NCBI GenBank assembly: GCA_024998565.1
Contig: JACOEM010000012.1
Coordinates: forward strand, 1 to 45,402
Source: Nitrospira sp.
GTDB taxonomy: Bacteria; Nitrospirota; Nitrospiria; Nitrospirales; Nitrospiraceae
DNA length: 45,402 bases
Direction of reading: 5' to 3'
Part shown: piece after piece, positions 1 to 45,402 of the stretch
How positions within the stretch are numbered: position 1 is the stretch's first letter
Layout: each line of letters begins with the position of its first letter
The notes under the pieces: model-generated
Told to the model about the DNA's origin: nothing
What the model saw: the letters and a program-made list of their open reading frames with translations, nothing else
Database searches by the model: none
Program-made: the position numbers and the translations under genes

Positions 1-1054
1 CACAGAGGAGATCTGTCCGCACGGCGTGCTTGCTTTCCGCATATAGTACGTTGTCCGAGACGGAAAATCGGATAAGCATCACCCGTTCCTGCTGCGTCGA
101 CGGTTCCCCATATCTGGTCGCAGGAAACTCAAGGCCTTGTTCGGGTAGTCGTTGATCGAGTTCCACCAGGACGGAGACCGAACCGTGCTCACTGAACTTG
201 ATGGCGTTCGCAAGCAAATTGCTGAGGATCTGTTGCAGCCTTGCCGGGTCGCCGCACAGGCTGCCGGGCACGTCCTCGGCGATCCGTGAAGTCAGCAACA
301 AACCTTTCCGTTGTGCTCGTTCTCCAAAGAGGGCCAGAATACGGTCTAGAAATGTGGGCAAGTCGAAGTCCAGCAATTCAAGCGACAGTTTCCCGGATTC
401 GATTTTGGAGAAGTCCAGAATGTCGTTGATGATGACCATCAAGGCATCGCCCGATGAACGGATCGTCTGAGCGCAGTCAAGCTGTTCGGCGGTAAGGGGC
501 GTGTCCAGCAACCAATCGGTCATGCCCAGGACGCCGTTCATGGGGGTACGGATTTCGTGACTCATGGTGGCGAGAAATTCGGATTTGAGTCGGGCGCCCT
601 CAATCGCGGCATCGCGGGCTTGCGTGAGCGTGGCCTGGCTCTCCCGAAGTTCCTGGAGCACCTGGTCGGCGCGCACCATATAACGAATCCTGTGGGTCAG
701 CAGCATCGCATTCAGTGGTTTGACGATAAAATCGGTCGCGCCGGCATCGTAGGCCTTCGTAATCGATTCAAAATCGTCCAGTCCGGTCATGATAAGAATG
801 GGGGTATGTTCGCCGCCAGGCAGCCGGCGTAATGCCGCGCAGGTGGCGAACCCGTCCATCCCGGGCATCATGACGTCCAGCAGCACCACGTCCGGCGGAC
901 ACTTCTGGAAAAGTTCGCAGGTTTCAATTCCGTTTTGAGCCTCCTCGACGACCCACCCGGCTTGCTCCAGCGCCTCCCGGGCGAACATACGGATGATGAT
1001 ATCGTCGTCCGTAATCAGTGCATAGGGTGCTCGTCCTGGTGTCAGCGGGTTCAT
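1..1054 (-). CDS. Receiver-first histidine kinase (partial, 3' end beyond window)
   Basis: The frame is open from an ATG at 1054 to the left edge, giving 351 visible residues. Residues about 10-125 form a receiver domain with the acidic pair near D16-D18, phospho-acceptor D60 in LLDVMMPGMDG and K112 in FIVKPL. A short coiled linker follows. The HisKA dimerisation domain carries H166 in [10 protein letters not shown], and an ATPase N-box (QILSNLLANAIKF) lies near 275-287. No membrane segment is seen, so it is probably cytosolic. The start ATG overlaps the stop of the upstream hybrid kinase gene (ATGA), which indicates translational coupling. The place where a G1 box (DTGIGI) is expected reads SDNVLYAE, so ATP binding may be altered; the rest of the domain is off the edge. 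The domain calls are secure. The signal sensed is unknown. Confidence 0.85.
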   Translation of the reverse strand, partial: MNPLTPGRAPYALITDDDIIIRMFAREALEQAGWVVEEAQNGIETCELFQKCPPDVVLLDVMMPGMDGFATCAALRRLPGGEHTPILIMTGLDDFESITKAYDAGATDFIVKPLNAMLLTHRIRYMVRADQVLQELRESQATLTQARDAAIEGARLKSEFLATMSHEIRTPMNGVLGMTDWLLDTPLTAEQLDCAQTIRSSGDALMVIINDILDFSKIESGKLSLELLDFDLPTFLDRILALFGERAQRKGLLLTSRIAEDVPGSLCGDPARLQQILSNLLANAIKFSEHGSVSVLVELDQRLPEQGLEFPATRYGEPSTQQERVMLIRFSVSDNVLYAESKHAVRTDLLC

Positions 1055-4000
1055 GTCTGCTTCTCCTTGGCGATCTCATTTCGAAAGACGGTACAAGCGG
1101 CGCGATAGTCGGATTCCAACTGGGCAAACATCTGGTCGGCATCGACGAGATGTTTTCTGTTCCCCATGGTTTCGAGCTCTTTGCAGCAGGCGGCCACCGC
1201 AATGGCGCCGAGTTGCGCGCTGCTAGATTTGAGGCGATGCGCGATTGCTTCCAGGGCCATCGGGTCGTTGGCGCGGATGGCGTCACGTAGTGCGTCCACG
1301 CTTTCTCGCGAATTGTCGAGATACTTGCGAAGCACGGAGGCCAGCACGTCCGGCCGGTTGGGACGTTGCAACGCACGGATGCCCTCCAGGGCCTTGAGGT
1401 CCATGCCTGGCGATGCAGTTGGGGGGTCCGCTGCCGGCTCAGTCGTGGGTTGAGGGGGCACGGATTGAGTTCCGGGAGCTGTCGCGTTCGGCTGTGCGGC
1501 CTGCGCGGGAGGCTCATGGTGACTCAGCCATTTACGGACGATTCCCTGCAACTGCATCTGGGTGAATGGTTTGCTCAGATAATCGTCCATGCCGGCGGCG
1601 AGGCAGTGTTCGCGGTCTCCCTGCATGGCATGCGCCGTCAAGGCAATGATGGGTAGTCGACGCCGACCGGAGACTGTTTCGCGACGGCGAATTTCTCCGG
1701 TGGCCGTGAGCCCGTCCATTTCAGGCATCTGGCAGTCCATCAGCACGATGTCGAACTGGTTGCGTTCGGCGGCCGTGATGGCCTGCCGGCCGTTTTCCGC
1801 CACCTCGACTTCATAGCCCAGTTGCTCCAACATGCCGACGGCCACTTCGCGATTGACGGGACTGTCTTCGGCCAGCAGAATGCGCCCGCTCTGTTTGGGG
1901 CTCGGTGCTGCTGCTCCCGCTTCAGTTACCTGGGGGCAGGGAATGTCGCTCGTTTGTCTGGGCGAGACGAGGGGATCTGCCCATTGCGCATACGGCGCGA
2001 GCTTCGTTGAGAGTCCGGATCCCAGGGGTTGCAGATCGAAGCGGGTCGTAAACGCGAAGGTCGAGCCGCTTCCCGGTGTGCTTTCCACGGTGATGGTCCC
2101 ACCCATGAGGCCGACCAGCTGCTTGGCAATAGAGAGGCCCAGTCCGGTCCCGCCGTATCGTCGGGTAGTCGACCCGTCCGCCTGAGAGAAGGCGTCGAAG
2201 ATGCGTGATTTGGCGGCCGGCGGAATGCCGATGCCGGTGTCGGTCACGGCGAAGCGCAGCAGGGCCTGGGTGGTGGTTCCTTCTACATACTCGGCGTTCA
2301 ACGAGACGCCCCCAGTTTCGGTGAATTTCATCGCGTTGCTCAGCAGATTCATGAGGATCTGGCGGAACCGAACCGGGTCGCCCTTGAGGTAGCGCGGGAC
2401 CGCGTCGGCGATGTGTTGAGAAAGGCGAAGCTGTTTCCGGCGGGCCGCTTCACCGAACAACTCGATCGATTCCTCGAGCACCGGGAGCAGGTCGAAGTCG
2501 ACGCATTCCAAATCGAGTTTCCCGGCTTCGATTTTTGAAAAGTCCAGAATGTCGTTGATGATGGCCAGCAGCGTTCTTCCGGATCGATGCACGGTCGATG
2601 CGAGATGGCGTTGTTTGTCCGTCAGCGCACTGTTGAGCAGCAGTTCGGTTGTGCCCAATACTCCGTTCATGGGAGTGCGGATTTCGTGACTCATATTGGC
2701 CAGAAACTCGCTCTTCGCTTTGCTGGCGGCCTCTGCGGCTTCCTTCGCGGCACGGAGCTCCTGCTCAGCCTGTTTACGGTCGGTGGTATCGATGTGGATG
2801 CCGACCATGCGCGCGGTTACGCCATAAACATCTCGAATCAGACTGCCGCGAGACAGGATCCATCGATAAGAGCCGTCTCGATGTCGAAGACGATGTTCAA
2901 GTTCGAACTGGGATCGTTGGCCATCCAGACAGGTCTGGATGGTTTCCTGCACGAATGGTTGGTCGTCAGGATGGATCCGCGTCCGCCACTCGTCGAAGTT
3001 ATTGGGGAGCGTGGTGTCGTCATAGCCGAGCTGGTTCTTCCATTGCGGAGAGAAATAGATCACGCCTGTGGTGAGGTTCCAGTCCCAGATCCCGATGTGC
3101 GAGCCCTGCACGGTCATCGTCAACCGTGCTTCGCTCGTGCGCAAGGCCTCTTCCGCCTCTTTTCGTTCTGAAATATCCACCACGAAGGCGGTGAAGGTAT
3201 AGGCATTCTCGATACGGAGCGGGGTAATGGCCAGCTCGACCGGGAACTCTGTGCCGTCGCGTCGCAGCGCCGTGATCTCGATTCGTTTGTTCAAGATCGG
3301 GCCGTCACCGGTCTTGAGGAACTGCTCAAGCCCGCGTTGGTGGGCCTCGCGGTGCGCATGCGGAATGATGGTGTCTGTCATCGCACGGCCGAGGGCCTCC
3401 TGGCGGGTCCAGCCGAAGATCTGCTCGGCCTGCGTATTCCAGCCGATGATAAGGCCTCGCTCGTCCATCCCAATCACCGCGCTTAGTGCGGTGTCGATGA
3501 TCAATCTCGTCCGGCCTTCGCTCTTGCGCAGCGCTCCTTCTGCGTGAAGACGTTCGACGGCTTCGAGCGCCAGGGATACCAGAGAGGCGATCGCATGGCC
3601 GAACTGCTGTTCCTCCAGCATCCAGGGGCGGGGTGGGCCGATATGCTCGTTGCAGAGCACCCCGACGAGTTTGCCATTAAAGCGAATTGGAATGTCCAGC
3701 ATGGCGCCGATTCCGAGGGGCTCGAGATAGCTGGCGGTGAACTCACGGGTGCGAGGGTCGCATCTGGCATCCGAGGCATCGATCACGCGCTCGGAAAGAA
3801 GTTCCCGGAAGTATTCGGGAAAGTCGGCCGATTGGAGCTCAGTTCCCGAGGAGTGGCTGTTCTTCGACGATTCATAGAGATCCTTGCATCGGATTGAGTC
3901 GTGGCCTTCACTCAAGATCCAGATGCTGGTTCGGCTCACTCCGAGGGTCATCGCCGTCGCGCGGGTAATTTCCTGCAACGCCGGTTCCAGAACGCCGCTC

Positions 4001-4683
4001 TGAATGATGCTGTTGCGTGTCAGCTCAAGGAGGGTGCTCTGTTGTCGCCGAAGCAAACTCTCCGTATGACGACGGATGTCCTCCGCCTGTTTGCGGTCCG
4101 TAATGTCGCGAAACACGAGCACGGCTCCAGCCGAGCGGTTCTCCTGGACGATTGGTGCCAAGACACACGACACCGGAAACGAGCGCCCGGTGGTCGAGGT
4201 CAGCAGCCCGTCATCGGTCCGGAACGAGCCTCCCTGGGCAGTATCATCCAGCAGAATCTGGGTGAAGATCGGTTCCGTAAGCTTCGTGCCGTAGGACAAG
4301 GAGATCATGTCGTGTAGCCGGCGACCGACGACCTCTTTTTCGGTCAGACCCCACAGCCGTTCGCCCTCGGGATTCAGCAGCACGATGTTCCAGTGCCCAT
4401 CGACGACGCAGAGCCCGTCTCCGATGGAGCGGAGGACCGTCTGCAATTTGTCCCGTTCCACGGCGAGCTGGCTTTCGGACGTGCGGCGGAGTTGCTCGTT
4501 CAACTCCTGCATTTCGCGCGACGACAGGGCGATGGAGCGCTCCAGCAGTTCGCGTCCCTGATCCGACTCCAGGTAACTCTGGCTGACCCGTTCGAGGAGC
4601 TGTTGCCAGCACTCGAGCGAGGACGGCGCGGTTGCATCGTCCAGCCCCAGGCGGTTCAGCTGTCGTTTGAGCAACGGATGCAT
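1051..4683 (-). CDS. Large cytosolic hybrid histidine kinase (PAS-GAF-PAS-PAS-HisKA-HATPase-REC-Hpt)
   Basis: This 1210-residue protein has no signal peptide or membrane helix. The order is a coiled N-terminus, a PAS domain (about 75-200), a GAF domain (about 225-375), two further PAS domains (about 390-510 and 515-640, the latter with a PAC-like HPDD motif), then HisKA with the phospho-accepting His near 665. The ATPase domain has DTGIGIP near 817 and the GTGLGLSI box. A receiver domain follows with Asp near 982 (MDCQMPEMDG), and a C-terminal Hpt domain with His near 1148 (AHRLKSSSAQLG). All phosphorelay residues are present, so an intramolecular His-Asp-His relay is expected. It begins 5 nt after the FIST gene stop with no clear Shine-Dalgarno, and it overlaps the next kinase gene by 4 nt. 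The ligand cannot be read from sequence. Confidence 0.93.
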   Translation of the reverse strand: MHPLLKRQLNRLGLDDATAPSSLECWQQLLERVSQSYLESDQGRELLERSIALSSREMQELNEQLRRTSESQLAVERDKLQTVLRSIGDGLCVVDGHWNIVLLNPEGERLWGLTEKEVVGRRLHDMISLSYGTKLTEPIFTQILLDDTAQGGSFRTDDGLLTSTTGRSFPVSCVLAPIVQENRSAGAVLVFRDITDRKQAEDIRRHTESLLRRQQSTLLELTRNSIIQSGVLEPALQEITRATAMTLGVSRTSIWILSEGHDSIRCKDLYESSKNSHSSGTELQSADFPEYFRELLSERVIDASDARCDPRTREFTASYLEPLGIGAMLDIPIRFNGKLVGVLCNEHIGPPRPWMLEEQQFGHAIASLVSLALEAVERLHAEGALRKSEGRTRLIIDTALSAVIGMDERGLIIGWNTQAEQIFGWTRQEALGRAMTDTIIPHAHREAHQRGLEQFLKTGDGPILNKRIEITALRRDGTEFPVELAITPLRIENAYTFTAFVVDISERKEAEEALRTSEARLTMTVQGSHIGIWDWNLTTGVIYFSPQWKNQLGYDDTTLPNNFDEWRTRIHPDDQPFVQETIQTCLDGQRSQFELEHRLRHRDGSYRWILSRGSLIRDVYGVTARMVGIHIDTTDRKQAEQELRAAKEAAEAASKAKSEFLANMSHEIRTPMNGVLGTTELLLNSALTDKQRHLASTVHRSGRTLLAIINDILDFSKIEAGKLDLECVDFDLLPVLEESIELFGEAARRKQLRLSQHIADAVPRYLKGDPVRFRQILMNLLSNAMKFTETGGVSLNAEYVEGTTTQALLRFAVTDTGIGIPPAAKSRIFDAFSQADGSTTRRYGGTGLGLSIAKQLVGLMGGTITVESTPGSGSTFAFTTRFDLQPLGSGLSTKLAPYAQWADPLVSPRQTSDIPCPQVTEAGAAAPSPKQSGRILLAEDSPVNREVAVGMLEQLGYEVEVAENGRQAITAAERNQFDIVLMDCQMPEMDGLTATGEIRRRETVSGRRRLPIIALTAHAMQGDREHCLAAGMDDYLSKPFTQMQLQGIVRKWLSHHEPPAQAAQPNATAPGTQSVPPQPTTEPAADPPTASPGMDLKALEGIRALQRPNRPDVLASVLRKYLDNSRESVDALRDAIRANDPMALEAIAHRLKSSSAQLGAIAVAACCKELETMGNRKHLVDADQMFAQLESDYRAACTVFRNEIAKEKQT

Positions 4684-4688
4684 AGATC

Positions 4689-5837
4689 TTAGTGCTCGGT
4701 AATGGTCGTGAGCGTCATGGTTTGGTTATGCAGATCGCAGGCGCCGCTCTTGTAGGGCGAGATTTCGCCATAGGAGTAAAAGCCGATTTGCTGGCTGCCT
4801 TTCGGCAGAATCTCTAGTGTGGCTTCGATTTCCTCTTCGGTCCGCTCGCCAAGCACCAGGCGCCGGCCGACACAGCTGATGGCGATGGAGAGCGTCGGCG
4901 AATCGGAGTGTGAACCGTTGTGGTGATCGAACGTGAGCGTGGCGGCTTCGGATGCGCCCTGAATCAGCCGATCGAAATTCGCGCGCATCAGCTGCGCGAA
5001 GACCCCTTCGGGAATGTCTCCGGCAAACGTCATGGATTGGGTGGCTTCGTCCACGGCCAGAATGGTGCGGACCAGGACTTTTCCCTCCGCTTGGGAGGTT
5101 CTGATTGCGAGAGGGAACAGGAGTCCAGTGGCGGGCAAGCCGGTGGCGCGATCTCCCAGATACTCTTTGTAGAGTTGCAGTGCGGGACGGCCGTCTAGCT
5201 CGTAGAGAATGTTGCCGGTGGATTTGGTGACCAGCCGTTCCGGGCCGAATTTATCCCAGCCACCCTTTGAGCCATGTCCGAGCCGGACGTGGTCGCCATA
5301 AAATCCGACGGCCGTCACGTAGCCGCTTTGGGGCGTGCGATCTTTCAATACCCATGTTCGTTTGAAGTGAGTCCCATCGCCCGCCAGCCCGCCCGTGACG
5401 ACAACAGCCTCTCCCAGCGTGTCATTCAGCCCTTTCACGAGTTCGCTGCCATTGACATTGAGGCCGTCGGAGAGGACCAGGACGCCTCGGAGCGAGGGTT
5501 GTTTGAGCTGTGTGGCGATTGCGCGTCCGGCGGCGTACGAATCGTTTGGGGAGTGTACTGCTGCGTGGGCCGTGCGGATCGGGGTGTGGTCGAAGCGCAC
5601 GGCGGCGACGGCTATGCTGTCATCGGAAATTTCGCCTCCGTGAATTTCGCCTGCCGTCGAACAGCCCATCACGTGACTCCGGGGACAGGCGTCGACCACT
5701 TCGCGGATGCGATGGGGAGCGTCGATCAAGTCAGGAGCCCCGAAGAGCAGGACGAGGGTTCCTTCCGAATCCAATGCGGAGAGCGACGCCGGAGAGAAGG
5801 AGTCGCCGGATTTGATCGAGGATGTAGTGACATGCAT
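4689..5837 (-). CDS. FIST domain signal-sensing protein
   Basis: This 382-residue protein matches the FIST_N/FIST_C layout. The N-terminal half carries the typical segment with MGCSTAGEI (about 58-66) and later a GGLAGDG motif. The C-terminal half carries ALQLYKEYLG and ends with a GFYSYGEISP motif, a signature of FIST_C. FIST proteins are predicted intracellular sensors of small ligands, often encoded with histidine kinases, chemoreceptors or cyclic-di-GMP enzymes. Here the gene lies between two histidine kinase genes, 14 nt after one and 5 nt before the next. It probably feeds a signal into that phosphorelay. The start ATG is preceded by AAGGAG at good spacing. No signal peptide is visible. 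The ligand is unknown. Confidence 0.9.
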   Translation of the reverse strand: MHVTTSSIKSGDSFSPASLSALDSEGTLVLLFGAPDLIDAPHRIREVVDACPRSHVMGCSTAGEIHGGEISDDSIAVAAVRFDHTPIRTAHAAVHSPNDSYAAGRAIATQLKQPSLRGVLVLSDGLNVNGSELVKGLNDTLGEAVVVTGGLAGDGTHFKRTWVLKDRTPQSGYVTAVGFYGDHVRLGHGSKGGWDKFGPERLVTKSTGNILYELDGRPALQLYKEYLGDRATGLPATGLLFPLAIRTSQAEGKVLVRTILAVDEATQSMTFAGDIPEGVFAQLMRANFDRLIQGASEAATLTFDHHNGSHSDSPTLSIAISCVGRRLVLGERTEEEIEATLEILPKGSQQIGFYSYGEISPYKSGACDLHNQTMTLTTITEH

Positions 5838-5851
5838 GGGGGGATCTCCTT

Positions 5852-7603
5852 CTAGTTGCCCGGTTTCTGCCGTGTGGCCGTCGTGAGGGTGGTCTCATCG
5901 GAGCGGTGCGGCTGCGACGCCGTATCGGATGAGCTGTTCCTGTCAAGGGAGAGCGTGAACCAGAAGGTCGTGCCTTGTCCGGGTGTGCTGGTGAGGCCGA
6001 GTCGTCCACCCATCATGCCGACCAGTTGCTTCACGATGGCGAGCCCGAGTCCGGTTCCGCCGTATTTTCTCGTCATCGATCCGTCCGCCTGCGAGAAGGA
6101 ATCGAAAATCTTTTCCTGAGCATGCAGCGGAATGCCGATGCCCGTATCGGTTACCTCAATGCGGACCTCTCTCGGATCACCGTCGTCCGGGCGCACGGAG
6201 ACCGCCACATTTCCCCTCTCGGTGAATTTGAGGGCGTTGCCGACCAGGTTGGTCAGAATCTGGCGGAGCCGGTGCGGATCGCCGTGGACCATGTCGGGAA
6301 TGTCCGGTGCAATGGTGACGCTCAGCGCCAGTCCCTTTTTTTGAGCCTGCTCGTGATAGAGCCCGATGGTTTCGGTGAGTAGCTGGCGGAGACCGAAGGG
6401 GATGTATTCCAAGACCAGGCGGCCGGCTTCGATCTTGGAGAAATCCAGAATGTCATTGATGATGTGCAACAGATTGGTGCCCGAATTGTGCACGGTGTCG
6501 GCGTATCGGCGTTGTTTGTCGTTCAGCGGGGTCGTCAGGAGGAGTTCGGTCATCCCGAGGACGCCGTTCATGGGGGTTCGAATTTCATGGCTCATGTTGG
6601 CCAGGAATTGGGACTTGGCCAGGCTGGCAGTCTCGGCGGCCTCCTTCGCGCGACGGAGGCGTTCTTCCTGCTGCTTTCGCTCGGAAATGTCCTGCACGAA
6701 GATGGTGAACTGCTGCGTCCCACCGACGGCCAGACAGCTCATGGCGATTTCCACGGGAAAACTTCTCCCCTGAGAAGTGTGGCCCAGCATTTCACTGCGC
6801 CGGTTGAGAATGGCTCCGGGGACTAACCCCGTGTACGGTGTAAGGGGGGCGGATCCGGTTGCGGGGGCTGAGGCGGATACGTAGGTGGTCAGGGGCTTTC
6901 CGATCGCCTCGGTTCGCGGGACGTCAAACATCAACTCAGCCTGGGTGTTCCATCCGTTGATGGTCCCCGTGGCATCCGTCGTGATGACGGCGTCGAGGGC
7001 GGTTTCGATGATCATGCGAGTTCTGGCCTCGCTTTCCCGGACCTCGTCTTGTGCGAGTTCATTGACCCGCCAGAAGTAGAGCAGAGCCGCACATTGGGCG
7101 AGGATGAAACCGCCATGGATCAAGGCCCAGGTCCAGGGGTGTGTTTGCCCGCCCGTATGGCCGTACACCATGTCGGGCATGAGCGTGCCCACCACTCCGT
7201 GATCGAGGATGATAAATTGGAGCCCGACGAGAAACGGAAGCCAATCCTGGTACAACACAATCACAGACATCATCACGAAGAAATGAAAGTGCAGTTCGGT
7301 TTGGCCCCCAGCGAGGTGAACGAGGAGGGCCGAGGCGGTCATCAGTCCGCAGGTGGCAATGGCAGACTGGAGGCGACGGCAGACAACCGATAGCCGTGCG
7401 GCGACGGCGATACCTGCGAGCAGCGCTCCCCCTCCGAGATAGAGGCTGGGACTTGCTCCCATGTAGGCACCGAACATCGGCACTCCCGGCACGTGGAGCC
7501 AGAGGATCGAAAGAATGCCCCGGTGACGGGAGTTCCAGGCCGGTTCGGCCAGAGCCTCTCCCTTCGGCAGGCCTGCCAGAAGATCCATAAACAAAGAGCC
7601 CAT
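5852..7603 (-). CDS. Membrane-bound sensor histidine kinase with PAS domain
   Basis: The protein has 583 residues. The first ~185 contain about five to six hydrophobic helices with an HFHFF motif near residue 112, a multi-helix membrane sensor region of a type seen in kinases and chemoreceptors; I cannot name a defined family. A PAS domain follows (about 195-315), then HisKA with His near 338 ([10 protein letters not shown]) and HATPase with DTGIGIP near 487 and GTGLGLAI. There is no receiver domain, so its partner must be elsewhere. The receiver domains of the two downstream kinases are the obvious candidates. It is the first gene of the operon running toward position 1. No good Shine-Dalgarno precedes ATG 7603 or the in-frame ATG at 7588, so the start is uncertain by five codons. 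Confidence 0.9.
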   Translation of the reverse strand: MGSLFMDLLAGLPKGEALAEPAWNSRHRGILSILWLHVPGVPMFGAYMGASPSLYLGGGALLAGIAVAARLSVVCRRLQSAIATCGLMTASALLVHLAGGQTELHFHFFVMMSVIVLYQDWLPFLVGLQFIILDHGVVGTLMPDMVYGHTGGQTHPWTWALIHGGFILAQCAALLYFWRVNELAQDEVRESEARTRMIIETALDAVITTDATGTINGWNTQAELMFDVPRTEAIGKPLTTYVSASAPATGSAPLTPYTGLVPGAILNRRSEMLGHTSQGRSFPVEIAMSCLAVGGTQQFTIFVQDISERKQQEERLRRAKEAAETASLAKSQFLANMSHEIRTPMNGVLGMTELLLTTPLNDKQRRYADTVHNSGTNLLHIINDILDFSKIEAGRLVLEYIPFGLRQLLTETIGLYHEQAQKKGLALSVTIAPDIPDMVHGDPHRLRQILTNLVGNALKFTERGNVAVSVRPDDGDPREVRIEVTDTGIGIPLHAQEKIFDSFSQADGSMTRKYGGTGLGLAIVKQLVGMMGGRLGLTSTPGQGTTFWFTLSLDRNSSSDTASQPHRSDETTLTTATRQKPGN

Positions 7604-7708
7604 GAGTTTCAGTCAGTTGTGGCGATTCGCCTGACCGCGCTCCGTTGCGCAGTCGTAGGTCTTGACACGCCTGTATCGGCAGAAATCAACCGAAACTAAA
7701 GAGAAAAT

Positions 7709-7730
7709 AGGTGCAGGAAAGGTGCAGGAA
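7709..7730. repeat. Perfect 11-bp tandem direct repeat
   Basis: AGGTGCAGGAA occurs twice back to back in the 193-bp gap upstream of the membrane kinase gene. One helical turn of spacing is compatible with a direct-repeat regulator site, for example for a response regulator, but no protein can be assigned. I saw no convincing promoter hexamers in this gap. Confidence 0.5.
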
Positions 7731-7796
7731 TCAACAGGAGAGGCCGGCTATAGGCATGCCGGGCAGTGACGGATGCAAGCCTAATGAGACGGGGGA

Positions 7797-8495
7797 TTAG
7801 TGATGGTGATGACGGCATTCCGGACTATGGACATGGGTCGGCTCCTGGGGGGGCGGGGTCAGTTGCCCCGGGAGCACGATCCGTCCGGCTTCGTGCTGTT
7901 TGGTCAAATGCTCGGCGATTTCGGGGTGGAATGTTTTCACGTACCCGATCATGCCGTTCAGGAAGCGGCGTGATTGAAAGTCCTGGCCGGAAAATTCTGT
8001 CAGAATCGCGACTGCGCGATCGAGAATTTCCGGAGCTGATCCGGCATCGCTGACCTGTTGGGGCTGTTGTTTGACGAACGTGTCGTATTCCTTCTTGAGT
8101 CGTTCCGCAAACACCGGCATCGGGGCCGACGGCACATGAAGGGGGCTCAAGGTCCGACGAAGGGCTTGGATGGCGGCAAAGACTTCGGCATCCTGGCCGT
8201 CTCGCCGGTCGTGGAAATAGCCGAAGGTGACGACCTCGATGAGGTTGAACAGCGCGGCCGCCTTTTCGCCTCCCGCCACACTCAGTTGCCGGTAGAGCTC
8301 CCGCCGGACCGGGGCGAACTGCTCGCCCAGCCGCTTCTGCTGATAGTCGCTCCCGGTGTCGAGATAGTCGCAGTCGGGAGGACAGGAGATTCTCGTCAGT
8401 CGATGTTCCCCGCAGCATTGGCTGCAGATCAAACCGGTGAGGGCGGGACAGGAACGTTTGCCCTTGCGTTGCTTGCAGTAGACACATCGGCTCAT
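7797..8495 (-). CDS. Conserved cysteine-rich zinc-binding-like protein, function unknown
   Basis: The protein has 232 residues and I do not recognise its function. The N-terminal ~45 residues carry at least eight cysteines: CVYC, a single Cys, CSQCC, then CPPDC. They read as a treble-clef or zinc-ribbon-like knuckle. The middle (about 50-200) is predicted mostly helical and soluble. The C-terminus ends with HVHSPECRHHHH, a second possible metal-binding tail. There is no signal peptide. The start ATG overlaps the stop of the NHL-repeat gene (ATGA), so the two are probably cotranscribed and translationally coupled. Zinc or nickel binding is inferred from residues only. Confidence 0.8.
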   Translation of the reverse strand: MSRCVYCKQRKGKRSCPALTGLICSQCCGEHRLTRISCPPDCDYLDTGSDYQQKRLGEQFAPVRRELYRQLSVAGGEKAAALFNLIEVVTFGYFHDRRDGQDAEVFAAIQALRRTLSPLHVPSAPMPVFAERLKKEYDTFVKQQPQQVSDAGSAPEILDRAVAILTEFSGQDFQSRRFLNGMIGYVKTFHPEIAEHLTKQHEAGRIVLPGQLTPPPQEPTHVHSPECRHHHH

Positions 8496-9523
8496 TTGCG
8501 AGGAGATCCTTCCTTGTCGGATTTCTTGGGTTCGACGAATCCATAGTCCGCCAGTGTGCGTTTGGCCCGATCACCCGATGCAGCCGTCGGCGATTCGAGG
8601 CCGTTGACCTCGGCGGCATTGGAGTCTTGGTAGGGGACGAGAATCAGGTGGTTGACTCGGTCGATTCCCACATCAGATGGGCCCGGCAGGTATTCCGCGA
8701 TCACCTGGAACTTCCCGTTCGGGAGCATGCGCCAGATCTTGCCCTTCGTCCCATCCGAGACATACATGCTACCCCACCGGTCGAAATCCACGCCGCTGAG
8801 ATTCTGGAACCGGGCGGTAAAAAATCCGTTCGACGCCAGTTCTGTGAGCGCACCTTCCGGGGTGATGTCGAAGATCTTTCCGGAATCATAACTGACCACC
8901 ACCACATGTCCGGTCTTGGGATGCACGGCGACTCCGGAGGGGCCGGCCAGGTGCGCACCGGAGACATACAACGACAGCGTCAATGTCGGCGCTAGATCCA
9001 CGCGATAGATCGCGTTGCCGCCCTGGTCGGCCAGGTAGAGATGGCCTTGGCCATCGGAGGCCACATCGGTGAGGGACTGGGCGGCGCCGCCGGCTGCGGG
9101 GCGTGGGAGCGCCAGCGTGGCGAGAGGTTTCCCCGTCGTCTTGTCGAAGGCGCGCAGGGTATCCAGATCGGTCACATAGAGGACGTCATCAACGACCACC
9201 ATGCCCTTGGGAGCATGGAGCGTGACGTCGCCGCGGCCGCCCTCAATAAACTTGAAGGCGGTGATCCGGCCGTCGTCGCTCAGCTTGGTGATGAATCCAT
9301 TGTTATCCCGGGCATCGGTTTCCCCGTTGATGTTGGAAATAAAATAGGACCTGGTCGCCGGGTCGGCCAGAAAGCTATGCGGAGACTCCAGTCCGCTCAC
9401 TTGGAGAGCCCAGGCCCAGGGGTGATGGAGCAGGACGCCAATGACCAGGGCGAGCGCCGGGCCGAGACCGCGGCGGCGCAGTCGCCGTGTGAATCTGTTG
9501 TGGCGGATGGTCGTGGAAATCAT
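8492..9523 (-). CDS. Secreted NHL-repeat / SMP-30-like beta-propeller protein
   Basis: The frame is open far upstream (to 10687), but only the part from ATG 9523 is believable. From there an Arg-rich n-region and hydrophobic core ending near AWA-LQVSG form a Sec signal peptide, giving 343 residues in total. The body contains repeated propeller blades, for example SLTDVASDGQGHLYLADQGG, GPSGVAVHPKTG and LSGVDFDRWGSMYVSDG. This is typical of NHL or SMP-30/gluconolactonase-like folds. Such proteins act as periplasmic binding scaffolds or lactonases. No catalytic assignment can be made here. A promoter with TTGACA and TACGAT lies just upstream and also excludes the longer frame. The next gene overlaps by 4 nt. 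Confidence 0.85.
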   Translation of the reverse strand: MISTTIRHNRFTRRLRRRGLGPALALVIGVLLHHPWAWALQVSGLESPHSFLADPATRSYFISNINGETDARDNNGFITKLSDDGRITAFKFIEGGRGDVTLHAPKGMVVVDDVLYVTDLDTLRAFDKTTGKPLATLALPRPAAGGAAQSLTDVASDGQGHLYLADQGGNAIYRVDLAPTLTLSLYVSGAHLAGPSGVAVHPKTGHVVVVSYDSGKIFDITPEGALTELASNGFFTARFQNLSGVDFDRWGSMYVSDGTKGKIWRMLPNGKFQVIAEYLPGPSDVGIDRVNHLILVPYQDSNAAEVNGLESPTAASGDRAKRTLADYGFVEPKKSDKEGSPRK

Positions 9524-9558
9524 CAACGAAGGTGTCGCACAGAGGATTCTGTAGATGC

Positions 9559-9588
9559 ATCGTAGCCAAGGGCCTCGGAGACTGTCAA
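9559..9588 (-). promoter_or_regulatory. Sigma70-type promoter for the NHL-repeat gene
   Basis: On the minus strand TTGACA (9588-9583) and TACGAT (9564-9559) are separated by 18 bp. Transcription would begin near 9552, about 29 nt before the ATG at 9523. The -35 is a perfect consensus and the -10 matches four of six. Confidence 0.65.
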
Positions 9589-9708
9589 GGAAGCCGCAGG
9601 TCGGTGCAAGGGGAACGACTGCTCGCGGAGTGGCGACGACAGGAGAGAAGCGGTGAAATATGGCCTCCCCACGGGGCGTTGTCGGTGGTCTACGCGGAGC
9701 CGCCAGCG

Positions 9709-9738
9709 TTGACTTGTTGAAAAATTGCCTGCTATGGT
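9709..9738 (+). promoter_or_regulatory. Sigma70-type promoter for folD
   Basis: TTGACT (9709-9714) and TATGGT (9733-9738) are separated by 18 bp. The predicted transcript starts near 9745. This leaves a ~34-nt leader before the GTG at 9779 and argues against the in-frame TTG 9725 and ATG 9734, which lie inside the promoter. Confidence 0.6.
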
Positions 9739-9778
9739 GCCGACACTTTTTGATTCTATTCAGGCCAGGGAGGATATC

Positions 9779-10639
9779 GTGGCAGCTCGAATTATCGATG
9801 GAAAAGCGTTGGCACAGCAAGTCCGGGAACGACTGGCTGTAGAGTCGGCCGCGGTGCTGGCCAAAACAGGAGTCAAGCCTGGACTGGCGACGATTTTGGT
9901 GGGAGACGATCCTGCGTCGCACGTGTACGTCAGGAATAAACAGAAGGCCTGCGAATTGGCAGGGATCTATGTGGACGATCACAAATTGCCGGCTAGCACG
10001 ACGCAAGCAGAGCTGCTGGCATTGATCGAAAAGAAGAACGCCGATCCGAAGATTCACGGCATCCTGGTCCAGCTGCCGCTGCCCAAGCACATCGAGAGCC
10101 GCGTGGTACTGGAGGCGGTCTCGCCGAATAAGGATGCCGACGGGTTTCACCCCTACAACTTCGGACGGTTGGTCGAAGGCAACCCGGTCTTCGAAGCCTG
10201 TACGCCGAAGGGGGTCATCAAGATGATCGAATCGACCGGCGTGTCGATCGAAGGCAAGCGCGCCGTGGTCGTCGGACGGAGCAATATCGTCGGCAAACCG
10301 TTGGCGCTGATGTTGCTCCAACGCAATGCCACCGTTACGATTTGCCATTCGAAGACGAAGGACCTTGCGGCGGTCTGCCGTGAGGCCGATCTGCTGTTGG
10401 TGGCGATCGGGAAAGCCAAGTTCGTGACGGCGGATATGGTGCGAGAGGGTGCGGTCGTGATCGACGTGGGCACCAACAAGCTGCCGGACGGCAAGCTCTG
10501 CGGCGACGTGGATTTCGAGCCGGTCAGCCACAAGGCCGGGTGGATCAGCCCGGTTCCCGGCGGAGTCGGGCCGATGACGATTGCGATGTTGCTCGACAAT
10601 ACGGTTGAATCTGCTAAGAGAATGGCAGGGATGAAATAG
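9779..10639 (+). CDS. folD: Bifunctional methylenetetrahydrofolate dehydrogenase / cyclohydrolase
   Basis: The enzyme interconverts 5,10-methylene-THF, 5,10-methenyl-THF and 10-formyl-THF in the cytosol. The start is GTG 9779 (ARIIDGKALAQ follows), with AGGGAGGA at good spacing; this gives 286 residues, the usual FolD length. Visible family motifs are YVRNKQKAC with the catalytic Lys, GILVQLPLPKHI, the PNKDADGFHPYNFGRL segment, the Rossmann motif VVGRSNIVGKP and the C-terminal PVPGGVGPMTIAML. The next plus-strand gene is a methylene-THF reductase, so the two form a one-carbon pathway pair, although 172 bp separate them and a second promoter is possible. Confidence 0.97.
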   Translation: MAARIIDGKALAQQVRERLAVESAAVLAKTGVKPGLATILVGDDPASHVYVRNKQKACELAGIYVDDHKLPASTTQAELLALIEKKNADPKIHGILVQLPLPKHIESRVVLEAVSPNKDADGFHPYNFGRLVEGNPVFEACTPKGVIKMIESTGVSIEGKRAVVVGRSNIVGKPLALMLLQRNATVTICHSKTKDLAAVCREADLLLVAIGKAKFVTADMVREGAVVIDVGTNKLPDGKLCGDVDFEPVSHKAGWISPVPGGVGPMTIAMLLDNTVESAKRMAGMK

Positions 10640-10811
10640 GGTTGATCGAGAGGCTGTTGGCTCATTTGCTCGCCGGTGAGCGCCCACGTGATGCCCGGCA
10701 TCCCTCGCATCGCATCACGCGCGGCCCCGGAAGGCCCTCGTTGGGCCAGCGGCTTGTCCGTTGCGACCGTGGAGAAGGGCAGGTAAGGATCGAGATGCAT
10801 AGGAGACTCGC

Positions 10812-11702
10812 ATGAGCCGAGAGCCGCGGCGACTCAAAGACGTATTGGCCCAGGGACAATTTGCCGTGACGGTGGAGTATAACCCGCCGAAGGGCACGAA
10901 CCTGACCCATGTGGTGGAAAGTGCCAAGGCGCTCGTCGGACGCGTGCATGGGGTGAACGTCACCGACAACACGGCCGCGATCGTGCGTGCCGGGTCCTTG
11001 CCGGTCTGCCGTGTGTTGTATGAGTTGGGGCATGACCCGGTGATGCAGCTGACCTGTCGGGACCGTAATCGGATCGCGATGCAATCCGATCTCATGGGGG
11101 CGCACATTCTGGGCATCCGGAACATCCTCTGTCTGACCGGAGACTATCCCACCGTAGGCGACCATAAAGAAGCCAAGCCGGTGTACGACCTGGATTCTGT
11201 TCAGGTCATGCAGCTGGTCACGGGATTGAATAACGGGAAGGACTATGCGGGCAACAAGCTCGACGGGTCCACCGCTTTTACGATCGGCGGGGCCGTGACT
11301 CCCGAAGCCGATCCGCTCGGCCCGATGTTGGTCAAGTTCGAGGTCAAAGTGCGGGCGGGCGCGGAGTTCTTTCAAACCCAGGCGATTTATCAGCCGGAGC
11401 AGTTCAAGAAATTCATGGAGGCGGTGCGTCCCTTCAAGGTCAAGGTGCTGGCCGGAATTCTGTTGCTCCGTAGCGCGAAGATGGCAGAATTCATGAACGC
11501 CAACATTCCCGGCGTCTGTGTGCCGCAGGACATGATCGACGAAATGCGCGCGGCGGGGGACAAGCGGGCCCTCGATGCCGGTGTTGAGATTGCCGTGCGC
11601 ACCATCAAAGCCGTGCGGCCGTACTGCGACGGAGTGCACATCATGGCGATCAAGTCGACGGAGCGGCTGCCGGAAATTCTTACGAAAGCAGAGCTCGGGT
11701 GA
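10812..11702 (+). CDS. metF: 5,10-methylenetetrahydrofolate reductase, catalytic subunit
   Basis: This 296-residue TIM-barrel protein belongs to the MTHFR superfamily. It reduces methylene-THF to methyl-THF with FAD. Visible support includes VTVEYNPPKG near the N-terminus with the catalytic Glu, the HGVNVTDN segment, the LTCRDRNRIAMQSDLMG motif and GIRNILCLTGD. FFQTQAIY is present toward the C-terminal half. It follows folD and overlaps panB by one base. It has no C-terminal cysteine-rich extension; a separate small gene at 24951-25199 resembles exactly such an extension. The physiological reductant (NADH, ferredoxin or other) cannot be read from sequence. The family call is firm. Confidence 0.93.
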   Translation: MSREPRRLKDVLAQGQFAVTVEYNPPKGTNLTHVVESAKALVGRVHGVNVTDNTAAIVRAGSLPVCRVLYELGHDPVMQLTCRDRNRIAMQSDLMGAHILGIRNILCLTGDYPTVGDHKEAKPVYDLDSVQVMQLVTGLNNGKDYAGNKLDGSTAFTIGGAVTPEADPLGPMLVKFEVKVRAGAEFFQTQAIYQPEQFKKFMEAVRPFKVKVLAGILLLRSAKMAEFMNANIPGVCVPQDMIDEMRAAGDKRALDAGVEIAVRTIKAVRPYCDGVHIMAIKSTERLPEILTKAELG

Positions 11703-12490
11703 TGACCGTCCCGGACTTGCAGAAGTGCAAGCGCGACAGACGGAAGATCACGGTCGTCACCGCGTACGACGCGTTGTTTGCGCGCATCGTCGAAGAGGCG
11801 GGCATCGACGTGATCCTGGTGGGCGATTCCCTGGGGGTGGTGGTACAGGGCAAGTCCAACACCCTCTCAGTCACGATGGAGGAGATGCTGTACCATACCA
11901 AACTGGTGGCCGGAGCGACTCAGCGGTCGTTGGTCATCGGCGATATGCCGTTCCTGTCCTACCAGGTCAGCCAGGAGGAGGCACTTCGAAACGCCGGCCG
12001 GTTCATTCAGGCCGGAGCCCATGCCGTGAAGCTGGAAGGGGGAGCTGCGGTTGCGGACCGTGTGTCGGCGATCGTGAAAATTGGTGTCCCGGTGATGGGG
12101 CACCTCGGGATGACGCCGCAATCGGTTCATCAGTACGGCGGGTATAAGGTTCAGGGAAAGGGCAAGGATCGGGCGCAGCAACTGCTTGAAGACGCGCAGG
12201 CGTTGGAAGCGGCCGGGGCCATAGGGATCGTGCTGGAAGCGATTCCCGCGGGGTTGGCCAAGACCGTGACGGAGGCACTCACGATTCCGACGATCGGCAT
12301 CGGGGCCGGCCCGCATTGCGATGGTCAGGTGCTGGTGTTGTACGACCTGCTGGGTCTCTTCGATGAGTTTGTGCCGAAGTTCGTCAAACCCTACGCGCAT
12401 CTCAAGGTCGATGCTCTGCAGGCTCTCCGCCGGTACAAGGATGAGGTTGAGCAGGGCACCTTCCCGTCCGATTCTGAAAGTTATCACTAG
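11702..12490 (+). CDS. panB: 3-methyl-2-oxobutanoate hydroxymethyltransferase
   Basis: PanB transfers a hydroxymethyl group from methylene-THF to 2-oxoisovalerate to make ketopantoate for coenzyme A. The protein is 262 residues from ATG 11702, the usual length. Motifs seen are VTAYDALFARI, VGDSLGVVVQG, the Mg-ligand region around GDMPFLSYQ, VKLEGG, GHLGMTPQS and IGIGAGPHCDGQVLVLYD. The start overlaps the metF stop as TGATG; a GTG three bases earlier is a less likely alternative. It uses the methylene-THF pool produced by FolD, which gives the folD-metF-panB run metabolic logic. Confidence 0.96.
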   Translation: MTVPDLQKCKRDRRKITVVTAYDALFARIVEEAGIDVILVGDSLGVVVQGKSNTLSVTMEEMLYHTKLVAGATQRSLVIGDMPFLSYQVSQEEALRNAGRFIQAGAHAVKLEGGAAVADRVSAIVKIGVPVMGHLGMTPQSVHQYGGYKVQGKGKDRAQQLLEDAQALEAAGAIGIVLEAIPAGLAKTVTEALTIPTIGIGAGPHCDGQVLVLYDLLGLFDEFVPKFVKPYAHLKVDALQALRRYKDEVEQGTFPSDSESYH

Positions 12491-12590
12491 CCGGTTGCCG
12501 CTTCCCCCAACTTCGATCCCGGCTGGAATCAATCCTTACCGTTGCCAGCAGCGACGATGCGGCTTACTTCTCGACGCGGACCTGCTTGAA

Positions 12591-12627
12591 CCATCGAAGG
12601 TGTTCCTGGCCCTACCAGGAGCGATGG
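12591..12627. terminator. Possible hairpin between convergent panB and DUF309 genes
   Basis: TCCTGG/CCAGGA pairs around a CCCTA loop, with an outer CCATCG/CGATGG pair separated by an internal loop on one side. It lies in the 142-bp gap between convergent genes, where a terminator is expected. There is no T-tract, so intrinsic termination is doubtful. Confidence 0.35.
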
Positions 12628-12632
12628 ATTGC

Positions 12633-13172
12633 TCAGGGGGCCTTGTTCACTGATGGCCCGTTGCCACAGTGCTCCAATCGAATACGCACGGCTGGCCGGC
12701 TGGTGTCCCCCATCCACATTGTGACGTCATCGGCGAATGTGACGGTATCAAGCCCCATGTAGGAGGCGGGACTGTTCTGCAGGCGCAGGAGCCCGCTATG
12801 GGCAAGCTTGCGCACGGCTGCCTCATTGCCGAGCGCGCGTTTGAGATGGGCGGCGGCGAGTTGAATGAGGGCTTGGAAGTAGTTGCCCGCCGTCGTTCTG
12901 CGTCCGCACGCGTGCCACAACCCCTCCAACACTTCGTGCGATTCCCACCAGTACCCGAAGTTATAGAGATCGACCGCATACAAATAGTCTTCTGAATTCG
13001 ACCATTGGTGCGGTTCAAACGGGCGCGGGCGTGGCTCCGGCTCTGCGAAGGAATGCCCCAGTGGATCGCGGCGTGGATGTGGAGTCAGGCCCGGGAGGAA
13101 TCGGTAGGTCGGCAGCGCCCTGCTATTGTAGCGGGGCCAATCGACCGTGAGCGGGTGCTCATTTGTCTCCAC
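12633..13172 (-). CDS. DUF309 family protein
   Basis: The protein is 179 residues from a GTG at 13172. This start has AGGAG a few bases upstream and overlaps the ApaH gene end by 14 bp; longer versions of the frame would run through that gene. The core YWWESHEVLEGLWHACG (about 70-90) and the following NYFQALIQLAAAHLKR helix are diagnostic of DUF309, an all-helical family of unknown function. The N-terminal ~50 residues are Pro/Arg-rich and look disordered. It is the last gene of the minus-strand operon with two hybrid kinases and the cytochrome module. No function is proposed. Confidence 0.8.
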   Translation of the reverse strand: METNEHPLTVDWPRYNSRALPTYRFLPGLTPHPRRDPLGHSFAEPEPRPRPFEPHQWSNSEDYLYAVDLYNFGYWWESHEVLEGLWHACGRRTTAGNYFQALIQLAAAHLKRALGNEAAVRKLAHSGLLRLQNSPASYMGLDTVTFADDVTMWMGDTSRPAVRIRLEHCGNGPSVNKAP

Positions 13173-13977
13173 GTGTCTCCTCGCAACGCACTTGGAAGAC
13201 CTTCCGGTCCTCCAGTCGTACGGCGGTGAGTTGCCGCCCATAGACGCAGCCGCTGTCCAGGGCACACAGATTCGGTGTGAGATGCAGGCCCATTGCCGCC
13301 CAATGCCCGAACACAATTGTGGCGGTCGCACTTCGTCGGTTCGGGACATCGAACCAGGGGCGAAATCCCTGGGGTGTGAGTTTCGGCGGGCCGGAGAAGG
13401 TCGATTCCATGATACTGTCGTCGGAGCAGGTTCTGATTCGGGTCAACACTTTGATGATGGTGGCAAGGCGCACCGGGCCTTTCAGATCGGAGTGCCATTG
13501 CAGAGAGCCGCTGGGGTGAAGGGCGCGAAGCGTTGCGCTGGATTGTTCTCCCCGCAGTGCCGTTTCTGCCTCCATGGCGAATTGCTGGGCCTCCTCGATC
13601 GTCCAGTGCGGCAAGAGCCCCGCATGGACCAGTACATAGGAGCCCTCCCGATAGAGCAACGGCTGCTGTCTGAGCCAGGCCGTGAGTTCGCCGCAGTCCT
13701 GGGCATCGAGGATTTGGGTCAACGTATCGTCGCGCCGAAGGGGTGTCAGGCCGGTCGCCACGGCAAGCAGGAACAGATCGTGATTGCCGAGCACGGTGAC
13801 CGCAGCCGGCCCGAGGTCCCGGATATAGCGAAGGACACCAAGCGAGTCCGGCCCGCGATTGACGAGATCCCCCACGAACCAGAGACGGTCCTGTGCCGGA
13901 TTGAATCCGACCGTCTTGGTGAGCTGTCTGAGCGAGGCAAAGCAGCCTTGTACATCGCCGATTGCATAGGTAGCCAT
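13159..13977 (-). CDS. apaH: Symmetrical bis(5'-nucleosyl)-tetraphosphatase, ApaH type
   Basis: ApaH hydrolyses Ap4A to two ADP and is a PPP-family metallophosphatase that can also remove NpN caps from RNA. The protein is 272 residues from ATG 13977, starting MATYAIGDVQGC as family members do (E. coli ApaH is about 280). The metal-site motifs GDVQGC, GDLVNRGPDS and GNHD are all visible, as is a later VHAGLLPHW motif with a metal-ligand His. Two upstream in-frame starts (ATG 14010, TTG 14016) are possible; none has a strong Shine-Dalgarno. It lies 66 bp after a giant hybrid kinase gene and overlaps the DUF309 gene. Confidence 0.92.
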   Translation of the reverse strand: MATYAIGDVQGCFASLRQLTKTVGFNPAQDRLWFVGDLVNRGPDSLGVLRYIRDLGPAAVTVLGNHDLFLLAVATGLTPLRRDDTLTQILDAQDCGELTAWLRQQPLLYREGSYVLVHAGLLPHWTIEEAQQFAMEAETALRGEQSSATLRALHPSGSLQWHSDLKGPVRLATIIKVLTRIRTCSDDSIMESTFSGPPKLTPQGFRPWFDVPNRRSATATIVFGHWAAMGLHLTPNLCALDSGCVYGRQLTAVRLEDRKVFQVRCEETRGDK

Positions 13978-14043
13978 GAGTGCGTGCAGACTAGCGCGGA
14001 CGACGTTCATTCGCAAGTCGCGAGAGCCGGTCGAGCGGTTGGT

Positions 14044-17000
14044 TTATCGGGCGGAGCGCTGTTGTAGTTCCGAGGTGATCGCGGCGCAGGCGAACTGATG
14101 GGCTTCGATGAGTTGCGACAGACGGTGCGCAGCCTCGTCGTTCCGGGCAAGCCGTCCAAGGGTCTCCAATTCTTTGCAATGGGCGGCGGTGGCCAGGACG
14201 CCGAGCTGGGCGCTGCTGGACTTCAAGCGGTGGGCGGCCTGAGAAAGAGCGACCGAATCCTGTGACTGCACGGCGGAGCGAATCTGCTCCACGAGCTGGC
14301 GGGAATCATCCAAGTAGGTTGCCAGCACGCGGGCTAAGATGTCGGGCCGTCCCGGGCGTTGGAGCGACAGAATCGCATCCCAGGCAGTCTTGTCGATGGT
14401 TGTCGGAACCGGTGCTTCCTCTGTGGCGGCCGGTTCGTCGGCGTCGGCGGTATGGGTGGAGGAGGCCTGGTCGGTCTCGCTCGCCTTGGCTGGCTGTGGC
14501 GTCAACCATTGCATGAGCAAGGCGTGTAGCTGCGAGACGGTAAACGGTTTGGTGAGATAGTCGTCCATCCCGGCGGCCAGGCAACGGGCGCGATCGCCTT
14601 CCATGGCATTGGCGGTCAACGCGATGATGGGCACATGGCGACGGTCGGTCGCCGTCGCTTCCTGCCGGCGAATGGCTGCTGTGGCAGTGAAACCATCCAT
14701 CTCGGGCATCTGGCAGTCCATGAGAATGAGGTCGAACCGGCCGGTTGTGGCTGCCTCGACGGCGGCCCGTCCGTTGGGTGCGATCGTGATGCGACATCCC
14801 AGCATGTCCAGCATGAAGGATGCCACATCCTGGTTGACGGGGTTATCCTCGGCCAGGAGGATGTGGGCGTCGACGTGCGGACGCGGGGTCGGCGCGGACT
14901 CCGGGCTGTGGGGCACTGGTCCGGCGGACCCTCCGAGCACTCGCGTCAGGCAGTCTTTGAGCAGTGACTGTCGCACCGGCTTGCGCAGGAAGCTGTGAAA
15001 GAGCCGGTGGGTTACGTCGCTGTCGTCCGAGAGACGCTCGACTGAGCTGAGTGCGATCAGGGGGAGATTCTGATAAGCCGTCTGCTGTTTGATGGAACGC
15101 GCGAGATCGACGCCGTCCCGCCCCGGCATTCGAAGGTCGAGGATGGCCATGTCGATTCGATGCTGCGTGTGCCGGAAGTGCTCCAATTGGAGGAGCGCAT
15201 CGTCGGCAGACTCCGCGGTGAAGACCGTGGCTCCCCAACTCCGCAGGTGGGTGGCCAGAATCTCGAGGTTTGTGCGTGCGTCATCGACGATCAGGATCTG
15301 CCGTCCGGCGAGATGGCGTTCGGCAAGCGGAGGGTATGCGGCGTGAGCACTTCCACGTGTGACGGTGAATGTGAACGAGAACGTCGTGCCCTGACCGGGC
15401 GCACTCACCAGGCCGACTTCACCACCCATCAGCCGTACCAGTTGTTTGACGATCGCCAGGCCGAGCCCGGTGCCGCCGAATCGCCGGGTGGTAGAGCCGT
15501 CGGCCTGGGTGAACGCCGTGAACAGTTGGGCCTGAGCGGCGTCAGGAATGCCGATGCCGGTATCGCGCACCTGGCAAGCGAGTGTGAGGGTATCCGCCTG
15601 TTGCTCTGCCAGCGCAAACGCGACCGTCACCTCCCCCTGTGTCGTGAACTTGATGGCGTTGCCGATCAGGTTGAGCAGAATTTGGCGTAGACGGACAGGG
15701 TCTCCCACGAGACTATCCGGCACCTCGGCCGGGATGAAGTAGGTCAACTCCAGTTTCTTGTTGCCCGCGGCCCCGGCAAACAATTCGACTGCCTCCTCAA
15801 CGACCTGTCTCAGGCCGAACTCCACCTGTTCGAGTTCAAGCTTTCCCGCTTCGATCTTGGAGAAATCCAGAATGTCATTGATGACCTCGAGGAGGGCCAC
15901 GCCTGAGCGGCGGACGGTTTCCAACAGCGACTGTTGTTTGGCCGAGAGACTGGTGCTCAGCAGCAGTTCGGTCATTCCGAGGACGCCGTTCAGCGGTGTG
16001 CGGATTTCATGACTCATGTTGGCCAGGAACCGAGACTTTGCCACATTGGCTGCCTCGGCCGCTTCTTTGGCCGAAACCAACTCCTGTGCCGTCAGCTTCA
16101 GCGGCGTGATATCGGTGGCGATGCCGAGGTAGCCGGTGATCCGGCCATCCGCCTCCCGCAGTGCCGTGACATTCAACAGTACCGTCTTCCTGGTGCCATC
16201 CTTACACACGTACGCCCACTCGTGCTCGTTGGGGAGATTCCGCCGGCATTTTTCGACGAACACGTCGAAGCCCGGTTCGATCGTGGTCCCCAATTCCGCG
16301 GAAAACTGGCGCGCTCGCGCGACCACTTCGTCCAAGTCGTGGAAGATGCCCGGGGTCTGTTTGCCGACTAATTCATCGGCGCTGTATCCCAGCAGGGCTT
16401 CCGCCGCCGGATTGAAGACCTGGATCATGCCGTCGGGCTTGCACGAGATGATCGCATGACCGGCGTTGTCCAGCATGGCCTTCTGGAAGGTCGAATAGGC
16501 CTGCAATGCGGTTTCGCTGCGGCGTTGTTCGGTAATGTCGCGGACGGTCGCCTGCAGTCCGGTGGTCCCTTTCAATGTGATGCGGGTCAACTGTACGCTC
16601 GCCAGGAAGGCGGGGCCGCCGACTCGTTTGTGTAACCACTCGAAGCTGTGAGAGCCTTCTTGAAGGGCCATCCCAATCATCTTCGGCGCCTTGACCATGG
16701 ATTCTTCGCCGTCAGGCTGATGCTCGGGAGAGACGTCCCATGGTCCGAGTGACGTGAAATGCTCGGCGTCCCGCGCCCCGAAGAGTTGAACGGTCGCCGG
16801 GTTGCAGGCCGTGAAATTCCAATTCGGGGACGACAAAATCATGATGGCATCGCGCGAGGACTCGAACAGCTCGCGATACTTCTCTTCGCTCTCGTGCAGG
16901 ATCGATTCGTGTGCGGTCCGGTCGGTGATATCTTCGGCGATGCCGAGCAGGAAGCGGGGGCGTCCCTGCTCATCCATGACAGGCAGTTTCTTGGTGCGCA

Positions 17001-18345
17001 GCAGTCGTACGCCCCGGTGCTGTGTGTGAATTTCTTCTGAGGCGACCTCGATGAGGCGGCCGCTCCGGAGCGCTTCGCGATCATGACGTGTGAAGCGGTC
17101 GGCCTCTTCTTTGCGGAAAAAATCATGGCCGGTCCGGCCGAGGATGAGGTCGCGACTGAATCCTGTGAGCTCCTCCGCCGCCCGATTCCAGCGTGTGAAC
17201 CGGAGCTGTTCGGCTTCTTTCACATAGACCATGATGGGGAGGTTTTCGATCACCGAGTCGAGAAATTGTTCGGCACGTTTCGTTTCGGTTTCAGCCTTAT
17301 GCCGGTCCGCTGCCTCTACGGCGAGCGAAACGGTGTTCGCCACTGAGGCCGCAAACTGCTGTTCCTCCGTCGTCCAGACTCTGGGCGTTCCGATGTGTTC
17401 ACAGTGCAGCGCCCCAACGAGAATGCCCTCGGCGCGGATAGGCACGTTCAGCATGGAGGTGATCCCCAGCGGCAGCAGATGGTGTGCTGCAAATTCCACC
17501 GTTCGCGGGTCCGCCTGCGCCTCGTTCGCGACGATCATCTCTCCCGCCTCGAGCGATGAGAAGTACTGTGGATAAAGGGCGGCGGGTTGCTCGATGCCGT
17601 GTGAGTGTTGATCGCCCGGTTGGTCATAGAGGTCCGCGCACCGGAGAACCGCATGGTCCGGCGCATAAAACCAGATGCTGACCCGCGCGACGCGGAGGCT
17701 CTGTGTCGTGACCCGGGTGATGAGGTGGAAGGCCTCGGTCAATTGTCCACGGTAGATCGCCTGATTGCTCGCCAACCCGACCATGCCTGTCTGTAAGCGG
17801 CGGAGTAACGCGGAGTTTTCGATCTGATGTGGCTCCGCCTCCTTCTGGGCTGTGAGATCCCGGAACGTCAGGACGGCTCCGCGTACGACGCCATCATGCG
17901 ACATCGGAGTGATCGTCAGAGAAATCGGCGTCAACTGGCCATCTTGTCTGAGCAGGAGACCATTGTCGGTCCGGTAGGGGAGAGCGGATTGCAGCGGAGG
18001 AATGGAGCGGTCGGTTACGAAGCACTCGTGGCGGAATTCCTCCGGGCCGGGAGCAAGCAGTTGATACGCGGGGCGTCCTTTCAGGTCATGGGCGGGGGCG
18101 CCGATTAAGATCTCGGCCTGGGGATTCAGTCTGAGGATGTGCCATTGCGCATCGACGATGCACAGGCCTTCGTCGAGCGAGCAGAGGACGGCGTCGAGTG
18201 CGCGGCCTTCGTCGAGGGACAGAGGCGTGTTGGAAGGCGGAATCTCCCGGTGTTCGGTTTGCGAGTCGCCCGAGTCGGTCGCGAGTTGCCCGCTTGTGCG
18301 CCGCACGCTCTGCCTGAGTTGTTGCAGAAGCCGACGCATCGTCAC
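14044..18345 (-). CDS. Giant cytosolic hybrid histidine kinase (PAS-GAF-PAS3-HisKA-HATPase-REC-REC-Hpt)
   Basis: The protein is about 1433 residues with no membrane segment. The order is a PAS domain (about 55-170), GAF (about 185-345), three more PAS domains (about 365-760), HisKA with His near 777, HATPase with DTGIGIP near 928 and GTGLGLAI, a first receiver with Asp near 1068 (LDLRMPGRDG), a second receiver with Asp near 1208 (MDCQMPEMDG), and Hpt with His near 1371 (AHRLKSSSAQLG). The start is taken as GTG 18345 with GGAAGGA upstream; ATG 18339 is nearly equivalent. A longer frame from GTG 18405 would overlap the upstream kinase gene by 38 bp. It follows that kinase by 22 nt. Tandem receivers suggest two branches of phosphotransfer. 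Confidence 0.92.
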   Translation of the reverse strand: MTMRRLLQQLRQSVRRTSGQLATDSGDSQTEHREIPPSNTPLSLDEGRALDAVLCSLDEGLCIVDAQWHILRLNPQAEILIGAPAHDLKGRPAYQLLAPGPEEFRHECFVTDRSIPPLQSALPYRTDNGLLLRQDGQLTPISLTITPMSHDGVVRGAVLTFRDLTAQKEAEPHQIENSALLRRLQTGMVGLASNQAIYRGQLTEAFHLITRVTTQSLRVARVSIWFYAPDHAVLRCADLYDQPGDQHSHGIEQPAALYPQYFSSLEAGEMIVANEAQADPRTVEFAAHHLLPLGITSMLNVPIRAEGILVGALHCEHIGTPRVWTTEEQQFAASVANTVSLAVEAADRHKAETETKRAEQFLDSVIENLPIMVYVKEAEQLRFTRWNRAAEELTGFSRDLILGRTGHDFFRKEEADRFTRHDREALRSGRLIEVASEEIHTQHRGVRLLRTKKLPVMDEQGRPRFLLGIAEDITDRTAHESILHESEEKYRELFESSRDAIMILSSPNWNFTACNPATVQLFGARDAEHFTSLGPWDVSPEHQPDGEESMVKAPKMIGMALQEGSHSFEWLHKRVGGPAFLASVQLTRITLKGTTGLQATVRDITEQRRSETALQAYSTFQKAMLDNAGHAIISCKPDGMIQVFNPAAEALLGYSADELVGKQTPGIFHDLDEVVARARQFSAELGTTIEPGFDVFVEKCRRNLPNEHEWAYVCKDGTRKTVLLNVTALREADGRITGYLGIATDITPLKLTAQELVSAKEAAEAANVAKSRFLANMSHEIRTPLNGVLGMTELLLSTSLSAKQQSLLETVRRSGVALLEVINDILDFSKIEAGKLELEQVEFGLRQVVEEAVELFAGAAGNKKLELTYFIPAEVPDSLVGDPVRLRQILLNLIGNAIKFTTQGEVTVAFALAEQQADTLTLACQVRDTGIGIPDAAQAQLFTAFTQADGSTTRRFGGTGLGLAIVKQLVRLMGGEVGLVSAPGQGTTFSFTFTVTRGSAHAAYPPLAERHLAGRQILIVDDARTNLEILATHLRSWGATVFTAESADDALLQLEHFRHTQHRIDMAILDLRMPGRDGVDLARSIKQQTAYQNLPLIALSSVERLSDDSDVTHRLFHSFLRKPVRQSLLKDCLTRVLGGSAGPVPHSPESAPTPRPHVDAHILLAEDNPVNQDVASFMLDMLGCRITIAPNGRAAVEAATTGRFDLILMDCQMPEMDGFTATAAIRRQEATATDRRHVPIIALTANAMEGDRARCLAAGMDDYLTKPFTVSQLHALLMQWLTPQPAKASETDQASSTHTADADEPAATEEAPVPTTIDKTAWDAILSLQRPGRPDILARVLATYLDDSRQLVEQIRSAVQSQDSVALSQAAHRLKSSSAQLGVLATAAHCKELETLGRLARNDEAAHRLSQLIEAHQFACAAITSELQQRSAR

Positions 18346-18367
18346 GACTGGTCCTTCCGATGGGGCA

Positions 18368-21295
18368 TCATGCCGCCGACCGTCCTGCCCGGTTGAGTTC
18401 TTCACGCATCAGGGCGCATACCGCTCGGTGTTCAGCAATGAGGCGCCCGCAGAGATCGGGAAGATTATCCGGAGTGCCTGCCCGGCATGTCGCTTCGATT
18501 TGCGCGTACAGGTCGGCCAGTCGCGGTGCGCCGAGCTGGGCCGTTGAAGATTTCATCATATGGGCGATGGTCTTTACAGCCTGGATGTCGGCGCCGGCCA
18601 TGGCCTGCTGGAGCTGACTAAGCTGGGCGTCGGCATGGGGCACATACAATGTGAGGGCTTTGTGGAGAAGATCCGGCTGGCCGGGTCGTTGGCGAGCACG
18701 GATCGCCTGCCACGCGTTGAGGTCCACATGGTCGTCGCTTGGCGCGGCGGCTTCGGCCGGTGGTGCCGTCTGTGGGGGCGGTGCCTGCGGTGTCGACCGC
18801 AGAAGGGGTTCGGTTGTCCGTGAGGGCCCCTTGATGGAAAGCCGGCGGTGCAGCACTTCCTTGAGCGTGGTCAATGTAAACGGCTTGGACAGATAATCAT
18901 CCATGCCTGCCGCGAGGCACCGCTCGCGGTCTCCTTCCAATGCATTTGCGGTGAGGGCCACGATGGTCGTGTGCCGGGGTTGCGCGGCCTGCGTTTCCTG
19001 TTCACGAATCAGGGCGGTGGCGGTCAGGCCGTCCATTTCCGGCATGTGGCAATCCATCAGCACCAGGTCGAATGGCCGATTCGTGAGCGCCTCGACCGCC
19101 TCTCTGCCGTTTTCAACCATGGTGGTGGTGCACCCGAGTAGCTCCAGCATCGTAAATGCCACTTCGCGGTTGACGGGGTTGTCTTCCGCGAGCAGGACGT
19201 GGGCGGCGAATGGGACGGCCTGATCGTCGGGCTGGGTCGGCGCGGGTGCCTCGGTCGCCGGGACGTGGTGGCACAGGCGTGTGAGGCAATCTTTCAACAA
19301 CGACTGGTGGACCGGCTTTCTCAGCCAGGCACTGAAGAGCGACGGGTGCCGCTGGGATTCGTCTGTGACCTGGTCGACCGAACTGAGCGCGACGAGCCCC
19401 ATGTCGGAACGCCGCGCATCTTCTCTAATGGTCCGAGCCAGCGTAATGCCGTCCATGTCCGGCATGTGAATATCCAGCACGGCCAGATGGACTCTGCGCC
19501 GGGCCGTACATTGGCGATCGAGCAACGCCAGCGCTTCCAGGCCGGAGGTGGCGGACAGCACTGCGGCGCCCCAGGCGGTCAAGTGCGTTTCAAGGATTTG
19601 CCGGTTCGTCGGGTTGTCATCGACGATTAAAATGGAACATCCGTCTAACGGCGTTTCGGTTGCTCCCGAGGCGGCAGTGCGTTGGGCGGCGCATTGCAGT
19701 TCGACGGTGAACCAGAACGTGGATCCCTGGCCGGACACGCTGTCGACGCCCACATCGCCTCCCATCAGGAGGGCGAGTTGTTTCACAATCGCGAGACCAA
19801 GCCCTGTGCCGCCGAATTTCCGTGTGGTGGAGTTATCGGCCTGGGAGAACGCCTGAAACAATCGTGCCTGTGCCGCTTCAGGAATGCCGACTCCCGTATC
19901 GCGGATGCGGAATTTGAGCGTCAGGTTCGTCGGGGTATGGGTGAGGAGTTCGAGTGTGACGGCCACGTCGCCGGTGTGGGTGAACTTGATGGCGTTGCCG
20001 ACGAGATTCAGAAGGATCTGCCGGAGCCGAACAGGATCTCCAATCACGGTGTCCGGGATGTCCGGCGGCACGAAACAGGTGAGTTCGAGGTGTTTGCGAC
20101 CGGCGGTTTCTGCAAACAGATCCACTGCATCTTCAACCGTCTGTCTGAGGCCGAACTCGATCCGTTCCAACTTCAGTTTGCCGGACTCGATTTTCGAGAA
20201 ATCAAGGATTTCATTGATGATGTCCAGGAGCCCGGTGCCGGACCGGTGCAGGGTTTCCGTCAATGAACGCTGCTTGGGTGTGAGTGCTGTTGTGAGGAGG
20301 AGTTCCGTCATCCCCAGCACCCCGTTCATCGGGGTGCGGATTTCGTGGCTCATATTCGCGAGGAATTGCGATTTGGCACGATTCGCCGCCTCGGCCGCCT
20401 CCTTGGCCTGATGCAATTCGGTGGTTCGTTCCCGTACAGCTTGCTCCAGTGAGTCGGTAAAGGATTGGAGCCGCTGTGCCTGCGTGGTGAGCAGAGTGGT
20501 GGTCGTCTCAACCAGATCGACGACCTGCTCCAGTTCGCCCTTGCAGGACGGCGAGGCAGGGGAGTTGTCGTTGTCGGACGTCTCATCGCCGGACGGCGCC
20601 TGTTCCGAGACGCAATGGAGGGTATGCAGGGTCTCCTGCAGCTTTTCGGCAGTTTCTCGAAACAGGCCGGACATGCGCCTGATCCCGAGTTGAGCGACCG
20701 AAATCGTGGCCCCCATGAATAGGACTGACAGGAGGAAGAGGCGGCGCGCTTCGCGGGTGAGTTCCTCCTGCATCGCCGCGAGGGAAAACTCGATCCGCAC
20801 CCACGCGGCGATGTCCTGTTCGTTCAGGAGCGGCGTGGCGACCAGGAGTGTGGGCACGCCGCCCATAGTTTGGCCATGGGAAATGGTCTCGGCGTTGGTT
20901 TCGTGTGCCTGCGCGAGGGTCTCATCCGTCAGCTGCTGTCCGATTTGCTGAGGATTCGTCGCTGCGACGATCATGTTGTCGGGATCGATGATGAGGATAC
21001 TCAGAATGTCCGAATCCTGGGCATAGCGACCTAACGCTTCTTGGATGCGAAAGAGATTGTCCAACACGGCGGCTGCGCCCACCATTGAAAACGTGCGGCT
21101 GACCGCCAGCGCCCGGGCTTGCGTGGCCTGTTCGATGGACTGACGAATTTCAACTAACCGGAAGGTCGCGAAACCGGCCATGCCGATCGTAATCAGGACC
21201 GCCATTCCGATGCTAAGACGAAGGCGGAGATTCCCGTGCCAGATGCGCCAGGGGCGACAAATCCAGTCGGTCCTATTTTTTATTGGCATCGACAT
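18368..21295 (-). CDS. Membrane-anchored hybrid histidine kinase with periplasmic sensor and REC-REC-Hpt tail
   Basis: The protein has 975 residues. A membrane helix (about 28-48), a periplasmic region of about 140 residues and a second helix (about 185-205) form a CHASE-like or dCache-like sensor topology. The region has a [17 protein letters not shown] segment typical of periplasmic PAS-like folds. A coiled linker leads to HisKA with His near 316, HATPase with DTGVGIP near 467, receiver 1 with Asp near 607 ([10 protein letters not shown]), receiver 2 with Asp near 748 ([10 protein letters not shown]) and Hpt with His near 912 ([12 protein letters not shown]). Its start overlaps the cupredoxin gene end by 23 bp. 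It is therefore translationally linked to envelope redox proteins, which suggests it senses their redox state or substrate. Confidence 0.92.
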
Positions 21296-22001
21296 GAGCG
21301 GGGTATTCGATCGTGATGGTGGCTTCGCCGCGAGCTGGAATCGTGATTCGTTGTTGGAACGTTCCCAATGTGTCGTGCCAGACTGTTACGAGGTGCTCCC
21401 CCGGGGTGAGTTGGGCGATCTGAAACGCGCCGGTGTCGTCTGTGACACTAAAAAAGGGGTGGGTGAAGGCGAGCACAGTGGCGCGCATAAATTTGTGTGC
21501 ATCGCACTGGACCATATAGATGCCGGGTTGCTTGAGCGGTTTTTCGACCGGTCGGCTCGCGGGAATCATGGCGACATTCACAAAGGTTCGCGGTCCCATG
21601 GAAATGTGGGTGTTGTGCATGACGGGGTCATCATTGCGGATCTCCAGTTGTTGGCCGACCTCGCCCGCGACAATGCGAGGGGAGAAGGCACAATGGGTAT
21701 TGGTGAGCACAAGCGGGCGGCGTGGCAAATCGGCCGTGGGGACTGTGTCACCGTCGATGCTGACGACTGCGGCTTGAAGGCCTCGCGTCTTCGCATTCAC
21801 CGTCACGGGGTGGATGGCGGTGGTGGTGCCGCAGAACGACGAATCGCGTGTGACCGTGATCACCTGCCCTGATTCGATCGGGCCGGCATAGGTGATTCGG
21901 CCCATCAGTGTGCTTGTGGGAGATTCCGCTCTCAGGAGGGCGCTCGGGCCGAGCATTACGCAGAGCGTCACGGTCAGCAGTATCGGTTTCATGTACCGCA
22001 T
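21273..22001 (-). CDS. Secreted cupredoxin-like protein with carboxypeptidase regulatory-like domain
   Basis: The protein is 242 residues from ATG 22001, which has AGGA upstream; an ATG at 21992 is also possible. A signal peptide (about 1-25, ending LLRAES) directs export. A beta-rich domain has a plausible type 1 copper set: His129 (HNTH), Cys166, His169 and Met172 in QCDAHKFM. The C-x2-H-x2-M spacing is tighter than in plastocyanin. The last ~60 residues ([18 protein letters not shown] onward) look like a carboxypeptidase-regulatory beta sandwich. It follows the dihaem cytochrome gene, so a role as periplasmic electron carrier or copper-binding partner is likely. Copper binding is an inference. 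A methylamine-utilisation-like annotation is a common alternative for such proteins. Confidence 0.75.
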
Positions 22002-22067
22002 CTCCATTTCCTCGTTGGGCGTCCGATTCGCAGGTTGTATGAAATGTGGGTGCTTCATGGTGCCGAA

Positions 22068-22841
22068 TTATCGCCCCGGCTGACCTGATAGGGACTGGAG
22101 GTACCACACCAGATCCCATGCAGCTTCTTCCTGTCCGGAAAATTCATCGGCATAGGCAGGCATCGGGGTGCCGTCCAGGCCGGTCATGATGCTTCGATAG
22201 AGATCGTGAGGCGTCGCCCCGTTTTTGAATGAGGATGGGTCGGTGAGGTCCGTGGCGGTCATGGGAAGGTTGTTGGCGTCCCGCAGGTGCCCGGCCTTCG
22301 ATTCCGGCCCATCACCTGCACCATTGTCCCCGTGGCAGGTCCGACACTCGTACTTGGCGTACAGAGCCCGGCCGTTTGTGATTCCATTCCCGGAGGGAAG
22401 GGGCGGCGGAGAGGGGAGCGCGATCGGCGTCGGCTGTTCCTGCTCGAACGCCGGATTCAACGATTTGAGATAGGCGATGACCTGCCATCGTTCCTGCTCG
22501 TTCAAGGATCGGTACGACGGCATGAAGCCGGGAATGCCCTGTGTGATGGTTCTGAAGAGATCCTGATCCGTTGGCAGTTCACCCGAGGGGGTGCTTCGCA
22601 GTTTGTAGCTCTCTGCCGTGAAGTCGCGAGGACGAGGGGCTGCGTACCGACCGATGGACCAGCCGGATGGCCCGTCCCCTTTCCCTTCGCTGCCATGGCA
22701 CCAGGCGCAGGCCCGATCATAGATTCGATGCCCCTCGGTAATGGTATCCCGCCCGTCCTTCGGCCGTAGCGCTTGCGCGGTCGTGGCGCAGAAGCCTGTC
22801 ACGATGAGGATCGCAAGATATCGGAGTACACGGCGATGCAT
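22068..22841 (-). CDS. Periplasmic dihaem cytochrome c
   Basis: The protein is 257 residues from ATG 22841, preceded by GGAAGAA. A signal peptide ends near AQA (about 24). Two class I cytochrome c domains follow. The first has CAWCH at 45-49 with Met107 in GFMPSY as likely axial ligand. The second has CRTCH at 166-170 with Met227 in TPMPAY. A Pro-rich linker (about 133-152) separates them. Both domains carry the GDGP motif after the haem. It would carry electrons in the periplasm between the outer-membrane cytochrome-porin encoded immediately upstream (13-nt gap) and the inner membrane chain. The partner assignment is inferred from gene order. Confidence 0.93.
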   Translation of the reverse strand: MHRRVLRYLAILIVTGFCATTAQALRPKDGRDTITEGHRIYDRACAWCHGSEGKGDGPSGWSIGRYAAPRPRDFTAESYKLRSTPSGELPTDQDLFRTITQGIPGFMPSYRSLNEQERWQVIAYLKSLNPAFEQEQPTPIALPSPPPLPSGNGITNGRALYAKYECRTCHGDNGAGDGPESKAGHLRDANNLPMTATDLTDPSSFKNGATPHDLYRSIMTGLDGTPMPAYADEFSGQEEAAWDLVWYLQSLSGQPGR

Positions 22842-22854
22842 GATTCTTCCCGGT

Positions 22855-24234
22855 CTAGTAAGAGATATCGATTCCCACAAAAGCTGCATGTCTCAGATTG
22901 CGAGCCGCTGCATTGCCCTCTTCTGCACGACGCAAATTGAGGTCGTGTCGGGCGTAAACGGCCACATTCGAGCGAAGGTAGTGCTTGATCTGCATGCCGG
23001 CGAACGTTTGTGATGTACGCTGGGCCAGATCTCCTCCGGCATCCATGTTGTCGTACCGTAGCGAGAGCAGGGTTCGGTTCGTGACGTAGGCATCCAGCGC
23101 GACGGTCACTCCGCTGGCGGTGGTGTCGAAATTGCTCAAGGCCGCTGTCGGGATATGTGTGATTCTATCCAGTGTATACATCCCATGGAGATCCAGCATT
23201 TTGTAGCGCAGGTGGGCAGCCGCACCGTAGCGATTCCAATTCGCATCGACGTTGCGTGTGCCGTCGAATACGGTGGCGTTGCTGTTCCCGAGATAGGCAA
23301 ATCCCGAGAGGCTTGCTGAAAAGTTGGCTGAGCGGGCGTAATCAAGGCGGATGGCGCCGTAAAAGTCTTTGCCTTTGTTGGAATCTCCAAAGCCTTCGTT
23401 CGATCCATTCAGCACGCCGACCTGATACATGAACCAGTCGCCGAACGGGCGCCCGCGGACTTCGACGCCGGTTTCCGCCACTGCGTTGTAGAGCGAGGGG
23501 GCATAGGGGGAAATGACGGCCCCTGAGCGATCGCGCAAACCGTAGAATTTGGCGGCTGCGGCAAGCGGGAAGAGCCCTGCCCGCTGGACCGCGTCGCTGG
23601 AGGAATTCGTGCTCTCACCGATAAATTCGAGTTGTTGCCGGAGAGTGGAAAAGGAGAATACGGCCGAAGGGTCGAGTTTTCCGATGCGGATATTGGCAAT
23701 ATTCTCACCTGCAACATTGTTGAACGTAATGAAGGCTCGCTCGATCCCTGTTGCCCCTTCTTCGAGATTGGATTCCAGCTCGGCAAAAAACCCGATATTT
23801 TTGCTCAGGGTGCCGGCAGTGAATAGGCTGAACACTTCCGGGAATCCGAGCTCGCTTTTGTTTTGGACCGTGCCGGATTCTGCCCCCGGCGGATTCTGCT
23901 GCTTGAAGTTGTGGGCGCGCAGGACGTTTCCACGGAGCCGGACACCTGTGTAGTTCGCAAAATCATCCAGGCTGAGGTCGCCGAGATTCTTCTTTCCTGT
24001 GATGCCTCCATCTTCGGTTCCCGGAAGCTGATAGCCGTTTTCAAGGAACCGCTCACCGAATGTATTGAGCTGTGGTGGAGCCGTGTGGCACGTCGTGCAG
24101 TTCAACGCATATTTCCGCGCAAAGGCGGGGATAGCTTCTGCGGTTTGAACCGACATGTCGTAGGTTCCCGATATCACAACAAAGAGCCCTACCACCGCCT
24201 GAACGATGGTTGCTCCCATGGAGTGCGTGCGCAA
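22855..24234 (-). CDS. Fused monohaem cytochrome c - outer membrane porin (Cyc2-like architecture)
   Basis: The protein is about 459 residues. A signal peptide (about 1-34) precedes IPAFARKYALNCTTCH with haem-binding C46, C49 and H50, followed by PPQLNTFGERFLENGY. This motif set is shared with fused cytochrome-porins including the Cyc2 iron oxidases. The remaining ~400 residues alternate polar and hydrophobic residues, are rich in Gly and aromatics, and end in Tyr, as in outer-membrane barrels. The start is uncertain: TTG 24234 has AAGGA upstream and gives a charged n-region, ATG 24219 is shorter, and ATG 24300 adds an atypical 22-residue N-terminus rich in rare codons. It heads a run of minus-strand genes. 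Iron oxidation is not proven; a generic haem porin is the alternative. Confidence 0.8.
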   Translation of the reverse strand: MRTHSMGATIVQAVVGLFVVISGTYDMSVQTAEAIPAFARKYALNCTTCHTAPPQLNTFGERFLENGYQLPGTEDGGITGKKNLGDLSLDDFANYTGVRLRGNVLRAHNFKQQNPPGAESGTVQNKSELGFPEVFSLFTAGTLSKNIGFFAELESNLEEGATGIERAFITFNNVAGENIANIRIGKLDPSAVFSFSTLRQQLEFIGESTNSSSDAVQRAGLFPLAAAAKFYGLRDRSGAVISPYAPSLYNAVAETGVEVRGRPFGDWFMYQVGVLNGSNEGFGDSNKGKDFYGAIRLDYARSANFSASLSGFAYLGNSNATVFDGTRNVDANWNRYGAAAHLRYKMLDLHGMYTLDRITHIPTAALSNFDTTASGVTVALDAYVTNRTLLSLRYDNMDAGGDLAQRTSQTFAGMQIKHYLRSNVAVYARHDLNLRRAEEGNAAARNLRHAAFVGIDISY

Positions 24235-24498
24235 GACGGTGTCCTTTTCCTGCTCGATAGCAACCCTGTTGCGACGCACAGGTAGCCTGTGCCGACCCAT
24301 GCCGCACCCTGACTGTCTGATGTCGGTGGATTTTGAGTGGGACTTTAGGCGTTTTCAGTGAGAAACATTGGCAGTGCGCAGCACGTAATGAGCTGCCGCA
24401 GAGTTAGTGGGATAGTTGCGATGGGAGTGCCGGTGATGAGGTGAAGCGAGGCAAGTAGCCAGTGGAAGGCGCGCAGAGGAGGCTGTTGAGCAGGCAAT

Positions 24499-24927
24499 TT
24501 ATGCCGGATAGTTTGCTTCGATCACGCTTCGCAGTCCCCCACGAGCGGCAAATTCACCGGTTACCGTCGCCTTGGTTGGCCGACAGGCTCGTACGATGTC
24601 CTGAAGGATGCGATTGACCGCATTCTCGTAGAAAATTCCTACATTTCTGTAGGCATGAATGTACATTTTGAGCGCCTTAAGCTCGAGGCAATACTTGTCT
24701 GGCCTGTAGCGAAGGGTGATAGTTCCAAAGTCCGGCAGGTTGGTCTTAGGACAAATGGCTGTGTACTCTGGGATGACGATTGTAATTTCGTATCCCTTGT
24801 ATTGATTGGGGAATGTCTCAATGTCGGGCAGGGGAGTAGCGATCCCGCTCTTGGCGTGCCGTTCGTTGTATCCCAGCCTTGTGGTTGCTCCCGCGGGCTT
24901 CTGTTTTTTATTACCTTTCGCCGTCAC
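24499..24927 (-). CDS. queF: NADPH-dependent 7-cyano-7-deazaguanine reductase
   Basis: QueF reduces preQ0 to preQ1 for queuosine in tRNA. From GTG 24927 it has 142 residues, typical of the short (type I) form. The catalytic Cys59 sits in AICPKTNLPDFG with Asp66. FPNQYKGYEI and the family segment ending in YRNVGIFYE with its Glu are also present. A GTG at 24969 would extend it by 14 residues into the upstream gene; the shorter start has a G-rich Shine-Dalgarno-like stretch. The upstream gene encodes a reductase-like zinc domain protein, so the two probably share a transcript. No other queuosine gene is in the window. Confidence 0.9.
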   Translation of the reverse strand: MTAKGNKKQKPAGATTRLGYNERHAKSGIATPLPDIETFPNQYKGYEITIVIPEYTAICPKTNLPDFGTITLRYRPDKYCLELKALKMYIHAYRNVGIFYENAVNRILQDIVRACRPTKATVTGEFAARGGLRSVIEANYPA

Positions 24928-24950
24928 CCGATCACCCCACCTTGTTGTTG

Positions 24951-25199
24951 TCAGACTTGCTTCATCCACTCCAGTTGGCCCAGTTCGTTCAATTTATTGT
25001 AGAGCGTGACCCACGGACAGGTCATTTCCGGATAGACCTCGCAGAATCCACCTTTGCGGACGCCTCCGCATGGACCATGGCTCATGAATTTTGGGCACTC
25101 GGCCTTGAGTGAGCCATCCGGGATTGGTGGTCGCTTGTGCACCCCTCCCGCATGTTGCTCGCCATGTTCTTCTCCCGGGACCAGCACTCGTATAGGCAT
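24951..25199 (-). CDS. Stand-alone MTHFR C-terminal-domain-like protein (MetV-like)
   Basis: This 82-residue protein carries CPKFMSHGPCGG (Cys35, Cys44), GFCEVYPEMTC (Cys53, Cys61) and a following PWVTLYNKL. The pattern matches the cysteine-rich C-terminal domain of methylenetetrahydrofolate reductases (MTHFR_C family), which in acetogens is part of MetV, the partner of MetF. Here the domain is free-standing and lies about 13 kb from metF (10812-11702), whose product lacks it. It probably binds zinc or an Fe-S cluster through the four cysteines and may form a complex with MetF. A promoter -10 ends six bases before the ATG and there is no Shine-Dalgarno, so the mRNA may be leaderless. Confidence 0.8.
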   Translation of the reverse strand: MPIRVLVPGEEHGEQHAGGVHKRPPIPDGSLKAECPKFMSHGPCGGVRKGGFCEVYPEMTCPWVTLYNKLNELGQLEWMKQV

Positions 25200-25205
25200 A
25201 GGCGC

Positions 25206-25234
25206 AGTGTAGATCGAAACGCGTTAAGCAGCAA
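25206..25234 (-). promoter_or_regulatory. Promoter for the MetV-like gene (probably leaderless)
   Basis: On the minus strand TTGCTG (25234-25229) and TACACT (25211-25206) are 17 bp apart. Only six bases (GCGCCT) separate the -10 from ATG 25199, so the predicted +1 is the A of the start codon. Confidence 0.55.
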
Positions 25235-25467
25235 TGTTTACCCGCTTCTCGGGTCAACTGCAACTGAATTGCGTGACGCATCGTGGTTGCGGCAGAAGTA
25301 AAATCTTCGCGTTCAAGCGGATTTAGGGCCAAGGGCCTAGCACCGTTATTTCTACTAGGCCTTCTTTCGTCCGGTGTGGGCCTTCTGCAAAGTTGCATTG
25401 CTTTTCCGGACTCTATAGACTCGCCATTGTCCTGGAGTAATGGGACTTTTTTCCGTACTGGTTGCAA

Positions 25468-25497
25468 TTGACAGATTTTTTCGGGCTTTGTTACACT
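25468..25497 (+). promoter_or_regulatory. Sigma70-type promoter for the 2-oxoacid:ferredoxin oxidoreductase operon
   Basis: TTGACA (25468-25473) and TACACT (25492-25497) are 18 bp apart. The transcript would begin near 25504 and have a leader of about 158 nt before ATG 25662. The -35 is perfect consensus. Confidence 0.65.
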
Positions 25498-25661
25498 CGG
25501 CAACTATGCGAAGTAAGAATGCTAACATTCCGTTCCGTGTCGGGAACACAGGTCGGTACTCAAGTCCAAATATAACGTCAAGATAATCTGCACCTGACTT
25601 TTTCTGACCGTTGTTGTTGGTCCGAAGAAAGTCCTCAGCTTATAAAAGGGAGGGAATTCTT

Positions 25662-26561
25662 ATGAGCCTTGATTACGTCAAGTTTTCAAGTGGCTTTGAA
25701 AAGTTCATGCCGAAAGAATATCGGGACATGGTTGAGCATGGTCCCTTCGGGAAAAAAGTCTCTGTTTCGCAAATGGGCTCCTTCAAGGAGGTGCTTGAAG
25801 AGCACCCGATGTGTGCCGGCTGTGCGATGACCCTTTTCATCCGGCTCGCCATGATTGCCTTCCCCAATCCAGAGGACACCATCACGGTTGGAACTGCCGG
25901 TTGTGGACGCCTGGCGATCTCGCAGGCCGCCATTCCTTTTGTGTACGGCAATTACGGCGACCAAAACGGTGTGGCAAGCGGGCTGTCCCGTGGGTTGCGG
26001 CTTCGGTTTGGTGATAAGCCCAAGGACGTGGTTGTTATGGCCGGTGACGGCGGTACGGCTGATATCGGATTTCAGCAGGTCCTTCACTCCTGGTTCCGCA
26101 AGGAACGCTTCACCACCATCATGTTGGACAATGAAGTGTACGGGAATACCGGTGGGCAGGAAAGCGGCATGACCAATCGTGGCGCCGTGCTCAAGATGGC
26201 TCCGTTAGGGAAGAAGTTTGAGAAGATGGATATGCTGCAGATGGCCAAAGTTGCCGGCTGCGCCTATGTTGCGACGGTGGTGCCGAACAATCCTCGCCGT
26301 GTTGAGAGCGTCATTAAGAAGGCCGTGTTGATCGCCAGAGAGGTCGGGTCTACCTACATTCAGGCTTATACTTCCTGCAACATTGAATATGCCATTCCGA
26401 CCGACAAGGTTATGGAAGACGCAAAGAACGTTGAAAACGATCGCTATCAGTTCTCCGAATATATTACCGACGAGGCGAAGCAATTTCTTACGGAACGGTA
26501 TGGCTACAAGGAATTTCTCCCGAAGCCGGCTGCTCCCGCTCCTGGGCTTCCCAAGGCCTGA
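25662..26561 (+). CDS. 2-oxoacid:ferredoxin oxidoreductase, beta subunit (TPP- and Fe-S-binding)
   Basis: The protein is 299 residues from ATG 25662, preceded by AAAAGGGAGGG. The beta subunit binds thiamine diphosphate and one [4Fe-4S] cluster. Cluster cysteines are Cys51 and Cys54 (CAGC), Cys81 (TAGCGR) and Cys239 (TSCNIEY). The TPP/Mg motif is GDGGTADIGFQQ from 129, with Asn157 in LDNEVYGNTGGQ. In an autotroph using the rTCA cycle such an enzyme carboxylates acetyl-CoA to pyruvate or succinyl-CoA to 2-oxoglutarate with reduced ferredoxin. Sequence inspection cannot separate the two substrates. It is the first gene of the order beta-gamma-delta-epsilon-alpha. Confidence 0.95.
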   Translation: MSLDYVKFSSGFEKFMPKEYRDMVEHGPFGKKVSVSQMGSFKEVLEEHPMCAGCAMTLFIRLAMIAFPNPEDTITVGTAGCGRLAISQAAIPFVYGNYGDQNGVASGLSRGLRLRFGDKPKDVVVMAGDGGTADIGFQQVLHSWFRKERFTTIMLDNEVYGNTGGQESGMTNRGAVLKMAPLGKKFEKMDMLQMAKVAGCAYVATVVPNNPRRVESVIKKAVLIAREVGSTYIQAYTSCNIEYAIPTDKVMEDAKNVENDRYQFSEYITDEAKQFLTERYGYKEFLPKPAAPAPGLPKA

Positions 26562-26584
26562 GCAACGTTTAAGGAGGGTTGAGT

Positions 26585-27298
26585 ATGGCGACACGGTTCA
26601 ATATTCGTATGGCGGGTGTGGGCGGCCAGGGCGTTGTGACCGGCTCGCATATTCTTAGTACGGCGGTCATTCATGCCGGAGGAGAAAGCACGATCGTTCC
26701 GTTTTATGGATCAGAAAAGCGCATGGCACCAGTCGAGAGCTATGTTCGAGTCTCGGATGAGCCTATCTATGAAATCGGTGAGATCACCTTCCCGCATATC
26801 ATCATCATCTTTCACCCGCAGGTCATCACGCACGGCAAGTCGTACACCATGCCGTTCTACTTCGGGTTGAAGGAGAACGGGATTGCCTTGATTAATAACG
26901 ATGGTCCGATGAAGCTTCATCGGGACCAGGCGCGTGAGCTCGAAGAGCGCCATGCGAAACTGTATTATTTCCCGGCGACAAAGCTTTCTTTGGAAGTAGC
27001 GGGAATGGACCTCGCCACGAACATGGCCTTGATGGGTTGCATCGGGGCGATCACAGGACTGACCTCTGTTGAGGCCTTGGAACAATCGGTGAAAGATCGG
27101 TTCCTCGGAAAAGGTTTTGTGGTCTCCGGAGGTACTGCTGCGCTGGACAGCGTCGTTGAACGGAAATTCAAGAAGAAGCAAGAGTTGATCGAGAAAAACG
27201 TGGCAGTTATTCGCGCCGGCTGGAATTATGCCGTTGACCATGGATGGGCGGCCCCCTCTGTGAAGCGTTCGGAAACGACGGAGAGCGTCACCGCATAA
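26585..27298 (+). CDS. 2-oxoacid:ferredoxin oxidoreductase, gamma subunit
   Basis: The protein is 237 residues from ATG 26585, with AGGAGGG upstream at good spacing; the in-frame TTG two codons earlier sits against the Shine-Dalgarno and is rejected. The N-terminal RMAGVGGQGVVTGSHIL motif is the signature of the PorG/KorC (POR_N-gamma) family, followed by a PFYGSEKRMAPVESYVRVS segment. It forms the catalytic core with alpha and beta subunits and contributes to the CoA-binding region. It lies 23 nt after the beta gene. A Lys-rich tail (FKKKQELIEKN) is present near residue 200. No odd feature was seen. Confidence 0.93.
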   Translation: MATRFNIRMAGVGGQGVVTGSHILSTAVIHAGGESTIVPFYGSEKRMAPVESYVRVSDEPIYEIGEITFPHIIIIFHPQVITHGKSYTMPFYFGLKENGIALINNDGPMKLHRDQARELEERHAKLYYFPATKLSLEVAGMDLATNMALMGCIGAITGLTSVEALEQSVKDRFLGKGFVVSGGTAALDSVVERKFKKKQELIEKNVAVIRAGWNYAVDHGWAAPSVKRSETTESVTA

Positions 27299-27322
27299 TC
27301 CAGTTATGGACAAGGAGTTCTC

Positions 27323-27646
27323 ATGTATCTCGTAGCCGATATCAGTGTTGAGATCTGTGCTGCCAAGAGCTGTAAGTTGTGCACTCAGTATTGCCCTGAA
27401 GCCAATACCATTTTGTATAGCGATGAAATGGGCAAGGACAAGGGATTCAAGTACGGCTCGGCTTATGTGGCGGTAGATCGTTGTAAGGGCTGCGCGCAAT
27501 GCGTGTGGGTCTGTGACAATATGGCAAAGAACAATGCCATTAAAATGATCATGATCGATCAGCTGCCGGTTGCAGCGTTGACGGACAATATTACCTATGG
27601 GGAAAAGAGCACGACGGCGACATTGGTCAGCCCTGTAGTTGGGTAA
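27323..27646 (+). CDS. 2-oxoacid:ferredoxin oxidoreductase, delta (ferredoxin-like) subunit
   Basis: This 107-residue protein contains two candidate [4Fe-4S] binding motifs. The first is Cys12-x4-Cys17-x2-Cys20-x3-Cys24-Pro and the second is Cys54-x2-Cys57-x2-Cys60-x3-Cys64, the latter lacking the usual Pro after the last Cys. It passes electrons between external ferredoxin and the beta-subunit cluster. The start ATG 27323 is preceded by AAGGAG. The first motif has two extra residues between its first two cysteines compared with the common CxxC spacing. The gene is 24 nt after gamma and 21 nt before epsilon. Confidence 0.92.
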   Translation: MYLVADISVEICAAKSCKLCTQYCPEANTILYSDEMGKDKGFKYGSAYVAVDRCKGCAQCVWVCDNMAKNNAIKMIMIDQLPVAALTDNITYGEKSTTATLVSPVVG

Positions 27647-27667
27647 TTGCACGAAAGGGGAACGGGC

Positions 27668-28432
27668 GTGGGAACGACGCAAGATACGAGAGAACGGATA
27701 ATCGTGCCGGGACCAGCAGGGTTCCATCCACCATCAGCGGCTCAGTTGGGAGTCTCGCTGCCGGACCCTGGGCAGGGACTGTATTATGGCTTGCTGGAGC
27801 CCAACGAAGACACAGTCATTGAAGAGATGGCTCGGAAGATGTTGACGAGCCCGAATGCGACGATTTTCCCTGGTCCTCTCGTCTTGTGGGCGTGGAACAA
27901 CCATGCCGTCGAGAAGGCGCAAGCGGTTCTTGAAATTGCGGCGCAGATCCCAGATGTGATGATCATTCCCATGCCGGATTATCGGCCAAAGTATCCCAAA
28001 ATCGATCCAGAAGAGGTGATCAATCCAAACCACCCGAATCTCACTATTTGGGGTAATAAGATTGAGGCCTGTATTTTTATCGGTGTTCATTGTCACTATG
28101 CCAATCTTACGTTGAAAATGATCAGGGCGGGGACGAACTGCTGCACCATGGCTATCTGTGCCGAGCAGGGACATGAGGACGCCATGCTGACCATTCGCGA
28201 TTCGGATACGTTGAAGCTGAAGAAAACCGCACAAATCTTTAAGAAGGTTCGTGAGGAAATGGGCATAAAGCTTCCGGATAACGGCGAGAACGTCCGATTC
28301 ACTGGAACTCAATCAAAGGTCCATGACGGAAAGACGCACACGAATCCTATGACCTTTATGCCCTCTGCTGCAGGCGTAGGCAGCGCGGCTACATTTGGCC
28401 ACTCAGCTGAACAGATGAAGCGGGAAGGCTAA
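27668..28432 (+). CDS. 2-oxoacid:ferredoxin oxidoreductase, epsilon-type subunit
   Basis: The protein is 254 residues from GTG 27668, with AAAGGGG upstream; an open frame from TTG 27647 begins before that Shine-Dalgarno and is rejected. It matches the additional subunit found in five-subunit pyruvate or 2-oxoglutarate oxidoreductases of Hydrogenobacter-like bacteria, often annotated as a carbon monoxide dehydrogenase beta-subunit family protein. Visible features are a conserved PNATIFPGPLVLWAW segment and a GVHCHYANLTLKMIRAG segment with a TNCCTMAICAEQGHEDAM segment. The exact role is unknown. Its position between delta and alpha in one operon supports membership of the complex. Confidence 0.82.
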   Translation: MGTTQDTRERIIVPGPAGFHPPSAAQLGVSLPDPGQGLYYGLLEPNEDTVIEEMARKMLTSPNATIFPGPLVLWAWNNHAVEKAQAVLEIAAQIPDVMIIPMPDYRPKYPKIDPEEVINPNHPNLTIWGNKIEACIFIGVHCHYANLTLKMIRAGTNCCTMAICAEQGHEDAMLTIRDSDTLKLKKTAQIFKKVREEMGIKLPDNGENVRFTGTQSKVHDGKTHTNPMTFMPSAAGVGSAATFGHSAEQMKREG

Positions 28433-28470
28433 GGTTTTAGGCTAAGGCGATACAGTCAAGAGGTGCAACG

Positions 28471-29817
28471 ATGAGCGAAGCATTGGAATCCAAACAAAAG
28501 ACCAATCCGCAGGGTGACCCTACTACGAGCGTGTCGGCTCCGAAGGCCGAGACCAAGAAGGATCCGCACGCAGATGCAAAGCGGCAGAAGGTCGTCACTC
28601 CTGAGTACATGTTCCTGGAAGCTCCTCGAACGAAGGAGTTCATCACTGGCAGCGAAGCCGCAAAAGAGGCTATTCGCCGGTCAAACGTCGATCTTGCCAT
28701 TGCCTACCCCATTACCCCCCAAAGTGAAACCATGCAGTTGGTCGGCGTGTTGTATGGTGAGGGGTACGTCAAGGAATATTACCGTGGCGAAGAAGAAGTC
28801 GGTGTCATGGCGGCTATCGCCGGCGGGTCACGGGCTGGAGTTCGTTGTTATACGGCAACGGCTGGGCCAGGCACGTTGAGAGGGTTGGAAGGGATTGCTT
28901 CTTGGCCAGGGCACCGGCTACCAGTTGTGGCCATGTTTACTTGCCGAGTGGTGAACGCACCGCTGGCCATTCAACCTGACAATATCGAAGTGTCTTATCT
29001 GCTCAATTGCGGTATGATTGTGTTCCATGCTGAAAATCAGCAGGATATGTATGATTTCACGTTGGCTGGGTTTGTTATCAGCGAGAAGAATGATGTGACC
29101 CTCCCAGTCGGCGTGTGCTGTGACGGATTTTTTGTGACGCACGCTCGTGGCTATGTGCGTATGCAAGATCGTGGGATGAAACTTCCCCCGCGCGAACCTT
29201 GGCGTGGGGCGGTGCCGGTGCTTGATGCTGAGAACCCTCCGGCACGACTCTCTCGCGATGCCCCCGTTCAGAAGTCCAATTTTATGGCCTACAACATTCA
29301 CGCGGTGTGGCAGCAGGAAGTGTGGGCTGCTGTGGAGCGCTCCCGTAAGTACATCAACCAGTACATGGGCGGACTACTCACGGCAGAGAATGTGGATGAT
29401 GCGGAGGCGGTTATTATTGCTTCAGGTAGTGCGGCCGCTCAATCCCGTGAAGCGGTTCGTATTTGCGCCGAAAAAGGTATTAAGATCGGCCTGATTAAGA
29501 TTCGATCGCTCCGCCCATTCCCGACTCAGGAATTGCGCAAGCTCTGCGGGAAAGCTAAATTGATCGTTGTGCCGGAATTCAACTATGTCGGATGGTTAGC
29601 CAAAGAAGTGGCGACTGCTATCTACGGTTTCTCAAATGCCAAGATTATCGGTGGCCCGAGAGTGTATGGCGGGCAGTCTATGCCGGTGGAATTGATCGTG
29701 GACGAAGTCGAATCCGGTTTGACCGGAAAGAAGTCCACGAACGTTGCGATTTCACAAGTTATGGGCGCCTCAGCTGCTGATCATGAGGCCATGGGGCATT
29801 TCATGCGCAGCATTTAG
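28471..29817 (+). CDS. 2-oxoacid:ferredoxin oxidoreductase, alpha subunit
   Basis: The protein is 448 residues. After a charged ~45-residue N-terminal extension comes the PYR-like domain with FITGSEAAKEAIRRS, the signature YPITPQSETMQ and YRGEEEVGVMAAIAGGSRAG. ATAGPGTLRGLEG and a C-terminal transketolase-like domain with IKIRSLRPFPTQELRKL follow. It partners the beta subunit in binding TPP across the interface. The start ATG has AGAGGTG upstream and lies 38 nt after epsilon. It is the last gene of the operon, followed by a strong hairpin terminator. The N-terminal extension is Lys/Pro-rich and may be disordered. Confidence 0.95.
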   Translation: MSEALESKQKTNPQGDPTTSVSAPKAETKKDPHADAKRQKVVTPEYMFLEAPRTKEFITGSEAAKEAIRRSNVDLAIAYPITPQSETMQLVGVLYGEGYVKEYYRGEEEVGVMAAIAGGSRAGVRCYTATAGPGTLRGLEGIASWPGHRLPVVAMFTCRVVNAPLAIQPDNIEVSYLLNCGMIVFHAENQQDMYDFTLAGFVISEKNDVTLPVGVCCDGFFVTHARGYVRMQDRGMKLPPREPWRGAVPVLDAENPPARLSRDAPVQKSNFMAYNIHAVWQQEVWAAVERSRKYINQYMGGLLTAENVDDAEAVIIASGSAAAQSREAVRICAEKGIKIGLIKIRSLRPFPTQELRKLCGKAKLIVVPEFNYVGWLAKEVATAIYGFSNAKIIGGPRVYGGQSMPVELIVDEVESGLTGKKSTNVAISQVMGASAADHEAMGHFMRSI

Positions 29818-29845
29818 GTCAAGAGTAACATTGAGGTAGAAACAG

Positions 29846-29878
29846 CAGGGCCCGTTCGGTTATGCCGAACGGGCCCTG
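29846..29878. terminator. Strong terminator hairpin after the oxidoreductase operon
   Basis: A perfect 14-bp stem (CAGGGCCCGTTCGG and its complement) surrounds a TTATG loop, followed by TGTATTTT. It lies between convergent genes, 28 bp after the alpha-subunit stop and 31 bp from the end of the minus-strand gene, and may serve both directions. Confidence 0.85.
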
Positions 29879-29909
29879 TGTATTTTGGAAGATGCTCGAG
29901 TGTGGCTCC

Positions 29910-30158
29910 TCAGCCCTGAAGATCCTCCTCGACTAGATCAGGACTTTCCGGCATCCCGTGAGCAACGTACTTGGCATAGGACAGGTAGATCGATGCGCTA
30001 TCGCGCATGGCTTTGGTACCGTTGGCCATACGGTGCAACTTGTCTGAGCCGGGGGCTTCAGTCTTGCGGAGATGATCGACATGGTCATGGAGGATAAGTG
30101 TGAAGCGCTCCATGGCCATCTCCACCTCCCGATATGCTTGCAAAATATGGTCAGTCAT
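29910..30158 (-). CDS. Small helical hypothetical protein
   Basis: The protein is 82 residues from ATG 30158, which has AAGGAG at good spacing and a promoter (TTGACC, 18 bp, TATTCT) just upstream. I do not recognise the family. The sequence is soluble, without cysteine and largely helix-forming: it begins TDHILQAYREVEMAMERF, includes LHDHVDHLRK, and ends with an acidic tail. It may act as a small regulatory or binding protein; no function is proposed. It is a stand-alone gene convergent with the oxidoreductase operon and shares its terminator hairpin. Confidence 0.7.
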   Translation of the reverse strand: MTDHILQAYREVEMAMERFTLILHDHVDHLRKTEAPGSDKLHRMANGTKAMRDSASIYLSYAKYVAHGMPESPDLVEEDLQG

Positions 30159-30179
30159 GTGAATGCTCCTTCTCTGATG

Positions 30180-30209
30180 AGAATACCCCAGCCTGCTTTG
30201 GGGGGTCAA
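30180..30209 (-). promoter_or_regulatory. Sigma70-type promoter for the 82-residue hypothetical gene
   Basis: On the minus strand TTGACC (30209-30204) and TATTCT (30185-30180) are 18 bp apart. The predicted start near 30173 leaves a 15-nt leader that just contains the AAGGAG ribosome binding site. Confidence 0.6.
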
Positions 30210-30223
30210 CCGAGGGTCTGTCT

Positions 30224-31429
30224 ATGTACCAACTATCACCGGCAGTGTTGAGGGCTATCACGAAGGTGGCCAAAGTAAATCTCCTTGAACACTCTGAGGG
30301 GCCATCCCAATCAATAGTTGGGGCAGTGTCGGGACTTTCCGAAATGTTTACACGAAGTGGGCAGGTGGGAAACAGGGTTTACTTCGAGGACCCTCAGTTG
30401 CGGGTCGGTTACTTGGTCTACTACCTGCCGGTTAATCTCGCCAAAGTGCAGGTCCTCTTGGACGAACTGCAGCCTATATATCCCCTCGTTCCGGACCAGG
30501 ATTTTCGAGTATTGGACCTCGGTGGCGGCCCTGGAACAGGAGCCATCGGCGTACTCGATTGGTGCCTTTCGAGGGCTGCGAGGCCGCCGTCTACCCTCCG
30601 CGTGATAGCTGTTGATCGTTCACCCCATGTCTTAAGGGTGGCTACTGATGTTTGGCAGGCCTATTCTGAACAGCAGCGGGATCAGTCTATCCTGCCGTTG
30701 ACAACCGTGGAGTGCAACCTCGAACGTTCCCTGCCCTCCACTATCCGTGACGGCGGTGGTGTAAATGGTTACCAGCTTATTATTGTTCAGAATCTTCTCT
30801 CAGAGCTATTCGTGGGCAGTATGGATTCCGTGGGACAACGGACTGCGTTGATAGGGGAACTCCTGAATTACTTGGACTCTGAAGGGAGTCTAATGCTTAT
30901 CGAGCCGGCTACGCGGTCTGCTTCGCGGGATCTACATCAGGTGCGAGACAACCTTCTGGCAGGGCGGCACTGTTCTGTCTATGCCCCCTGTCTCCATGAC
31001 GCGCCCTGTTCCGCGTTAGTCAAGCCGGATGATTGGTGCCATGAAGAGCGGAGGTGGGAGAAGCCGGCCTGGATTGCTCAAGTCGATCGACAAGTCGGGC
31101 TTATCAAGGATGCGCTTAAATTTTCCTATGTGATTCTGCGAAAGGACGGAAAAACGCTCGTGCCGCGAAATCCCGACTATCACCGGGTGGTGAGCGAGTT
31201 ACGCGTGATGAAAGGAGAAAAACGAGTGTGGCTGTGCGATCAAGCAGGAAGGTCGGAGATTGGGCGTCAGGACAAGGAGAGCTCAGTGTCGAACCTGGCA
31301 TTTGATAACTGGCATCGCGGGGCTATCATTCGGGTGAGCGAAATTGTCAGGAAGGAGCGAAAAGGACGACCGGCCATGGTTGGCCGCATTACCTCGTCCG
31401 GCACCGTGGAGATCGTTCGCTCTGCGTAA
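30224..31429 (+). CDS. Rsm22/METTL17-family rRNA methyltransferase-like protein
   Basis: The protein is 401 residues from ATG 30224, preceded by GAGGG. A SAM-binding motif LDLGGGPGTG lies at 97-106 and LMLIEPATRSASRD near 223. The C-terminal third carries the family block VYAPCLHDAPC and DDWCH, then FSYVIL. Four cysteines (Cys256, Cys262, Cys272, Cys338 in VWLCDQAG) match the arrangement expected for the [4Fe-4S] site reported in mitochondrial METTL17/Rsm22. These proteins act in small-ribosomal-subunit assembly. Whether the bacterial form methylates rRNA is not known from sequence. A longer frame from 30134 overlaps the divergent promoter and is rejected. Confidence 0.85.
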   Translation: MYQLSPAVLRAITKVAKVNLLEHSEGPSQSIVGAVSGLSEMFTRSGQVGNRVYFEDPQLRVGYLVYYLPVNLAKVQVLLDELQPIYPLVPDQDFRVLDLGGGPGTGAIGVLDWCLSRAARPPSTLRVIAVDRSPHVLRVATDVWQAYSEQQRDQSILPLTTVECNLERSLPSTIRDGGGVNGYQLIIVQNLLSELFVGSMDSVGQRTALIGELLNYLDSEGSLMLIEPATRSASRDLHQVRDNLLAGRHCSVYAPCLHDAPCSALVKPDDWCHEERRWEKPAWIAQVDRQVGLIKDALKFSYVILRKDGKTLVPRNPDYHRVVSELRVMKGEKRVWLCDQAGRSEIGRQDKESSVSNLAFDNWHRGAIIRVSEIVRKERKGRPAMVGRITSSGTVEIVRSA

Positions 31430-31433
31430 AGAT

Positions 31434-31628
31434 CTAGTCAGCCTCAGGTTCTGAGGAACCGTGCTGATGGGATACCCGATCTTCGTCGAAGAGTTCGGCC
31501 ATTTCCGCTGCAATCATGTCCCGATCGTTTGGGACTGAAATGAGCGGAATTTCCTTCCGGGGCTTCGTTTCACCCTGGGTACCCGGAGTAGGAGGTTTCT
31601 GGGAGTCTGGTTCTGGTGTGGTGTTCAT
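31434..31628 (-). CDS. Small hypothetical protein, possibly leaderless
   Basis: From ATG 31628 the product has 64 residues, Pro-rich and polar at the N-terminus and acidic at the C-terminus. It contains DRDMIAAEMAELFDEDRV, a likely amphipathic helix. No family is recognised. There is no Shine-Dalgarno. A TATACT -10-like box ends nine bases upstream of the ATG, so translation may be leaderless. It lies 4 bp from the end of the convergent Rsm22-like gene. Coding status is uncertain because the frame is short. Confidence 0.45.
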   Translation of the reverse strand: MNTTPEPDSQKPPTPGTQGETKPRKEIPLISVPNDRDMIAAEMAELFDEDRVSHQHGSSEPEAD

Positions 31629-31637
31629 AATAGACCC

Positions 31638-31643
31638 AGTATA
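31638..31643 (-). promoter_or_regulatory. Possible -10 box for the 64-residue hypothetical gene
   Basis: TATACT on the minus strand, nine bases before ATG 31628. No good -35 is seen at 16-18 bp; TTGAGT lies 23 bp away. The assignment is weak. Confidence 0.35.
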
Positions 31644-31664
31644 CATGAAACTTCGTTCGGAAGG

Positions 31665-32024
31665 TTACTCAAACGCTTCCAATGAAGATCGTTCAGGGAA
31701 CTGTGTCTGGCAGGCGTTGCAGGTAACAAAATAGATTGCTTCGCGGACGGACATGGTGATCCGAAAGTCCAAGGTCACCCCACGATGCTGGCAGTTTGGG
31801 CAGGAAATCTCTTTTAGCCGATAGGGTACATCCGGTTGAGTCCGAAGGTAGAATTCCATATCTGTGTAGATAGGGAAATTGTACCGACATTTCAAGCAGA
31901 CACCCCGGCATTCCCCATCTGGCTGCAATGTGCGCCGGTCGACGCCGAAGGTATTGGTCTTACAGATTGCGCACTGGACACTCGCCAGACGTTTTTCTAC
32001 TGCCTCAAGCGACGTGTGGGCCAT
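31665..32024 (-). CDS. Zinc-ribbon protein with four CxxC motifs, function unknown
   Basis: The protein is 119 residues from ATG 32024, preceded by a strong AGGAGG. Four CxxC pairs are visible: CAIC near 19, CLKC near 44, CPNC near 76 and CNAC near 103. They suggest two zinc ribbons or rubredoxin-like knuckles in tandem. No membrane segment, helix-turn-helix or catalytic motif is seen. A promoter with TTGAAC and TATACT separated by 18 bp lies just upstream, divergent from the phosphatase gene. Zinc binding and a nucleic-acid or protein-interaction role are inferred from the pattern alone. Confidence 0.75.
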   Translation of the reverse strand: MAHTSLEAVEKRLASVQCAICKTNTFGVDRRTLQPDGECRGVCLKCRYNFPIYTDMEFYLRTQPDVPYRLKEISCPNCQHRGVTLDFRITMSVREAIYFVTCNACQTQFPERSSLEAFE

Positions 32025-32050
32025 CAATTCCTCCTCGAATAGCGAGGTTG

Positions 32051-32080
32051 AGTATACGCACCGGTTTCAGCGATGTTCAA
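32051..32080 (-). promoter_or_regulatory. Sigma70-type promoter for the four-CxxC protein
   Basis: On the minus strand TTGAAC (32080-32075) and TATACT (32056-32051) are 18 bp apart. The predicted start near 32044 leaves a ~20-nt leader that includes the AGGAGG site. Confidence 0.65.
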
Positions 32081-32108
32081 CCGTCTTGCCCGAATTTCGA
32101 GGATTCAC

Positions 32109-32136
32109 TTGACCGGGAGTCTATGCCCCCTATACT
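32109..32136 (+). promoter_or_regulatory. Sigma70-type promoter for the phosphatase gene (near-leaderless)
   Basis: TTGACC (32109-32114) and TATACT (32131-32136) are 16 bp apart. Nine bases separate the -10 from ATG 32146, so the transcript would start within about three bases of the start codon, and no Shine-Dalgarno exists. Confidence 0.6.
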
Positions 32137-32145
32137 AACGACACG

Positions 32146-32574
32146 ATGCACATGATCAACAAACGTCTGCTGGTCGGTAATGCCGATGACGCCAGGAATC
32201 CTCCCCCTCAGGTAAGTGCTGTTCTCATGGTGGCTGAAGAGCAAAATGTGACAGTTCCCTCGCGGGTTATCTATGCCAAGATTCCGCTCAAGGAGTTTGG
32301 TGAGCCGGCCGCGTCTGCGTTGTATGAGGCTGTGGAATGGATTGCGGCGCATGTGGTTGATAATCGATTGATGGTCTGTTGCAGGGTCGGCATGGGGCGA
32401 TCGGTATCAGTAATAATTGCCTATCTATGCTGTATCGAAGGAATGGCTTATGACGATGCGGTGAAGCTCGTGTTGACCAGGCGACCGGGCGGCATGCCGT
32501 TGCCGCGCCTCCAAGAGAAGATTCAGGATGTTTGTCTTCGGCGGCAAGCTCGAGTGAATTCATCAACTCCCTAA
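32146..32574 (+). CDS. Dual-specificity-type protein phosphatase
   Basis: The protein is 142 residues from ATG 32146 (a second ATG is at 32152). The Cys-x5-Arg signature CRVGMGRS spans Cys79 to Arg85 and is followed by the typical helix SVSVIIAYL. The downstream YDDAVKLVLTRRPG segment also matches dual-specificity phosphatases. The residue before the catalytic Cys is Cys78 instead of the usual His, a variation that would change the active-site environment. An N-terminal INKRLLVGNADDA segment matches the family start. No substrate can be inferred. A promoter is placed so close that the mRNA is probably leaderless. Confidence 0.85.
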   Translation: MHMINKRLLVGNADDARNPPPQVSAVLMVAEEQNVTVPSRVIYAKIPLKEFGEPAASALYEAVEWIAAHVVDNRLMVCCRVGMGRSVSVIIAYLCCIEGMAYDDAVKLVLTRRPGGMPLPRLQEKIQDVCLRRQARVNSSTP

Positions 32575-32762
32575 ATGCTGCGCTGTTCGGGACATTCCGA
32601 TTTGTCCTCCTTCGTCGGTTCCTCATCCCCCATCGGCCGCTCCCGTTATACTCATCCAAATTGATGCCTCCTGGACTATCGCAGGTTGGAGTTGCATTTT
32701 AACTCGGCCCCATGGCGTAATTTGCCCTCCATATAGTCCACTCCGCCACCGAGAGAATATTA

Positions 32763-33626
32763 ATGCCTGAGTTGCCGGAAGCCGAGGTCGCTGCGCGTCA
32801 ACTGCGCGAACGGGTCGTCGGAGCTACAGTCCGTGATTGCTGGATTGGCCGTGAGGATATCGTGCGAGAAGGGTTGCCTTCTCTGGAACAGTATCGTCAG
32901 GGCAAGATTACAGGGGTCGAGCGGAAGGGAAAAAGCGTGATTCTTCACTTTCTCTGCGGCAAGGAGCCGAGATTCCTCGTCGCGGAGTTAGGTATGACCG
33001 GATTATTGCTGTTTCGATCCACCTCGACCAAGCATCCCCACCACACCCACTTTATCCTGCATCTCGATGGTTGTTCTGAGCCTGATGTCAGATATTGGAA
33101 TCCGCGCCGGTTTGGTCGTTTATCGTTGCTTGACCAAGCGGGGCTGGATCGATATGTCACTCGCCGGTTCGGCTATGACCCCCTCATGATCAGTCATGAG
33201 CAATTTTTGTGTGTGCTCAGAGCGACACGGAGTCGGCTGAAGTCTCTCCTGATGCATCAACAGGTTATCGCAGGGATCGGTAATATCTATGCAAATGAGA
33301 TCCTTTTCCGTTCCCGGCTCCATCCCGATCAGCCGGCGAATACGATTTCAGGGAAGGCGATGACGCAGCTCTATCAAGTCATGGGGGAGGTGCTGCGGGA
33401 CGCCATCGCCTTGGGCGGGTCGAGTGTGCGGGATTTTTTTGCGCCGGATGGGACCGAAGGCCAGTACAAGAGCAGGCATCTGGTGTATGCCAGGGCCGGT
33501 GAGCCCTGCCCGAATGCCTGCGGTACGGTCATCTGTCGTTCAGGCGGCGAACGAAGTTCGTTTTACTGTCCCACATGCCAGCGAAACGGGCGTCGGCGTC
33601 CCACAGGGCCTGAAAGGTCTCGCTAA
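32763..33626 (+). CDS. mutM: Formamidopyrimidine-DNA glycosylase (Fpg/MutM)
   Basis: MutM removes 8-oxoguanine and formamidopyrimidines and nicks the abasic site. The protein has 287 residues. It starts MPELPEAE, with Pro2 as nucleophile and Glu3, and has Lys57 in RKGKSV. AELGMTG, the helix-two-turn-helix segment ending AGIGNIYANEILFRSRLHP, and a C-terminal zinc finger are visible. The finger reads CPNAC then YCPTCQ, so the first pair is Cys-x3-Cys instead of the usual Cys-x2-Cys. The start has a GAGAGAA Shine-Dalgarno-like stretch. It stands alone between the phosphatase gene and the rTCA block. Confidence 0.94.
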   Translation: MPELPEAEVAARQLRERVVGATVRDCWIGREDIVREGLPSLEQYRQGKITGVERKGKSVILHFLCGKEPRFLVAELGMTGLLLFRSTSTKHPHHTHFILHLDGCSEPDVRYWNPRRFGRLSLLDQAGLDRYVTRRFGYDPLMISHEQFLCVLRATRSRLKSLLMHQQVIAGIGNIYANEILFRSRLHPDQPANTISGKAMTQLYQVMGEVLRDAIALGGSSVRDFFAPDGTEGQYKSRHLVYARAGEPCPNACGTVICRSGGERSSFYCPTCQRNGRRRPTGPERSR

Positions 33627-33655
33627 CCGCAAACCTCGAAGCATCGGAGACAATA

Positions 33656-33665
33656 ATAACGTTAT
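33656..33665. promoter_or_regulatory. ATAACGTTAT palindrome in an AT-rich patch upstream of aclB
   Basis: A perfect 10-bp palindrome sits in a ~30-bp AT-rich patch (33649-33677) of an otherwise G+C-rich region, about 80 bp before the candidate aclB -35 box. It may be an operator or only the tail of mutM's untranslated region. Confidence 0.35.
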
Positions 33666-33742
33666 CAATTATTTATGCTGATGAATCTTCGGTGCTCATT
33701 ATGGTAGGACTTCTGTGCTTGAAGCTTGGGCCTTTTGGAGGA

Positions 33743-33771
33743 TTGAGCTAATCAGCAGAATTCGGTACTCT
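33743..33771 (+). promoter_or_regulatory. Possible sigma70-type promoter for the aclB operon
   Basis: TTGAGC (33743-33748) and TACTCT (33766-33771) are 17 bp apart. The transcript would start near 33778, about 40 nt before ATG 33818. The -10 is a weak match. Confidence 0.45.
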
Positions 33772-33817
33772 ACCGCTCCGTTTCTCTGCCCTATCACACA
33801 CCAAGGAGTCGTCAATC

Positions 33818-35017
33818 ATGGCGAAAGTGCTGGAAGGTCCCGGGATGGGGCTGATGAAGAAGTGGGGAATTAATGTTCCCAATTACGTGGTCGTCACTTC
33901 CGTTGATGAGTTGTCCAGGCTCGGTCAGGCCAATGAATGGCTGAAGAAGTCCAAGCTCGTTGCGAAAGCGCACGAGGCTCTTGGGTCGCGCTTCAAGTTG
34001 GGGCTGGTGAAGATCGATTTGGACTTCAAGGCGGCTGAAGCTGCCACTAAAGAGATGATTGGCCGTCAGGTCGGCAGCATCACCGTGACTCAGGTGATTG
34101 TCTCTGAGATGATCCCACACAAGGAAGAGTATTATTGCGCGGTCAAATCAACGCGCGAAGGCAGTGAGATCCTGGTTGCCAATTGTGGCGGGATCGAAGT
34201 TGAATCAAATTGGGAACGTGTCAAACGGTTGTGTCTTGAGATCGGGCAATCTCCTTCTCCTGAATCCCTCGAAAAACTGTCGAAAGAGGCAGGATTTAGC
34301 GGGCCGCTCGCGAAGAAGATGGCTGAGTTTGCAGGGAAAATGTTTGCCTGCTTCGACAGTGAAGATGCGCAGTATCTCGAGGTGAATCCGGTCGTCCTTC
34401 GTGCCGCCGATGAAGAACTGGTCGCGCTTGATGCCGTGACATTGCTCGACGGCGATGCCAAATTTAGACATCCGGACTGGAACTTCGCTTTTGCGGCAGA
34501 GTTTGGCCGTGCCTATTCCAAGCAAGAGCTTGAGGTGATGGCTGTCGACAGCAAGATTAAAGGCTCAGTTAAATTCATCGAAATTCCTGGTGGGGATACA
34601 GCGATGTTGCCGGCGGGCGGTGGTGCCAGCGTGTACTACTCCGACGCGGTCGTGGCGCGTGGCGGCAAGTTGGCCAACTATGCCGAATACTCCGGTGATC
34701 CACCCGATTGGGCCGTCGAGGTCCTTACGGAAAAGGTCTGTTCTCTGCCGGGAATCAGGAACATCATCGTTGGTGGTGCGATCGCCAATTTCACCGACGT
34801 GAAGAAGACGTTCGGAGGGATCATCAACGGCTTCAGGAAGGCGAAGTCCGAAGGGAAGTTGAAGAACGTAAAGATTTGGGTGCGCCGCGGTGGGCCGCGG
34901 GAAAAAGAGGGGCTTGATGCGATGCGCGCGTTGAAAGAAGAAGGCTTTGACATCAATGTCTTCGACCGCAATACACCGCTCACCGACATTGTCGACAAGG
35001 CACTCCAAGCGAAGTAG
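33818..35017 (+). CDS. aclB: ATP-citrate lyase, small (beta) subunit
   Basis: The protein is 399 residues, the length of the small subunit of the Chlorobium-type heteromeric enzyme. It has an ATP-grasp-like N-terminal half (GPGMGLMKKWGINVP, KLVAKAHEALGSR), a YLEVNPVVL motif near 190 and a C-terminal succinyl-CoA-synthetase-like half with PAGGGASVYYSDAVVARGG and GAIANFTDV. Together with AclA it cleaves citrate with ATP and CoA to oxaloacetate and acetyl-CoA, the hallmark step of the reductive TCA cycle. AAGGAG precedes ATG 33818 by ten bases. It is the first gene of the carbon-fixation block. The orientation aclB then aclA is the usual one. Confidence 0.95.
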   Translation: MAKVLEGPGMGLMKKWGINVPNYVVVTSVDELSRLGQANEWLKKSKLVAKAHEALGSRFKLGLVKIDLDFKAAEAATKEMIGRQVGSITVTQVIVSEMIPHKEEYYCAVKSTREGSEILVANCGGIEVESNWERVKRLCLEIGQSPSPESLEKLSKEAGFSGPLAKKMAEFAGKMFACFDSEDAQYLEVNPVVLRAADEELVALDAVTLLDGDAKFRHPDWNFAFAAEFGRAYSKQELEVMAVDSKIKGSVKFIEIPGGDTAMLPAGGGASVYYSDAVVARGGKLANYAEYSGDPPDWAVEVLTEKVCSLPGIRNIIVGGAIANFTDVKKTFGGIINGFRKAKSEGKLKNVKIWVRRGGPREKEGLDAMRALKEEGFDINVFDRNTPLTDIVDKALQAK

Positions 35018-35059
35018 CCTGCCGCCTATGACCAACCGAAGATAAGGGGAGATCCCGAG

Positions 35060-36880
35060 ATGAGTATTCTGGCAAACAAAGACACCCGTGTGGTGATCCA
35101 GGGTGGTCAAGCCGGTGTCAACGCTGCCCGTCGCATGGCCGAGTTCTGTTATCTCATTAAGCGTCCGCTCAATGTTGAGGCGTTTGTCTATCCGCCCGAT
35201 GCCGGCAAGAGCAATGAGATTCCATACGGCAGTGGTCTGATCGCCATTCCTGTCTACAAGTCCATTGCTGAGGCCACCAAGCATCATCCGACCCTGAATA
35301 CCAGTCTCGTATACATTGGCGCAGACCGCGCGATGAAGGGTGGTATGGAGGCGCTGGACGATTCTCACATCAAGGTGGTCTCAATGATCACCGAGGGGGT
35401 GCCGGAAAAAGATGCCAAGATTCTTGGCGCTCATGCGCGTAAGTTGGGGAAGGTTTTTAACGGCCCCTCATCCATTGGTATCATCTCTGCTGGAGCGTGC
35501 CGGCTTGGTGTAATTGGTGGTGCATTCGACAATCTTGTTCTCTCCAAGCTTTATCGTGAAGGATCGTTCGGCGTCATCACCAAGTCCGGTGGTCTCTCGA
35601 ACGAAATCATTTGGATCTGTTCTCAGTTTGCCGACGGGATCACGACGGCTATCGGTATCGGCGGTGATGCCTATCCTGGCACCGATTACGTCAGTTATCT
35701 CGAGATGTTCGAGAACGATCCCCAAACGAAGGCGGTCGTTATTGTCGGAGAGATGGGCGGCGATCTCGAAGAGCGGGCCGCAGAATGGTATGGCGCCAAA
35801 AAACGGCGGGTCAAGTTGATTGCCGTGGTCTCGGGCTTCTGTCAGGAGAGTTTGCCGAAGGGGATGAAATTCGGTCATGCCGGCGCGAAAGAGGGCATGA
35901 AGGGTGAAGGATCAGCCCGCTCCAAATCCGATGCGCTAAAGAAAGCCGGGGCCCTCGTGCCGCCAACGTTTGGCGCGCTTGGTCCCGCCATCAAGGAAAC
36001 TTATCAAGATCTCTTGAAGTCCGGCCAAGTCAAGGAGCCGGTCGAGCCTGCTGTCTTGCCTCGGTTGCCAAAAACCGTCGAAGAGGCGATGAAGGCCGAT
36101 GAGGTTATGGTTTCGCCGCTGATCCGTACGACCATCAGCGATGACCGCGGCGATGAGCCTTGCTACGACGGTTATCCTGCCTCTGAGCTCATTAACAAGG
36201 GCTACGAAATTCCTCACGTCATCGGTCTTTTGTGGGACAAGCGGCTGATCTCGAAGCAGGAAGCCGAGATCATTAAGCGCATCATGATGCTTTCTGCTGA
36301 TCACGGTCCCTGCGTGAGCGGCGCATACGCAACAATTCTTGCGGCCTGTGCTGGGATCGGACTGTCGCAATCAGTCGCCGCAGGCATGATTATGATTGGT
36401 CCGCGCTTCGGCGGTGCGGTCACTGATGCCGGACGATTCTTTAAATATGCAGTTGATAACAAGATGTCGGTCGACGAATTCTTGGCCTACATGAAGAAAA
36501 ACCATGGGCCGGTTCCGGGAATCGGTCATCGTGTGAAGAGTTTGCGCAATCCGGATAAGCGAGTGAAGGAATTGGTTGGGTACGTGAAGAGCTTGCACAT
36601 CAAGACGCCATGCCTGGATTTCGCGCTGGAAGTAGAGAAAATTACCTCCGTCAAAAAAGATAACCTGATTTTGAACGTCGATGGGACCATGGCGGCCGTA
36701 CTGGTCGATATCGGATTCCCAGTCGATAGCTTGAACGGATTCTTCATTCTCTCGCGGACGATCGGATTGATCGGACACTGGGTTGACCAAAAACGTCAAG
36801 ATAGCCGGCTTATCCGTTTATTCGATTACCTTGTGAATTATGCGGCACCGAAGAGGCGGGAAGTTCCGCCGTTGAAGTAA
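35060..36880 (+). CDS. aclA: ATP-citrate lyase, large (alpha) subunit
   Basis: The protein is 606 residues, as in other AclA proteins. The N-terminal half resembles the succinyl-CoA synthetase alpha subunit with VVIQGGQAGVNAARR, ITKSGGLSNEI and the phospho-His motif KFGHAGAKEG at His273. The C-terminal half resembles citrate synthase with GPCVSGAYATILAACAG, VPGIGHRVKS and FVLSRTIGLIGHW-like FILSRTIGLIGHW. The start ATG 35060 has AGGGGAG upstream and lies 42 nt after aclB. Presence of both subunits with intact active-site motifs supports a functional citrate-cleaving enzyme. Confidence 0.96.
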   Translation: MSILANKDTRVVIQGGQAGVNAARRMAEFCYLIKRPLNVEAFVYPPDAGKSNEIPYGSGLIAIPVYKSIAEATKHHPTLNTSLVYIGADRAMKGGMEALDDSHIKVVSMITEGVPEKDAKILGAHARKLGKVFNGPSSIGIISAGACRLGVIGGAFDNLVLSKLYREGSFGVITKSGGLSNEIIWICSQFADGITTAIGIGGDAYPGTDYVSYLEMFENDPQTKAVVIVGEMGGDLEERAAEWYGAKKRRVKLIAVVSGFCQESLPKGMKFGHAGAKEGMKGEGSARSKSDALKKAGALVPPTFGALGPAIKETYQDLLKSGQVKEPVEPAVLPRLPKTVEEAMKADEVMVSPLIRTTISDDRGDEPCYDGYPASELINKGYEIPHVIGLLWDKRLISKQEAEIIKRIMMLSADHGPCVSGAYATILAACAGIGLSQSVAAGMIMIGPRFGGAVTDAGRFFKYAVDNKMSVDEFLAYMKKNHGPVPGIGHRVKSLRNPDKRVKELVGYVKSLHIKTPCLDFALEVEKITSVKKDNLILNVDGTMAAVLVDIGFPVDSLNGFFILSRTIGLIGHWVDQKRQDSRLIRLFDYLVNYAAPKRREVPPLK

Positions 36881-36955
36881 GGCGACAATGGTCGGTCGTC
36901 AAGAGTGATTCGTCAATCCGCTCTCGGAGATTTTGCGATCCCTGTCGGTTGACGG

Positions 36956-36974
36956 GTCTGCGCTGGCGGCAGAC
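36956..36974 (+). other. Small hairpin just upstream of the aconitase ribosome binding site
   Basis: GTCTGC and GCAGAC pair around a 7-base loop, ending 20 bases before ATG 36995 and a few bases before AAGGAG. Its function is unknown; it could be a translation-modulating stem or chance. Confidence 0.3.
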
Positions 36975-36994
36975 ATATTATAAGGAGATAAGTC

Positions 36995-41499
<4,505 letters not shown>

Positions 41500-41522
41500 A
41501 GGCGTATCCGTCAATTAGGCGT

Positions 41523-41557
41523 CAGGCGTGAGGGAGAATCGAATCTCCCCACGCCTG
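41523..41557 (+). terminator. Large hairpin between icd and frdB-like genes
   Basis: CAGGCGTG-A-GGGAGA pairs with TCTCCC-CACGCCTG (14 bp, one bulged A) around an ATCGAA loop. It is followed by GCTTTC, without a T-run. It sits between two genes of the same block, so it may partly terminate or protect a 3' end. Confidence 0.5.
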
Positions 41558-41582
41558 GCTTTCAGCGGTTCACGAGAGAAAC

Positions 41583-42293
41583 ATGGCACAAGAAGACACC
41601 AATGTGATCGATCAGCCGGAAGTGTTGCGCCACAAAATGGTGACGATTGAAATTTCCGGTAAGAAGTATGAAGTGCCGGAAGGTATCACCGTCATCAAGG
41701 CATTATGGCATACGGGTCAGGAGGTGGTGCGCGGAGCCGGCTGTCTCGGAGGGTTCTGCGGCGCCTGTGCGACCTACTATCGAACCAAGGATGATCCGAA
41801 GGTTCGGACCTGCTTGGCTTGCCAGATGGCAGTGGAAGACGGCATGTCTTTCACCATCATGCCGCCGTTTCCTGCTCGTAAGGCTCTGTACGACATCCAG
41901 TCGCTCAAAGATCCGAAGCAAGACCTCTTCAATCTCTATCCGGAAGCGCCACTTTGCCGCAATTGCAATGCCTGTACAGAAGCCTGCCCTCAGAAAATCG
42001 ACGTGCGGGAAGGGGTCTGGAAGGCAGTGTTCGGTGATTTCAAGAGCGTCTCCGAGATGTTCATGGATTGCGTCATGTGCGGGATGTGCACACCGGTCTG
42101 TATTGCCGACATTGCTCCCAATCTTGTCGCCCTGTACGTGAGCAGGGCGCAAGGTGCTCATTTCACGGAGAAGCCGCAGGGGCTGGATATCCGTATTCAG
42201 GAAATTCAAGACGGCCGTTTCAACGATGAATGGAACAAAGTGCTTGCAATGAACGAACAGGAGCTGGCCGACCACTGCGCGACAGTGAAGTAA
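41583..42293 (+). CDS. frdB: Fumarate reductase/succinate dehydrogenase-type Fe-S subunit
   Basis: The protein is 236 residues. A plant-type [2Fe-2S] motif is formed by Cys54, Cys59, Cys62 and Cys77. Two complete CxxCxxCxxxC motifs follow (Cys125/128/131/135 and Cys163/166/169/173). The usual FrdB/SdhB has a broken second set that holds a [3Fe-4S] cluster, so this subunit may instead carry two [4Fe-4S] clusters. It passes electrons to the flavoprotein encoded 69 nt downstream. No membrane-anchor gene is adjacent. Hdr-like or soluble fumarate reductase subunits are the alternatives. The start ATG has a GAGAGAAAC upstream. The name is by family, and the physiological direction is inferred from the rTCA context. 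Confidence 0.85.
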   Translation: MAQEDTNVIDQPEVLRHKMVTIEISGKKYEVPEGITVIKALWHTGQEVVRGAGCLGGFCGACATYYRTKDDPKVRTCLACQMAVEDGMSFTIMPPFPARKALYDIQSLKDPKQDLFNLYPEAPLCRNCNACTEACPQKIDVREGVWKAVFGDFKSVSEMFMDCVMCGMCTPVCIADIAPNLVALYVSRAQGAHFTEKPQGLDIRIQEIQDGRFNDEWNKVLAMNEQELADHCATVK

Positions 42294-42362
42294 TGCCTCG
42301 TGCTGTCCGCCGGTCTCGGGCAGATATGTCCGATGACTGTGCTCCGTGCTGAAAGTGAAACC

Positions 42363-43964
42363 ATGGATATTCACGCACTCCAACAGATTGTCCACCAGAC
42401 TCGGGACGCTCGCCGTAAACAGACTATCCCGAAGTTCTCCCCTGCCGATCGCGACCAGCTGATCCATAAATATCATCCTGATTACCGCACCAGCGCCTAT
42501 CGTCCGATTCGATTTGGCCCGAACGCGGAGGACAAAACGGTTGTCGAACTCGCTGCCCTTCTCGAGGGGGATAGCTCAATCGCTGAGAATATTGATCTAA
42601 CCCCACACTACACAACGGATGTTTTGGTCGTCGGCGGCGGCGGTGCTGGGTGTGCAGCTGCGTTGCATGCCCATGGTACCGGTGCGAAGGTGATTCTTGC
42701 CACGAAGCTACGACTCGGGGACTCCAATAGTGTTATGGCTCAAGGCGGGATGCAGATTTCCGTTGCGCCGGAAGATTCTCCGGTCACCCATTTCCTTGAC
42801 ACCCTCAAGGGTGGCCATATGCAGAACGACCACGAATTACTCAAGGTCATGGTCGAAGATGGGCCTTCCATTGCCAAGTGGCTAATTGAACTAGGCGTAC
42901 TTTTTGACCGGCAAGCCGATGGCAATCTCCATGTGAAGAAGGGGGGCGGGAGCTCGAAGCCGCGCCTGCTGACTTGTTCGGACTATACCGGGCTTGAGAT
43001 CATGCGTGTGCTCAAGGATGAGGTCCTGAACCAAAAGATCCAGCTGCTCGAATTTTGCGCAGCAGTTGAGCTGCTGAGCGACGACCATGGCCATTGCACG
43101 GGGGCGATCTTTAAGGATCTCGATAACCACCGGCACGTCGTAGTGGCTGCCAAGTCGGTGATTCTCGCGACCGGCGGTATCGGCCGACTGCACATTCAGG
43201 GATTCCCCACGAGTAATCACTACGGCGCAACCGGCGACGGGTTGTGCCTCTCGTATCGGATGGGCGCGAAGCTCGATCATATCGATACGTTTCAGTATCA
43301 CCCCTCGGGTGCGGTCTATCCTGAGCAATTGATCGGTGCGTTGGTTACAGAAGGCATCAGGTCAGAGGGCGGCCATCTGGTGAACGCCAAAGGTGAGCGA
43401 TTTGTGAATGAGCTCGATACCCGCGACGTCGTCTCTTCCTCCATTATTCGTGAGTGTGAGGAGGGCCGTGGTATTCGCACCATGTCCGGTCGTGTCGGGG
43501 TTTGGTTGGATACGCCGTTGCTCGATGCAGAGCATGGGCCGGGAACGGTGGAAAAGCATTTTCCTGCCATGATGATGCAGTTTGAGCGATTCGGTATCGA
43601 CATCAGCAAGGATCCCGTCCTCATTTATCCGACGCTGCACTATCAGAACGGCGGAGTGAAGATCGATGCCAACTCGGAAACCAACGTGAAGAATCTCTTC
43701 GTCGCCGGAGAAGCTTCCGGGGGATTGCACGGGCGGAATCGATTAATGGGTAATTCGCTACTGGATCTCATGGTGTTTGGAAAGCGCTCGGGGTTGACAG
43801 CGGCATCGCGCGCCGCATCCATGCCACAAGGCAAGCTCACTCTCCAACATCTTCGACGGTTCCGGGCGGAGGCCAAGCAGCACGGCAGCTCGAGCGGTGT
43901 GATCTCTCCGATGATTCTCCCCGCCTATACACGAAAAGAACCAGAGCGTACGGTGAATGGCTGA
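42363..43964 (+). CDS. frdA: Fumarate reductase/succinate dehydrogenase-type flavoprotein subunit
   Basis: The protein is 533 residues from ATG 42363; ATG 42333 and GTG 42300 are alternatives and none has a good Shine-Dalgarno. A ~80-residue N-terminal extension precedes the Rossmann motif VVGGGGAGCAAA at 90-100. Active-site motifs are present: FQYHPSG, TEGIRSEGGHLVN, ELDTRDVVSSSI and the C-terminal RNRLMGNSLLDLMVFG. The segment that normally carries the covalently FAD-linked His (RSHTV in E. coli FrdA) reads DSNSV at 120-124, so FAD is probably non-covalent, as in soluble relatives. L-aspartate oxidase is a weaker alternative because an Fe-S partner is adjacent. Reduction of fumarate is the likely role. 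Confidence 0.85.
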   Translation: MDIHALQQIVHQTRDARRKQTIPKFSPADRDQLIHKYHPDYRTSAYRPIRFGPNAEDKTVVELAALLEGDSSIAENIDLTPHYTTDVLVVGGGGAGCAAALHAHGTGAKVILATKLRLGDSNSVMAQGGMQISVAPEDSPVTHFLDTLKGGHMQNDHELLKVMVEDGPSIAKWLIELGVLFDRQADGNLHVKKGGGSSKPRLLTCSDYTGLEIMRVLKDEVLNQKIQLLEFCAAVELLSDDHGHCTGAIFKDLDNHRHVVVAAKSVILATGGIGRLHIQGFPTSNHYGATGDGLCLSYRMGAKLDHIDTFQYHPSGAVYPEQLIGALVTEGIRSEGGHLVNAKGERFVNELDTRDVVSSSIIRECEEGRGIRTMSGRVGVWLDTPLLDAEHGPGTVEKHFPAMMMQFERFGIDISKDPVLIYPTLHYQNGGVKIDANSETNVKNLFVAGEASGGLHGRNRLMGNSLLDLMVFGKRSGLTAASRAASMPQGKLTLQHLRRFRAEAKQHGSSSGVISPMILPAYTRKEPERTVNG

Positions 43965-44048
43965 TGGCGGCTGGTCCTACGAGGAGACCGCGCCGATAGT
44001 CACGCTCTACGCCATTTGTCATGAGCCATTAGCTCTTATGAGGTTTCG

Positions 44049-45227
44049 ATGAACGTTCATGAATTTCAGGCCAAGCAATTGTTCGCACAGTTCGGGGTGC
44101 CAGTTCCACGGGGAAAGGAAATTACCTCACCGGAAGCAGCCACTGCCTGGGCAAACGAATTGAATACGCCGGTCTTCGTAGTGAAAGCTCAGATCCATGC
44201 GGGCGGACGTGGTAAGGCCGGCGGCGTCAAAATTACCAAGGACAAGGGGGCTGTCGCAGGATTTGCCAAGGAGTTGATCGGCAAGACCTTGATCACGCAC
44301 CAGACTGGACCGAAGGGGAGAACGGTTCATCGCCTGCTGCTCGAAGAAGGCGCCAATATTGCCAAAGAGTTATATCTGAGCATTCTTGTTGATCGCGACA
44401 CCGGTTGGCCGACGTTTATTGCCAGCACCGAAGGCGGGATGGAAATCGAAGAGGTGGCTGAAAAGACTCCCGAGAAGATCATCAAGGAAGCGATCGATCC
44501 CGCCGTTGGATTTCAGGGGCACAATGGGCGCAATGTCGCCTTCGCATTGGGCTTGCAGACGATGGAACCAGCCGTCATCAATCCCTTTGTGCAAATGCTC
44601 GGCAACCTTTATCGCCTGTTCATGGAGAAGCACGCGGCGCTCGTTGAAATCAATCCGTTGATTATCACCAAGGAAAAAACCTTGGTGGCATTGGACGGCA
44701 AGGTCTCATTCGACGACAATGGCATTTTTAAACATGACGATGTTCAGAAAATGCGGGACCTGAATGAAGAAGATCCGCTGGAAATCGAAGCGACGGCGAA
44801 CAATCTGAATTATGTCAAGCTTGACGGCAACATCGGCTGCATGGTGAACGGCGCTGGTCTTGCGATGGCCACTATGGACGTCATCAAGCTGGCGGGCAGC
44901 GAGCCGGCAAACTTCCTGGATGTGGGCGGCGGAGCCACGAAGGACACGGTGGCAGCGGGATTCCGGATTCTGCTCAAGGACCCGAACGTGAAGGGCATCT
45001 TTATCAATATCTTCGGCGGCATCGTACGATGTGAGCGCATTGCGCATGGTGTGATCGAAGCTGCCAAGGAAGTGAAGATTACCGTGCCATTAGTGGTGCG
45101 TCTTCAGGGTACGAATGCAGATGAAGGCCGCAAACTATTGGCGGAGTCTGGCCTCAAGCTGGAGGTTGCCAATGATCTGTGGGAAGCGGCGCAGAAAATT
45201 GTGATGCTGACCGGCAAGGCGGCGTAA
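44049..45227 (+). CDS. sucC: Succinyl-CoA synthetase, beta subunit
   Basis: The protein is 392 residues, the usual length. It starts with [18 protein letters not shown] and has the ATP-grasp motifs [18 protein letters not shown] and ALVEINPLI. The C-terminal half carries [22 protein letters not shown] and [18 protein letters not shown] precedes ATG 44049. With SucD it makes succinyl-CoA from succinate and CoA, using ATP, which the 2-oxoglutarate:ferredoxin oxidoreductase step then carboxylates. It overlaps nothing and leads directly into sucD (11 nt gap). Confidence 0.97.
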
Positions 45228-45238
45228 AGGAGAAGACC

Positions 45239-45402
45239 GTGAGCATTCTCGTCAATAAGAACACGCGGGTGGTAGTGCAGGGGATCACAGGGAAGGAAGG
45301 GTCCTTTCACGCGACGCAATGCAAAGCGTATGGCACAAAGATGGTCGCCGGAGTGACCCCTGGCAAGGCCGGACAGGAAGTTGAGGGCATACCAGTCTTC
45401 AA
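45239..45402 (+). CDS. sucD: Succinyl-CoA synthetase, alpha subunit (partial, 3' end beyond window)
   Basis: The frame starts at GTG 45239, with AAAGGAG upstream, and is open to the right edge (54 visible codons). It reads [20 protein letters not shown], the N-terminal CoA-binding Rossmann motif of SucD, and continues with [11 protein letters not shown]. The same start motif is seen in AclA, in line with their common origin. Only the first ~55 of about 290 residues are present. Confidence 0.93.

Follow-up and report, generated by a model that had tools for sequence, protein, structure and literature searches.

Sensing of solid or extracellular redox partners by cells is an open question. The locus described here raises it in a particular form, namely whether a set of electron-transfer genes is tied to the sensor gene behind it and whether this sensor could read the electron chain itself. 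It lies on the minus strand of a 45,402-nucleotide stretch from Nitrospira sp. (contig JACOEM010000012.1), below called the window. An initial annotation had placed seven minus-strand genes at 12633 to 24234 and read them as one operon, with gaps of 13, 66, −23, 22, 66 and −14 nt and the start of the membrane kinase within the cupredoxin gene. All seven open reading frames are there, the gaps match exactly with the start codons of that annotation, and the kinase begins 23 nt inside the cupredoxin gene. The genes and one marker of the site are, in the order of reading:

24499 to 24969, minus strand: QueF-like gene (Pfam QueF), site marker outside the module, about 200 nt upstream
22855 to 24300, minus strand: Cyc2-family outer-membrane cytochrome-porin (Cyc2 signature, AF2 model, Foldseek)
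22068 to 22889, likely start 22841, minus strand: dihaem cytochrome c with two CXXCH motifs (Pfam Cytochrome_CBB3 and Cytochrom_C, two stretches each)
21273 to 22058, minus strand: periplasmic cupredoxin (CUP) with a C-terminal CarboxypepD_reg-like domain (AF2, Foldseek, alignment)
18368 to 21295, minus strand: membrane hybrid histidine kinase (Pfam; sensor family built and searched)
14044 to 18405, minus strand: soluble PAS/GAF hybrid kinase, separable neighbour (Pfam)
13159 to 14016, minus strand: ApaH, symmetrical bis(5'-nucleosyl)-tetraphosphatase, resident neighbour (above both NCBIfam cut-offs)
12633 to 13172, minus strand: DUF309 protein, resident neighbour (Pfam)

Comparison with other genomes does not support one unit of seven genes, because the last three occur without the first four. 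The soluble kinase (GAF, PAS, HisKA, HATPase, two receivers and Hpt; longest ORF 1453 aa), ApaH and the DUF309 gene remain at this site in genomes lacking the four-gene module. ApaH was found in 28 of 29 same-genus genomes and the module in 12 of 29; in 15 examined genomes of the genus without the module the soluble kinase is kept in seven, and the DUF309 gene was called directly after ApaH in eight. L181 and L185, two genomes that lack both the module and the kinases, have the QueF-like gene directly beside ApaH. A seven-gene operon with a single function is ruled out by this persistence. Deletion scars in four module-less genomes, each with the soluble kinase beside it, mark the removal of the cytochrome, the cupredoxin and most of the membrane kinase; judged by these scars, the four genes disappear as a unit.

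Across genera, genes one to four are found side by side at unrelated sites. Since Nitrospira defluvii FP929003.1 (L073) and other genera of the family also have the block of redox genes and membrane kinase, the link between the electron-transfer module and its sensor is regarded as real. The idea of such a module with its own sensor thus holds for the redox genes and the membrane kinase but not for the remaining three genes, and the synteny proposed as a check was found for the first four genes as a block but not for all seven together. A chance neighbourhood of unrelated genes describes the last three genes; as an account of the locus it is scarcely credible, and for the first four it is largely ruled out by their recurrence and block loss. 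The predicted functional unit is therefore of four genes, 18368 to 24300: Cyc2-type cytochrome-porin, dihaem cytochrome c, cupredoxin and Cache-sensor hybrid kinase.

Promoter-like and terminator-like sites occurred at chance level in our scan (4 versus 3.8 expected and 13 versus 12.3 expected). A single minus-strand promoter-like site lies within the seven genes, at 18493 to 18464 in the junction of the membrane and the soluble kinase, and would, if real, split the supposed operon between these two. The Rfam scan of the window (gathering threshold) gave no match, and the tRNA scan of the window found none.

The cytochrome-porin is assigned to the Cyc2 family by its sequence features, with Fe(II) oxidation as a putative activity. 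According to passages of PMC8406198, Cyc2 proteins carry the motif AXPXFAR[Q/K][T/Y] shortly upstream of CXXCH, with a spacing given as 5 residues, a single CXXCH, PXL four residues downstream, more than 365 aa and a 16-stranded porin domain; those that were tested oxidise Fe(II). The stretch AIPAFARKYALNCTTCHTAPPQL fits this signature: AIPAFARKY is followed by ALN and CTTCH, leaving 3 residues from the motif to the first Cys, and PXL appears in CTTCH-TAP-PQL. One CXXCH is present (C68-C71-H72, ORF numbering) in 481 aa, for which the true start is uncertain (24300, 24234 or 24219). The AF2 model has about 16 long strands by our own count, in agreement with the porin domain, at middling confidence (mean pLDDT 61.7). 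Its top Foldseek matches are OmpF-type porins (E about 1e-10), and the published templates OprP/OprO are absent among the best 50; neither Pfam nor NCBIfam gave a match to the protein. In the searched loci 40 distinct sequences, the porin of the window counted, fit a somewhat looser Cyc2 pattern, and the porins of L043/L079 (FSRKY) are one residue off, as are those linked to chemoreceptors at L110 and L163 (FAKKY).

For the cupredoxin, Pfam reports CarboxypepD_reg alone, below its cut-off, and the assignment comes from structure. The AF2 model (pLDDT 87.1) finds amicyanin ranked first in Foldseek, and residues 112-199 match plastocyanin/amicyanin with Z 11-12. The predicted copper ligands H148, C185, H188 and M191 are invariant in 31/31 aligned sequences, so that cupredoxin fold and His, Cys, His and Met ligands are those of a type-1 copper protein. 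By this model CUP is an amicyanin-type cupredoxin with a predicted copper site.

The membrane kinase is built of a Cache-type periplasmic sensor, HisKA, HATPase, REC, REC and Hpt, the single-Cache matches being below Pfam's cut-offs. It is not TorS, because its score against the NCBIfam model is 499.3 at a cut-off of 676.5. A BarA equivalog is ruled out as well (510.2, cut-off 890), and RegB, a redox sensor with a quinone-binding transmembrane domain and a redox-active Cys, is absent among the best 25 of 152 NCBIfam matches. The sensor core of 51 CUP-linked sensors has no conserved Cys and no conserved His and one mostly conserved Met (45/51), and therefore no obvious copper site of its own. 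TorS-like kinases read periplasmic co-receptors, and the locus resembles the TorT/TorS type in having the gene of a periplasmic protein together with that of a hybrid phosphorelay kinase; the difference is that the partner here is a copper protein. The 23-nt overlap of kinase and cupredoxin gene is common to 7 distinct sensors, the window's own counted (longest ORFs).

Is this pairing conserved? A sensor stands at most 300 nt from CUP in 37 of 41 named Nitrospirota CUP loci, and at the other four the sequence ends within 1 kb downstream. One must keep in mind that the named loci are not all independent: some share a single genome or are near-copies (such as L083/L084), and many belong to the same genomes as the unnamed loci. 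A sensor-first search of 395 genomes gave 38 strong places (E of 3.4e-49 or better), 27 with CUP within 1.5 kb, 2 more in a CUP cluster and 9 without; the top of this ranking is biased towards CUP-linked sensors, because the profile was built mainly from such sensors, and 7 candidates were scored per genome. The 9 places without CUP rule out the sensor as an exclusive CUP partner. Below the score gap 8 places were examined: 7 (L170-L176) have no CUP, and L052, a 239-aa Cache-only protein recruited through CUP, has one.

Removal of identical sensor segments took the set from 99 rows to 71, and the tree was made from 69 after two short ones were also dropped. Distances between the proteins were compared for sensors of at least 150 bits with CUP at most 300 nt away on the same strand (42). 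Sensor distances follow CUP given the cytochrome with a partial r of 0.72 (0/2000), versus 0.12 (114/2000) for the cytochrome given CUP (n=34). In the dereplicated set (n=18) the values are 0.37 (1/1000) versus 0.20 (45/1000). CUP distances also correlate with those of the kinase core (partial 0.61; n=14, dereplicated), so that common ancestry of entire loci accounts for much of the signal; in both dereplicated sets any two sensors share less than 75% identity. What is left of the distance signal in these sets is modest. Taken as sequence evidence, a conserved CUP-sensor pairing and the porin/cytochrome conduit with its linkage to a sensor are well supported.

We give an even chance to the reading in which a Cyc2 conduit takes up electrons and presents its cupredoxin to a dedicated Cache sensor, which feeds a phosphorelay. 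Electrons given off by Fe(II) or a comparable reductant outside the cell would enter via the Cyc2 haem and reach the dihaem cytochrome and the cupredoxin; the protein chain probably carries them inward. The periplasmic Cache domain would read the redox or occupancy state of the cupredoxin, which we infer to be the sensor's input, and the membrane kinase would signal through its phosphorelay (REC-REC-Hpt) to an unlinked regulator. The cell may in this way sense an outside electron source through the conduit chain itself, and Nitrospira, which are nitrite oxidisers, would gain a defined means of detecting external electron donors.

The outputs found beside CUP and sensor bear on what such a signal might mean. 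They comprise a hybrid HisKA phosphorelay, a HisKA_3 kinase with a LuxR-type regulator, a hybrid kinase with REC-GGDEF-EAL, a hybrid kinase with REC-cyclase and, at L110 and L163, a HAMP-MCP chemoreceptor beside CUP; an output regulator (LuxR-type, GGDEF-EAL, cyclase) or chemoreceptor was seen in relatives only. Because relatives connect the pair with proteins of gene expression, of c-di-GMP or cyclic nucleotide signalling, or of chemotaxis, the signal probably means that an external electron donor is present, beyond mere expression of the conduit. The broader reading, with donor electrons passing via Cyc2 onto the cupredoxin, its redox state read by the Cache receptor, and CUP-Cache as a general input cassette wired to phosphorelay, transcription, c-di-GMP, cyclic nucleotide and chemotaxis, is possible at rather less than an even chance.

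Likewise tentative is an ordinary Cyc2-type conduit with its own regulator, in which the Cache domain binds a soluble ligand, the kinase controls expression of the conduit, the cupredoxin is only a carrier and the adjacency reflects stable gene order. Cache domains usually bind small ligands. Three gammaproteobacterial loci (L115, L116, L125) have the same redox trio, without sensor, in front of cbb3-like oxidase genes, and the cupredoxin is therefore probably a carrier there. The kinase-core distances tracked by CUP also agree with this account. A sensor occurs in 0/12 loci outside Nitrospirota, of which L122 has no phylum name and L118, L121 and L124 cover 0.6-1.5 kb downstream; the count becomes 1/13 if one adds L082, a gammaproteobacterial MAG contig whose pair is near-Nitrospira and which was left out because it looks misbinned. 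Chemoreceptor, c-di-GMP and cyclase outputs beside CUP, however, do not suit pure self-regulation, and neither do loci with CUP and sensor but no porin or cytochrome in the examined DNA (L091, L093, L094).

Returning to the conduit read by its sensor, we ask how far it was described before. The rus operon holds Cyc2, dihaem cytochrome and cupredoxin together and includes oxidase genes. In Acidithiobacillus the redox two-component genes regBA are in one cluster with it, as stated in passages of PMC5506826, which is also a precedent for the ordinary conduit with regulator. The locus shares this clustering of the trio with redox two-component genes, but its seven genes include no oxidase, its cupredoxin loop C-x2-H-x2-M is amicyanin-like, and its kinase is a Cache hybrid overlapping the cupredoxin gene. 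Among the relatives, only the gammaproteobacterial ones have oxidase genes there. The porin resembles the fused Cyc2/Cyt572 cytochrome-porins of iron oxidisers in its single N-terminal CXXCH, Cyc2 signature and about 16-strand barrel (passages of PMC8406198, PMC10654088, PMC9040806), but its block also includes a Cache-sensor kinase and a cupredoxin of amicyanin type. PMC12889525 describes the haem-containing sCache_heme domains, in which a Cache domain is likewise tied to redox chemistry; the kinase of the window is ruled out as such a protein by the absence of CXXCH, and the redox centre would lie in a separate protein.

Shewanella congregation on minerals requires both the Mtr/OmcA conduit and the Cache chemoreceptor SO_2240 (passages of PMC5789149), so that there, too, one redox-guided behaviour depends on a Cache receptor as well as on an electron conduit of the outer membrane. 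Its conduit is multihaem, those passages mention no cupredoxin, and the genes are unlinked, because their locus tags are far apart. This precedent would favour electron release, with the chain handing electrons to an extracellular acceptor whose availability the sensor reads. Such a direction is highly improbable here, as tested Cyc2 proteins oxidise Fe(II) (PMC8406198, in passages) and the cbb3-like oxidase genes of the gammaproteobacterial clusters point inward.

The initial annotation knew of no described system of this kind. The parts are known, from the Cyc2 features and the Cyc2 homologues already published in Nitrospirales (passages of PMC9040806) to regBA with rus, and what stands is that the combination is undescribed: titles, abstract starts and passages of the open-licence PMC literature gave no description of the CUP-Cache pairing, and papers gave no mention of the N. 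defluvii locus tags (tag range guessed). The candidate connector is a small periplasmic cupredoxin encoded beside the sensor, and the link is therefore testable with purified proteins.

A last hint in favour of the conduit read by its sensor arises from sister kinases at the same chromosomal site, where an ABC_sub_bind periplasmic binding protein or a YfiR-like protein takes the slot of the cupredoxin. At L187 and L194 the overlap between binding-protein gene and kinase is the identical 23 nt. In some genomes these cassettes stand behind a TonB receptor, which, together with the invariance of the copper ligands, would suit a sensor of copper or metal stress; the kinase would learn the copper load of the periplasm from the cupredoxin, with the cytochromes keeping the cupredoxin oxidised or acting protectively. 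We consider this improbable, as it leaves the Cyc2 porin and the dihaem cytochrome beside the pair unexplained.

The window covers bases 1 to 45,402 of contig C12, which belongs to a 4.13 Mb genome. Its seven minus-strand genes, described in the initial annotation as one redox and kinase operon, were recovered by ORF calling and a gap recount reproduced all six gaps; each gene label was backed by domain scans or, for the cupredoxin, by structure. Among the records returned, from which those very close to the window's genome may be absent, the nearest named one comes from Candidatus Nitrospira defluvii (FP929003.1), whose cupredoxin shares 92% identity with that of the window.

18368-24300 (-): module of porin, dihaem cytochrome, cupredoxin and membrane hybrid kinase with a periplasmic Cache-type sensor
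12633-18405 (-): soluble PAS/GAF hybrid kinase, ApaH and DUF309
24951-25199: small MTHFR C-terminal family protein, flanking the module
10812-11702: MTHFR-like gene named by eye, on the opposite flank
2-7603 (-): second signalling cluster of a receiver-HisKA protein (incomplete at the contig end), a 1210-aa kinase, a FIST-domain protein and a HisKA/HATPase kinase

To delimit the unit we counted its genes in 29 same-genus genomes. Twelve of them have a cupredoxin match with an E-value of 3.9e-51 or lower, and porin, cytochrome, cupredoxin and sensor are all present in each of these 12 loci, with cupredoxin and porin broken into two ORFs in genome G089 and the porin truncated by the contig end in G052. 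ApaH is found in 28 of the 29. Its site was examined in 15 of the 17 module-less genomes: PanB or MTHFR adjoins ApaH in all 15, DUF309 was called after ApaH in eight and the soluble kinase in seven, and in loci L181 and L185 ApaH directly adjoins QueF and there is no kinase. Four genomes retain deletion scars, consisting of porin residues 4-119 followed by the membrane-kinase tail (L197), a near-complete frameshifted porin followed by the final 37 residues of the membrane kinase (L198), an N-terminal part of the porin (L196) or the kinase tail alone (L199). Profile searches found cytochrome, cupredoxin and sensor in none of the four, and the soluble kinase lies downstream of the scar in all four. 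A fifth genome (L182) holds a porin-like fragment detected by profile only. As module-less genomes can keep ApaH, DUF309 and the soluble kinase, and the deletions behind the scars took out cytochrome, cupredoxin and most of the membrane kinase, these comparisons delimit the unit to the four genes at 18368-24300. The seven-gene unit proposed earlier is thus supported for the first four genes and not for the last three, which are separable.

In L041 (3789-6749) the membrane kinase has an Hpt end resembling that of the soluble kinase (72%), a separate soluble kinase is uncalled, and the gene looks like a recombination between tandem kinases. In L180, from a module-less genome, a remnant of the soluble kinase's Hpt domain (89%) and ApaH (88%) share a single ORF (10819-11973).

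No family model in the domain scans gave the cupredoxin label. The predicted structure (mean pLDDT 87.1) has amicyanin as its top Foldseek match, and residues 112-199 align with plastocyanin and amicyanin at Z 11-12. The ligands H148, C185, H188 and M191, and likewise C76 and C123, are invariant in all 31 aligned sequences, and the C-x2-H-x2-M spacing is that of amicyanin. A 481-aa ORF fuses dihaem cytochrome and cupredoxin in L055 (13014-14459) and L096 (9182-10627), stretches of one contig.

The porin carries AIPAFARKYALNCTTCHTAPPQL. The signature reported as unique to Cyc2 by Keffer et al. 2021 is AXPXFAR[Q/K][T/Y] before a single CXXCH, with PXL four residues downstream, and places five residues between motif and Cys (PMC8406198), compared to three in the window porin. 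A looser pattern is matched by 40 distinct sequences in the searched loci, the window porin included, and the porins of L043/L079, L110 and L163 depart from it at a single residue. The modelled barrel has 16 long strands (counted by hand, moderate confidence) and resembles OmpF-type porins in Foldseek. Cyc2 homologues were reported for Nitrospirales (PMC9040806), homologues of Leptospirillum Cyc572 for Nitrospira (PMC10654088) and Cyc2 genes for a "sulfide mineral" clade of Nitrospirae (PMC7329443); in the cathode bacterium Tenderia Cyc2 expression is reported to respond to potential (PMC5371394). Given the signature and these known homologues, the porin is by its sequence a Cyc2, a further member of an already known family. 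A second Cyc2-signature porin of 506 aa, on contig C6 of the same genome (L066, 7773-10384), adjoins a cupredoxin relative with a CarboxypepD_reg domain, with no sensor or dihaem cytochrome called close by; L068 has a similar pair.

A same-family sensor lies within 300 nt of the cupredoxin in 37 of 41 Nitrospirota cupredoxin loci (named records), on the same strand except in L090, L093 and L094. The nearest match is one half of a sensor broken by a frame break in L087 and a Cache-only protein, with the kinase-borne sensor behind it, in L097. In the four loci without a sensor (L092, L100, L113, L123) the sequence continues past the cupredoxin match for only 816, 6, 18 and 3 nt. Outside Nitrospirota the sensor is absent from all 12 cupredoxin loci, some with little downstream DNA; this count leaves out L082, a probably misbinned contig of a gammaproteobacterial MAG whose sensor is nearly identical to that of a Nitrospira pair.

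A search of 395 Nitrospirota genomes with the sensor profile gave 38 places at E 3.4e-49 or better. The cupredoxin lies within 1.5 kb at 27 of them, including L160 (seen only as a 70-aa fragment) and L053 (opposite strand), a rate to be read as an upper view because the profile was derived mainly from cupredoxin-linked sensors. Two of the remaining places are second kinases inside a cupredoxin cluster and nine lack a cupredoxin. In a tree of 69 sensors, from loci mostly recruited through the cupredoxin, the 51 linked ones are scattered across both main halves, and the label changes 9 times; shuffled labels gave 16.1 changes, and none of the 500 shuffles went as low as 9. A stand-alone Cache protein of 237-241 aa, a distant relative of the sensor, adjoins a GGDEF protein in L171 (contig C5 of the same genome, 8367-11437; REC-PAS-GGDEF-EAL by Pfam) and L172.

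The cupredoxin is common to conduits without sensor and sensors without conduit. Four gammaproteobacterial loci (L115, L116, L125 and L118, the last with only 1.4 kb of DNA downstream) have porin, cytochrome and cupredoxin without sensor. The first three continue with a further dihaem cytochrome, a COX1-like fragment, a full-length CcoN-like COX1 and FixO, all assigned by Pfam except the dihaem cytochrome of L116, for which BLAST and the number of haem motifs were used; as the L125 CcoN-like protein scores 249, below the NCBIfam ccoN cut-off of 583, we use the wording cbb3-like. The fragment, 188-192 aa, matches the last third of COX1 only and precedes the CcoN-like gene (L115 6001-6579, L116 4367-4933, L125 12233-12799). 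Conversely, L091, L093 and L094 have cupredoxin and sensor without porin or cytochrome in the DNA retrieved there.

Sensor distances follow cupredoxin distances given the cytochrome (partial r 0.72, 0 of 2000 permutations, n=34); for sensor and cytochrome given the cupredoxin the value is 0.12 and not clear (114 of 2000, n=34). After dereplication to 18 the values are 0.37 (1 of 1000) and 0.20 (45 of 1000). When the kinase core carried on the sensor's own polypeptide is brought into the comparison (n=14), they are 0.31 for sensor and cupredoxin (31 of 1000), 0.00 for sensor and kinase (477 of 1000) and 0.61 for cupredoxin and kinase (0 of 1000), the last indicating a strong shared history of whole loci. 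The distances are suggestive of the cupredoxin as hinge, with which they agree in part, and are no proof.

A further hint arises from the chromosomal site of the module. In nine loci (L036, L045, L183, L184, L186-L189, L194) it is occupied by related versions of a three-gene set, namely a TonB-dependent receptor, an ABC_sub_bind protein of the periplasm and a hybrid kinase (Pfam on some members, BLAST for the remainder). In L037 and L040 a YfiR-like protein and a CHASE8-bearing hybrid kinase accompany a TonB-type receptor there, which was recognised by Pfam in L037 and by a weak BLAST match in L040. The 23-nt overlap of cupredoxin and kinase in the window recurs in L187 and L194 between the longest ORFs of the binding protein and its kinase. 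The layout, as predicted from these genes, is outer-membrane entry, periplasmic partner and hybrid kinase. We infer that the cupredoxin may be the sensor's input, mainly because its slot is taken in the sister systems by a periplasmic protein with a ligand-binding or regulatory role.

Beyond the observed gene content, families, order, conservation, block loss and output swapping, the mechanism would involve an assumed direction of electron flow through the module, a putatively copper-loaded cupredoxin, its possible contact with the Cache domain and a signal that might be passed to the kinase. The aligned cupredoxin-linked Cache domains have no conserved Cys or His; one core Met is mostly conserved (45 of 51) and the invariant residues are Gly, Leu, Gln, Asp, Ile, Pro and Trp. 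A direct metal site therefore appears unlikely. A soluble ligand of the Cache domain is the main rival to the cupredoxin as input, and a possible one.

Related systems are reported: regBA genes clustered with the rus operon in iron-oxidising acidithiobacilli (PMC5506826), a Shewanella behaviour that draws on both a conduit and a Cache receptor (PMC5789149) and haem-binding Cache domains in a 2026 preprint (PMC12889525). No pairing of a cupredoxin with a Cache sensor is described in the text consulted among the papers searched, so we regard the pairing as new among systems of a kind already known.

The sensor beside the cupredoxin is joined to different outputs, a HisKA hybrid phosphorelay in the window, a HisKA_3 kinase in L048 (Pfam) and a HAMP-MCP chemoreceptor in L110 and L163. 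In L057 and L085 it belongs to a hybrid kinase with a regulator encoded behind it, of REC-PAS-GGDEF-EAL type in the former and REC-cyclase type in the latter. In L108, a relative of L048, a LuxR-type regulator gene adjoins the cupredoxin. HAMP-GGDEF-EAL forms exist, none adjacent to the cupredoxin, one of them 5 kb distant in L123. The occurrence of chemotaxis and second-messenger outputs beside the cupredoxin argues that the sensor may read the surroundings and not serve conduit-gene regulation alone. Cytochromes with 30-39 CXXCH motifs (L083 3166-5577, L084 2761-5577, L108 5147-7438, L160 14034-16358) precede the HisKA_3-type module by a few genes, one of which, standing between the two, is oppositely oriented.
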